From NCBI GenBank assembly GCA_947184155.2, contig CAMXCT020000309.1:62001-126000 (forward strand): a DNA stretch of 64,000 nucleotides, written 5' to 3'. The notes beneath the pieces are model-generated. The model did not search any database and had not been told where the DNA came from. It saw nothing but the letters and a program-made list of their open reading frames with translations. This DNA comes from Cladocopium goreaui (lineage: Eukaryota; Sar; Dinophyceae; Suessiales; Symbiodiniaceae). The position numbers and the translations under genes were made by a program. Shown here in pieces: positions 1 to 64,000 of the stretch (the first letter of the stretch is position 1; every line of letters starts with the position of its first letter).

Positions 1-413
1 GGCCCAGGTAGTCACAGCGAAGTCATCGTTGTCGTGGCGACCTCAGCAATCCGACGGGGTGGTGGCGAAGTCCTATTTCCATGTGCCTCGAAACCAGCAT
101 GTATAAACATGTCATGCGGGCTATGTGCTTTGGGGCCCCCCAACCAAGGTGGTTTGCCATCTCCTGAAAAAAAAGTATAAACGGGCGGACCTGGCAGGCA
201 GCGACCGTTTCTGGGCTGGGACACGCACAGTATTACAATATGATAGAAGTTGGTTCTTTATGGGTTTAGGGTCCTGACTCCTGACTGTGACTGGAATGGA
301 AACTCTTATCTTAACACTCATACATCCATCTCTATATATTAAAAGTCATACATCCATCTTTATATCATATCTCTATCTCTATCTCAATATAAAATATATC
401 GATTTGTTTCTTT
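1..413. other. Left-edge stretch without a supportable gene
   Basis: Only short open frames without splice signals or recognisable domains are seen. From about 320 to 400 the DNA is a degenerate ATCTCTATAT-type simple repeat. It may be intron or intergenic DNA. Confidence 0.5.
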
Positions 414-1660
414 GTGGTAGCAGCTTATCCAGGTAATCCATCCCATCCCGGGGCCCTGACTCGATGCAAACCTAGCTGCACAGACCAACAATGCGGACCC
501 GCAAAGCATTCAAGGACTATGACTAATGACTGTGACAGATCACATTCAGCGATGTCCCGGCACAACTATATGCGCAAAAGGAATCGGCAGCTTTATTGCT
601 CTTCTATGGAGTCTCAGACCGTTCTGCTTGACCCACGCCGATACACTATGGTGAGACAGGATGCACTACGGTGAAACTGAATGTCTCAAGCAAAGATGCG
701 TGCATCAGCAAGTCTCAGACAGTTCTGGTTGACTCATGCTGATGCACTTCATTTTCAAATTCAATGCTCAGACAGTTCTGGTTGCAATACAAGAATCAAA
801 GTTAAACATCAAATAACTAAGCTGCTGACAAAGGTGTTGACGCACGCCGATGCACTACGGTGAGACAGGATGCACTACGGTGAAACTGAATGTCTCAAGC
901 AAAGATGCGTGCATCAACAAGTCTCAGACAGTTCTGGTTGACTCATGCTGATGCACTTCATTTTCAAATTCAATTGACATCAGTGGCTACCTACTACCGC
1001 GGTTGATCTTTATCTGGGCACCTCCACGGACACGACCTTAGGTCCAGCATCTCTGTGAACGCAACAAGTTTTTCCACATTGCATCACAAGTGGTGTTGAA
1101 GATATCCCGAACACTGCCGATTGGGATCTCAGTCTCGACGAACGTAAAACTATGCCTTTCATGAAAAGAGTCAATTAACGACCTTTCAAGTCCTCTGCTC
1201 CATTCATCCGCGCGCCTGTAATCACGGTCACATAGCTGACACCATCAGAGGACATAGGACATTCCTTGAAAAGACATAGGTCGCATTATGCAAAGAGGTT
1301 TGAGTGGAAGGGCAAAAAATAGAAGGGTAAAATCCAACTACCATGCTATGTAATATGAACAGGTACTACCACTCAACAGGTAATCGATCCCATCCCAGGG
1401 CCCTGACTCGATGCAAACCTAGCTGCACAGACCAACAATGCGGACCTGCAAAGCATTCAAGGACTATGGCTAATGACTGCGACAGCTCACATTCATTGAT
1501 GTTCCGGCACAACTATATGCGCAAAAGGATCTGACAGCTTTATTGATCTTCGATGAAGTCTCAGACCGGGCTGTTTGACTCACGCAAAGATGCGTGCATC
1601 AACAAGTCTCAGACAGTTCTGGTTGACTCATGCTGATACACTTCATTTTCAAATCGTCTT
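414..1660. repeat. Direct segmental repeats
   Basis: A block of about 190 bp at 424-610 recurs at 1378-1570 with a few substitutions; both contain GGGCCCTGACTCGATGCAAA. A second motif, with GATGCACTACGGTGAAACTG and TCTCAGACAGTTCTGGTTGA, occurs near 655-760, 850-975, 1575-1660 and again at 2570-2680. A third shared block lies at 990-1075 and 2690-2760. The region is therefore a patchwork of local duplications and I see no intact gene in it. Confidence 0.7.
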
Positions 1661-1775
1661 TGCGATGATATGATTACATGTATCCAAATGCTTGTTTCAC
1701 CGGTGTCAGGTAACCGGAAAGGTCTATAAAGCCCCAAGGCAGGACGGACCCACTAATCTACAGCTTGCTCATTCC

Positions 1776-2330
1776 TCAGTTCCTAGTAGGACGCTCGTGA
1801 GCCGGCTCATTAGCAACCATGGGGTCGATGATCTGATAAAGCAATCTTCCCTGCTCATCACGTTCTTCTGGAGCAAGAAATCCATACCAACGAAACTCAC
1901 CAGGTCGAACCTTCTCCAGTACATTTGCTTCCATCTTTCGAAAGTAACCCAGAGCAGTAATTTCGACCTGGAGGAAGCTGTAGTCGAAATAGTTGTAAGT
2001 GTGACACCATTGAGCATCTGTGGCACGCCCAAGAGGCGCATGTGTCGCACTCAAATCTATCCTGGAGGTATAGATGTCTGGCTGGACTCTATGATGCGTC
2101 CGCAGTTCCTCCATCTGTGGTGGAGCGAGAGCTATCCACAGACGAATGCTATCCTCCATTGAGTTCAAACCGAGATTACTCCCCAAACTCAGCAAAGAAA
2201 ATGGCTTCGCGACATCGATGCAAACATGCAACTCAATTGCCTTTCCATGTGGATTGATACTCACTGCAAATCTCGGTCCATGTTGATCTCTTGACTGTGA
2301 ACTCTGCCGCTTACAGTTCTTCCAAACCAA
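1776..2330 (-). CDS. Unrecognised protein, probable internal or 3' exon(s)
   Basis: A minus-strand frame stays open for 184 codons and ends at a stop at 1776. It reads as ordinary globular protein with mixed charged and aromatic residues and no low complexity. Segments such as SRIDLSATHAPLG, YNYFDYSFLQVEITALGYF and RPGEFRWYGFLAPEERD look coding, while the opposite-strand frames over the same bases do not. The nominal start is not an ATG, so the true 5' end is probably a splice acceptor, or the frame spans more than one exon. I do not recognise the family. It lies downstream, in minus-strand order, of the exon-like frames at 2752-2941 and 3000-3340 and may belong to the same gene. Confidence 0.4.
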   Translation of the reverse strand: MVWKNCKRQSSQSRDQHGPRFAVSINPHGKAIELHVCIDVAKPFSLLSLGSNLGLNSMEDSIRLWIALAPPQMEELRTHHRVQPDIYTSRIDLSATHAPLGRATDAQWCHTYNYFDYSFLQVEITALGYFRKMEANVLEKVRPGEFRWYGFLAPEERDEQGRLLYQIIDPMVANEPAHERPTRN

Positions 2331-2751
2331 CGACCTACCAATCTACAGTCACCTTCCAGTTCAACATGACAACTCCACACGTCAAAACTCACAGCTTCAC
2401 TACAGCAAATCAAACAAAAACAAACTGTCCATCCGTCACATGAGCAACGCAGACCCACATGCTGCTGAAGATACTCTTTCTTCTTTCTCTTCTGCATTTC
2501 AAACTGGAGTCACCAAAGGAATTGGCAGCTTTATTGATTTTCGATTGAGTGTCAGACCGATCTGCTTGACTCACCCCGATGCACTACGGTGAAACTGAAT
2601 GTCCAGCAAAGATGCGCGCATCAACAAGTCTCAGACAGTTCTGGTTGACTCATGCTGATGCACTTCATTTTCAAATTTAATTGTCCTCCGTGGCTACCGC
2701 GGTCGATCCTTATCTGGGCACCTCCATGGCGCTGACCTTATTTGCAGCATC
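2331..2751. other. Intervening DNA with repeat fragments
   Basis: No gene supported. 2510-2690 contains diverged copies of the direct repeats described at 414-1660. This may be intron between the flanking minus-strand exon-like frames. Confidence 0.4.
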
Positions 2752-2941
2752 TGTGTGAATGCAGCAAGATCTGCTAGCCAGTCAGCTGGCTCCTCCGAGA
2801 CATCCACAATGCAGTCGTTTTTACCAGATAGTGCTCGGTCTTTGGTTGAAACGAATACTGCTTGGCCAATTCAGAGCTCCTAGGAACAAATGCAAGAATG
2901 TGTCGTAGAAGCTGCTCACCGAAGACATCCGCGTTTGCCAT
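2752..2941 (-). CDS. Exon-like frame, unrecognised
   Basis: From an ATG at 2941 the minus strand reads about 55 codons of globular-looking protein, beginning MANADVFGEQLLRHILAFVP and containing SFQPKTEHYLVK. A GT donor is possible just after the TATCTG that encodes HYL. An overlapping frame nearer 2752 (NDCIVDVSEEPADWLADL) also looks coding, which suggests two exons or a sequence error. Function unknown. Probably part of the same minus-strand gene as its neighbours. Confidence 0.3.
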
Positions 2942-2999
2942 GGCAGACCACATTTAAATAACAAGATAATTTATGTGAGTTTGTTTGTTGTGGAAACTG

Positions 3000-3340
3000 T
3001 CATGTCCAACGATGTGGTCGCTGCCGCCGCGTATCCTTCAACACCAAGACCCATAATGGGCTGTCATCATCTCTTGCGTCTTCATTGTAAAACAGAATGT
3101 AATACAGCGTGAAATCGACCGTGTGCTCACGCATCCAAGATAGTGGCAAATGGCCCCAGAAATGGTGGCCCATGTCTGGAGGGCCGTTCATGAAGACTTG
3201 GTCGTAGATGTACAATTCTCTCGAACCTCCCTCTGTCAAGCCTTGTTGCAACTCTCGGAGCTTCTCGGACATTTCCGGTTGACGCGAACCCAAAGTAACA
3301 ACGTATACAGGCAAAGCGCGATACGAATCTCGAACCAAAA
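3000..3340 (-). CDS. Exon of unrecognised protein, source of the 3.1-5.6 kb repeats
   Basis: The minus strand is open for about 112 codons to a stop at 3000. The N-terminal part (LPVYVVTLGSRQPEMSEKL, then RELQQGLTEGG) is the piece that is repeated upstream. The remainder, including QVFMNGPPDMGHHFWGHLPL and FTLYYILFYNEDARDDDS, is single copy. The mix of hydrophobic, aromatic and charged residues is protein-like, and the repeat of the first part in the same frame supports coding. I do not recognise the family. The exon probably starts at a splice acceptor rather than at the nominal non-ATG codon. Confidence 0.4.
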
Positions 3341-5650
3341 GCTGCGCCGACCAGCTTCATGCTTTGACGAACAAACAGAACACAAGCTTGCAGTTCAAAC
3401 TCGCAAAATCAAGCGGTTTTACCAAAAGCTAGCTGCAAAACATTGAATGACTGCCACACACTGACATCCCGAGCTCAGAAGCTAAAGCCTTCAATGCATT
3501 GATGCCTAGTTTGCACACCTGGCGCCGGAAGAGATCAACTCCTCCCTCTGTCAAGCCTTGTTGCAACTCTCGGAGCTTCTCGGACATTTCCGGTTGACGC
3601 GAACCCAAAGTAACAACGTATACAGGCAAAGCGCGATACGAATCTCGAACCAAAAGCTGCGCCGACCAGCTTCATGCTTTGACGAACAAACAGAACACAA
3701 GCTTGCAGTTCAAACTCGCAAAATCAAGCGGTTTTACCAAAAGCTAGCTGCAAAACATTGAATGACTGCCACACACTGACATCCCGAGCTCAGAAGCTAA
3801 AGCCTTCAATGCATTGATCCCAAGTTTGCGCACCTGGCGCCGGAAGAGATCAACTCCTCCCTCCGTCAAGCCTTGTTGCAACTCTCGGAGCTTCTCGGAC
3901 ATTTCCGGTTGAAGCGAATCCAGAGTAACAACTTATAGAGGCCAAGCACGATACGAATCTCGGACCAAAAGCTGCGCCGACCTACTTCATGCTTTGACGA
4001 ACAAACGGAACACAAGCTTGCAGTTGAAACTCGCAAAAATCATGCAGTTTTACGAAAAGCTAGGTGCAAAACATCGAATGACTGCCACACACTGACATCC
4101 CCAGCTCAGAGGCTAAAGCCTTCAATGCATTGATCCCAAGTTTGCGCACCTGGCGCAAAATCATGCAGTTTTACGAAAAGCTAGGTGCAAAACATCGAAT
4201 GACTGCCACACACTGACATCCCCAGCTCAGAAGCTAAAGCCTTCAATGCATTGATCCCAAGTTTGCGCAGCTGGCGCAAAATCATGCAGTTTTACCAAAA
4301 GCTAGCTGCAAAACATCGAATGACTGCCACACACTGACATCCCCAGCTCAGAAGCTAAAGCCTTCAATGCATTGATCCCAAGTATGTGCCACCTGGCGCA
4401 ATATCATGCGGTTTTACCAAAAGCTAGCTGCAAACCATCGAATGACTGCCACACACTGACATCCTCAGCTCAGAAGCTAAAGCCTTCAATGCATTGATCC
4501 CAAGTTTGCCACCTGGCGCAATATCATGCGGTTTTACCAAAAGCTAGCTGCAAACCATCGAATGACTGCCACACACTGACATCCCCAGCTCAGAAGCTAA
4601 AGCCTTCAATGCATTGATCCCAAGTTTGCGCACCTGGCGCCGGAAGCAATCAACTCCTCCCTCTGTCAAGCCTTGTTGCAACTCTCGGATCTTCTCTGAC
4701 AACTTCTAGAGGCCAAGCACGATAAGAATCTCGAACCAAAAGCTGCGCCGACCAGCTTCATGCTTTGACGAACAAACGGAACACAAGCTTGCAGTTGCAA
4801 CTCGCAAAAATCATGCGGTTTTACCACAAGCTAGCTGCAAAACATCGAATGACTACCACACACTGACATCCCCAGCTCAGAAGCTAAAGCCTTCAATGCA
4901 TTGATCCCAAGTTTGCGCACCTGGCGCAAAATCATGCGGTTTCACCAAAAAGCTAGCTGCAAACCATCGAATGACTGCCACACACTGACATCCCCAGCTC
5001 AGAAGCTAAAGCCTTCAATGCATTGATCCCAAGTTTGCGCACCTGGCGCAAAATCATGCGGTTTCACCAAAAAGCTAGCTGCAAACCATCGAATGACTGC
5101 CACACACTGACATCCCCAGCTCAGAAGCTAAAGGCTTCAATGCATTGATCCCAAGTTTGCGCACCTGGCGCAAAATCATGCGGTGTTACCAAAAGCTAGC
5201 TGCAAAACATCGAATGACTGCCACACACTGACATCCCCAGCTCAGAAACTAAAGCCTTCAATGCATTGATCCCAAGTTTGCGCACCTGGCGCAAAATCAT
5301 GCGGTGCAAAACATCGAATGAATGCCACACAGTGACATCCCCATCTCAGAAGCTAAAGCCGTCAATGCATTGATCCCAAGTTTGCGCACCTGGCGCCGGA
5401 AGGGATCAACTCCTCCCTCTGTCAAGCCTTGTTGCAACTCTCGGACCTTCTCGGACATATCCGGTTGCAGCGAACCCAGAGTGACAACTTATAGACGCCA
5501 AGCGCGATACAAATCTCGAACCAATAGCTGCGCCGACCAGCTTCATGCTTTCACGAACAAACGGAACACAAGCTTGCAGTTGAAACTCGCAAAATCATGC
5601 GGTTTTACCAAAAGCTAGCTGCAAAACATCGAATGACTGCCACACGGCAA
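3150..5650 (-). repeat. Tandem array of exon-derived units (about 120 and 315 bp)
   Basis: A unit of about 120 bp, recognised by GCTAGCTGCAAAACATCGAA, GACTGCCACACACTGACATC and TTCAATGCATTGATCCCAAG, is repeated about a dozen times between 3420 and 5640. At 3150-3420, 3540-3760, 3850-4040, 4640-4810 and 5400-5600 it is joined to a longer block that reads on the minus strand as MSEKLRELQQGLTEGGVDLF with small changes. The 4640 block has an internal deletion and several blocks differ by substitutions, so expansion is not brand new. This looks like repeated duplication of one exon plus flanking intron. Confidence 0.75.
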
Positions 5651-5870
5651 CATGCAGCAGGCCTCCAAAATCTCCAAAGACGAGCACCACGGCCACCAAA
5701 AGAAGCTCTGGAAATGCTTACAGTCATGTTTGCTCGGCCAGTTCAGGGGGGAGCAGGGTCTTCTCTTGTTAGTATGGAGACGCAATATTAGAAACGATAT
5801 ATGAAAGCTCTGTTATAGGCAGTCGAGAAGAGGAGTATCAAGACAGGACAGTGAGAAGTGCAAGACAGTA
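5651..5870 (-). other. Possible exon upstream of the repeat array
   Basis: A GC-rich island follows the last repeat unit. On the minus strand a short frame begins MTVSISRASFGGRGARLW, but it has no recognisable domain and no clear splice pair. Listed only to account for the interval. Confidence 0.15.
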
Positions 5871-5879
5871 GTTTGCATC

Positions 5880-6515
5880 GCAAACACTTTTACAAACAGA
5901 CGCTTTTTACACACAGACGCTTTTAAACACAAAGCTTTTACACACAGAGGCTTTTACACAAACACTGTAACACAAACACTTTTACACACAGAAGCTTTTA
6001 CATACAAACACTTTTACGCACAGACGCTTTTACACACAAACGCTTTGACACACAGACGCTTTTACACACAGACGCTTTTTACACACAGACGCTTTTTACA
6101 CACAGACGCTGTCACACACAAACACATGTACACACAGAGGCTTTTACACAAACACTTTTACACAAACACTTTTACACACAGAAGCTTTTACATACAAACA
6201 CTTTTACACACAGACGCTTTTACACACAAACGCTTTGACACACAGACGCTTTTACACACAGACAACCTCTACACACAGACGCTTTTTACACGCAAACGCT
6301 TTCACACACAAACACATTTACACACAGAGGCTTTTACACAGAAACACTTGAACACAAACACTTTTACACACAAACACTTTTACACACAGACGCTTTTACA
6401 CACAGACACTTTGACACACAGACGCTTTTACACACAGATGCTTTTACACACAGAGACTTTTACACACAGACGCTTTTTACACACAGGCGCTTTTACACAC
6501 AGACAAGAACGGCAC
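5880..6515. repeat. 16-bp minisatellite, TTTTACACACAGACGC
   Basis: About 40 imperfect copies of a 16-bp unit, main variants ending AGACGC, AAACAC and AGAAGC. Related blocks are at 27020-27260 and 54685-55010. The open frame through it (MTHRRFYTQT...) is a by-product of the repeat. Confidence 0.9.
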
Positions 6516-6539
6516 AAGTAAAATCGCACTTTTACCTCA

Positions 6540-7015
6540 GTTTTTGCCGATCGACCCTCATTTCGCGCGAAAGGGTTGCTCCAGGACAAGTAAAATCACA
6601 ATTTTCCCTCAGTTTTTGCCGATCGACCTTCATTTCGTGCGAAAGGGTTGCTCCGGCACAAGTAAAATCGCACTTTTACCTCAGTTTTTGCCGATCGACC
6701 CTCATTTCGTGCCAAAGGGTTGCTCCGGGACAACTAAAATCGCAGTTTTACCTCAGTTTTTGCCGATCGACCCTCATTTCGTGCGAAAGGGTTGCTCCGG
6801 CACAAGTAAAATCGCACTTTTACCTCAGTTTTTGCCGATCGACCCTCATTTCGTGCGAAAGGGTTGCTCCAGGACAAGTCAAATCGCAGTTTTACCTCAG
6901 TTTTTGCCGATCGACCCTCATTTCGTGCGAAAGGGTTGCTCTGGGACAAGTCAAATCGCAATTTTACCTCAGTTTTTGCCGATCGACCCTCATTTCGTGC
7001 GAAAGGGTTGACGTT
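6540..7015. repeat. 72-bp tandem repeat, about 6.5 copies
   Basis: Units starting GCCGATCGACCCTCATTTCG recur at 72-bp spacing (for example 6546, 6618, 6690). Because 72 is divisible by three, frames stay open on both strands: + 6544-7011 and - from about 7015 to 6734. Copies differ by single bases. No start context, signal or splice site supports real translation. Confidence 0.9.
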
Positions 7016-7074
7016 TCGTGACTCGCCGCCGGCACCACCCTCGGCCTTAAGAGAGAAAGATAAAAAGAAGGCAT

Positions 7075-7592
7075 GAGAGAGAAGGTGAGCAGGTGTGAAG
7101 AAGGTGAGCAGGTGTGAAGATAAGAAGATGTGAAGATGAGCAGATGTGAACATGAGCAGATGTGAAGATGAGCAGATGTGAAGATGAGCAGATGTGAAGA
7201 TGAGCAGGTGTGAAGATGAGCAGGTGTGAAGATGAGCAGATGTGAAGATGAGCAGATGTGAAGATGAGCAGATGTGAAGATGAGCAGATGTGAAGATGAG
7301 CAGATGTGAAGATGAGCAGATGTGAAGATGAGCAGATGTGAAGATGAGCAGATGTGAAGATGAGAAGATGTGAAGATAAGAAGATGTGAAGATGAGCAGA
7401 TGTGAAGATGAGCAGATGTGAAGATGAGCAGATGTGATGAGGTGTGAAGATGAGCAGATGTGAAGATGGGAAGGTGTGAAGATGAGCAGATGTGAAGATG
7501 AGAGGATGTGAAGATGAGAGGATGTGAAGATGAGCAGATGTGAAGATGAGAGGATGTGAAGATGAGATGTGAAGATGAGAAGATGTTTTACA
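7075..7592. repeat. 16-bp minisatellite, TGTGAAGATGAGCAGA
   Basis: About 32 copies of a purine-rich 16-bp unit. Minor variants carry GAGAAG, GAGAGG or GAGCAGG. It is almost entirely purine on one strand. Confidence 0.9.
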
Positions 7593-8159
7593 GACCCCCA
7601 CTATTGTTTGAACCCTGCGCTCAGACGCTCTCGGGAAAAAAGGGGTCAAGGAATTCTTTTTGGATACGGTATTTTAGAGCGAAGGCCGGCAAATATTTAA
7701 TGTGTTTCTTCTTTTATAGCATTCTATAGCAACAAAATACGGTGGCTTTCTCATGTAACTTTTGTAGCATGGCCACATTCCAAGTCAGCAGTTCGTAGAA
7801 ATCCAAGTTCGTCAGCAATTCCAAGTCAGCAGTTCGTATAGAGGGCTGCAGTGCCAAGAGAGGCCTCTCGCTGATCTAAAATGACATGCCCAATAAAATC
7901 GATATAAAGAGATCCTGGAAAAGCATTGGTTCCATTCTGCAATAGAATGCTCCAAACACTCAATTTTTTGCAGAAAAATAGAATGGATTTTTACCATGTT
8001 AAAAATCATCGGGATTTCCCTGGCCAATAAAATGCTCAGACCAAACCCCTTATATAACAAAAAAACCTGACTCCAATTTTGAAGTTCCAATACATTACGG
8101 ATCTCGCTTCGACTAATGCACAAGTCACCCATTTCTAGTGTGGAAAATGCCACGGGGAT
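7593..8159. other. AT-rich interval without a supportable gene
   Basis: Contains a short direct repeat (CCAAGTCAGCAGTTCGTA at about 7781 and 7822) and repeated TGGCCAATAAAATGC-like segments. An open minus frame at 7812-8162 lacks coding character. Confidence 0.4.
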
Positions 8160-8460
8160 CAAACTCTAAAGTCTAGAGTGGGGAGTGTAAAGTGTAGAGT
8201 GCGGAGTGTCAAGTGTAAAGCGTGAAGTGTACAATTTAGAGTGTGAAATGTACAGTGTGGAGTGTCATGCGTAAAGTGTGAAAAGTGAAGTGTAAGTTGC
8301 AAAGGGCGGAGTGTAAAGTGCAAAGTGTAGAGTGATGTAATGTGTAAAGTGTAGAGCGTGGAGTGTGGGGTGTAAAATTTAGAGTGTAGAATGTGGAGCG
8401 TAATTAAAGTGTAGAGTGTGGAGTGTAAAGTGCAAAGTGTAGAGTGCCAAATGTAAATAT
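8160..8460. repeat. Heptamer-based minisatellite (AGTGTAA/AGTGTGG)
   Basis: Repeats of AGTGTAA, AGTGTAG and AGTGTGG at about 7-bp spacing over 300 bp. The reverse complement of the same motif appears briefly at 26870-26920. Confidence 0.85.
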
Positions 8461-9097
8461 CTTTCAAATGCAAAGATGCAGAGGATGCCGATGCTGCCGA
8501 TTTTGCTGACGGCTGACGGGGCCCCCAGAGGACCAAACTGCCTGTGAACCAGCCAGGGGGCGGGGGGGGGGTATTTAGTGAGAAATTTCTCGCGGTTGGA
8601 GATTCCAGCCCCCCCATACCTTGCTAAAGCAAAAAGGACTTCAGCTAGCAGAAGCTAGCTTGCGTGCATATGCGTCCCATCTTTTCACCCAATGTTCAGA
8701 GACACATGCAATGCACGCACACACAAATCATCTTAACTTCGTTCATATACTAACTTGCATCCATGTTTCAAGCACGACCCGAAAATCATTTTACATTGGG
8801 AAAGCATTTGAACGATATATATATATATACTTACATATATATATATGTATGGAACGATCATAAATTATGATGCATTCTGCGTCCCCCTGATGCATTTTCA
8901 GCATTAGTATCCGTGAAATCACCCCGTCCCGGGCCCGGGGTGTCCGGGGTCGCCTCGGGTGACCAGGGCTTCAACTTCAACTCCTCTTCCATGTGCAGGT
9001 GCCTTGGAGAGGCTGGCACGGTGGAAGATCCAAGAATTGGAGATTTGCTGGGCAAATGTGATTTAAAACATGTTAAACATAATATACAATAATAGAT
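8461..9097. other. Interval without a supportable gene
   Basis: Holds a G-run (GGGGGCGGGGGGGGGG near 8558-8573), a TATA microsatellite at 8816-8846 and a GC-rich island at 8900-9020. No splice-supported frame seen. Confidence 0.4.
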
Positions 9098-9394
9098 CAT
9101 CGAAGGAAGTTTAGAAGTCAAACGTCCGACAATGTGGACAGATGGACAAGATGGAAAAGCAGAGGTGGGAAGAGTCAGAGAAGAGAAGGTTTCAGAAGAG
9201 AAGAAGTCATAAGAAGGAAGATCAAAGAAGGAAGAAGAAAGAAGTCGAGAAACACTGTGTTTTTTCCAATGTTTTGCGTCTCCGGAGGGTCGAAAAGTAG
9301 GCTCGCAAAAGCGGCGGGTGCGGAGGCATCTGATCGGATAAGAAATCAAAAATTGCATGCCGCTGTGGCGCGAAACGTATTTCCAAGTCAAAAT

Positions 9395-10085
9395 ATCATC
9401 CTTGCCATTCCCTGGGTGGGGTCAACGTGGTCCATTTTGTAGAGAGCCCGCCTGTCTACAAAATGGCCTTTGGACCAAGTCGCCAGCCTACAAGCTGGTA
9501 TGGCCATAGACCCTGGGCACTTCATGGCCTACAAAATGGTAGTGCCTGTCAACTGTCTTGGACCTTTTGAATCCACAACCAGATTGACATTTTAAATTTT
9601 AATCCAATGATCATCAAACATGATCAAACATGTACATTCATGCTCTTATGGAAATTGCAAAATAAAGGGCCGTTTTGTAGAGCTTCAACCTCGCCAGGAA
9701 CACAGCTCAAACTGCCTTTTTCCCGCTGCCATTTTGGAGAACAAAACCCTGTCAATCGGATGGCTACCTGGTTTTTGCTCGTCAATGGCGAACTGACAGT
9801 ATCTTTAAAAAACAAAAGGTGCTCTGACAAACCTCTACAAGATAGTTTTGTCTCTTACAGAGTGGTTGGGTTTGGGTGCCAGACATGGTTTTCCGTATGT
9901 TAGAACTATGCCTTCAAAAAAAAAGCAATACCAGCTAAAACACACTAACTGCCAACTGCTACAACATGGCAGGTTCGACCCCATTTTTCATACCCATTTG
10001 CCATTTGCCACAGAATGGCCACTTTATGGGCAAGTCAACCTGTACCATTCTGTGGTGCAAATTGCAACGGGGATGTCAAAAAAAT
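9395..10085. other. Segment unique to copy I, possible nested insertion
   Basis: Interrupts the element family consensus between the left block and the 100-bp repeats. It contains several ACAAAATGG motifs in both orientations. No gene supported. Confidence 0.35.
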
Positions 10086-10534
10086 GTTAAAAACACTTCG
10101 GTTTCAGAGCACTTTGGGATGTTGAGATGTTGAAAAAGTATAGGTGGCTGTAGCATGAAGCACATTTCGAAGTCAAAATGCTAAAATCACACCATGCCCG
10201 GAACACTTTTGGAAGTTGAGTTGCTCAAACATATTGCACGCCGTTATGGCGCGAAGCACGTTCGCAAGTCAAAAGTGTTCAAAACTGACGGTCTCGGGAC
10301 CAATTTGAACTTCACAGGTCGAAAAAGTGCACGCCGTGGTGGCACGAAGGACATTTGCAAGTCAAAAGTATTCAAAACTGACGGTCTCGGACCACTTATT
10401 GAACTCCAGATGTCGGAAAAGTGCACGCCTCTGCGGCGCAAAGCACATAAGTATTGAAAACTGAAGGTTTCAGAGCATTTTCTGAAGTCGGAGAAAGGAA
10501 TGATCAATGTTACATGATGTTACCACATGGAGCC

Positions 10535-10580
10535 TACATAGATAGATAGATGGATGGATGGATAGATAGATAGATAGATG

Positions 10581-10611
<31 letters not shown>

Positions 10612-10892
10612 AAAGAGATAGAGAGATAGAGAGATAGAGAGATAGAGAGATAGATAGATAGAGAGAGAGATAGATAGATAGATAGATAGATAGATAAGAT
10701 AAGATAAGATAAGAAAAGAAAAGATAAGATAAGATAAGATAGATAGATAGATAGATAGGCAAATAGGTAGATAGGTAGATAGGTAGATAGCTAGATAGGT
10801 AGATAGGTAGATAGGTAGGTAGATAGGTAGATAGGTAGATAGGTAGATAAATAGGTAGATAGGTAGACAGATAGATAGATGGGCAGGCAGGC

Positions 10893-10942
<50 letters not shown>

Positions 10943-11055
10943 GTAGACAAATACATAGATTATAGATACGTGGATAGTCAAATGGAAACATAGATGGACA
11001 AATAGACACAAATGGACAGGCAAATAGGTAGACAAATAGATAGATAAATAAAAAA
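10535..11055. repeat. GATA-type microsatellite, about 0.5 kb
   Basis: Runs of GATA, GATAGG, AAGAT and GAGATA. The long minus-strand frames through it read as endless Tyr-Leu-Ser-Ile and are not genes. Confidence 0.95.
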
Positions 11056-11235
11056 ATAGAAGGGAAGGAAGGAAACATGGAGCGATAAAAAAAACAAAAA
11101 ACAGAACCTCACACACCTCTCAATCCATCAGTGGATTCGCTCTGCCATCCATGCATCACAACAACTCACCTCTCCTATAGTTTCTGATCTTTGAAACTTC
11201 CGCCACCGCCTTGTGGTGTACTACTGGTAACACAA

Positions 11236-12273
11236 AAGTGGCATACTTAAGACACTTGCAGTAAGTAAAACATGATCAGGAAAATCTGAAGTATCACGCG
11301 TGTTAGGCAGGCATTTGAGCTATCAAGGAATTAAACTATCCCACAAGTGGAAAGGCAACATCTGTGTTCTGTCACAGCTGATTTTTCCCCTTTGAGGCAA
11401 GTTTGCGGTATGCGTTAGGCGGCATTCCGAATGCAGTCGAAACCATTGGAAACAACGTCACTGCAGGGCACTTCTGGCTGCAGCAACCTTGAAAGCCAAC
11501 CAAGCAAACGGTCTGGCACGATTGGCAAATTCTCTTTTTTTCACGAATGTGCCCAAGCAATCCCAAGCAATATACCAGCAACAAAAAATCTTGCATCCAA
11601 TGCGAGGCAGCGCCAATCTTTCGCTATCATGGTGTCACTCCTTATGGCAGCTTCTTATGGGCGTTTGTTGGGCACTCTGTTCCTAAAGGACTTGGCTCCT
11701 CGGGGCACGTTGTTGGGCCCCAGGTCAGCTCTGACTAGCAACTTTGGCGCTGGATCTAGCGACTGACAGGTTGGAAATTCAAGGGCTTCTGCGGGCAGCT
11801 TTTTGTTTGGTTGTGCAATCTGTCCCAACATGATATGAGTAGTGAGACTGGACTCATCATCATCCCGTTCTTCCCGAAGAAGAGAGCAACTCACAAAGGG
11901 ATTGGCACACATTTATGAGCACCAAAGCGGAAGTGAATCTGATCGTTTCATGTTTTCTACCCGTCAATGTTAGAACCATGCACAGCTATTCGAATTCATT
12001 CTTTTTGCACATGGTGAATTTCAGGACACTGCTCTAACAGCCAAACAAGTGCCAGGTTGCGAACAGCAGCCTCAGCTGCCCTGACATTCACCATTCCTTG
12101 TCACTGCATCTTTTCGGAAACGGCTCACTTCACAGGCCTCAGAGAAAGATGCCTTGCTCATTAAAACTTGGAGCAAAGAGGATCGCGCACGGATGTGCAT
12201 GGGCTCGGCTCATTCCGCCTCTGACTTGAGCCCACGATAAATCGGCCCCAGGATCCTCAGGGTCGTGTCCCTA
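11236..12273. other. Downstream region of the GH6 gene, exon-like frames on both strands
   Basis: 11400-11910 is richer in GC and codon-like than its surroundings. The minus strand has an 85-codon frame (11655-11912) with ALEFPTCQSLDPAPKLLVRA. The plus strand has a 111-codon frame (11431-11766) with IMVSLLMAASYGRLLGTLFL. The strand cannot be decided and neither matches a family I know. 11915-12273 probably contains the 3' untranslated region of the GH6 gene. Confidence 0.3.
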
Positions 12274-15200
12274 TCATGATAATTTTGCAAACTGTGCCAG
12301 CTGCTTCACTTGGTAGTCGAACCATTGCCCTGCTTCGGGTGCACGGGGCTCCCCATAGTGGCTACCAATGCTGTCCTGAGAGGCACAGTCCTCATCAAAA
12401 CGGGGACATGTGCCACCGTCAGGCAAGGTTTCTGTGCAACCATCGGACTCACCTGGAGTCTTCAGCCAAAAGTAGGCATCCACCACGTCGGGGACGTCTG
12501 TGGCCGTTGATGCCACATGACCGACGCCAGCATCGCGAATGTTGCACCAATTCTTGCACTCACTCCTCATGCAGTAAAACACAAAACCGATCAGATCCAA
12601 AACTAGAACTGAGGCATCCAAAAAAAATGAAAACTACAGAATCCTTACAGTACTTCAATATTGACACTGACGCACAAAATTACAGCACATACACAAGCAA
12701 AAAGGCAGTCCTCATGCCAGCAACCCCGTTGCGGCCGGTGTCAATGATCATGTGGGGGACAAAGCCATTAATGCCTTTTGACATGGCCTCCCGCAAGTGA
12801 AGGGCATAGTTGAGCTCATTCTGCGAGGGGTTCCATTTGCTGATCAGTCCACACGGATCCGCACAGCATTCATCATAGTTGTGCTGGCCACCCAAGCAGT
12901 AGTCATAAGTACCACAGGCTTTACCCAAATGCTGGTAGCCTGCCACATTGGATGCAAAACCACGGATATGGTCTGTGACATCAAGAGACCGAATCATTCT
13001 CACGAAGTCTTTCATATTGTTTTTCCATCCTAGCCATCCACCGTGACCAGCATCCAAATAGATGGCAGCATATGGGTCAGCGGCTTTCAAGGCTTTCACA
13101 GCATAGCTCACACCTCCCTTGTAAGCACTCTTTGTTGCCGAATTGCCACACCTAGGGTCACCCTGATTGGTAGAAAGGTTTGGCAAAGAGTCAGGCTCGA
13201 TCACAAGCACAATGGGGACACGACCGGAGTATTTGGCAAGCACCGCAGCAATCTGATCAATGTACTCCTCCTTGTACTCTTTCAAACCTGCTGAGCACTG
13301 CCCGTCAGAGACATCTGTGTAGTCACACCTGCCATCCGCCTTGTACTTGCAGCAAATCTCGCCATTGGATGCTTTTGCATGACAATCGCGGTTGGGCAGG
13401 TCATACACAATGAAAACCACGAGTTCTGGGACAGGCTTGTTCAACGCATCCTCCAAAATGCCCTCCATGGAATCCGTCGTGCTGCCTGTGATCTTGGTCT
13501 TCCGGTCCAACCAATATGCTGAGGGGACATCCATCATTGCCTGCAAATTGGCCAGAATCTCCCCGTCGGCAGTGGCAATGCTGGTGCTCAAGGATTCTTT
13601 GTAGGAGGGGTTCACATAAAATGCCTTGTCTGCAAAAGGGTTGCCAGTACTGGGGATTGGGTTCCCACTGGTGGTGGAAACTTCTGTGGTAGAACCATCC
13701 GTTGATCCTGTGGTGGTGTCTTCTGCCGTAGTGGTCTCTCCCGGTTCGGTCGTGGTGGTTGATTCTTCAAATTGAAGATTGGCAAACTGAGCCAGTTGCT
13801 TCACTTGGTAGTCGAACCATTGCCCTGCTTCCGGTGCACGCGGCTCCCCATAGTGGCTACCAATGCTGTCCTGAGAGGCACAGTCCTCATCAAAACGGGG
13901 ACATGTGCCACCGTCAGGCAAGGTTTCTGTGCAACCATCGGACTCACCTGGAGTCTTCAGCCAAAAGTAGGCATCCACCACGTCGGGGACGTCTGTGGCC
14001 GTTGATGCCACATGACCGACGCCAGCATTGCGAATGTTGCACCAATTCTTGCACTCGCTCCTGCATTGCACAGGACACTGCTTCCGCAGGGAAAAGACAT
14101 ATTCAAGGCTTCAAGGTCTTAATAGATTCTCATGAATCACAACCAGTGCAGGTTTAGAGTTTGGAGCAAAGGATACCCAGCCTAGTTACGGTGCAAACTG
14201 AGCAATGTAAGATAATGTATGATAATGTAAGAGAGTACCGGTAAAACATAGTATATTGCATATATAAAGCAATGGAAAACACATGAAAACACTATGATTA
14301 TGTCAATGCACTACACAATCTTCAACCGTGCATCGCGATCCATCTAAGCTCCTCATCCCCGATGCACCGTTGCGGCCGGTGTCAATGATCATGTGGGGGA
14401 CAAAGCCATTAATGCCTTTTGACATGGCCTCCCGCAAGTGAAGGGCATAGTTGAGCTCATTCTGCGAGGGGTTCCATTTGCTGATCAGTCCACACGGGTC
14501 CGCACAGCATTCATCATAGTTGTGCTGGCCACCCAAGCAGTAGTCATAAGTACCACAGGCTTTACCCAAATGCTGGTAGCCTGCCACATTGGATGCAAAA
14601 CCACGGATATGGTCTGTGACATCAAGAGACCGAATCATTCTCACGAAGTCTTTCATATTGTTTTTCCATCCTAGCCATCCACCGTGACCAGCATCCAAAT
14701 AGATGGCAGCATATGGGTCAGCGGCTTTCAAGGCTTTCACAGCATAGCTCACACCTCCCTTGTAAGCACTCTTTGTTGCCGAATTGCCACACCTAGGGTC
14801 ACCCTGATTGGTAGAAAGGTTTGGCAAAGAGTCAGGCTCGATCACAAGCACAATGGGGACACGACCGGAGTATTTGGCAAGCACCGCAGCAATCTGATCA
14901 ATGTACTCCTCCTTGTACTCTTTCAAACCTGCTGAGCACTGCCCGTCAGAGACATCTGTGTAGTCACACCTGCCATCCGCCTTGTACTTGCAGCAAATCT
15001 CGCCATTGGATGCTTTTGCATGACAATCGCGGTTGGGCAGGTCATACACAATGAAAACCACGAGTTCTGGGACAGGCTTGTTCAACGCATCCTCCAAAAT
15101 GCCCTCCATGGAATCCGTCGTGCTGCCTGTGATCTTGGTCTTCCGGTCCAACCAATATGCTGAGGGGACATCCATCATTGCCTGCAAATTGGCCAGAATC

Positions 15201-17558
15201 TCCCCGTCGGCAGTGGCAATGCTGGTGCTCAAGGATTCTTTGTAGGAGGGGTTCACATAAAATGCCTTGTCTGCAAAAGGGTTGCCAGTACTGGGGATTG
15301 GGTTCCCACTGGTGGTGGAAACTTCTGTGGTAGAACCATCCGTTGATCCTGTGGTGGTGTCTTCTGCCGTAGTGGTCTCTCCCGGTTCGGTCGTGGTGGT
15401 TGATTCTTCAAATTGAAGATTGGCAAACTGAGCCAGTTGCTTCACTTGGTAGTCGAACCATTGCCCTGCTTCCGGTGCACGCGGCTCCCCATAGTGGCTA
15501 CCAATGCTGTCCTGAGAGGCACAGTCCTCATCAAAACGGGGACATGTGCCACCGTCAGGCAAGGTTTCTGTGCAACCATCGGACTCACCTGGAGTCTTCA
15601 GCCAAAAGTAGGCATCCACCACGTCGGGGACGTCTGTGGCCGTTGATGCCACATGACCGACGCCAGCATTGCGAATGTTGCACCAATTCTTGCACTCGCT
15701 CCTGCATTGCACAGGACACTGCTTCCGCAGGGAAAAGACATATTCAAGGTCTTAATAGATTCTCATGAATCACAACCAGTGCAGGTTTAGAGTTTGGAGC
15801 AAAGGATACCCAGCCTAGTTACGGTGCAAACTGAGCAATGTAAGATAATGTATGATAATGTAAGAGAGCACCGGTAAAACATAGTATATTGCATATATAA
15901 AGCAATGGAAAACACATGAAAACACTATGATTATGTCAATGCACTACACAATCTTCAACCGTGCATCGCGATCCATCTAAGCTCCTCATCCCCGATGCAC
16001 CGTTGCGGCCGGTGTCAATGATCATGTGGGGGACAAAGCCATTAATGCCTTTTGACATGGCCTCCCGCAAGTGAAGGGCATAGTTGAGCTCATTCTGCGA
16101 GGGGTTCCATTTGCTGATCAGTCCACACGGGTCCGCACAGCATTCATCATAGTTGTGCTGGCCACCCAAGCAGTAGTCATAAGTACCACAGGCTTTACCC
16201 AAATGCTGGTAGCCTGCCACATTGGATGCAAAACCACGGATATGGTCTGTGACATCAAGAGACCGAATCATTCTCACGAAGTCTTTCATATTGTTTTTCC
16301 ATCCTAGCCATCCACCGTGACCAGCATCCAAATAGATGGCAGCATATGGGTCAGCGGCTTTCAAGGCTTTCACAGCATAGCTCACACCTCCCTTGTAAGC
16401 ACTCTTTGTTGCCGAATTGCCACACCTAGGGTCACCCTGATTGGTAGAAAGGTTTGGCAAAGAGTCAGGCTCGATCACAAGCACAATGGGGACACGACCG
16501 GAGTATTTGGCAAGCACCGCAGCAATCTGATCAATGTACTCCTCCTTGTACTCTTTCAAACCTGCTGAGCACTGCCCGTCAGAGACATCTGTGTAGTCAC
16601 ACCTGCCATCCGCCTTGTACTTGCAGCAAATCTCGCCATTGGATGCTTTTGCATGACAATCGCGGTTGGGCAGGTCATACACAATGAAAACCACGAGTTC
16701 TGGGACAGGCTTGCTCAACGCATCCTCCAAAATGCCCTCCATGGAATCCGTCGTGCTGCCTGTGATCTTTCCTGAGTCGTGCAAACATGTGCAAACTATG
16801 TCTTTGAAAATTCCCTGGCCATGCCTGACATTGCCTCACTGCCTGCAGTTTCTACTTTTTGATCCTTGATCTTTGGCCTCAAGGGCTTAACTGCTTAACT
16901 TTTTTGGAATCCGGAATCCGCTCGCAACAGAAGTTTTTGCGCTCCGCCGAGTTTCCCTTGTTGTCCAACCAGTAGGCGGATGGGATGTCGCGCATGGACT
17001 CTAAGGTTCCCTTCACCTCTCCCGCTGTCGCGATGCTACTCTCCAACGATCTCCTGCCCCCGGGTTGCCATGGTGGCTTCGCCCAAGGCGCTGTGGCAGG
17101 CGGGCGCAGTGCATGTGGGTGTGCCCCAAGATTTGGGAGATTTACAGTATGACTGCATATAGGTCAATGAAATAAACAACCATCATTTCGGGCAGTATCA
17201 GCAGGTGGCCCAATATATTGCAGGTTTCAAGAACTGGACTCATTGGAGCCAACCAAAACTTTTTCCAGTGGTGCTGTCTATGCTACGACCTCCCAAGCAA
17301 TCCAGTTGGCCTTTTTCGAGTTCCAAACATTTCTATGAACATGAGACCATCGCACCTATCGCAGCTATCGGAGCTATCGGACCATATCGGACCTATCCAC
17401 CTCCCAACTGTGTCCAGCTGTATCCAACTGCGGGCGCCTGTAGCTAGGATTGACGTAGAACAGTTTTCCTTCGAAGGGATTGGACCCTGCGCTCAAGCGT
17501 CGCTGAGCCAGGCGGAAGAGATTGGCCGTTGACATCAAGGCAGGCTCATCCAGGACTC
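12274..17558 (-). CDS. Three-domain GH6 cellulase (cellobiohydrolase/endoglucanase type), secreted
   Basis: Hydrolyses beta-1,4-glucan, presumably outside the cell or in a vacuole. Inferred exons, 5' to 3' on the minus strand: 17558-17438, 17053-16956, 16771-15985, 15701-14352, 14060-12711, 12565-12274 (stop TGA). All junctions keep frame and give 1332 residues before any signal exon. Each catalytic domain shows GH6 hallmarks: NPF..K.FYVNPSY near its start, DIPSAYWLD or DVPSAYWLD, IVYDLPNRDCHAKASNGE (acid Asp), LVIEPDSLPNLSTN, IYLDAGHGGWLGW, IIDTGRNG, then across an intron CKNWCNIR, TPGESDG (second carboxylate), CPRFDEDC and PEAGQWFDYQVKQL. Thr/Ser-rich linkers of about 45 residues join domain 1 to 2 and 2 to 3. 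No CBM was recognised. Domains 2 and 3 are almost identical; the N-terminal part of domain 1 is diverged. Family assignment is firm; exon ends and the 5' end are inferred. Confidence 0.85.
12566..12710 (-). other. GH6 intron with GA donor (domain 3)
   Basis: 145 bp, inferred from frame: ...GGCATGAG|GACTGCC on the 5' side and ...GCATGAG|GAGTGAG on the 3' side. GCATGAGGA is present at both ends. It sits at the same codon as the introns at 14061-14351 and 15702-15984 but its sequence is unrelated to them. Confidence 0.7.
12711..14060 (-). repeat. Intragenic duplicated exon, GH6 unit (copy nearest the 3' end)
   Basis: A 1350-bp exon: C-terminal part of domain 2, Thr-rich linker, and N-terminal and core part of domain 3. 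It is nearly identical to 14352-15701. The duplication period measured between equivalent bases is 1641 bp. It ends GRNGVAGMR where the other copies read GRNGASGMR. Confidence 0.9.
14061..14351 (-). other. GH6 intron with GA donor (domain 2)
   Basis: 291 bp. The donor side reads GGGATGAG|GAGCTTAG and the acceptor side AATGCAG|GAGCGAG, so AGGAGC occurs at both ends. It is the same as the intron at 15702-15984 except for an 8-bp length difference (extra GGCTTCAA-type repeat near 14107) and a few substitutions. Confidence 0.75.
14352..15701 (-). repeat. Intragenic duplicated exon, GH6 unit (middle copy)
   Basis: A 1350-bp exon carrying the C-terminal part of domain 1, the linker, and the core of domain 2. 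With its flanking intron it forms the middle copy of a 1641/1633-bp tandem duplication that continues into 15985-16768. Confidence 0.9.
15702..15984 (-). other. GH6 intron with GA donor (domain 1)
   Basis: 283 bp, same ends and sequence as 14061-14351 apart from the 8-bp difference. Contains TATATAAAGCAATGG near 15894. Confidence 0.75.
15985..16771 (-). repeat. Intragenic duplicated exon, partial GH6 unit (5' copy)
   Basis: 787 bp, near-identical to the corresponding part of the two 1350-bp exons but stopping at about 16768, exactly where a splice acceptor (GACTCAG|GAAAGATC) replaces the continuous exon of the other copies. One clear change is Asn to Ser in EDALSKPVPEL. Confidence 0.85.
16772..17437 (-). 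other. Two introns and a diverged GH6 exon (16956-17053)
   Basis: The exon at 16956-17053 reads RSLESSIATAGEVKGTLESM then RDIPSAYWLDNKG and aligns with the domain 2/3 segment ending VPSAYWLDRK, but is clearly diverged. The downstream intron (16772-16955, 184 bp) starts GAAAC and ends CAG|GAAAG. The upstream intron (17054-17437, 384 bp) starts GCGCCC. Domains 2 and 3 have no introns at these places. Confidence 0.6.
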
Positions 17559-17631
17559 CTGGGAATGCTATCCCAAGACCCACCTTTTCAGATAGGAATA
17601 ACGCCACAAAAATAACATATACAACCATCAT
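17438..17631 (-). CDS. 5' part of GH6 domain 1, alternative start
   Basis: Minus-strand exon containing LFRLAQRRLSAGSNPFEGKL then FYVNPSYR, the start of a GH6 catalytic domain. Two readings fit. Either the exon starts at the acceptor TTCCCAG|GAGTCC (17558), or translation begins at the ATGATG at 17631, giving a hydrophobic leader MMVVYVIFVALFLSEKVGLG in the same frame. The AT-rich sequence before 17558 and the good AG|G acceptor favour the first. If the first is right, the signal sequence lies further upstream, perhaps at 19840-19944. Confidence 0.5.
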
Positions 17632-19836
17632 ATATAAATAAAATAGACAAAAGCAAAGAACAAAGTAAAATAGTAGAGACCTTTAAAGAAGAAGAATCCC
17701 TAAACATGCAGTGTTTCTTTCTGCAGAAGTGCGGTCTTCCTTTCAGAAAATTATTCGGCCTTCGTTCAATCATAAAGTATTTCTCTCAAAAATAAGAAGC
17801 ACTATTCCTGCAAGAACTCTATTATATATAAATGTGGAAAACAATAAATGCATCCTTTGATGGAGTTATTTTTTATCATTTTTCTTCTATGACCATGTTT
17901 AAGGAAATACTTAATTTCTTGCAATACATCCTTTAATAAAATTCATATTTCATCGTTTTGTTTTTTCTGCCTGACATTTGTCTTTAAAAGTGATAGACCT
18001 TACTTTTCAAAATAATGTTGTCTATCTTGTTCAATCTTTTCACTCATATGGAAGGGCATATTGCATACATACAACCATGACCAGGGTTCAATTTCACAGT
18101 AATGTTTCTTTGTATTGTTGTGTGGTTTTCAATCAAATGGCTCACTCCCTTGTGAATGAGGCTTTGCACATACTGGCACCAACACTTTCTTTGGTTAAAA
18201 TGGTTACTTAAATGATTCCATTCTATCGTAATGCTATCCTCCTTCCATAAATCAATTTACCTCTTTAAGAGAACTTTACACAACTGTAAGTCTCTTTGAG
18301 CATAGTTGTTGTATTCATTGCAAATGAAATGCTGCACTCCTTTATGGTTTTGCACAGCCGTAAGTCTCATTGAACATATTCCTTTCTTCTTCTTCTTCTT
18401 CTTTCAATGCTTGCGCCCTGTGCACCCGCTAAAGAGCTACGCCGGTGCACTGTCCATGGAAAAAATCCGCACCGGCCAGGCTGACAAGAATAAAGGTACA
18501 AAAATCGCAACGTGCATGAAAAAAGAAACGGAGGCATGCTGCCCTCCTCTATGTAAGGTGACTGTAAAGAATGATGTCACTGTATGCAAGGAATGATGAG
18601 GTTTTACGAAAGGAATGTCATGATTGTTGAAAAATACTCCTGCACAAGGCCCATATTGGAGGATGTTACTTTGACATTGTTATATTTTCTAGTCTTGGTT
18701 GTCTTGTATTTCATCCCATGTTTCTCGGAGGGTGCTCAAACCATTAAAAAAAAATGCACACCATGATGATGTCCATGAGAGGTGGCTGAGTAGACATGGT
18801 GTCTGATTTAACCTGCATACTTGCAAGTGTGTGCTTTGCTTACCAGCACAATTTAGAACTATGCAATATCTTGCTGCACCTACTGTTGCTAGATAATTAT
18901 GCATCACAACAATGCCTGGAGAAAACGAAACAAACAACAAAACAGAACTCTTCAAAGAAAATTTGGTCTGAAGTTCATGCTTTGTCTTTTTGAATTTGGT
19001 TTCGCACCAGAAACAAAAACACATTTTTTTTTTGATAATATGCCGAACGGCCGGGCATTCGCAAGAAATTGCAATTTCTGGTGGCTGCAAGTGCTCTAAG
19101 TACCTGGATTCAAGATTTCTGGTGGCTCAGAAAAAACTTTTTGAATCCAACCTCCTTGGGTTCAAGATTCGAGGTTCAAAATTCAAGGTTTAGGAACAAC
19201 TTTTTGAAACTAACCTCTCTGGGTTCAAGATCCAAGATGCAATATTCAAGGCTGAAGCACCCTTGGATTCAGTTTTTTTCTAGCTCTTGAATCTTCAATC
19301 TTGAACCCAGCCCCCCTTCGATTCAAAATTTGTTTTCTAGATCTCGAATCTTGAATCTTGGATCCGATGGACTTGGGCAATTTTTGATCCCTAGAAAAAC
19401 CTGAAGATCTAAGTCAGAAATGTATGAAAAAATACTGTAAATACCGCGAACATTGACAAAAGGGTGGGTCTTGCAAGGGTATGTGTATATATATATATAA
19501 TTATATTATATATATTATATATATATATTTGTATAACTCCAACTTAACATTACATTTGAGTTTCCAGGTCTCATGTTTCGTCTCAGCGGCAGGTTGGGCA
19601 TGGCAAAAAATGCAGGTAATGAAACTTAGTATTAGATCCCAATTTTTGGTCAGTTAAATCCCATTCATGTTGGTAAAACGATCATCAACCGTCCAAACAA
19701 TTTTGGCATGGTGGCTAAAAAAACCATCAATCCATAGTGGTTTATTGCTGCGTATTACTGGCATTACAAAATTGCAAAACCATCCCCAAAAAAAACAAAC
19801 AAACCAAGGATTGCAACAGCTTCAGCAGCTCCAAAT
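17632..19836. other. Mostly AT-rich intron-like or intergenic DNA
   Basis: No intact gene. A GC-rich island at 18410-18495 looks exon-like on the plus strand (SYAGALSMEKIRTGQADKNK, pyrimidine-rich tract before it, GTAC after it), but the strand is uncertain. 19080-19400 holds diverged direct and inverted repeats of GGATTCAAGATT-like sequence. 19485-19535 is TATA dinucleotide DNA with internal palindromes. If the exon at 19944 belongs to the GH6 gene, this is its first intron. Confidence 0.35.
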
Positions 19837-19944
19837 TTCGGCTCCTTCACTGGACTCCGCCGCATCTGCCACAGTGCCAATGAAGCTGGCCACCAACAGG
19901 CTGAGCAGTGCCGTCAGAAACGCCAGTGAGATCCTTGGCACCAT
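19837..19944 (-). CDS. Signal-peptide exon, possibly the first exon of the GH6 gene
   Basis: From the ATG at 19944 the minus strand reads MVPRISLAFLTALLSLLVAS, then FIGTVADAAESSEG: a short positive n-region, a long hydrophobic core and an Ala-rich cleavage region, a typical secretory signal. A GT donor after GAGTCCA (phase 1) would join in frame to the acceptor at 17558. The junction gives AES-R-VLDEPAL, leading into GH6 domain 1. This requires a 2.3-kb intron, so the link is inference; it could instead start a different minus-strand gene. Confidence 0.4.
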
Positions 19945-20330
19945 CTCAATCCAGTTTTTGGTACAATGGAGGATTTTCAAAGAATTGTGATTGAATGGGA
20001 TGTACGAAACACAAGATATGGTTTTAACTATAGTTTAATCCATAAATAATGTAATGTATTTATATGGAATTAGATTGGACGACTGGGAGGATTTCGGTTT
20101 TCTATGTAAAAAGGGTAGGGTTCAAGAACTGTCAAATAAAGGCATGACAAAAAACACATGTTGGTTTAGCTAATTCGATTAATTACCTAGACTAAGGGCT
20201 TCAATCGCTTCTACAGATAGTGATGATTCTGTCTGCAAAATGTGGGTCCTGTCGAGGAGCAATGAATTCTCAGAACTGGTATAAAAATCAAATGGGAAAG
20301 AACATGTGAGACCATTTCAAATCAAATTAT
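19945..20330. other. Upstream region of the signal-peptide exon
   Basis: AT-rich, no coding frame of note. No clear spliced-leader relic was found before the ATG at 19944. Confidence 0.3.
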
Positions 20331-20518
20331 AATGATCTATCTATCTATCTATCTAATCTAATCTGATCTAATCTAATCTTATCTGATCTAATCTAATCTG
20401 ATCTAATCTAATCTAATCTGATCTAATCTTATATGATCTAATCTAATCTAATCTTATCTTATCTGGTCTAATCTAATCTAATCTTATCTTATCTAATCTA
20501 TCGTATCTATCTATCTAT

Positions 20519-20555
<37 letters not shown>

Positions 20556-20727
20556 TTATCAATCTTATCTATATTATCGATATTATCGATCTTATCTATC
20601 TTATCTGTCTAATTTATCTAATCTATCTAATCTATCTAATCTATCCAATCTATCGAATCTAATCTATCGAATCTATCTAATCTATCTAATCTATCTATCT
20701 ATTTATCTATCTATCTATCTAGCTATC

Positions 20728-20758
<31 letters not shown>

Positions 20759-21330
20759 CCATCCATCTAGTTCATCTAATCTATCTCATCTATCTAATCT
20801 ATCTAATATAATCTATCTAATCTATCTAATCTATCCAATCTATCCAATCTATCCAATCTATCCAATCTATCCAATCTATCCAATCTATCTAATCTATCCA
20901 ATCTATCCAATCTATCCAATCTATCTAATCTATCCAATCTATCCAATCTATCCAATCTATCCAATCTCTCTCATCAATCTAATCCATCTAATCTATCTAA
21001 CCTATCTAACCTATCTAACCTATCTATCTATCTATCGATCTATCTAACCTATCTAACCTATCTAATCTATCTATCTATCTATCTATCTATTTATCATCTA
21101 TCTATCTATCTATCTATATTCCTATCAATCCTATCGATCCTATCGATCCTATCCTATCCTATTCTATCCTATCTCTCCTATCCCCTATCCTATATATCCT
21201 TTCTATCCTATCCTTTCCTATGCTTCCTATCCTATCCTATCCTATCTATCCTGTCTGTCTGTCTCTGCGTCCGTCCGTCCGTCTGTCTATCTGTCTATCT
21301 ATCTATCTATCTCTCTCTCTCTCTATGTAA
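20331..21330. repeat. 1-kb pyrimidine-rich ATCT/AATCT microsatellite
   Basis: Continuous ATCT, AATCTATCT, CCAATCTAT, AATCAATC, CCTAT and CTGT runs. The plus strand is strongly depleted in G throughout. Confidence 0.95.
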
Positions 21331-23199
21331 GAAAAACTGAGAATGGTGACTCACCCAGGATGGCAAAGCCAAAATGTGTCTCTCTCTGGAAGTAAGTGCG
21401 GAAAAGTATTAAATCAAACATGAAGGCAATATTATATTTGTGTGTAAATCACATGGTTGCATTTGGTTGCATGTATACATGATTTTATGTTTGCACAATC
21501 TTCTTGTTTATGATATGACGACGATGATGACGACAACGAGGATGAGGATGAGGATGAGGATTAGGATGAGGATGGTGATGAGGATGAGGATGATGATGAT
21601 GATGAAGATGATGAAACTTATGAAGATGATGAGTGAATATATAACATGATAACTAGTGGGGTAATCAGTAATAACATGTTGATGACTATTACTATGGCTA
21701 TCAGTGTTACCATATTTCATGAAGACAATGATGATTGTCATCATGGTTGCTATTAACATTCTGACAATGGTGATGTTGCTAACGATATGCCATGAAACGA
21801 CCCTGAGAACAAAGCAAAGGATAGGATATGGACCTATAAACAAATACACATACACGGGTACAATATATATATAATTATATATATAATTATATATAATTAT
21901 ATATATATACACATACATATGTGATATTGATGTCATAAGGATGCCATAAGGCCCTCCCTGTTGCGTTGAACATGGCTTCGCCGGGAGGCCCAAATCTGAT
22001 CCAGCTGTTTCTGTGCCGGACCACAGGGGAATTCTCCTAGCGATTTTTCCAAAAAAATCCCATGAATCCATGTCCCCACTTACAGGCAGAAATGGATGCC
22101 TTGCTGGTCCAGAAAAAGTAAGGAACTTACTAATGCTGACCATCTATGAGCAGTGAAGTATATTGAAGTTCTTACACTTAAAATAACACTTCATCTTGAC
22201 CAAGCAATTCGAAATTCAACCACCCAAACAGGGGATTCATTCCAATAAATCATTCAGCAACGAGAAAGTGGTTGTGCCAATGTGGGTCCATGGAGAGTCC
22301 AAGTCTACCAGCACCTCCCAACTGCCCCCATGGTCACCCGAATTTGCGTGCTTGTATTTTGCATGTTTTTTATTGTGCACTTTCGGCATTGTTCCTTTGT
22401 CATGCAATGCTCTTGCCTGACCGAATGTACTTTATATATATAGATAGATATATTATACAGATATATTATATATATATGTATTATATACACATGTAAATGC
22501 CTATATAATATGTGTATATATTATATATATATATATGTATATGCATGCAAAAGGGAACACATTGTACAAGTCCTGCTTCGACTTGCCAAGAACAGTTCCA
22601 CAAAAACATTCCCAAATGGAAGCAACATCAAAGAAGCACACTTGAAAGCAAACCCAGTAGTGACTTAGTCGAAAACCGGAGGGTTCAATACTACAACAAC
22701 ATCAAAACAAGCTCAATTTGGCAAAAAAAGCAAGTTTGACTCATACTATCTCATGGAAGCAAATCAAGAGCATTCAAATTGACCACCCAAAAGTCCTCGC
22801 TGGCGATTCTGATATGCACCTTGAGGAAGTGGCTGTGCATTGACAAAGACTTATAGGGTGCAAGGGAAACGCGAGGAAAACCCTGATTTTGATCTGCAAA
22901 ATGTCTTACACATGGGTGATGTACCTTGTCTTCTTATGTCTTCTTTGTAGCCCAACCCCTGCGCCGCCTCACCGCCATCATCAAAATGCGAGGGCGAGAT
23001 TGACATTGCGTGGGCCCTCGTTCAGCCGTTCTTTCTCGGAAACGTTTGTCCCAAAAAAGGCTGCAGTAAGCGGATTGTAGCCTCGTGGCATCCTGACAAG
23101 AACTGACAAGTCTTCTGCATGGTTGTCAAAACATGTCAATTGTATTCAGTTTTCTTCCGCTGGGATTATTCCATGTTGTTCCATGTTATTCCATATTAT
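21331..23199. other. Mixed interval with microsatellites and one exon-like island
   Basis: 21520-21640 is a GATGAG/GATGAC simple repeat. 21865-21915, 22430-22490 and 22510-22545 are TATA/AATTATAT tracts. At 21960-22130 the minus strand has an exon-like frame (DSWDFFGKIARRIPLWSGTE). At 22950-23072 the plus strand reads PNPCAASPPSSKCEGEIDIA between TTTGTAG and a GTAAGC donor, while the minus strand reads FFGTNVSEKERLNEGPRNVN. Either could be a real exon. The catalytic barrel expected for the GH2 gene would lie here but was not recognised. Confidence 0.35.
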
Positions 23200-26100
23200 T
23201 CCATGGGCAATCTGTCCCAAGGTTTGCAACTCATGATTCCCGGCTGTTTCACGTCCCACTGGGATCAGATACATCTCGCAGCATGGCCCTGTGGCTGTGG
23301 CAATGATGCGTTGCGCGCTGAAAACCTCAGGTGTCGTTGGCCAAATGGCGCTGGAAGAGTCCTCCATTTGCACATGGAGATTTCCCATTTTATGGGGGTA
23401 CCCTGTTTAATCATCCATGTTCTTTTCGGATTTTCCCTTAAGAAACATTTATATAATTTATAAACCATCCATTTTGGGGATCTCCCATGACTATGGAAAC
23501 CCCCAACGACCTCAACCCATGGCCTGAAGGGCCAGCGGCTGATCACACATCGCCTCGACTTGGACCTCGGCGTCTGGCATAGTCTGACCAGCATTGACAC
23601 CAGGTTTCACCGTGACATCCACGAAGTGTTCAATCTTTAGGGCCATGAAAAGGGGCTTGGAATGGCTTGGAATGTGGGATTGCTGTGTGTTCCAGTTACA
23701 GATAGTTACAGTTATATCATGCGTAGACCACAACAAATCACCATCCTTCTGCTGGTTTCGTGGGCTGCCTGGTCTCCACTCCAAGTTCCAAGTCTTGCCA
23801 TGTCACCAGGACCTCTGTAGCCTCCAACACCTGCAGTTTTCAAGGCAAAAAGACATCGAACTTGAGGATGTATTTCAGGCATGGGTTGCGTTTAGAATGT
23901 CACAATCAAAGATGGCGTCCCGACAGGACAAATGAAAACAGGGTAAATTAAACTAAACTATATTAAACTAAGCTTAGAAGATCTTGGAAGTGTACAACTG
24001 TATAACTGAGAATCCACCCATCAAGTTCCAGCCATGGACTTCCCCCTCATCACTGAGATCAAGGCGGAGATCATGAGTGCTAAGCTGGTTAGAAGGCTTG
24101 AAGTTCACCGTTCCAACAAATGAAATCTTCGAGCATTCATTGAGGGTTTGGCCAGGGCGCAGTGATGTTGAAGCTGGAGATGTGGCACATGGGAAGCTGC
24201 TCAATCCACAGCCCTCCGCGCCAGAGTCCAGTCACGCCGGTATACCTCGCTTGAAGCATGGTGAGGTGGAGGTGCCCTCTGGGAATCAAACGTGGCAAAT
24301 GTGGCAATGGAAAATCCATTAAAAATGGAGGTTAAAAAACGGTTCAAATGGGAACATCATCTATACATGTTTGATTTTCAATTGCTACCTTTGATTACTG
24401 CAGCGTTAGTTCCTCTACAAGTAGATATTAGGGGGTTCCGCTTCCCAAACATGATCGAATCCTGTCGTAAAAAACAAATGAAGCACAGTGAAGTCTCCAA
24501 AGCCAAACAATAGAAAAACTGAAAAACTGTACAAGGAGAGTACCTAAATAAATTTAAATAAATTTGACATCCTTGAAATATAGGAACCCTATGGAACCCC
24601 CCCAAAACCACCCTGAGGTGCCAAATGCCAAGGTGCATAATGGATGCGGGCTTCAAAGACTGTTTGCCACGAGGCTGCCAGCCAGTTAAGCAACAGCCTT
24701 CACCTCGTGGCTGCACTCAGTGCCGTATATTTGGGGCCATCTTGGAACGATTGGAATGTCTGGATTTAGCCTATTCAGCTGATCAAGGCCATCATTTCCC
24801 ATCCTGCTGCCAGGAGTCAAGGGATGGGCGGATGGTCCGTGAATTCACAACCGTCATCAGTGGGATCCCACGCTCGCACCAGCAACCACAGGTTGGTGTC
24901 GCACATCTCACCAAGCTTTGGTAGCCTGGGAAGCTGATGCTGGAGGTTGCTTTTAGTTAGTTGACATGTAAATGAAGAACCAAATGCCTTGAAAAAAGGC
25001 TTGTTTTATTGACATCAGGGCTGATAGTAAATACATAACGCAGGTACTTCCCTTGGAGTTACATGTGTCCGCTATGGTGCTCCTGTGTCTCCGGAAACCC
25101 ACGGAAAACAATAAGATCAGAGAACGGGGAACGGGGTCCCATCTGACGAGATACGGCAAGGTAAAGGGGTCGTAGCCACCCTGATGGATGCCCAAGGGGA
25201 TTCCATTCAAATAGAAGGCCTCGTTGTCACGAGGTCCGGGGACCTAAACCTTGTTACACCCTACACCCAAAAAGCGTTTTGTTTGGCCCAATAAGGCTTA
25301 AGTGCCACTACCAATGCACATAACAGATTCCAAACAAGTGTGGGGGTTTCATATTGATAGTTTTCAGGAGGGTGCCACCACGAACTATCTGCTAGCATCA
25401 GGGAATTGGTTGGGCAGGCTGTCCAAGCAAGCAAACCAGCAAATCCAGCAAACAAATCAAAATATATCAAAATGATACCTGGGGCCTTACAACTATAGCT
25501 GAAACATCAAAACTGCCACAGCGACGTAGCAGCGACATGGTGACATGTTCTTCATCAATGGATTGGTTTAAGGGAAACAAAAACCATGGTTTATTGTAGA
25601 ATCTTGAATTATAATTATAGCTGATATAGAAGTACCCAATTGGTACTTCCAAAATAGAATATTGTAGATATTCCCTTCAACCCAGTGTTTCAAGTTCTTC
25701 CCCGAACGCATCCGAGGTATTCCGAGGTACGCATTCCCAGTCACAGGCGTCGACAGCCAGCTGCAAAGTGCCATCGCACCAAGTTCTATCCAGCTGTAGC
25801 CGCTTTCCTCAGCCCCGGGCCGTGCCCATTGCCACTCCAGTAGGATTATCGTCTAAGGGCAACGAGATTTCAATTCCAGTGACTACATGTGACTACCCTT
25901 GCAATTCCTGACGTAGCCTGATAATCCCTGAGATAATATTATTAGATGTTGATAATTTTTGATATACTGTATATATTTGTGTGATCTTAATTACATTTAA
26001 TTACATCATCATACATCTACATGCCGAAATGCATCACAATACGTGTATAATGTACAACTTAGAAATCTTTTCGCCCACTCCGATGGCCAAGCTTCGGTAC

Positions 26101-26319
26101 CACACTGCTTCCACAGCAGAGATTTTCGTCGCAAGGCCTGGCCCCAGCCGTCACCCGCCCCGTGTTTGATGCAATGTCGATTGATGTGCGTGCAGCGCCT
26201 CGGTAGGATTGGGGCGCAAACGGCACCTGGAGACTTTGCCACTCCTCCGTCAAATCTTGCAACGTCGCCTTGTGACGCAAATGGAGGCACAGTGCCACGA
26301 CTGTGACTGTGGGTGCCAT
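23200..26319 (-). CDS. GH2-type glycoside hydrolase, N-terminal sugar-binding and immunoglobulin-like region
   Basis: Likely an exo-acting beta-glycosidase of family GH2; substrate not determinable. Inferred minus-strand exons: 26268-26199 (TEEWQSLQVPFAPQSYR), 25807-25731 (TLQLAVDACDWEC), 25219-25155 (AFYLNGIPLGIHQGGYDPF), 24925-24852 (TNLWLLVRAWDPTDDG), 24674-24637 (PRGKQSLKPASI), 24245-24161 (MYTGVTGLWRGGLWIEQLP), then 24126 to about 23985 (ISFVGTVNFKPSNQLSTHDL). The order and motifs (VPF..QS, xNGxxxGxHxGGYxPF, DPTD, PRGKQ, SIxYTxxTGxW...WIE) match the GH2 jelly roll. Weaker candidates follow at 23860-23780, 23634-23512 (FVDVTVKPGVNAGQTMPDAE) and 23400-23240. The TIM-barrel and catalytic Glu motifs were not found, so the gene may be partial, decayed or extend beyond 23.2 kb. 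A possible ATG lies at 26319. Some introns appear to use GC donors. Confidence 0.6.
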
Positions 26320-26329
26320 TCAGTTTATG

Positions 26330-26865
26330 GAAGCGAAAACTGAAAAAATGAAAGCGTGGACAAAAGCCATGGAAACAAGTTAAGCATTCACAAAGAATCA
26401 TATCAAAAGAACACACACACACATATCATCGGGCTACATCAGGATGTAGCATATGCACGCATAATATGCATGTAATGCACGATTCAACCAACATTGACAT
26501 TCTTTCGTCATGAATGGTGTCTTCTCTCCATGCCGAGCGAGGCACTGTATCTGCTGCCACCTGTACTTCCCAAGGGCCTGTGCGGGCACGGGCCCAATCG
26601 GGCTCATCATTCAACCTTTAGTAGGACCCAAGAATGGATAGAAAAAAAAGTCAAAAGGGGATTTCCGCATCAACAAAAAAAAGGGATTGACCAGTAGTAC
26701 CCGAGGCGAGGCAAGGCGGTGCCCTAGGGTTATACAGATGTTGTTCACCTATAAAACTTGCATGCGCCGTGCGCCAGCGAGGCACGTTCTTGCCTTGTAT
26801 ATATATATAGTCTGCGCATGACCACGTTGCAATGCAACCCCAAGCGACACTTTGCATTCCAAAGG
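26330..26865. other. Upstream region of the GH2 gene
   Basis: A GC-rich island at 26515-26615 has exon-like frames on the minus strand (for example PIGPVPAQALGKYRWQQIQC), which may be a further 5' exon. The assignment is weak. No promoter motif recognised. Confidence 0.25.
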
Positions 26866-27262
26866 TCGCACTTCACTCTCCACACTCTATACTTCATACT
26901 TCACGCTTTACACTTCATTTCATCTCATCTCATCTCATCAAAGCTCATCTCATCTCTTCGCAAATGTCATCTAAGTTTTTCTCAATTCCCTTCATCTCAT
27001 CTGAGCAATGCTCAAGCTTTAAGTGTTTACACACAGAAGCTTTGACACACAGCACGCTTTTACACACAGCAAACTTTTACACACAAAAGTTTTTACTGAG
27101 TGAGTTTTTACATGTGGACACCCTTACGCCACAGAGAAACTTTCAGACACATAATTTTTTACACACAAGTTTTTACACACAGCAAACGTTTATAAACAGC
27201 ACACTTTTACACACAGAAACCTTTACACAAAGATGTTTTTACGCACAGAAGCTTTTACGCGC
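26866..27262. repeat. Heptamer fragment plus TTTTACACACAG minisatellite
   Basis: 26870-26945 has CTTTACACTT/CTTCACTCTCCACACTC repeats (reverse complement of the 8160-8460 motif) followed by TCATCTCATC. 27020-27262 is a diverged block of the TTTTACACACAGACGC family. Confidence 0.8.
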
Positions 27263-27845
27263 AATGGCACCAGAAATTACAGCTCCAAAACCGGATCTCG
27301 TCGCCGAAGCCAAAAGAAGACCAAAATTGAGAAAAATCTGCTGACAAATCAGCCATTCCAGTAAGATTTACGATGCCCAGCTGCAAAACACATCAGTATA
27401 TAACGCGCACAGCCGCAGCAGCGAGGAACCTTTATGCTCTTACATTGCGATCTGCGGCGCCAAGTGGCAAACCCAATGTATGTCTACGCACATGTGGCAA
27501 CAGAACGTGGCAACATTCGTGCAGCCATTGCACTGCGATCTGCCACCGCAGAGTCCAAAAACTGCGCGCAAACGAACAACTGCACGGTGCAAAACACCCG
27601 TAGGAACCAATCCACGTCAAAACGAACGGCCCTCACCCGTCGCACAAACGAGGTACCCTTTATCGCCGGCGTAAGGCACTTTACACGAAAAAACACAATG
27701 ATCCGGCATCCACCCCAACGCAGGTCCCATGCAACATTCGTGCAGCCATGACATTGCGTTTTGCAACCTTAAGGGTTCCAAAACACCATGCGACTGCAAT
27801 GTGCAGGAACATGCGAAACACATCAAAGCAGCCACTATAGTGCCG
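27263..27845. repeat. Degenerate repeats of about 150-280 bp
   Basis: Related segments with TTGCGATCTGCGGCG / CTGCGATCTGCCACCG / TTGCGTTTTGCAACC and CAACATTCGTGCAGCCAT recur three times between 27440 and 27765. Several short open frames on both strands are shadows of these. No gene recognised. Confidence 0.5.
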
Positions 27846-28175
27846 ACTACTCCACTTCTTCAAGACACCACTTCACTCAGTCACTGACCTTAGTCACCAC
27901 TTCTCTATAAAAGTCATCACTTCCACTTCACAAAGTCACCCCTTCCCAAAGTCACCACTTCAGAAAGTCACCACTTCCCTGAGTCACGACTTCCCTAAAT
28001 CTTCACTTCCCGAAGTCACCACTTCCCTAAATCACCGCTTCCTAAAGTCACCACTTCCCAAAGTCACCACTTCCCTGAGTCATCGCTTCCCAAAGTCACC
28101 ACTTCCCAAAGTCACCACATCCCAAAGTCACCACTTCCCTAAGTCATCACTTCTCTTAGGCACCACTTTTTACTT
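27846..28175. repeat. 16-bp minisatellite, AAAGTCACCACTTCCC
   Basis: About 19 imperfect units with variants TCATCGCTTCCC and TCACGACTTCCC. Ends abruptly before CTTATTTATTCCG. Confidence 0.9.
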
Positions 28176-29244
28176 ATTTATTCCGTAACTCGGAAGGTTG
28201 CTTCCCAACTTCCTTTGAATAGATATGAAATGATATACACTACAGAAAATGATTTTGAGCAACTCAATATGAGTTGGGTGTGACTAAAACAGACTATACC
28301 CTCACCTGGATATTTCAACAGGCATAATGCCGACTAAGGGGACAAACCCAATTTTTTCGCCTACCCTCGTGCTGTAAAATCCACCCCATTATTAATATAG
28401 CTCGATGCTTTTTCCAGAAACCTCCATTTAGTTCGGGGGATTTTCCATACCCCGAAGGACATCAGTGCAGAGTGGCCATTCAGCATCACGCGCTGCGGCT
28501 GCCCAGTTTCAACGCTGGGCGTTGCCGTGGACCACGCGACGGGTGAGGACAAGGGTGACGGCGGGCGAAGCCCCGGTGATGCTGTGAGTGCCAGCGCCCC
28601 GGCATCAATGGTCTGGCGCGATATATGGACAAAGGTTTCACCAAAATTTTGGAGGAAACCTGCCATCTTATTGGGGAGGATATAAATTGCGATTTTAGCA
28701 GCAAATTTAAAGATGGTTTTGGTATGTTTTGGTTGCAACGAAAATGAATGCCGCATTGCGAAGGTGGCATCCCCATTTCCAGATTTGTGGCAGGATGGCC
28801 TCAAGAAGATGCTATACATACAAATCATACAGCGCACATTTTCAAGCAGAATCTTCAACCAAATCCCGTGAGAATCTTTGGCATCCTGCAAATGGCAGTT
28901 GCAACAACACGTGACGGACGGGATGTGGTCGCAGCATTTTTTCACTTCAGCAAGGCTACATTGGGTTTCGCGAGGATCAATCAAGGGCAGCATTCAAGTC
29001 GGCAGAACGCAAGGGAGGGATATGCAAAAATGCAGAGAAGTATCTGCACTGACCCGCGCACAGCCTACAACCATTGTAGACAGGTCATGTTCAACTAGAG
29101 GCTCTTCATGCGCAAAGCGCATTGCCGCTTGCACCTACCCAGATCCAAGTTGTGAAGAAACTCCGCAACCAGAAAAGTTGCGGTCCAAATTGGAACCGTT
29201 CTTGTTGGTGGCTTCGGTTTGAATCGATGTCGACATGTGTCTGT
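28176..29244 (-). other. Exon-like islands, unrecognised
   Basis: Two GC-richer islands. At 28400-28640 the minus strand is open and contains QPQRVMLNGHSALMSFGVWK. At 28880-29010 the minus strand reads ETQCSLAEVKKCCDHIPSVT followed by CCCNCHLQ, and the plus strand is open as well. They may be exons of one minus-strand gene lying downstream of the array-spacer fragment at 29245-29320, but no family is recognised. Confidence 0.3.
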
Positions 29245-29320
29245 CAGTTGATAGCTGGGAGTAGCACCAGTCTAGAGTATACACGGTGAAAATGGGTGAA
29301 AGATTATGAAACATATGATA
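29245..29320. other. Fragment of the array intergenic spacer
   Basis: GGGAGTAGCACCAGTCTAGA followed by GTATAC.GGTGAAAATGG.TGAAAGA..ATGAAACAT matches the spacer found just outside every copy in the 30.4-58.3 kb array (for example 33137-33197). No array exon lies next to it. Confidence 0.6.
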
Positions 29321-29939
29321 CGGGGAAATTACTTGACTTCGAGTGATCCCCACTCTGACAAATTATTCTCTCACAGCTTCTGGCATATCATCTGGAAGTA
29401 TATAAGAGGTCTTCTCTACATTCCTTTTCCCGGATTCGGACAAAAATCACCCTCACTGCGTATTTACAGGACCCCGCCTTTGAAAGTTCAATTGCCCCAA
29501 CAGACCTCAAACATGAGTGAAGAAAATTGTGAATGATTGATTTAGCTGGAGCTGCTGGAGCTACACTATCACACCTTGCATGGTTCCTTTGTTTCTAAGT
29601 AACAACGCAGACTCCATGGCCCGCATCCCAGTTGCTGCTACCAGCTGGAAGCAAACAGTGCCCTTGCGTTTTGAAGTATGGTGAGTTGACCAAAGGACAA
29701 CTGCGTATTCTTGGGGCAATAGCGCGGATCTACCGCCAGAACTAGGTTTTTACGTTTAGCCTTCTATACAGGACCCCGCCTTCTAGTGAAATCCAAATAC
29801 ATCCCTGCCCAGATATTTGTGTCCTTTGGGTTTAAAAGTTCCCCATACATGCATTTTAGAGCGGATCTAAAATGGCAAAAATAATTACATACAAATTTAA
29901 TAAATAAATAAATAAACAAATAAATATATAAAACATATA
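29321..29939. other. Interval without a supportable gene
   Basis: AAATAAATAAATAA simple sequence at 29898-29935. CAGGACCCCGCCTT occurs twice (29469, 29769). No splice-supported frame seen. Confidence 0.4.
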
Positions 29940-30210
29940 ATATACTATGACATTCTATTTGACATTATCTCTGGCATTCTGTCCGGCATTCTGTCTGACA
30001 TTTGATCTGACATATTTTCTGACGTTCTGACATTCTATGTGACATTGTCTCTGGCATTCTGTCCGGCATTCTGTCTGACATTTGATCTGACATATTTTCT
30101 GACGTTCTGACATTCTATCTGACATTGTCTCTGGCATTCTTTCTGGCATTCTATTCTATCTGACATTTTAGCTGACATATTTTCTAACATTCTATCTGGG
30201 ATTCTACTTT
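29940..30210. repeat. 11-bp minisatellite, GGCATTCTGTC / GACATTCTATC
   Basis: About 24 imperfect units. It also contains two longer near-identical blocks (29965-30035 and 30047-30120), giving a higher-order repeat. Confidence 0.9.
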
Positions 30211-30468
30211 CTGGTCTCTGTTCAGGTCCAGGCGTGCTCCACTGCATCCGGAGATTGCGCTTAAATCTAGAGACCCTCACCTGGCAGGTGGGGATCATGA
30301 AACATGATAAAAAAACAACATAAACAAAGGAATACCTGAGGCCACCAACCATGCAGCAATGAATTCTGCTGTGTCAGCTGCATTTCAGCATCTGGCACGA
30401 TCTGCCCACCTACTGAAATAGGCGGCAAATCCTAGAAGCCTTCACGGCTCTCAATTTACCAATTTACC

Positions 30469-32824
30469 CTAGCATTGATATGGCCAGGCAGCGCGCGGTT
30501 TCTCCTCGCCCATGAGGTTCAAGAGAGTCTCCATGTCTGCCTCTGTGTTGCCTGGCTTGGGAACATCGATCACCTTCTTGAGCTGCTCCAAACTCTCGCG
30601 ATTGGCCGCAATTTGATCCAAACTTTCCTTCAAAGGTTTCTGGGCAGTCTCTTCCTCCAATTCCTCCAAGCGGCGAGGGGGAATGCCTGCCACTGGATCA
30701 TAGCCTGGGGAATTCCACAATTTTGCGACCTGCTGTTGAGCCTTGGGTGTCTTCAAGAAATGGCCGTAGCAGCAAGCCGCGTGCACCGCTGCGCCATAGG
30801 GTGCAATTGCGGCTGCGCCGGTAGTGATGGCAGCAATGGAACCGGCGCAAAGTGCATTGATATCCAAAAAGTCCTGAAGAAAAAACACGTGAGGATCTAT
30901 CTGAAGATCTAGGATGACCTTGCAGCATTTCGGGGACTCTTGGACTGCGTCAAGGTCAACAGTGAGCGCTTCAAGTGCAGGGTGTCCATTTGTGTTTTGA
31001 ACATGTTGAACATGACGCACTTCCATGTCAGCAAAGCATGTTTTGCCTATAATTATTCACAAATGCTTGATATTCTAGGTGCAACATGGTGCAACTGCAG
31101 GCCACCTGCTGGCCACCTGCTGGCCCCTGCTGGCTGCCTGCTGCCCAGTCGGTCCTGGCAGTGAAGCACAATGAGATTGATGAAGGTAACAACCTGACCG
31201 ATGTAGGCCACAGCACCACCGATGTCGACGGTGCAAAGTGCTTCTGGGATGCCCTTGAGCACATTCATGGGGACGCGGAAAGTGCTTGCCTTGCACTTGT
31301 TCACATTCACGGCCTTGTTGATGGCAAGTCCCATGTTTGCGATGTTGGCTGCCACCATGCCCACATCCACACCACACTGCACACCGTTGCCGACTGGACC
31401 TTCTCCGATCAACAAACGTCGGCCATCCCGGACGGTCTGATCACCCAGGACGCTGATCTTCGTGGTGGTCAATTGTGGCGGAGTTCCGGTACATGTGGCC
31501 GCACCCAAAGAAGCTCCAGCTGCAATCTCCCCCAATCCTGACACCAAGCCGGTGATGCCTGCAGAGCAAATGGCGTCCACGTTGATGCTCAAGGCACAAT
31601 TGGAAGCTGCCAAGGCCAGCTTGGTAGCAAGGTTTCCAACCCAAGCACCCAGGATGGCACCGTTCACCTGGCAAGCCAACTCAGACTCACCATCACGAGG
31701 TGGAGGGCAAGTGCGAATGATGGCATTGATGTCATCACCCATGCCAACTGCTGAGACAAATGCCTCTAAGATGTTGAAGACACATTCTTGCCTTCCAGCG
31801 AGCAGCCCTTTTGCTTTTGGCGGAATCCTTTCACCTTTCCTGGTTGATGAGCCACATCCGAAAGAAAACAAACAAAAATGGGACCATCAACCCAATTGGT
31901 TTGGATGAAACATCATCAAAAGATGCGAAGCAACCCCCTCCTCCCCCGAAAAAAAATAATGGTCCTTCATGGTCCTTCTATGTCCTTACCCTATTTTTCA
32001 TGGTGACTATTGAAGTTAACTCATTTTCTCGGTGGTATTTGTGTTTCCCTTTCGGACCAGCGTCGGATGGTCGTCAGCGTGTCCAACTTGCGGATGTGGT
32101 GCTTCTCCCACTGGTCCCGCACCTTATGGCCCGCCTTCACCATGGTCTTCATGATCATCTCATCAGCCAACGTCTGGTTCTTCTGTGTGGCCTGGGCAGA
32201 ACATAGGGCGGGTGAAGATGGACAAAAAATCAAAGGAGAAGAATTCAATGAACGCATGACATATTCTGAAATGCAAATTGCCATAAGTGACATGTCGCCT
32301 TAAGAATTAGTACTGTAATTCTCAAGTTCCAGCGGTTCCAGTATATACATCATTAATATGGATGTAAATTAAACGCAGCAGCTCGTGCCTGAATGAGCTT
32401 TTGACTCGTGGTGCGGACGGCAGCGTCCAAATCCAACGCAGACTTTCCTTGCAAGGCCCCAAGGTTGCTGCAGCTGCGGCTGAAGCCATTCGTGGACAGA
32501 GCAAAAATGCCAACACAAACGACCATAGCCTTGGATGGCTGCCATCCAGCAAGCCAATACAAAATAGAACATATATTTGAAAATATTTCTGAATATTCTA
32601 GTAACTTCCCCACTTCTGGTGGATCGACGACCGATGGGGAAAAAAGGTAGAAATAATATAGAGTAAAATAATGTAAAACATAATGGTAACATAATCAGCT
32701 AGTCCATGTCAATCCAAGTAGCAGCTGCCACTGCTAGAACCATCTTCTTCAACAGGGACCGCTTCGTTTGGAACGATTGGTCCTCAACGTCGCTCACAAC
32801 GTTCACCCTGTCGAAATCGGACAT
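30469..32824 (-). CDS. Array gene 1: membrane-anchored C-x24-C repeat protein, five exons
   Basis: Function unknown. Inferred exons, 5' to 3': 32824-32723, 32529-32377, 32191-32058, 31791-31155, 30873-30469. They join in frame to 476 residues. Residues 1-27 are a charged N-terminus (MSDFDRVNVVSDVEDQSFQT, then KRSLLKK). Residues 28-45 form one hydrophobic segment created across exons 1-2 (signal anchor or late signal). Residues 50-130 are polar and probably helical. Residues 131-376 hold six Cys-bounded hydrophobic segments with Cys at 133/158, 170/195, 205/230, 269/296, 316/341 and 351/376. The C-terminus is polar and acidic. Exon 5 begins right after the fifth segment. Donors are read as GC (introns 1, 2), GT (intron 3) and GA (intron 4), all with AG|G acceptors. 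The start is the first ATG after a spliced-leader-like relic. This copy looks intact. Confidence 0.7.
31090..31148 (-). repeat. 11-bp minisatellite in intron 4 of gene 1
   Basis: Four units of CCACCTGCTGG type (one shortened), just inside the inferred GA donor. The coding frame runs on into it for about 35 codons. Unit number differs between gene copies. Confidence 0.85.
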
Positions 32825-32882
32825 GCTGACGGTCAGTGGCTTCCAAGCAGCCAGCAGGACCAAGGGAAAGCGCAAGAGATTT

Positions 32883-32898
32883 CTGAGCTATAATGGCT
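32883..32898 (-). promoter_or_regulatory. Relict spliced-leader-like motif, gene 1
   Basis: Minus strand reads AGCCATTATAGCTCAG, 13 of the 15 core bases of the dinoflagellate spliced leader (AGCCATTTTGGCTCAAG), 58 bases before the ATG. Its final AG is also a plausible trans-splice acceptor. Confidence 0.55.
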
Positions 32899-33472
32899 TT
32901 TGCAAAGTCCCGAGAAATTGCATTGAACTGCATTGCTTGATATTGCTTGATATATTGCTTGATATTGAGATATTGCTTGTGGCCGGAAAAAATTGCAAGA
33001 AATATGACCCCTCTGGTAGATCCCCTACGCACATGCATCATCCAACACGCTGTGATATCTGTCACGTTGGTATGTTGCGAACAGGCACGTCCAAACCCAA
33101 CTCCAAAGCGACAGTTGATTTGAAACGCTAACAGCACTCGGGAGTAGCACCAGTCTCGAGTATACAGGGTGACAGTGGATGAAAGAAAATGAAACATTAT
33201 GAAAAACCATATAGGCCAGCAACATTTTTTTTTGCCAGGGCCTCTCCAGGGTTTGCCCTCATTGTGCCCATGTTCATTCACGGGCTGGCACGCTTCCCAA
33301 ACGTTTGCATGGGGAAAAAAACGACAATGTGAAGATTGATTCCAAGAACCAACCATGCAGCAATGAATTCTGCTGTGTCAGCTGCATTTCAGCATCTGGC
33401 ACGATCTGCCCACCTACTGAAATAGGCGGCAAATCCTAGAAGCCTTCACGGCTCTCAATTTACCAATTTACC
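32899..33472. other. Array spacer between genes 1 and 2
   Basis: Contains ATATTGCTTG direct repeats (32935-32990), a GGAAAAAA block, a conserved block at 33045-33125 and GGGAGTAGCACCAGTCTCGA. Promoter of gene 1 and 3' region of gene 2 must share this stretch. Frames in the conserved block differ between copies by 1- and 13-bp gaps, so it is not coding. It is nearly identical to the spacer after gene 3 (38892-39465). Confidence 0.6.
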
Positions 33473-35806
33473 CTAGCATTGATATGGCCAGGCAGCGCGC
33501 GGTTTCTCCTCGCCCATGAGGTTCAAGAGAGTCTCCATGTCTGCCTCTGTGTTGCCTGGCTTGGGAACATCGATCACCTTCTTGAGCTGCTCCAAACTCT
33601 CGCGATTGGCCGCAATTTGATCCAAACTTTCCTTCAAAGGTTTCTGGGCAGTCTCTTCCTCCAATTCCTCCAAGCGGCGAGGGGGAATGCCTGCCACTGG
33701 ATCATAGCCTGGGGAATTCCACAATTTTGCGACCTGCTGTTGAGCCTTGGGTGTCTTCAAGAAATGGCCGTAGCAGCAAGCCGCGTGCACCGCTGCGCCA
33801 TAGGGTGCAATTGCGGCTGCGCCGGTAGTGATGGCAGCAATGGAACCGGCGCAAAGTGCATTGATATCCAAAAAGTCCTGAAGAAAAAACACGTGAGGAT
33901 CTATCTGAAGATCTAGGATGACAGTGAGCGCTTCAAGTGCAGGGTGTCCATTTGTGTTTTGAACATGTTGAACATGACGCACTTCCATGTCAGCAAAGCA
34001 TGTTTTGCCTATAATTATTCACAAATGCTTGATATTCTAGGTGCAACATGGTGCAACTGCAGGCCACCTGCTGGCCACCTGCTGGCCGCCTGCTGGCTGC
34101 CTGCTGCCCAGTCGGTCCTGGCAGTGAAGCACAATGAGATTGATGAAGGTAACAACCTGACCGATGTAGGCCACAGCACCACCGATGTCGACGGTGCAAA
34201 GTGCTTCTGGGATGCCCTTGAGCACATTCATGGGGACGCGGAAAGTGCTTGCCTTGCACTTGTTCACATTCACGGCCTTGTTGATGGCAAGTCCCATGTT
34301 TGCGATGTTGGCTGCCACCATGCCCACATCCACACCACACTGCACACCGTTGCCGACTGGACCTTCTCCGATCAACAAACGTCGGCCATCCCGGACGGTC
34401 TGATCACCCAGGACGCTGATCTTCGTGGTGGTCAATTGTGGCGGAGTTCCGGTACATGTGGCCGCACCCAAAGAAGCTCCAGCTGCAATCTCCCCCAATC
34501 CTGACACCAAGCCGGTGATGCCTGCAGAGCAAATGGCGTCCACGTTGATGCTCAAGGCACAATTGGAAGCTGCCAAGGCCAGCTTGGTAGCAAGGTTTCC
34601 AACCCAAGCACCCAGGATGGCACCGTTCACCTGGCAAGCCAACTCAGACTCACCATCACGAGGTGGAGGGCAAGTGCGAATGATGGCATTGATGTCATCA
34701 CCCATGCCAACTGCTGAGACAAATGCCTCTAAGATGTTGAAGACACATTCTTGCCTTCCAGCGAGCAGCCCCTTTTGCTTTTGGCGGAATCCTTTCACCT
34801 TTCCTGGTTGATGAGCCACATCCGAAAGAAAACAAACAAAAATGGGACCATCAACCCAATTGGTTTGGATGAAACATCATCAAAAGATGCGAAGCAACCC
34901 CCTCCTCCCCCGAAAAAAAATAATGGTCCTTCATGGTCCTTCTATGTCCTTACCCTATTTTTCATGGTGACTATTGAAGTTAACTCATTTTCTCGGTGGT
35001 ATTTGTGTTTCCCTTTCGGACCAGCGTCGGATGGTCGTCAGCGTGTCCAACTTGCGGATGTGGTGCTTCTCCCACTGGTCCCGCACCTTATGGCCCGCCT
35101 TCACCATGGTCTTCATGATCATCTCATCAGCCAACGTCTGGTTCTTCTGTGTGGCCTGGGCAAAACATAGGGCGGGTGAAGATGGACAAAAAATCAAAGG
35201 AGAAGAATTCAATGAACGCATGACATATTCCGAAATGCAAATTACCATACTGTAATTGACATGTCGCCATAAAATTTAGTACTGTAATTCTCAAGTTCCA
35301 GCGGTTCCAGTATATACATCATTAATTAATATGGATGTAAACCGTTTGCGGCAGCTCGTGCCTGAATGAGCTTTTGACTCGTGGTGCGGACGGCAGCGTC
35401 CAAATCCAACGCAGACTTTCCTTGCAAGGCCCCAAGGTTGCTGCAGCTGCGGCTGAAGCCATTCGTGGACAGAGCAAAAATGCCAACACAAACGACCATA
35501 GCCTTGGATGGCTGCCATCCAGCAAGCCAATACAAAATAGAACATATATTTGAAAATATTTCTGAATATTCTAGTAACTTCCCCACTTCTGGTGGATCGA
35601 CGACCGATGGGGTAAAAAGTAGAAATAATATAGAGTAAAATAATGTAAAACATAATGGTAACATATGGTAACATAATCAGCTAGTCCATGTCAATCCAAG
35701 TAGCAGCTGCCACTGCTAGAACCATCTTCTTCAACAGGGACCGCTTCGTTTGGAACGATTGGTCCTCAACGTCGCTCACAACGTTCACCCTGTCGAAATC
35801 GGACAT
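33473..35806 (-). CDS. Array gene 2, C-x24-C repeat protein
   Basis: Exons 35806-35705, 35502-35350, 35155-35022, 34754-34118, 33877-33473, the same lengths (102, 153, 134, 637, 405) as gene 1, so the 476-residue product is preserved. It lacks 42 bp of intron 4 (after 33921) that genes 1 and 4-6 have. At the end of exon 2 it carries GCCGCAAACGG where gene 1 has GCTGCGTTT; both fit a GC donor. The 11-bp intronic minisatellite has four units. Looks intact. Confidence 0.7.
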
Positions 35807-35864
35807 GCTGACGGTCAGTGGCTTCCAAGCAGCCAGCAGGACCAAGGGAAAGCGCAAGAGATTT

Positions 35865-35880
35865 CTGAGCTATAATGGCT
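35865..35880 (-). promoter_or_regulatory. Relict spliced-leader-like motif, gene 2
   Basis: Same 16 bases as upstream of gene 1, 58 bases before the inferred ATG. Confidence 0.55.
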
Positions 35881-36474
35881 TTTGCAAAGTCCCGAGAAGT
35901 TGCATTGAACTGCATTGCTTGATATTGCTTGATATATTGCGTGATATTGAGATATTGCTTGTGGCCGGAAAAAATGGCAAGACATATGACCCCTCTGGCT
36001 AGATCCCTACACACATGCATCATCCAGCACGCTTGTGATATCTGTCACGTTGGTATGTTGCGAACAGGCACGTCCAAACCCAATGTCCCGCCTGCACTCC
36101 AAAGCGACAGTTGATTTGAAACGCTAACAGCACCCGGGAGTAGCACCAGTCTCCAGTATACAGGGTGACAGTGGATGAAAGAAAATGACACATATATTGA
36201 ACAATCACGGAACATTCTGAAAAACCAAGGGATACCCTGTAGGCCTCTCCAGGGTTTGCCCTCATTGTGCCCATGTTCATTCACGGGCTGGCACACTTCC
36301 CAAACGTTTGCATGGGAAAAAAAACGACAATGTGAAGATTGATTCCAAGAACCAACCAGCAGCAATGAATTCTGATGTGTCAGCTGCATTTCAGCATCTG
36401 GCACGATCTGCCCACCTCCTGAAATAGGCGGCAAATCCTAGAAGCCTTCACGGCTCTCAATTTACCAATTTACC

Positions 36475-38817
36475 CTAGCATTGATATGGCCAGGCAGCGC
36501 GCGGTTTCTCCTCGCCCATGAGGTTCAAGAGAGTCTCCATGTCTGCCTCTGTGTTGCCTGGCTTGGGAACATCGATCACCTTCTTGAGCTGCTCCAAACT
36601 CTCGCGATTGGCCGCAATTTGATCCAAACTTTCCTTCAAAGGTTTCTGGGCAGTCTCTTCCTCCAATTCCTCCAAGCGGCGAGGGGGAATGCCTGCCACT
36701 GGATCATAGCCTGGGGAATTCCACAATTTTGCGACCTGCTGTTGAGCCTTGGGTGTCTTCAAGAAATGGCCGTAGCAGCAAGCCGCGTGCACCGCTGCGC
36801 CATAGGGTGCAATTGCGGCTGCGCCGGTAGTGATGGCAGCAATGGAACCGGCGCAAAGTGCATTGATATCCAAAAAGTCCTGAAGAAAAAACACGTGAGG
36901 ATCTATCTGAAGATCTAGGATGACAGTGAGCGCTTCAAGTGCAGGGTGTCCATTTGTGTTTTGAACATGTTGAACATGACGCACTTCCATGTCAGCAAAG
37001 CATGTTTTGCCTATAATTATTCACAAATGCTTGATATTCTAGGTGCAACATGGTGCAACTGCAGGCCACCTGCAGGCCACCTGCTGGCCACCTGCTGGCC
37101 GCCTGCTGGCTGCCTGCTGCCCAGTCGGTCCTGGCAGTGAAGCACAATGAGATTGATGAAGGTAACAACCTGACCGATGTAGGCCACAGCACCACCGATG
37201 TCGACGGTGCAAAGTGCTTCTGGGATGCCCTTGAGCACATTCATGGGGACGCGGAAAGTGCTTGCCTTGCACTTGTTCACATTCACGGCCTTGTTGATGG
37301 CAAGTCCCATGTTTGCGATGTTGGCTGCCACCATGCCCACATCCACACCACACTGCACACCGTTGCCGACTGGACCTTCTCCGATCAACAAACGTCGGCC
37401 ATCCCGGACGGTCTGATCACCCAGGACGCTGATCTTCGTGGTGGTCAATTGTGGCGGAGTTCCGGTACATGTGGCCGCACCCAAAGAAGCTCCAGCTGCA
37501 ATCTCCCCCAATCCTGACACCAAGCCGGTGATGCCTGCAGAGCAAATGGCGTCCACGTTGATGCTCAAGGCACAATTGGAAGCTGCCAAGGCCAGCTTGG
37601 TAGCAAGGTTTCCAACCCAAGCACCCAGGATGGCACCGTTCACCTGGCAAGCCAACTCAGACTCACCATCACGAGGTGGAGGGCAAGTGCGAATGATGGC
37701 ATTGATGTCATCACCCATGCCAACTGCTGAGACAAATGCCTCTAAGATGTTGAAGACACATTCTTGCCTTCCAGCGAGCAGCCCCTTTTGCTTTTGGCGG
37801 AATCCTTTCACCTTTCCTGGTTGATGAGCCACATCCGAAAGAAAACAAACAAAAATGGGACCATCAACCCAATTGGTTTGGATGAAACATCAAAAGATGC
37901 GAAGCAACCCCCTCCTCCCCCGAAAAAAAATAATGGTCCTTCATGGTCCTTCATGGTCCTTCTATGTCCTTACCCTATTTTTCATGGTGACTATTGAAGT
38001 TAACTCATTTTCTCGGTGGTATTTGTGTTTCCCTTTCGGACCAGCGTCGGATGGTCGTCAGCGTGTCCAACTTGCGGATGTGGTGCTTCTCCCACTGGTC
38101 CCGCACCTTATGGCCCGCCTTCACCATGGTCTTCATGATCATCTCATCAGCCAACGTCTGGTTCTTCTGTGTGGCCTGGGCAAAACATAGGGCGGGTGAA
38201 GATGGACAAAAAATCAAAGGAGAAGAATTCAATGAACGCATGACATATTCCGAAATGCAAATTACCATACTGTAATTGACATGTCGCCATAAAATTTAGT
38301 ACTGTAATTCTCAAGTTCCAGCGGTTCCAGTATATACATCATTAATTAATATGGATGTAAACCGTTTGCGGCAGCTCGTGCCTGAATGAGCTTTTGACTC
38401 GTGGTGCGGACGGCAGCGTCCAAATCCAACGCAGACTTTCCTTGCAAGGCCCCAAGGTTGCTGCAGCTGCGGCTGAAGCCATTCGTGGACAGAGCAAAAA
38501 TGCCAACACAAACGACCATAGCCTTGGATGGCTGCCATCCAGCAAGCCAATACAAAATAGAACATATATTTGAAAATATTTCTGAATATTCTAGTAACTT
38601 CCCCACTTCTGGTGGATCGACGACCGATGGGGAAAAAAGGTAGAAATAATATAGAGTAAAATAATGTAAAACATAATGGTAACATAATCAGCTAGTCCAT
38701 GTCAATCCAAGTAGCAGCTGCCACTGCTAGAACCATCTTCTTCAACAGGGACCGCTTCGTTTGGAACGATTGGTCCTCAACGTCGCTCACAACGTTCACC
38801 CTGTCGAAATCGGACAT
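36475..38817 (-). CDS. Array gene 3, C-x24-C repeat protein
   Basis: Exons 38817-38716, 38522-38370, 38175-38042, 37767-37131, 36879-36475, all of standard length. The 3' part shares the 42-bp intron 4 deletion and other markers with gene 2, while the region upstream of exon 1 is identical to that of gene 1, so the copy is a mosaic. The intronic 11-bp minisatellite has five units. Looks intact. Confidence 0.7.
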
Positions 38818-38875
38818 GCTGACGGTCAGTGGCTTCCAAGCAGCCAGCAGGACCAAGGGAAAGCGCAAGAGATTT

Positions 38876-38891
38876 CTGAGCTATAATGGCT
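38876..38891 (-). promoter_or_regulatory. Relict spliced-leader-like motif, gene 3
   Basis: Identical to the gene 1 motif and position. Confidence 0.55.
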
Positions 38892-39465
38892 TTTGCAAAG
38901 TCCCGAGAAATTGCATTGAACTGCATTGCTTGATATTGCTTGATATATTGCTTGATATTGAGATATTGCTTGTGGCCGGAAAAAATTGCAAGAAATATGA
39001 CCCCTCTGGTAGATCCCCTACGCACATGCATCATCCAACACGCTGTGATATCTGTCACGTTGGTATGTTGCGAACAGGCACGTCCAAACCCAACTCCAAA
39101 GCGACAGTTGATTTGAAACGCTAACAGCACTCGGGAGTAGCACCAGTCTCGAGTATACAGGGTGACAGTGGATGAAAGAAAATGAAACATTATGAAAAAC
39201 CATATAGGCCAGCAACATTTTTTTTTGCCAGGGCCTCTCCAGGGTTTGCCCTCATTGTGCCCATGTTCATTCACGGGCTGGCACGCTTCCCAAACGTTTG
39301 CATGGGGAAAAAAACGACAATGTGAAGATTGATTCCAAGAACCAACCATGCAGCAATGAATTCTGCTGTGTCAGCTGCATTTCAGCATCTGGCACGATCT
39401 GCCCACCTACTGAAATAGGCGGCAAATCCTAGAAGCCTTCACGGCTCTCAATTTACCAATTTACC

Positions 39466-41848
39466 CTAGCATTGATATGGCCAGGCAGCGCGCGGTTTCT
39501 CCTCGCCCATGAGGTTCAAGAGAGTCTCCATGTCTGCCTCTGTGTTGCCTGGCTTGGGAACATCGATCACCTTCTTGAGCTGCTCCAAACCTCATCTCTC
39601 AAAAAAAAAAAAAGATTGCCGCATTTGATTCCAACTTTCCTCACAGGTTCTGGCATCTCTTTCCTCTCCTCTCCAATTCCTCCAAGCGGCGAGGGGGAAT
39701 GCCTGCCACTGGATCATAGCCTGGGGAATTCCACAATTTTGCGACCTGCTGTTGAGCCTTGGGTGTCTTCAAGAAATGGCCGTAGCGGCAAGCCGCGTGC
39801 ACCGCTGCGCCATAGGGTGCAATTGCGGCTGCGCCGGTAGTGATGGCAGCAATGGAACCGGCGCAAAGTGCATTGATATCCAAAAAGTCCTGAAGAAAAA
39901 ACACGTGAGGATCTATCTGAAGATCTAGGATGACCTTGCAGCATTTCGGGGACTCTTTGGACTGCGTCAAGGTCAACAGTGAGCGCTTCAAGTGCAGGGT
40001 GTCCATTTGTGTTTTGAACATGTTGAACATGACGCACTTCCATGTCAGCAAAGCATGTTTTGCCTATAATTATTCACAAATGCTTGATATTCTAGGTGCA
40101 ACATGGTGCAACTGCAGGCCACCTGCTGGCCACCTGCTGGCCGCCTGCTGGCCGCCTGCTGGCTGCCTGCTGCCCAGTCGGTCCTGGCAGTGAAGCACAA
40201 TGAGATTGATGAAGGTAACAACCTGACCGATGTAGGCCACAGCACCACCGATGTCGACGGTGCAAAGTGCTTCTGGGATGCCCTTGAGCACATTCATGGG
40301 GACGCGGAAAGTGCTTGCCTTGCACTTGTTCACATTCACGGCCTTGTTGATGGCAAGTCCCATGTTTGCGATGTTGGCTGCCACCATGCCCACATCCACA
40401 CCACACTGCACACCGTTGCCGACTGGACCTTCTCCGATCAACAAACGTCGGCCATCCCGGACGGTCTGATCACCCAGGACGCTGATCTTCGTGGTGGTCA
40501 ATTGTGGCGGAGTTCCGGTACATGTGGCCGCACCCAAAGAAGCTCCAGCTGCAATCTCCCCCAATCCTGACACCAAGCCGGTGATGCCTGCAGAGCAAAT
40601 GGCGCCCACGTTGATGCTCAAGGCACAATTGGAAGCTGCCAAGGCCAGCTTGGTAGCAAGGTTTCCAACCCAAGCACCCAGGATGGCACCGTTCACCTGG
40701 CAAGCCAACTCAGACTCACCATCACGAGGTGGAGGGCAAGTGCGAATGATGGCATTGATGTCATCACCCATGCCAACTGCTGAGACAAATGCCTCTAAGA
40801 TGTTGAAGATCGACACATTCTTGCCTTCCAGCGAGCAGGCTCTTTTGCTTTTGGCGGAATCCTTTCACCTTTCCTGGTTGATGAGCCACATCCGAAAGAA
40901 AACAAACAAAAATGGTACCATCAAACCAATTTGTTTGGATGAAACATCACCAAAAGATGCGAAGCAAACTCCCCCCCCAAAAAAAAACAAAATAGTAGTC
41001 CTTCCATGTCCCTACCCTACTGTTCATGGTGACTATTGAAGTTAACTCATTTTCTCGGTGGTATTTGTGTTTCCCTTTCGGACCAGCGTCGGATGGTCGT
41101 CAGCGTGTCCAACTTGCGGATGTGGTGCTTCTCCCACTGGTCCCGCACCTTATGGCCCGCCTTCACCATGGTCTTCATGATCATCTCATCAGCCAACGTC
41201 TGGTTCTTCTGTGTGGCCTGGGCAGAACATAGGGCGGGTGAAGATGGACAAAAAATCAAAGGAGAAGAATTCAATGAACGCATGACATATTCTGAAATGC
41301 AAATTGCCATAAGTGACATGTCGCCTTAAGAATTAGTACTGTAATTCTCAAGTTCCAGCGGTTCCAGTATATACATCATTAATATGGATGTAAATTAAAC
41401 GCAGCAGCTCGTGCCTGAATGAGCTTTTGACTCGTGGTGCGGACGGCAGCGTCCAAATCCAACGCAGACTTTCCTTGCAAGGCCCCAAGGTTGCTGCAGC
41501 TGCGGCTGAAGCCATTCGTGGACAGAGCAAAAATGCCAACACAAACGACCATAGCCTTGGATGGCTGCCATCCAGCAAGCCAATACAAAATAGAACATAT
41601 TTGAACATTTCTCCTAATATTCTAGTATATTCCCCACTTCTGGTGGATCGACGACCAATGGGGAAAAAAGGTAGAAATAATATAGAGTAAAATAATGTAA
41701 AACATAATGGTAACATAATCAGCTAGTCCATGTCAATCCAAGTAGCAGCTGCCACTGCTAGAACCATCTTCTTCAACAGGGACCGCTTCGTTTGGAACGA
41801 TTGGTCCTCAACGTCGCTCACAACGTTCACCCTGTCGAAATCGGACAT
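39466..41848 (-). pseudogene. Array gene 4, frameshifted copy
   Basis: Exons 41848-41747, 41555-41403, 41217-41084, 40824-40184, 39889-39466. Exon 4 is 641 instead of 637 bp owing to an extra ATCG near 40810-40813, just after its start. Exon 5 is 424 instead of 405 bp because 39590-39675 is replaced by diverged sequence that includes a run of 13 A. Both changes break the frame, so the C-x24-C body cannot be made as in the other copies unless splicing differs. The scrambled stretch could also be an assembly or consensus error. Gly replaces Asp in the third segment (NVGAIC). Confidence 0.6.
39590..39675. other. Scrambled 86-bp segment in exon 5 of gene 4
   Basis: The flanks match the other copies base for base. 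The interior contains an A13 run, and recognisable but indel-rich remnants (TTGCCGCA, TTTGATTCCAACTTTCC). Confidence 0.7.
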
Positions 41849-41906
41849 GCTGACGGTCAGTGGCTTCCAAGCAGCCAGCAGGACCAAGGGAAAGCACAAG
41901 AGATTT

Positions 41907-41922
41907 CTGAGCTATAATGGCT
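41907..41922 (-). promoter_or_regulatory. Relict spliced-leader-like motif, gene 4
   Basis: AGCCATTATAGCTCAG on the minus strand. The preceding bases are TTTGAAGA instead of TTTGCAAA, as in genes 6 and 7. Confidence 0.55.
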
Positions 41923-42507
41923 TCTTCAAAGTCCCGAGAAATTGCATTGAACTGCATTGCCTGATATTGCTTGATACATTGCGTGATATTGAGATATTGC
42001 TTGTGGCCGGAAAAAATGCAAGAAATATGACCCCTCTGGTAGATCCCCTACACACATGCATCATCCAGCACGCTTGTGATATCTGTCACTTTGGTATGTT
42101 GCGAACAGGCACGTCCAAACCCAATGTCCCGCCTGCACTCCAAAGCGACAGTTGATTTGAAACGCTAACAGCACTCGGGAGTAGCACCAGTCTCCAGTAT
42201 ACAGGGTGACGGTGGATGAAAGAAAATGACACATATATTGAACAATCACGGAACATTCTGAAAAACCAAGGAATACCCTGTAGGCCTCTCCAGCGTTTGC
42301 CCTCATTCTGCCCATGTTCATTCACGGGCTGGCACACTTCCCAAATGTTTGCATGGGGAAAAAAACGACAATGTGAAGATTGATTCCAAGAACCAACCAG
42401 CAGCAATGAATTCTGATGTGTCAGCTGCATTTCAGCATCTGGCACGATCTGCCCACCTACTGAAATAGGCGGCAAATCCTAGAAGCCTTCACGGCTCTCA
42501 ATTTACC

Positions 42508-44859
42508 CTAGCATTGATATGGCCAGGCAGCGCGCGGTTTCTCCTCGCCCATGAGGTTCAAGAGAGTCTCCATGTCTGCCTCTGTGTTGCCTGGCTTGGG
42601 AACATCGATCACCTTCTTGAGCTGCTCCAAACTCTCGCGATTGGCCGCAATTTGATCCAAACTTTCCTTCAAAGGTTTCTGGGCAGTCTCTTCCTCCAAT
42701 TCCTCCAAGCGGCGAGGAGGAATGCCTGCCACTGGATCATAGCCTGGGGAATTCCACAATTTTGCGACCTGCTGTTGAGCCTTGGGTGTCTTCAAGAAAT
42801 GGCCGTAGCGGCAAGCCGCGTGCACCGCTGCGCCATAGGGTGCAATTGCGGCTGCGCCGGTAGTGATGGCAGCAATGGAACCGGCGCAAAGTGCATTGAT
42901 ATCCAAAAAGTCCTGAAGAAAAAACACGTGAGGATCTTTCTGAAGATCTAGGATGACCTTGCAGCATTTCGGGGACTCTTTGACTGCGTCAGGTCAACAG
43001 TGAGCGCTTCAAGTGCAGGGTGTCCATTTGTGTTTTGAACATGTTGAACATGACGCACTTCCATGTCAGCAAAGCATGTTTTGCCTATAATTATTCACAA
43101 ATGCTTGATATTCTAGGTGCAACATGGGCAACTGCAGGCCACCTGCTGGCCGCCTGCTGGCTGCCTGCTGCCCAGTCGGTCCTGGCAGTGAAGCACAATG
43201 AGATTGATGAAGGTAACAACCTGACCGATGTAGGCCACAGCACCACCGATGTCGACGGTGCAAAGTGCTTCTGGGATGCCCTTGAGCACATTCATGGGGA
43301 CGCGGAAAGTGCTTGCCTTGCACTTGTTCACATTCACGGCCTTGTTGATGGCAAGTCCCATGTTTGCGATGTTGGCTGCCACCATGCCCACATCCACACC
43401 ACACTGCACACCGTTGCCGACTGGACCTTCTCCGATCAACAAACGTCGGCCATCCCGGGCGGTCTGATCACCCAGGACGCTGATCTTCGTGGTGGTCAAT
43501 TGTGGCGGAGTTCCGGTACATGTGGCCGCACCCAAAGAAGCTCCAGCTGCAATCTCCCCCAATCCTGACACCAAGCCGGTGATGCCTGCAGAGCAAATGG
43601 CGTCCACGTTGATGCTCAAGGCACAATTGGAAGCTGCCAAGGCCAGCTTGGTAGCAAGGTTTCCAACCCAAGCACCCAGGATGGCACCGTTCACCTGGCA
43701 AGCCAACTCAGACTCACCATCACGAGGTGGAGGGCAAGTGCGAATGATGGCATTGATGTCATCACCCATGCCAACTGCTGAGACAAATGCCTCTAAGATG
43801 TTGAAGATCGACACATTCTTGCCTTCCAGCGAGCAGGGTCTTTTGCTTTTGGCGGAATCCTTTCACCTTTCCTGGTTGATGAGCCACATCCGAAAGAAAA
43901 CAAATAAACATGGGACCATCAACCCAATTGGTTTGGATGAAACATCACCAAAAGATGCGAAGCAAACTCCCCCCCCCCAAAAAAACAAAATAGTAGTCCT
44001 TCCATGTCCCTACCCTATTGTTCATGGTGACTATTGAAGTTAACTCATTTTCTCGGTGGTATTTGTGTTTCCCTTTCGGACCAGCGTCGGATGGTCGTCA
44101 GCGTGTCCAACTTGCGGATGTGGTGCTTCTCCCACTGGTCCCGCACCTTATGGCCCGCCTTCACCATGGTCTTCATGATCATCTCATCAGCCAACGTCTG
44201 GTTCTTCTGTGTGGCCTGGGCAAAACATAGGGCGGGTGAAGATGGACAAAAAATCAAAGGAGAAGAATTCAATGAACGCATGACATATTCCGAAATGCAA
44301 ATTTAAAATACCATAATTGACATGTCGCCTTAAGATTTACTGTAGTACTGTAATTCTCAAGTTCCAGCGGTTCCAGTATATATACATCATTAATATGGAT
44401 GTAAACCGTTTGCAGAAGCTCGTGCCTGAATGAGCTTTTGACTCGTGGTGCGGACGGCAGCGTCCAAATCCAACGCAGACTTTCCTTGCAAGGCCACAAG
44501 GTTGCTGCAGCTGCGGCTGAAGCCATTCGTCGACAGAGCAAAAATGCCAACACAGACTACCATAGCCTTGGATGGCTGCCATCCAGCAAGCCAATACAAA
44601 ATAGAACATACGTGAAAATATTTCTGAATATTCTAGTAACTTCCCCACTTCTGGTGGATCGACGACCGATTGGGAAAAAAGGTAGAAATAATATAGAGTA
44701 AAATAATGTAAAACATAATGGTAACATAATCAGCTAGTCCATGTCAATCCAAGTAGCAGCTGCCACTGCTAGAACCATCTTCTTCAACAGGGACCGCTTC
44801 GTTTGGAACGATTGGTCCTCAACGTCGCTCACAACGTTCACCCTGTCGAAATCGGACAT
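42508..44859 (-). pseudogene. Array gene 5, copy with a 4-bp insertion
   Basis: Exons 44859-44758, 44566-44414, 44215-44082, 43822-43182, 42912-42508. All are standard except exon 4, which carries the same extra ATCG as gene 4 (near 43808). Joined with the usual acceptor, the frame is lost four codons into exon 4, and no alternative AG restores it without a stop. The rest of exon 4 stays open with one change (VRDGRR to ARDGRR), so the lesion is young, or a non-standard acceptor is used. The intronic minisatellite has three units. Confidence 0.55.
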
Positions 44860-44917
44860 GCTGACGGTCAGTGGCTTCCAAGCAGCCAGCAGGACCAAGG
44901 GAAAGCACAAGAGATTT

Positions 44918-44933
44918 CTGAGCTATAATGGCT
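44918..44933 (-). promoter_or_regulatory. Relict spliced-leader-like motif, gene 5
   Basis: Same 16 bases, 58 bases before the inferred ATG. Confidence 0.55.
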
Positions 44934-45407
44934 TTTGCAAAGTCCCGAGAAGTTGCATTAAACTGCATTGCTTGATATTGCTTGATATATTGCTTGATAT
45001 TGAGATATTGCTTGTGGCCGGAAAAAATGGCAAGAAATATGACCCCTCTGGTAGATCCCCTACGCCCTACGCACATGCATCATCCAACACGCTTGTGATA
45101 TCTGTCACGTTGGTATGTTGCGAACAGGCACGTCCAAACCCAATGTCCCGCCTGCACTCCAGGTCGACAGGTGATTTGAGACGCTAACAACGCCGGGAGT
45201 ACATTAGCAGTCTCGAGTATCTAGGGTGAAAATGGATGAAACATCATGTCTCAAACCATCACGAAAGAATATGAAAAACTACCTGAGGCCATTAACCATG
45301 CGGCAATGAATTCTGATGTGTCAGCTGCATTTCAGCATCTGGCACGATCTGCCCACCTACTGAAAAAGGCGGCAAATTCAAGAAGCCGTCACGGCTCTCA
45401 ATGCACC

Positions 45408-48400
45408 CTAGCATTCAAATGGCCAGGCAGCGCGCGGTTTCTCTTCGCCCATGAGGTTCAAGAGAGTCTCCATGTCTGCCTCTGTGTTGCCTGGCTTGGG
45501 AACATCGATCACCTTCTTGAGCTGCTCCAAACTCTTGCGATTGGCCGCAATTTGATCCAAACTTTCCTTCAAAGGTTTCTGGGCAGTCTCTTCCTCCAAT
45601 TCCTCCAAGCGGCGAGGGGGAATGCCTGCCACTGGATCATAGCCTGGGGAATTCCACAATTTTGCGACCTGCTGTTGAGCCTTGGGTGTCTTCAAGAAAT
45701 GGCCGTAGCGGCAAGCCGCGTGCACCGCTGCGCCATAGGGTGCAATTGCGGCTGCGCCGGTAGTGATGGCAGCAATGGAACCGGCGCAAAGTGCATTGAT
45801 ATCCAAAAAGTCCTGAAGAAAAAACACGTGAGGATCTATCTGAAGATCTAGGATGACCTTGCAGCATTTCGGGGACTCTTTGGACTGCGTCAAGGTCAAC
45901 AGTGAGCGCTTCAAGTGCAGGGTGTCCATTTGTGTTTTGAACATGTTGAACATGACGCATTTCCATGTCAGCAAAGCATGTTTTGACTATAATTATTCAC
46001 AAATGCTGGATATTCTAGGTGCAACATGGTGCAACTGCAGGCCACCTGCTGGCCGCCTGCTGACTGCCTGCTGCCCAGTCGGTCCTGGCAGTGAAGCACA
46101 ATGAGATTGATGAAGGTAACAACCTGACCGATGTAGGCCACAGCACCACCGATGTCGACGGTGCAAAGTGCTTCTGGGATGCCCTTGAGCACATTCATGG
46201 GGACGCGGAAAGTGCTTGCCTTGCACTTGTTCACATTCACGGCCTTGTTGATGGCAAGTCCCATGTTTGCGATGTTGGCTGCCACCATGCCCACATCCAC
46301 ACCACACTGCACACCGTTGCCGACTGGACCTTCTCCGATCAACAAACGTCGGCCATCCCGGACGGTCTGATCACCCAGGACGCTGATCTTCGTGGTGGTC
46401 AATTGTGGCGGAGTTCCGGTACATGTGGCCGCACCCAAAGAAGCTCCAGCTGCAATCTCCCCCAATCCTGACACCAAGCCGGTGATGCCTGCAGAGCAAA
46501 TGGCGTCCACGTTGATGCTCAAGGCACAATTGGAAGCTGCCAAGGCCAGCTTGGTAGCAAGGTTTCCAACCCAAGCACCCAGGATGGCACCGTTCACCTG
46601 GCAAGCCAACTCAGACTCACCATCACGAGGTGGAGGGCAAGTGCGAATGATGGCATTGATGTCATCACCCATGCCAACTGCTGAGACAAATGCCTCTAAG
46701 ATGTTGAAGACACATTCTTGCCTTCCAGCGAGCAGGGTCTTTTGCTTTTGGCGGAATCCTTTCACCTTTCCTGGTTGATGAGCCACATCCGAAAGAAAAC
46801 AAACAAAAATGGGACCATCAACCCAATTGGTTTGGATGAAACATCACCAAAAGATGCGAAGCAAACTCCCCCCCCAAAAAAATAGTAGTCCTTCCATGTC
46901 CCTACCCTATTGTTCATGGTGACTATTGAAGTTAACTCATTTTCTCGGTGGTATTTGTGTTTCCCTTTCGGACCAGCGTCGGATGGTCGTCAGCGTGTCC
47001 AACTTGCGGATGTGGTGCTTCTCCCACTGGTCCCGCACTTTATGGCCCGCCTTCACCATGGTCTTCATGATCATCTCATCAGCCAACGTCTGGTTCTTCT
47101 GTGTGGCCTGGGCAAAACATACGGCTGGTGAAGATGGACACAAAAATCAAAGGAAAAAAATCAAGGAACGCATGACATGTTCTGAAATGCAACTTGCCAT
47201 AATTGACACGTCGCCTTAAGATTTACTGTAATTCTCAAGTTCCAGCGGTTCCAGTATATAATACATCATTAATATGGATGTAAACCGTTTGCAGAAGCTC
47301 GTGCCTGAATGAGCTTTTGACTCGTGGTGCGGACGGCCTCGTCCAAATCCAACCCAGACTTTCCCTGCAAGGCTCCAAGGTTGCTGCAGCTGCGGCTGAA
47401 ACCATTCGTCGACAGAGCAAAAATGCCAACACATACGACCATAGCCTTGGATGGCTGCCATCCAGCGAGCTAATGCAAAATAGAACATATTTGAACATAT
47501 CTCTGAATGTTCTAGTAACTTCCCCCCTTCTGGTGGATCGACGACCATGAATGGGAAAAACAAGTAGAACTAGAAAAGCGTAAAAAGGTAAAATCATGTA
47601 AAATAAAATCATAGGAAGTTTAGAAGACAAATTTCCGACAATATGGACAGATGAAAAAGCAGAGGTGGGAAGAGTCAGAGAAGAGAAGAGAAGAGAAGAG
47701 AAGAGAAGAAGAAAGAAGATCAGAGAAAAGAAAGAATCAGAAGAAAGAAGATGCAGGTGCCCGAAAACGTAGCAACGTCGTGAAACACTGTGTTTTTTTC
47801 AAAGATTTGTGCCTCCAGAAGGTCGAAAAGTAGGCTCACTAAAGCGGCGGGTGCGGAGCCATCTGGCCAGATGAGAGATGAAAAGTTGCACGCTGTTGTG
47901 GCGCTAAGTTCGGAGGCAAAAGTGTAAGAAACTGGCGGTCTCGGAGCACTTTTTTGAGGTTAGGATGTGGTTTTGCGTGGCAGGCGCAAGGGATTCGGCA
48001 CCTTGCCAAAAGGCAGCAAAGCGTGACGGTTCTGTATATAACAGTTTCAAACACGTTGGCAGGCATGGCACAGTTGAAGAAGATCTGCAAAGATGCATTT
48101 CGGCGCAGTACAAGAGGCATGTTCATCAGACATGTTAGGAGGTCCGGGCGCTGAGAAGGGTTGCGTTTTGGAGCATCAGATTTTCAGGTTTGCTAAGATG
48201 ATTTTGTGTGACAGGTGCAGCACTTCGTATGTCCTGGCCTCACTTTCTCGTGGCAGGCGCAATACTTTCGGCAGATGGACAGGAAAAATCGGAAAACGCA
48301 TTGATACGAGCCGTCAGCGCTGCACTGAACTTTCCATTTTTGAAGGAAGTCTCGCAGAAGTGCTTTGTTTTTGATGTTGCCAACGTCCAAACTTGAGGAA

Positions 48401-50674
48401 GTCTCGCAGAATCGCTTCGCTTTTGATGTTGTCAAGGTCAAAAAGTGAGGACGTCTCGCAGAATTGCTGCGTTTTCAAGCTTGCAGATAAACAGAAAAAA
48501 GATAGACAGAGAGATGGAGAGTTAGACTGACACATAGATGGACAGATAGAAAGATAAACAGATAGACAGATAGATATATAGACAACTACAACAACACTAC
48601 ACTACGCTACATTACAAATACAAGCTCAACACGTCTAATTTCCCAAAATATAGGATGCCTTATTTAAAAAACCATTAAGCAACAGCAGCCAAACCATTTC
48701 TCAAAGGGGTAGTCCATGAGCAACCCTGATCCTCAATAGTATGTTTGTTGTGGGGGTCCTCTATTGTGTCCAGCTGTTGTCTAGGGTGAAAATTTTCAAA
48801 ATAATTACCTCCTGTCCTTTTCCAATACTTTTCTCTTTTTTACTTTCTTAGCTCCATTCTTTTGGAATTCTCAAAATTCCCAATTTCCCAAAATATAGGA
48901 TGCCTTACTACAACACCATTAAAAGGGGGTATATAGTCCATGAGCAACCCTGATCCTCAATAGTATGTTTGTTGTGGGGGCCCTCTATTGTCCAGCTGTT
49001 GTCTGAGGTGAAAATTTTCAAAATAATTCTCCCCTTTCCTTTTCCTTTCCTTTGCTATAGCTTTTGTCTTTTACTTAGTTCAATTCTCCTGGCGTCCCCT
49101 CCTTTAATTCTATGGTGTTTCTATGGGATTTTGGCAAAATTTCTCCGGAAATTCTATGTAAGTTCTATGGTGTTTCTATGATATCCTATATATGGTGTTT
49201 CTAAAGATGTGTCTATGGTAGTTCTGTGGGATTCCTATGGGGTTTCCAAAGGATGTCTATGGGATTTCCTTTGGATTCCTATGGGGTTTCTGCGGTATTT
49301 CTATGATATTTCTATGGGATTTCTTTGGGATGTCCATGATATTTCTATTACTGTGGGATTAACAAAAGCAAATCTATGATATTTCTAGAGGATTTCTTTG
49401 GGAATTCTATGGGATGTCCATGAAGTTTCTTTGGAATTTCTATGGTGGTTCTATGGTATTTCCCTGTGGGGTTTCCATGGAATTTATATGATATGTCTAT
49501 AGAATTACTATGAGATTTCTATGGGGTGTCAATGGTATTTCGATGTGATTCCTATTGGGTTTCAAAAGGATGTAGGATTTCTATGGGATTTGTTTGGGGT
49601 TCCCATTGTATTTTTTTTTGGGTTTTCATGAAATTTCTATGGGGTTACTATGGGATTTCTATTGGATTTCTGTGTGATTTCTACGGGATTTCCATGGTGG
49701 TTCTTTAGGATCTCTCTTGGATTTCAAAGGAATGTCTATGGGTTTTCCATTGGATTTCGATCAGATTTCTATGGGGTCTTTGATTTTTCTATGGGGTTTC
49801 TCTGTGATTTCTGTGAGATTTCCATAAAATTTATATTGGATTTCTATGGGATTCCTATGGCATTCCTATGGAACTTCCATGATGTTTCTATTGGATTTCT
49901 ATTGGAGTTCCATGATGTTTCTATGAGATTCTTGTGGGATTTCTTTGTGGTTACTATGCTATTTCCATGTTATTTCTATGATCGTTCTATGGGATTTCTG
50001 TGGGGCTCCTATGGGATTTCCATGATATTTCTATGGGGTGTCAATTGAAAGCAAATAGAAATTCAATTGAACAAACATTCAAACTAAATTGAAATCAATT
50101 CAAAACCAATTGAAAATCAATTGAAATCAATTGAAAGTAAATTGAAATCTAGCAAAATCAATTGATCAAACATTATTCAGTACCCGGCACTTACAGTAAA
50201 AAAACACCCTAAAGTGGATCCAAAATTGTTTTGGGGGGGGCGATACTAGTCAGGATCCAACATTACAACAACTACAGCTACATCTACAACTACCACTGGA
50301 CTACGGCTACAACTACCAGTACACTACAACTGCAACTGCAGCTGCAACTGCAGCTGCAACTGCATTCAGCAGTTGTGGGTGATGTGACCACTGCAACCAC
50401 TCCAAAAAGCACAACTCCAACCACCTTTCTTTGCATCAGTGGATTTGCCCTGCCATCCATGCATCACAACAACTCACCTCTCCTATAGTGTCCTATCATT
50501 GAAACTTCCGCCGCTGCCTTGCTGGTAATATACTAGTAACATAATCAGCTGGTCCATGCTAATCCAGGTAGCTGCTGCCACTGCTAGAACCATCTTCTTC
50601 AACAGGGACCGCTTCGTTTGGAACGATTGGTCCTCAACGTCGCTCACAACGTTCACCCTGTCGAAATCGGACAT
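45408..50674 (-). CDS. Array gene 6, C-x24-C repeat protein with a 3.1-kb first intron
   Basis: Exons 50674-50573, 47445-47293, 47107-46974, 46721-46085, 45812-45408, all of standard length and open. The first intron is 47446-50572 because the composite element occupies about 47607-50535; in other copies it is about 200 bp. The protein ends AWPFEC rather than AWPYQC and has Lys for Arg at RKSLEQ. Exon 2 has small changes (GKSGLDLDEAV, ending in Ser). The splice sites inferred for intron 1 are both present, so the gene may still be expressed if the insertion is spliced out. Confidence 0.6.
48600..49080. repeat. Two diverged copies of a block of about 290 bp
   Basis: 48640-48830 and 48885-49035 share AAAATATAGGATGCCTTA, GTCCATGAGCAACCCTGATC and TTGTCT.GGGTGAAAATTTT. 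No coding potential seen. Confidence 0.7.
49085..50045. repeat. TTTCTATGGGA-type minisatellite, about 0.95 kb
   Basis: Imperfect units of about 10-12 bp (TTTCTATGGGA, TTCCATGATA). The open plus-strand frames rich in Phe, Tyr, Gly and Ile are a by-product. Confidence 0.9.
50046..50425. repeat. AATTGAAATC repeat followed by CAACTACAACTGCAACTG repeat
   Basis: 50050-50170 repeats AATTGAAATCAATTGAAA, which is partly self-complementary. 50260-50400 repeats ACAACTACAAC and GCAACTGCA, the reverse complement of the type at 56050-56770 in copy III. Confidence 0.85.
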
Positions 50675-50732
50675 GCTGACGGTCAGTGGCTTCCAAGCAG
50701 CCAGCAGGACCAAGGGAAAGCACAAGAGATTT

Positions 50733-50748
50733 CTGAGCTATAATGGCT
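50733..50748 (-). promoter_or_regulatory. Relict spliced-leader-like motif, gene 6
   Basis: Same 16 bases, still 58 bases before exon 1 and therefore upstream of the intron insertion. Confidence 0.55.
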
Positions 50749-51819
50749 TCTTCAAAGTCCCGAGAAAACTGCATGAACTGCATTGCCTGATATTGCTTGA
50801 TACATTGCTTGACATATTGCTTGAAATTGCTTCTGGCCGGAAAAAATGGGAAGAAATATGACCCCTCTGGTAGATCCCCTACGCACAGCATCATCCAACA
50901 CGCTTGTGATATCTGTCACGTTGGTATGTTGCGAACAGGCACATGTCCGAACCCAATGTCCCGCCTGCACTCCAAGTCGACAAGTGATTTGAGACGCTAG
51001 CAGCGCCCGGGAGTAGCAGTCTAGAGTCTAGAGTTTATATAGGGTGAAAACGGATGAACAATTACGAAACATATAGGGTAATCACGAAACAATATACAAA
51101 ACAAAGGAATACCTGAGGCCATTAACCATGCGGCAATGAATTCTGATGTGTCAGCTGCATTTCAGCATCTGGCACGATCTGCCCACCTACTGAAAAAGGC
51201 GGCAAATTCAAGAAGCCGTCACGGCTCTCAATGCACCCTAGCATTCAAATGGCCAGGCAGCGCGCGGTTTCTCTTCGCCCATGAGGTTCAAGAGAGTCTC
51301 CATGTCTGCCTCTGTGTTGCCTGGCTTGGGAACATCGATCACCTTCTTGAGCTGCTCCAAACTCTTGCGATTGGCCGCAATTTGATCCAAACTTTCCTTC
51401 AAAGGTTTCTGGGCAGTCTCTTCCTCCAATTCCTCCAAGCGGCGAGGGGGAATGCCTGCCACTGGATCATAGCCTGGGGAATTCCACAATTTTGCGACCT
51501 GCTGTTGAGCCTTGGGTGTCTTCAAGAAATGGCCGTAGCGGCAAGCCGCGTGCACCGCTGCGCCATAGGGTGCAATTGCGGCTGCGCCGGTAGTGATGGC
51601 AGCAATGGAACCGGCGCAAAGTGCATTGATATCCAAAAAGTCCTGAAGAAAAAACACGTGAGGATCTATCTGAAGATCTAGGGTGACCTTGCAGCATTTC
51701 GGGGACTCTTTGCAGGGTGTCCATTTCGGTGTTTTGAACATGAACGCACTTCCATGTCAGCAAAGCATGTTTTGACTACAATTATTCACAAATGCTGGAT
51801 ATTTAGGTGCAACATGGTG

Positions 51820-51910
51820 CAACTGCAGGCCACCTGCTGGCCACCTGCTGGCGGCCTGCTGGCGGCCTGCTGGCTGCCTGCTGGCTGCCTGCTGGCTGCC
51901 TGCTGCCCAG
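51820..51910 (-). repeat. Longest 11-bp intronic minisatellite (gene 7)
   Basis: Seven units of CCACCTGCTGG / CGGCCTGCTGG / CTGCCTGCTGG, compared with three to five in genes 1-6. Confidence 0.85.
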
Positions 51911-52619
51911 TCGGTCCTGGCAGTGAAGCACAATGAGATTGATGAAGGTAACAACCTGACCGATGTAGGCCACAGCACCACCGATGTCGACGGTGCAAAG
52001 TGCTTCTGGGATGCCCTTGAGCACATTCATGGGGACGCGGAAAGTGCTTGCCTTGCACTTGTTCACATTCACGGCCTTGTTGATGGCAAGTCCCATGTTT
52101 GCAATGTTGGCTGCCACCATGCCCACATCCACACCACACTGCACACCGTTGCCGACTGGACCTTCTCCGATCAACAAACGTCGGCCATCCCGGACGGTCT
52201 GATCACCCAGGACGCTGATCTTCGTGGTGGTCAATTGTGGCGGAGTTCCGGTACATGTGGCAGCACCCAAAGAAGCTCCAGCTGCAATCTCCCCCAATCC
52301 TGACACCAAGCCGGTGATGCCTGCAGAGCAAATGGCGTCCACGTTGATGCTCAAGGCACAATTGGAAGCTGCCAAGGCCAGCTTGGTAGCAAGGTTTCCA
52401 ACCCAAGCACCCAGGATGGCACCGTTCACCTGGCAAGCCAACTCAGACTCACCATCACGAGGTGGAGGGCAAGTGCGAATGATGGCATTGATGTCATCAC
52501 CCATGCCAACTGCTGAGACAAATGCCTCCAAGATGTTGAAAACACATTCTTGCCTTCCAGCGAGGAGGCCCTTTTGCTTTTGGCGGAATCCTTTCACCTT
52601 TCCTGGTTGATGAGCAACA

Positions 52620-53160
52620 TCCGAAAGAAAACAAACAAAACACTAGACGACGGATGGCCCGAGAGCGTAGAGGAGCAAATTGCTCAGGTGAAAGTAAAAA
52701 CATAGTGATGTGTAATAAGTATCTAAGAAGTATGTGGTGTAAGTAGAAGAAAAGACAATGATAGCGGGATATAGCATTGGGAAATGTAGCAGCTGATTAT
52801 CAAAAAGATGAAGGAGGCAAGATGTCAAAATGTTAAGATGAAAACTGAAGAAAGGCATTGAAACATTTTGTACTGATTCAGAAAAATTAAAGGACCGGAT
52901 AACCCCACAAGTCAACTTCTTAGAATACTGAGCTTCAAAGGTTGTAGCGGGGACGGGGAAGGAAGGAAAGACAAAGGAGGTGGTGAAAGACTGTGTGTGA
53001 AAGTATGTGAAAAGATAGTATGCATATACGTACGTACGTACGTACGTACGTACGTACTGTATGTATGTATGTATGCATGCATGCATGCATGCATGTATGT
53101 ATGTATGTATGTGTGACAAAGTTGGGTGTGAAAGATGGTGTGTGTGAAAGTGACGTGAGT
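52620..53160. other. Satellite insertion in intron 3 of gene 7, left part
   Basis: Unique AT-rich DNA to about 53020, then CGTACGTACGTACGTACGTA (self-complementary) followed by TGTATGTATG and GCATGCATGC tracts to about 53112. No gene. Confidence 0.6.
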
Positions 53161-53189
53161 GCGCGACAGTGCAGACATTTTTTTGTGAG

Positions 53190-53875
53190 GTTGTGAGGTT
53201 GTGCCACGCCTGCCACGCAAAGTGCCGCGGCGTCCCGGGCGTCACGGGGAACCAAGCCAGTCCAAGCGCGCCACCCAGTGCCATGAGTGCCACGCCTGCC
53301 ACGCGAAACGATGGTGGATGTGAGATTGTGCCACGCCTGCCACGCAAAACTAAGGTGGATGTGAGGTTGTGCCACGCCTGCCACGCAAAGTGCCGCGGCG
53401 TCACGGGCGTCACGGGCGAGTCCAAGCGCGCCACCCAGTGCCATGAGTGCCACGCCTGCCACGCGAAACGATGGTGGATGTGAGATTGCGCCACACCTGT
53501 TACGTGAAACGAAGGTGGATGTGAGGTTGTGCCATGCCACGCAAAGTGCCGCGGCGTCACGGGCGTCACGGGCGAGTCCAAGCGCGCCACCCAGTGCCAT
53601 GAGTGCCACGCCTGCCACGCGAAACGATGGTGGATGTGAGATTGTGCCACGCCTGCCACGTGAAACGAAGGTGGATGTGAGGTTGTGCCACGCCTGCTAC
53701 GCCTGCCACGCAAAGTGCCGCGGCGTCCCGGGCGTCACGGGCGACCAAGCCAGTCCAAGCGCGCCACCCAGTGCCATGAGTGCCACGCCTGCCACGCGAA
53801 ACGATGGTGGATGTGAGATTGTGCCACGCCTGCCACGCAAAACGAAGGTGGATGTGAGGTTGTGCCTGAGAGAGG
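53190..53875. repeat. GC-rich higher-order repeat, about 165 bp, four copies
   Basis: Built from GTGCCACGCCTGCCACGC, AAAGTGCCGCGGCGTC and CGATGGTGGATGTGAGATTG. Long frames are open on both strands (356 codons on the minus strand), but the protein merely repeats and lacks start or splice support. Confidence 0.85.
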
Positions 53876-54480
53876 GTATGTGACAGTGAAGTTATAGTAT
53901 GTGACAGATGGTATGTGACAAAGTTGTGTGTGTGATTGTGTGTGAATTATTGTGTGTGAAGTTATTGTATGTGAGAGATGGTATGTGTGTAAAGTTATTG
54001 TATGTCATGTGTGTGAAGTTATTGTATGTTAAGTTTGTGTGTGAAGTTGCTGTATGTGAGAGATGGTATGTGACAAAGTTGTGTGTTAAGTTTGTGTGTG
54101 AAGTTATTGTATGTGAGAGATAGTTTATAGTATGTGACAAAGTGGTGTGTGTGTGTGAATTATGGTGTGTGAAGTTTTTGTATGTTAAGTTTGTGTGTGT
54201 GAAGCTATTGTATGTGAGAGTTGTGTGTGTGTGTGTGTAAAGTTATTGTATGTCATGTGTGTGTGAAGTTATTGTATGTTAAGTTTGTGTGTGAAGTTAT
54301 TGTATGTGAGAGATGGTATGTGTGTAAAGTTATTGTATGTCATGTGTGTGAAGTTATTGTATGTTAAGTTTGTGTGTGAAGTTATTGTATGTGAGAGACG
54401 GTATGTGACAAAGATGTGTTTTAAGTTTGTGTGTTAAGTTTGTGTGTGAAGTTATTGTATGTGAGAGATAGTTGTGTGTG
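53876..54480. repeat. TGTGTGAAGTTATTGTATGT minisatellite
   Basis: Irregular repeats of GTGTGTGAAGTTATTGTATG with GAGAGATGGTATGTGACAAA inserts and short GT runs. Confidence 0.9.
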
Positions 54481-54684
54481 AGTGTGTGGAGGCGGGAGGA
54501 GGCGGAGGCGGCGGCGGAGCAGACCCGGGATACAGAATCAAAAACAAGAACCCCACACAAAGATGTGGGGAACAACAAAAAGTTAAACAATTGCAAGGGC
54601 GAGGCTGCACGAAGAAGACAGGCTAGTAGGAAGAGAGCGAGGGAAAGAAAGGAAATATGGAGAAGATGTAAGATGTGAAGATGT
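54481..54684. other. Short non-repetitive interval in the intron insertion
   Basis: GGAGGCGGAGGCGGCGG purine-rich start, then unique DNA. No gene supported. Confidence 0.4.
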
Positions 54685-55010
54685 AACGCAGACACTTTCA
54701 CACACAAACGCTTTTACACACAGAAGCTCTTACTCAGAAACGTTTTGACACGCAGACGCCTCTACATACACAGACGCCTTTACATACACAGACGCCTTTA
54801 CACACAGAAGTTTTTTCACACACTCACACGCTTTTACACACAAACGTTTTCACACAGACACTTTTACACACAGATCGCCTTTACACACAAACGCTTTTAC
54901 ACGCAGATGTCTTTACACATCTTCACACACACACACGCAACTGCTTTTACACACACAGACACCTCTACACACAGAAGCTTTGACAAACAAACGCCTTTAC
55001 ACAGAAAACC
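54685..55010. repeat. TTTTACACACAGACGC minisatellite, third locus
   Basis: About 20 imperfect 16-bp units, same family as 5880-6515 and 27020-27262. Confidence 0.9.
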
Positions 55011-55859
55011 ACTCACCTCATCTTGATAACACTTTCGGGGCTCAACCTGTTTGTGCAAATATGCAATGAACATGTCCATCACCCCATCATACCACCTTTA
55101 GGGCCCAACTTTTTTTTGCAAATCTTATTGCTAATAAGTATTATGGAAAACGCCGCTGACCTCATCTTTTTAATACCTTCGGGGCTGAACCTTTTTTGCG
55201 TAAACTTTACTTTTGAACAACTCTTTTTTTTCTCGGTGGTATTTTTGTTTCCCTTTCGGACTAGTGTCGGATGGTCGTCAGCGTGTCCAACTTGCGGATG
55301 TGGTGCTTCTCCCACTGGTCCCGCACCTTATGACCCGCCTTCACCATGGTCTTCATGATCATCTCATCAGCCAACGTCTGGTTCTTCTGTGTGGCCTGGG
55401 CAAAATATAGGGTTGATGAGGATGGAAGAAAAATCAAAGGAGAAAAATTCAATGAACGCATGAAATATTCTGAAATGCAAATTAACAAAAAATAACATGC
55501 GTAACATGTTAATTCTCAAGTTCGAGCGGTTCCAGTATATACATCATGAATATGGATGTAAACCGTTTGCAGCAGGTCGTGCCTGAATGAGCTTTTGACT
55601 CGTGGTGCGGACGGCCTCGTCCAAATCCAACCCAGACTTTCCTTGCAAGGCTCCAAGGTTGCTGCAGCTGCGGCTGAAGCCATTCGTCGACAGAGCAAAA
55701 ATGCCAAGACAGACGACCATAGCCTCGGATGTCTGCCCTCCAGCAAGCCAACACAAAATTAAACATAGTTAATCGTATCACTGGTGGATCCACGCTCAAT
55801 GGGGAAAAGAAGTGGAACTAAAATATAAAAACAAATAATGTAAAATAAAATAGCAACAC

Positions 55860-56240
55860 AATATAGTACCAGTAGTACCGCGCAAGTCGGTGGCGAAAGT
55901 TTCAAAGATAGGAAACTATAGGAGTGTTGTGATACAATGATGGCAGGGCGAATCTACTGATGGACCGAAAGGCGGTTGTGAATTTTAGAGTGGTTGCAGT
56001 GGTCACAACACCCACACCTGCAAGATGTAGTGTGGTGTAGCGAAGTGCAATGTAATGGTAGTTGTAGTTGTAGTGTAGTTGATGTTGTTGAAGCTGTAAT
56101 GTTGTAGTTGTAGTTGTGGTTGTAGTTGTAGTTGTAGTGTGGTTGAGGTGTAGTTGAAGTTGTAGTTGTAGTAATTGTAGCAGTCGTCGCCGTAGTAGTG
56201 GTAGTAGTAGTAGTAGCAGCAGCAGCAGTAGTAGTAGTAC

Positions 56241-56275
<35 letters not shown>

Positions 56276-56395
56276 GTAGTACTAGTAGTAGTAGTAGTAG
56301 TAGTAGAAGTAGAAGTAGTAGTAGTAGTAGAAGAAGTAGTGGTAGTGGTAGTGGTAGTGGTAGTGGTAGTGGTAGTGGTAGTGGTAGTGGTAGTG

Positions 56396-56429
<34 letters not shown>

Positions 56430-57870
56430 CAGTTGTAGTAGCAGTTGTAGCTGCAATTCTAGTGGGAGTGTAGTTGTAGTTGTAGTGTAGTGCAGTTGTA
56501 GTTGTAGTTGTAGTCGCAGTGGCAGTCGTACTCGTAGTGGTGTAGTGTATAGTGTAGTGTAGTGTAGTGGTAACTGTTGTTGTTGTAGTGTATAGTTGAA
56601 GTTGTAGTTGCAGTTGTAGTTGCAGTTGTAGTGTAGTTGTAATTGTAATTGTAGTTTACTGGTGGTGGTAGTTGTAGTTGTAGTGTAGTGGTAGCTGTAG
56701 TTGGAGTAGTTGTTTGCTGAAGTGTAGTTGAAGTTGTAGTTGTAGTGTAGTCTGGTTGCAGTGGTCTATCCTATCTGTCTACCCGGTCTACCTATCTACC
56801 AATCTGTCTGTCTGCAAGCTTGAAACGCAGCAATTCTGCGAGACTTCCTCAATTTTTGAACTTGACAACATCAAAAACGCAGCAATTCTGCGAGACTTCC
56901 GCAATTTTTGAACTTGACAACGCCAAAAACGACGCAATTCTGCGAGACTTCGAAGTTGACAACATCAAATACGAAGCAATTCTGCGAGACTTCCTTCAAA
57001 CATGTTGAGTGCAGAGCTGACGGCCTCGTACCATTGCGCTTTGCGATGTTTCCATTCCATCTGTCTAAAGTACTGCGTCTGCCATGAAAAAGTGAGGGCA
57101 GGTCATACGAAGTGCTGCACCTGTCACGCAAAATCATCTGACCAAACTTGAAGATCTGACGCTCCAAAATGCAACCCTCTCAGGAAATCTGCGCCCTGAC
57201 CTCCTAACATGTCTCTTGTACTGCGGCTGCCACGCGAAATGCATCTTTGCAGATCCTCTTCAAATGTCCCACACTTGCCAACGTTTTTGAAACTGCTGCG
57301 AAGCCGTCAGGTTTGGCTCACTTTTGGGAAGGTGTAGAATCTCTTGCGCCTGCCACGCAAAACCACATACTTTCAAAAGTGGTCCTAACCCCGTCAGATT
57401 TGAACACGACATGTGCTTCGCGCCACAACCGCGTGCACTTTACATCTCAATTCTTAAAAGCGCTCGAAATCTGAGGTGCTTTTACACTTTTGGCTTCCAA
57501 ATGTGCATCGCGCCACAATGGCGTGCGCTTTTCAACAGCTCAACTTCGACAAGTGCTCCAGAGTGCTCCAAACATGTGGTGTTTTTTGAGCATTCTGACT
57601 TCGAAATGTGCTTCGCGCCACAGCGGCGTGCATTTTTTCATCTCTCACTTGCCAGATGGCTCCGCACCCGCCGCTTTAGCGAGCCCACTTTTCGATCCTC
57701 CGGAGCCACAAATCATTGGAAAAACACAGACTTTTGCGACTTTGCTACCTTTTCGCACACCTCCATCTTCTTTCTTCTCTTCTCTTCTCTTCTCTTCTCT
57801 GACTCTTCCCATCTCTGCTTTTTCATCCGTCCATATTGTCGGAAGTTTGACTTCTAAGCTTCCTTCGAAC
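55860..57870 (-). mobile_element. Composite interspersed element, copy III, inverted, in intron 1 of gene 7
   Basis: Reading the minus strand from 57870, the left block starts GGAAGCTTAGAAGTCAAAC and continues TTCCGACAATATGGACGG, with GAAGAGAAGAGAAG and GTCGAAAAGTGGGCTCGC. 57640-56815 has the 100-bp degenerate repeats (GTGGCGCGAAG, GTCTCGCAGAATTG). 56815-56765 is GATAGACA-type sequence. 56770-55990 is AGT/TTGTAG simple sequence. 55985-55860 is the right block with TTGAAACTTTCGCC and TACTACTGGTA. ATATAGTA flanks both ends (near 55861 and 57874) and may be a target-site duplication. Confidence 0.7.
56040..56770. repeat. GTAGTTGTAGTTGTAGT and AGT trinucleotide repeats
   Basis: Pentamer and hexamer GTTGTAG repeats surround a long AGT/AGC/GGT trinucleotide run at 56200-56450. 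Open frames of pure Val or Leu are by-products. Confidence 0.95.
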
Positions 57871-58067
57871 ATATAGTAACATATAGGTCCGTGCTAATCC
57901 AGGTAGCAGCTGCCACTGCTAGAACCATCTTCTTTAACAGGGACCGCTTCGTTTGGAACGATTGGTCCTCAACGTCGCTCGCAGCATTCACCCTGTTGAA
58001 GGCGGACATGCTGACGGTCGATAGCTTCCAAGCAGCCAACAGGATCGAGGAAAAGCGCAAAAGATTT

Positions 58068-58083
58068 CTGAGCTATAATGGCT
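58068..58083 (-). promoter_or_regulatory. Relict spliced-leader-like motif, gene 7
   Basis: The 16 bases are unchanged although surrounding sequence of this copy is the most diverged; still 58 bases before the ATG. Confidence 0.55.
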
Positions 58084-58339
58084 TCTTCAAATTCCCGAGG
58101 AACTGCATTGAACTGCATTGCTTGATATATTGCGTGATATATTTCTTGATATTGCTTGTGGCCGGAAAAAATGGCAAAAAATATGGTCCCTCTGGTAGAT
58201 TCCTACCCACATGCATCATCCATCACGCTTGTGATATCTGTCCTGTTGGTGTGTTGCGAACAGGCACGTCCAAACCCAATGTCCCGCCTGCACTCCAAAG
58301 CGACAGGTGACTTCAAACGCTAACAGCGCCCCAACGCCT

Positions 58340-59740
58340 GGGGGTAAAGAAACCAGAAGGAAAAGATCCACACGCGCAAGCCTGGGCACTGGGGAATGGT
58401 GGTACAAGTGGTACCGGATCGATGCAGGCTGCTTCAAGGCCCGTCAATCCCAAATGGTAAATTAATTGGAGTGTCAAATTCATGCCAAAAAGTCCTGGGG
58501 AATTGGGTAGACTGCAATGACTGCAAATAAAACTGTTGCGTCATGCTGCAAGACCCACCATCAACCCACAGGGATAGGCAGTGTAGATACCGGAGGTCAG
58601 CATCCACAGGTCAGTCCAGCCACATACTGGTCATATCCAAGATGAGCTCATCAATCCGCAGAGCAGCGCCCGGGTCAACCTGTATGCCAAACAATTCCAT
58701 CACATCCAAGTGCCAGTCATGATAATGATGATACCATCATGATATTATCGATTCATTCCATGTATTACTCTATGAAGTATAATTTTGATATCGGCATATC
58801 GTCTTAGGAACACGCTCAGAAATTTGTTGCAATTTGAGTAAAACAATAGTATACCATCCCAAATTTGACCATAAATGAATGGTATAAACCATCAGAATAT
58901 GGGGGTTTATGATTGTTTTACTCACATTGCGGAGAAATCCACCATCCACGACCCTTTTCCCCGGTTTCGCACCCCTGCAGCGGTAACAGATGTGGCAAAG
59001 CGCAAGGCTGCAGTTGGAAGGGAACCTTCACCACCGTGCAACACCAAGACCTGGCATCGGATGCATCGGCCAATCAAAATGACGGAAACTCATGACGCAT
59101 GGCTCCCCCACCGGTGACATTTCTTAACATTTTGTTTTTAATGCAGGAGACCTACCCATGCCTCTTCAACCTCCTTTGAAGCACTCCATATTCACATCAT
59201 TTCATCAAAATTCATCAAGCAAAGATATATCCAGATTATATCCACAATTATCAATTTCAACCATTATCAGTAACATGATGTAACATGTCTCAATCCCAGG
59301 CGCTCGTTTGCCATAGACCACATCCCTGGCGAAGTGCTCGTGGATTTCCAAGGGTGACACATAGTGGTTGGACCAATGCGTCCGATCCAAGGCGAGGGAC
59401 TCAGAGGACAGGGCTCCGAAATGGCATGGCGAAGTGGGGGGGCATTTCAAGCACATATATTACATCTCATCATATATATATATATCTGATTGGTGGTATA
59501 CCTATTCCTGTCAAAAATCTTAGTCAGTTGGGAAGGATTATCCCATATATTATGGAAAATAAAAAATGTTCCAAACCACCAACCATATAAATATATATAT
59601 ATATAATTATATATATATACCTAGAGCTACAAAGACCCACGAAATTGAAGGCCCAGTCAAAAAAATGGAGAAAAAACACGTTCTTCATTTTCGGTGTTTT
59701 TATCTAATGCTCAGACGGAACAAGTACACCCGTGAAATCA
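58340..59740. other. Region right of the array, no supportable gene
   Basis: Array similarity ends near 58330. Short exon-like frames are present, for example 58920-59100 on the plus strand (HHPRPFSPVSHPCSGNRC) and 59330-59420, but no splice pairs or domains are recognised. 59470-59490 and 59580-59625 are TATA-rich tracts. Confidence 0.35.
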
Positions 59741-59744
59741 AACA

Positions 59745-62495
59745 AAGCAGGATTCAGCTCTGGCACCAACTCATTAACATAGCATCCGGTGCCGTTGAGC
59801 GCCCCGGGGAAAAAGAACTAGGTAGATTTCGGGACCATTGGGCACCAACTCATTAACAGAGCACCCGGTGCCGTTGAGCTAATAATTTGCATTCCCCAGG
59901 AAATGGAGACAAAAAAATTGCGATGGGTGCTAACATGGCACCTGAAAAAGACTGACCTAGCTGGAATCCTGGAAGGCAGAAATGCTATATTAGCATCAAT
60001 TTGCTCAGAAAACATGTCCATACCCCTCACAGCACTATGAAAACTTGTTCTTGAACATGTTGTACAGCTGCTATGCCAGTTGCTCATTGTTTCCCCATAG
60101 CTCATTCCATTTGTTTGAACTGGCAAAGGTCTGGAGATGCTATGTTTAGCACATAGTTGTTCTTTTGGGGTGGGTGTCCTTCCCAATCACGCACCCCAAC
60201 CCCCTGGCGTTTGAGTATTCCACCCTAGAATGCTGTTCGTTTGTGCATTCCCCTAGATGTGCATTCCACCCTAGAAAACTAACTTAACAATTCGGGGATG
60301 AGCCCTTACGCAGGATTCAGCTCTGGCATCAACTCACTGACATAGCATCCGGTGCCGTTGGGCACCCCGGGGAAAAGGAATTAGGTATATTTTGGGACCG
60401 TAGGACACCAACTCATTAACAGAGCACCTGGTGCCGTTGAGCTAATAATTTGCATTCCCCAGGAAATGGAAACAAAAAAATTGCGATGGGTGCTAACATG
60501 GCACCTGAAAAAGACTGACCTAGCTAGAATCTTGGAAGGCAGAAATGCTATATTAGCATCAGTTTGCTCAGAAAACATGTCCATACCCCTCACAGCACTA
60601 TGACTATGAAAACTTGTTCTTGAACATGTTGTACAGCTGCTATGTTAGGTGCCCATTGTTTCCCCATAGCTCATTCCATTTGCTTGAGGTGGCAAAGGTC
60701 TGGAGATGCTATGTTTAGCACATAATCCCTTCCTCCTAATACCAAACGTCCCCCCCTAATAATAAGCACGGCAGGTAGTTTTTAGTATGAAGGTGGTATT
60801 TATTATTAGGGAACCCTACTGATAAAATTAAACCCTTAATAGTAAAGACTATTTTTTCCGATCTCAAAATCAATGAAATTTCCTTATACAACGCAATTAA
60901 AATATTGCCAAAAATTGGATTTCGAAGCTTCCCCCTAATATTAAATGAAAACCCTTAATAATAATAACTAGTTTGTTCGATTTCAAAATCAATTAAATTT
61001 CCTTATTTAACGCAATTAAAATATTACCAAAAATTGGATTTCGAAGCTTCCCCCTCTAATATTAAATTCAAACACTTCATAATAAAAACTAATTTGTTCG
61101 ATTTCAAAATCAATTAAATTTCCTTATATAACGCAATAAAAATATTGCCAAAAAATGGATTCCGATGCTTCCCCTAATATTAAATTAAAACCTTTAATAA
61201 TAAAAACTAGTTTGTTCGATCTCAGAATCAAGGAAATTTTCTTTTGTAACGCATATATAACGCAATATACATATTGCCAAAAATTGGATTTTGAAGCTTC
61301 ACCCTAATAATAAACACCCCGGGGTTGACTAGTTTTTAGCATTCGGGGAGAAAACCCACAAATCTTAGCTTCATTTTTAAATTGTTTTCTAAAGGGGATC
61401 AATTAAAAGTCAAATTGGCCAATCCGAAATTTTCCAAAATTGGAGATGGACAAAATTTTCCAAAATTGGAGATAGACACTAGTTTTTAGTATTAGTATTT
61501 TCGCGGGGTTTAGTAATAGGAGGAAGGGATTAGTTAGTTGTTCTTTTGGGGTGGGTGTCCTTCCCAATCACGCACCCCAACCCCCTGGCGTTTGAGTATT
61601 CCACCCTAGAATGCTGTTCGTTTGTGCATTCCCCTAGATGTGCATTCCACCCTAGAAAACTAACTTAACAATTCGGGATGAGCCCTTACGCAGGAGTCAG
61701 CTCTGGCACCAACTCATGGGCATAGCATCCGGTGCCGTTGAGCACGCCGGGGAAAAGGAATTAGGTAGATTTTGGGACCATTGGGCACCAACTCATTAAC
61801 ATAGCACCCGGTGCCGTTGAGCTAATAATTTGCATTCACCAGGAAATGGAGACAAAAAAAATGCGATGGGTGCTAACATGGCACCTGAAAAAGACTGACC
61901 TAGCTAGAATCCTGGAAGGCAGAAATGCTATATTAGCATCAGTTTGCTCAGAAAGCATGTCCATACCCCTCACAGCACTATGAAAACTTGTTCTTGAACA
62001 TGTTGTACAGCTGCTATGCCAGGTGCTCATTGTTTCCCCATAGCTCATTCCATTTGTTTGAACTGGCAAAGGTCTGGAGATGCTATGTTTAGCACATAGT
62101 TGTTCTTTTGGGGTGGGTGTCCTTCCCAATCACGCACCCCAACCCCCTGGCGTTTGTGCATTCCACCCAATAGAATGCTGTTCGTTTGTGCATTCCCCTA
62201 GATGTGCATTCCACCCTAGAAAACTAACTTAACAATTCGGGGATGAGCCCTTACGCAGGAGTCAGCTCTGGCACCAACTCATTAACATAGCATCCGGTGC
62301 TGTTGAGCACCCCGGGGAAAAGGAATTAGGTAGATTTTGGGACCATTGGGCACCAACTCATTAACATAGCACTCGGTGCCGTTGAGCTAATAATTTGCAT
62401 TCCCCAGGAAATGGAGACAAAAAAATTGCGATGGGTGCTAACATGGCACCTGAAAAAGACTGACCTAGCTAGAATCCTGGAAGGCAGAAATGCTA
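59745..62495. repeat. 565-bp tandem repeat, about four copies, one interrupted
   Basis: Units contain CAGCTCTGGCACCAACTCAT, CCGGTGCCGTTGAGC, GTGCTAACATGGCACCTGAA and TTCTTTTGGGGTGGGTGTCC. Equivalent bases recur at about 59980, 60545, 61925 and 62490: spacing 565, then 1380 across the insertion at 60724-61531, then 565. The minus frame reading YGETMSNWHSSCTTCSRTSF is kept in several units with few changes, but no start or homology supports a gene. Confidence 0.85.
60724..61531. mobile_element. 0.8-kb element with terminal inverted repeats
   Basis: The left end starts AATCCCTTCCTCCTA and the right end is its inverted complement; 22 of 24 terminal bases match. It interrupts one unit of the 565-bp repeat, whose halves continue on either side (AGCACAT before, AGTTGTTCTTTTGGGG after), so it is an insertion. 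A TA duplication is possible, and an extra AGTT sits at the right side. Inside are four units of about 120 bp (TTGGATTTCGAAGCTTCC near 60916, 61034, 61156 and 61285). No transposase frame: a non-autonomous DNA element. Confidence 0.75.
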
Positions 62496-62860
62496 TATAT
62501 TATAAATGGGCTAACGCCCTGGTGCCGCCGACCTCCCCATTAAGGGGGGGCTAGGCAGGGGTCGGCGGAGATACACACATATACCTAGAGCACCCTCAGG
62601 CTAGAATTTGAGCCTGAACGTGTTCGGACCGTTTTTTCTGCCTGACCTTTGAAATGTCGCCTGCCTTTAAATTCTCGCCTGGAAATGCTTTCTGCAATTA
62701 TGCTCAAGATGGCATTTCCAGCCTGAATGGACAATCTCGCCTGAATTGATGTTCAGGCTAAAAGACAGCCCGCCCCCCAAAATGGCTACTATTTGGTTTC
62801 AGCCTCAAATTGCCGCCTGAGTGCCTGGTCGAAGGTGCCGCGGAGCGTTTTAGGCATTTG
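62496..62860. other. Transition region with a GC-rich hairpin
   Basis: CCGCCGACC at 62525-62533 pairs with GGTCGGCGG at 62560-62568. It is followed by sequence rich in GCCTGA / TCAGGC words. No gene. Confidence 0.4.
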
Positions 62861-64000
62861 AGGGCGGGCAAACGGCAGCCTCGAACGCCGATAGTCGCAG
62901 ATGGCTGTGGCCTGAGTGCCTGGTCGAAGCTGCCGCGGAGGGTTTTAGGCCTTTGAGGGCGGGCAAACGGCAGCCTCGAATGCCGATAGTAGCAGATGGC
63001 TGTGGCCTGCGTGCCTGGTCGAAGCTGCCGCGGAGGGTTTTAGGCCTTTGAGGGCGGGCAAACGGCAGCCTCGAATGCCGCTATAGCAGCAGATGGCTGT
63101 GCCTGGTCGAAGCTGCCGGTGGAAGCTGCCGCGGAGGGTTTTAGGTTTGAGGGCGCGCAGACGGCAGCCTCGAACACCGATAGATGCCGATAGTAGCAGA
63201 TGGCTGTGGCCTGAGTGCCTGGTAGAAGCTGCCGCGGAGGGTTTTAGGCCTTTGAGGGCGGGCAAATGGCAGCTTCGAACGCCGATAGTAGCAGATGGCT
63301 GTGGCCTGAGTGCCTGGTCGAAGCTGCCGGTCCAAGCTTCCGCGGAGCGTTTTATAGGCCTTTGTGAGGGCGGGCAAACGGCAGCCTCGAACGCCGATAG
63401 TAGCAGATGGCTGTGGCCTGCGTGCCTGGTCGAAGCTGTCGCGGAGCGTTTTAGGCCTTTGAGGGCGGGCAAACGGCAGCCTCGAATGCCGATAGTAGCA
63501 GATGGCTGTGGCCTTCCTGCCTGGTCGAAGCTGCCACAGAGCGTTTTAGGCCTTTGAGGGCGGGCAAACGGCAGCCTCGAACGCCGATAGTCGCAGATGG
63601 CTGTGGCCTGAGTGCCTGGTCGAAGCTGCCGCGGAGGGTTTTAGGCCTTTGAGGGCGGGCAAACGGCAGCCTCGAACGCCGATAGTAGCAGATGGCTGTG
63701 CGCTTGAGTGGCTGGTCGAAGCTGCCAGTCGAAGCTGCCGCGGAACGTTTTAGGCCTTTGAGGGCGGGCAAACGGCAGCCTCGAACGCCGATAGTAGCAG
63801 ATGGCTATGGCCTGCGTGCCTGGTCAAAGCTGGCGCGGAGCGTTTTAGGCCTTTGAGGGCGGGCGAATGGCAGCCTCGAACGCCGGTAGTAGCAGATGGC
63901 TGTGGCCTGAGTGCCTGGTCGAAGCTGCCGCGGCGGGTTTTAAGCCTTTGAGGGCGGGCGAACGGCAGCCTCGAACGCCGATAGATGCCGATAGTAGCAG
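62861..64000. repeat. GC-rich satellite, unit about 94 bp, reaching the window edge
   Basis: About 12 units with GCCTTTGAGGGCGGGCAAAC, GGCAGCCTCGAACGCCGATA and GCCTGGTCGAAGCTGCCGCG. Some units have extra 10-25 bp insertions (63110, 63180, 63330, 63720). Open frames on both strands follow the repeat. Confidence 0.9.

Follow-up and report, generated by a model that had tools for sequence, protein, structure and literature searches.

HINE/DINE-1 elements, such as Cg_HINE of Crassostrea gigas and HINE-Mo of a mite, are non-autonomous Helentrons, and the reports on them (PMC4067079, PMC7492417) describe subterminal inverted repeats near both ends, a further inverted repeat that is complementary to the 5′ one and lies directly inward of it, a 3′ palindrome, a microsatellite or tandem-repeat core with no coding capacity seen, and insertion in either orientation. 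Canonical Helitrons have a 5′ TC, a 3′ CTRR with a hairpin just before it, and A at the left and T at the right of the insertion. Helitrons have been reported in Symbiodinium genomes (PMC9087856), and introners of Symbiodinium microadriaticum (PMC9860276) have a 4-bp duplication and inverted ends, with the 3′ splice site in the insert and the 5′ one (GC) taken from the duplication. The element described here, which lies in intron 1 of two adjacent genes of the dinoflagellate Cladocopium goreaui, shares these traits of HINE/DINE-1 and of canonical Helitrons (its 3′ end being CTGG), and its host intron shares those of the introners. The accessible portions of the open-licence literature on helitrons in dinoflagellates and Symbiodiniaceae yielded no description of the element family, and no paper on insertions or gene conversion within arrays turned up in a literature search.

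Two mutually inverted element copies in a seven-gene array

The window, a stretch of 64,000 nucleotides, holds a tandem array of seven paralogous genes (g1–g7, Table 1), in which the exon 4 frame is open in g2, g3, g6, and g7 and shifted in g1, g4, and g5. A Pfam search with the exon 4–5 product of an array gene gave a single match, below its cut-off. Intron 1 is 191–202 bp long in g1–g5, in agreement with the original prediction of about 200 bp, and the 2.9-kb and 2.0-kb inserts that had been predicted for intron 1 of g6 and g7 measure 2,917 bp (E6) and 2,000 bp (E7). E6 and E7 match each other on opposite strands in two main blocks (E-values 1e-65 and 4.5e-135), as expected from the claim that they are mutually inverted. 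They had also been taken as copies of one composite element together with a third copy, E3; the shared ends bear this out, but E6 carries an extra satellite block of ~1.6 kb (~48.6–50.26 kb) that is unmatched in the other copies read, and the core of E3 differs from those of E6 and E7. The 3′ end of E6 is ~10 nt short of the family end, and its final TGG is possibly host DNA. At the sequence level, the splice sites of intron 1 are retained in g6 and g7, as had been proposed. Five empty paralogs stand beside the site, and paralogs lacking the intron lie at other places in the genome.

Table 1. Coordinates of the array, its introns, and the element copies within the window
Feature	Positions	Strand	Remarks
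Tandem array of seven paralogous genes	30333–58340	-	
g1 unit	30333–33340	-	
g2 unit	33341–36345	-	
g3 unit	36346–39335	-	
g4 unit	39336–42390	-	
g5 unit	42391–45270	-	
g6 unit	45271–51100	-	
g7 unit	51101–58340	-	
Intron 1 of gene 5	44567–44757	-	191 bp, element-free
AT-rich near-tandem target stretch	44705–44735	.	in the empty intron of g5
Intron 1 of gene 6	47447–50572	-	3,126 bp, holds E6
Element copy E6	47609–50525	+	2,917 bp; 5′ TCATAGG..., 3′ ...CTGG
11-bp satellite (TTCTATGGGAT)n	49108–50047	.	within E6
Intron 1 of gene 7	55724–57908	-	2,185 bp, holds E7
Element copy E7	55869–57868	-	2,000 bp, orientation opposite to E6
Third element copy E3	9100–11227	+	2,128 bp, outside the array

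Ends and structure of the element family

The C. goreaui genome (1.17 Gb) contains many copies of the element. Their ends are sharp (TC...CTGG followed by TA), with a palindrome on the 5′ side and a hairpin on the 3′ side, and their satellite cores vary. We counted end structures on 40 left and 32 right ends, leaving out the near-duplicates L012, L017, L019, and L025. The 5′ palindrome, GGAAGTTT-7 nt-AAACTTCC, has eight pairs (G-T allowed), each kept in 35–38 of 38 alignable copies, and all eight are intact in 29 of the 38. The 3′ hairpin, ACCGC-CTTGT-GCGGT, has five pairs, each kept in 26–28 of 30 copies, two of the 32 right ends being not alignable; it folds weakly in E6 and E7, where the fragments stop short of the end. 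CTGG is present by eye in 26/32 right ends, with E6, L010, L020, L026, L034, and L041 outside that count. Left ends were picked via CGAAG-like words, which left 4 of the 40 unpicked, and in the remaining 36 the first base before C is T in 28, C in 7, and A in 1, while the base left of the element is A in 28. Whether this first T belongs to the element or to the host is a matter of reading. The bases that follow CTGG are T (26/28) and then A (25/28), counted on right ends selected through a CTGG-like word, among which L014 was picked at the wrong place and L033 is one base off. Flanks are 69–71% AT compared with 57–58% nearby (36 left and 26 right flanks; L011, L017, L019, L025, and E6 were left out here and in the shift controls below).

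Several features set the element apart from HINE/DINE-1. The subterminal repeat GGAAGTTT, found at both element ends, is exact over 8 bp (11/13 in E3, by eye) rather than over 11–15 bp, and its 3′ copy stands 26 nt away from the terminal CTGG, compared with 38–60 nt in mite HINE. Furthermore, TA follows the 3′ end, the ends also allow a canonical Helitron reading, and the host is a dinoflagellate, unlike the hosts compared. The T before CG (28/36) and the T after CTGG can be read as the TT of a T-rich/TT target of the HINE/DINE-1 kind, but the flanks are AT-rich rather than T-rich. Unlike canonical Helitrons, the element adds subterminal inverted repeats and a satellite core, its first base is C in 7 of 36 copies, and the A after T is nearly fixed. 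With Helitron-like ends and Helentron/DINE-1-like subterminal repeats, we read it as a putative non-autonomous rolling-circle element. Among the 15 longest frames listed, those placed by eye within element bounds are simple-repeat frames or N runs. The genome has at least 145 Helitron_like_N (Rep) matches, many of them in long open frames, compared with none in any of 14 control genomes. A pattern scan of viral contigs gave 0 matches.

Target preference around one TA

The original prediction placed both insertions in the same AT-rich stretch, and junction alignment confirms this, putting the cuts 2–5 bp apart. On the empty site of g2, the E6 cut falls between index 38 and 39, or between 38 and 42 if the final TGG belongs to the element, and the E7 cut falls between 43 and 44, such that the two cuts are 5 or 2 bp apart and flank one TA. 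The site consists of near-tandem 10-bp units, two in g1, g3, g4, and g5 and three in g2 (by eye), so a one-unit alignment shift in the placement of the cuts is possible. When all splits of gene 7 were scored against the empty sites, the TC/CTGG split scored 77 and the best 79, with 8/2730 splits above it. The best score for gene 6 (107) is shared by two splits, one of which has its left boundary between A and TC, and the host join scores 95 if CTGG ends the element versus 107 if TGG is host. The base preceding the TC of E7 is T, not A. An 18-nt piece flanks E7 on the left, but its direction is not significant, and the E3 flank, scored as an array-site remnant, does not exceed dinucleotide shuffles (p ~0.2). 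Satellite-rich interiors such as these are difficult to assemble, and the insertions could in principle be assembly artefacts; this is highly improbable given that the empty site of the paralogs lines up collinearly with the two junctions, that the copies differ at ~16% of aligned sites, and that same-ended copies lie on many other contigs.

We scored sites with a target model built from 34 left and 23 right flanks, with E6, E7, L012, L017, L019, and L025 left out. In leave-one-out runs the true site is within the top 5% for 18/23. The intron-1 stretch makes up 1.9–2.4% of the unit and receives 35% (g5) and 38% (g2) of the model weight. The E6 cut ranks 3/5720 (g5) and 5/5970 (g2) if placed before TAAC and 20/5720 and 22/5970 if placed before TGG, and the E7 cut ranks 20/5970 on g2 and 66/5720 on g5. 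Because 35–38% of the weight falls on ~2% of the unit, two independent insertions at a preferred site are favoured. Probably, E6 and E7 entered one preferred target, the near-tandem, AT-rich centre of intron 1, independently of each other and on opposite strands, as copies of a non-autonomous rolling-circle element of the Helitron/Helentron type.

We infer the independence of the two events, the mobilising enzyme, and the mechanism as follows. The Rep/helicase of autonomous Helitrons would mobilise the element, the 3′ end (CTGG) would be joined to TA, and the 5′ end (TC) would be joined to a left flank rich in AT, with no clean duplication of the target. One TA would accept copies in either direction because TA is identical on both strands, and the insert would be tolerated because its position within the intron leaves the splice signals intact.

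Relationship between E6 and E7

The original prediction offered, next to target preference, a single insertion followed by inversion; the target model supports the former, and the breakpoints and the position of GGAAGTTT leave the inversion unsupported. A single insertion would have occurred in the g6/g7 ancestor, with inversion of the element in one gene and loss or homogenisation replacement in g1–5, and we consider this unlikely. E6–E7 divergence (K2P 0.185, 0.154–0.219; ends alone 0.152) agrees with g6–g7 noncoding divergence (K2P 0.177, 0.142–0.215), as a single insertion would have it, although we regard element divergence as neutral between one and two insertions. The split of {g6,g7} from g1–5 (support 0.99 and 0.999) also fits, but in noncoding 5′ DNA g6 is closer to g1 and g5 (K2P 0.114 and 0.100) than to g7 (0.177), which is the long branch, so a single insertion would also need loss in g1–5.

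In the largest tree, E6, E7, L010, and L024 form one clade (100/99) with E6 and E7 weakly sisters (74/53), and AU tests do not reject this sisterhood (p 0.224, 0.117, and 0.0775), which would fit a single insertion, but E6 pairs with L010 in three of four IQ-TREE trees (97/86, 91/86, and 89/79), all sharing data. One phylogeny kept all 44 copies, near-duplicates included. On E6–E7 sisterhood the phylogeny is not decisive. For E6 and for E7, 39 further genome places each were listed, with no overlap; this is weak evidence, since 40 of 3,305 and 40 of 2,688 candidates, respectively, were scored. Inversion also requires breaks that coincide exactly with the two ends of the element, where no outer inverted repeat exists to mediate it. 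The two copies of the short inverted repeat GGAAGTTT sit inward of the element ends. Recombination between them would leave the terminal 26 nt on the 3′ side unflipped, yet these are flipped in E7. Inversion in place is not known for rolling-circle elements.

Target duplication at the junctions

Left and right flanks of 27 copies are more alike than permuted pairs (p 3e-4; for 14 copies, p 4e-4), and a degenerate target duplication may therefore accompany insertion. Such similarity would also fit a DNA transposon that duplicates ~8–11 bp of its target, for which g1–5 would carry an excision footprint, AAACATAA-TGG-TAACATAA; by eye, TACTATAT lies on either side of E7, and the g1–5 site resembles a duplicate, 3 nt, and a second duplicate. 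The true flank score of 1.98 is above the right-shifted controls (mean 0.34, max 1.27; one offset fewer allowed) but not above every left-shifted control (mean 1.18, max 2.24), some of which score equally high. L012 has a 9-of-11 near repeat at its junctions, and the short-branch copies L015, L009, L036, L038, and L040 have no perfect junction repeat of ≥6 bp. In addition, the outer ends lack a terminal inverted repeat, the array site is itself a near-tandem repeat, and repeats of this kind are over-represented in left flanks (p 0.033), all of which make a DNA transposon very doubtful. An 8-bp duplication, as read from the E6, E7, and E3 junctions, is weakened by the left-shifted controls and the short-branch copies, though it may still apply. 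The excision footprint was dropped, the site being near-tandem in its own right.

An introner-like host intron

In g1–g5, intron 1 reads GCTA + CTTGGAT ... ATCCAAG + GCTA, that is, a 4-bp duplication with 7-bp inverted ends. It is absent from all seven paralog fragments read, which have a single GCTA (five) or GCGA (two) in its place. The same seven fragments also lack intron 2, so they are possibly retroposed paralogs. Unlike the S. microadriaticum introners, intron 1 matched only array copies in the genome; one whole-intron search (8 matches from 7 candidates), which would miss diverged copies or shared ends alone, found none outside the array.

Implications

The array amounts to a natural experiment: a single preferred target has probably been occupied on two occasions, and the site gives a direct reading of how a rolling-circle family chooses its targets, how its ends are built, and how old it is. 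In this dinoflagellate genome, ends of Helitron type and subterminal repeats of Helentron type occur together in one family. Tentatively, intron 1 may be introner-born and may have served as a built-in landing site for this second, rolling-circle family: its AT-rich centre being a preferred target, the same TA would be hit repeatedly, in either direction, across the gene family, and introns would grow from ~0.2 kb to several kb with splicing unharmed. The site points to a path, open to testing, by which introner-made introns become long and filled with repeats; were this general, the long introns rich in satellites in this lineage would have grown from introner-born ones.

The gene array and the possible origin of its intron 1

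The window (C309:62001-126000) belongs to an assembly of 1.17 Gb in 6,202 contigs, and its array of seven paralogs, all on the minus strand, resembles the dinoflagellate genes described in an excerpt of PMC11453091 in its tandem layout and its inferred GC (possibly also GA) 5′ splice sites. Exons 1–3 of genes 2, 5, 6, and 7 are open across the translated stretches, and exon 4 is open in genes 2, 3, 6, and 7 but frameshifted in genes 1, 4, and 5. One stretch of exon 5 in gene 4 is scrambled. Genes 6 and 7 are 99% identical in their 3′ halves and 84% identical in the noncoding DNA of their 5′ halves, a pattern that suggests uneven homogenisation of the array; the identity changes near a further satellite-rich insert of about 2.6 kb in intron 3 of gene 7. 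An end-profile search of the window found no ends of the E6/E7 element family in this insert, part of which is similar to two other stretches of the window. Exon 3 of gene 7 ends in CGACACTAG vs CGACGCTGG in genes 2, 5, and 6, likely the intron 3 donor, and so this splice site may have changed, unlike that of intron 1.

Intron 1 measures 191–202 bp in genes 1–5, in line with the roughly 200 bp of the original prediction. It has the form GCTA-CTTGGAT...ATCCAAG-GCTA, with a 4-bp duplication and 7-bp inverted ends, where the 5′ splice site GC falls within the duplication and the AG within the insert. In duplication, inverted ends, and splice-site placement, this is like the introners of Symbiodinium microadriaticum described in an excerpt of PMC9860276. 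Searching the genome with exon 2-intron 1-exon 1 of gene 5, we found related genes outside the array on contigs C24, C4840, C4654, C2702, and C540, and in all seven fragments read (L060–L066) exon 1 is joined directly to exon 2 through a single GCTA (five) or GCGA (two). Because the same fragments, by eye, also have no intron 2, retroposition of these paralogs would be an alternative to gain of intron 1 in the array. One genome search with the intron sequence found no copies of intron 1 outside the array.

One element in opposite orientations in genes 6 and 7

Intron 1 of these two adjacent paralogs was predicted to carry one element in opposite orientations while keeping its splice sites; we confirm both inverted copies, E6 and E7, and the splice sites are intact in the sequence. 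Profiles of both element ends gave three full matches in the window and two short ones, within E7 and E3.

Positions of features in the window
Feature	Position	Location or content
E6	47609-50525	gene 6 intron 1; opposite to E7
E7	55869-57868	gene 7 intron 1; opposite to E6
E3, third copy	9100-11227	outside array
Genes 1, 4, 5	within 30333-45270	
Genes 6, 7	45271-58340	
Gene 7 intron 3 insert	52640-55190	satellite-rich
Stretches similar to part of that insert	5872-6504; 27031-27263	
Gene 7 exon 3 end	55261-55269	
Other repeats	59747-62554; 62815-63984 (window end)	300-bp repeat in four copies, 95-bp satellite
Tandem arrays	3226-5396; 6510-7010	units of 315, 121, 72 bp

Genome-wide, the left end of E6 gave 40 scored places out of 3,305 first-look candidates and that of another copy at least 40 places at 95–100%, so the family is large, with near-identical members. 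Beyond the window we retrieved 39 further loci and 12 more left ends. The element ends are sharp, with TCGAAGGAAGTTTAGAAGTCAAACTTCCG at the 5′ end and GAAACTTCCGCC-ACCGC-CTTGT-GCGGT-ACTACTGG at the 3′ end, followed by TA. Copies in the first set of loci are about 1.4 to 4.1 kb long, and satellite cores differ between copies. The middle part common to E6 and E7 occurs in many other copies and is mostly absent from E3. Among the 15 longest frames listed, the ones located inside an element, as placed by eye, consist of simple repeats or of N runs. At one locus (L027), two copies are arranged head to tail, separated by a short spacer.

Canonical Helitrons begin with TC, end in CTGG preceded by a hairpin, and are inserted between A and T (compare PMC4067079). 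The present element has the first three of these features. With HINE/DINE-1, as described in excerpts of PMC4067079 and PMC7492417, it shares a subterminal repeat (GGAAGTTT) whose complement lies 7 nt further in, a 3′ palindrome, and a satellite core, but its repeat length and spacing are unlike theirs. The target reads as either A/T or T/T, according to whether the T ahead of CG is assigned to the element or to the host. Because of these two points, we class it as a putative non-autonomous rolling-circle element of Helitron/Helentron type and do not treat it as a proven member of either group. The genome has at least 145 matches to Helitron_like_N (the Helitron Rep domain), many within long open frames.

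Junctions and target preference

Aligned to the element-free site of gene 2, E6 is cut at index 38|39, or 38|42 if the last TGG is element, and E7 at 43|44, so that the two cuts flank one TA. The host sequence here consists of 10-bp units in near-tandem, and the alignment could therefore shift by one unit. For gene 6 against the empty sites, two splits share the top score (107). In one of them the left boundary is A|TC, and both give the host GGTAAT on the right (in one case TGGTAA); taking CTGG as element scores 95. In gene 7, 8 of 2,730 splits outscore TC/CTGG (77), the best reaching 79.

Flanks of copies are 69–71% AT vs 57–58% nearby. A position model of the target was built from the flanks of copies other than E6 and E7 (34 left, 23 right); in leave-one-out, 18 of 23 copies had their true site ranked in the top 5%. 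The intron-1 stretch makes up 1.9–2.4% of array unit length and receives 35% (gene 5) or 38% (gene 2) of the model weight, with 12.1% and 7.6%, respectively, within 17 bp spanning the E6 cut. That cut ranks 3/5,720 (gene 5) and 5/5,970 (gene 2) if placed before TAAC, and 20 and 22 if placed before TGG; the E7 cut ranks 20/5,970 on gene 2 but 66/5,720 on gene 5. Given this weighting, a second insertion in the stretch would not be surprising.

We also considered a possible degenerate target duplication at insertion. In 27 copies, the similarity between left and right flank is greater than in permuted pairs (p 3e-4), and the L012 junction has a near repeat (9/11). The true similarity score of 1.98 (n 26) is above all right-shifted controls (mean 0.34, max 1.27; these were allowed one offset fewer), but some left-shifted controls exceed it (mean 1.18, max 2.24). 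A perfect 6-bp repeat sought at the junctions of five short-branch copies (L015, L009, L036, L038, L040) was found in none.

One insertion event or two

E6 and E7 diverge by 0.185 when ends (0.152) and middle (0.207) are combined, and the noncoding DNA of genes 6 and 7 by 0.177; for ends alone, E6–E3 is 0.186 and E7–E3 0.171. Divergence is neutral between one event and two. Counted by sites at which two copies depart from the majority in the same way, E6 is nearest L010, which lies on the same contig at a distance of 58 kb (14 sites, 0.64); it has only 6 such sites in common with E7 (0.19), the E6–E3 level. Fifteen sites mark E6 together with L010, L024, or L018; E7 matches them at 4, follows the majority at 5, and has a gap or a different letter at 6. 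Three IQ-TREE trees from overlapping data pair E6 with L010 (97/86, 91/86, 89/79), with AU p values for E6+E7 of 0.224, 0.117, and 0.0775. A larger tree with 12 relatives of E7 added has a clade of E6, E7, L010, and L024 (100/99), in which E6 and E7 are joined weakly (74/53). With these placements the phylogeny fits either one event or two.

Two events are favoured, because the reversed junction sits at a palindromic TA, because a target preference was measured, and because no route is apparent by which the element could flip precisely at its termini. E6 and E7 would then be separate insertions, in opposite directions, at one palindromic TA.
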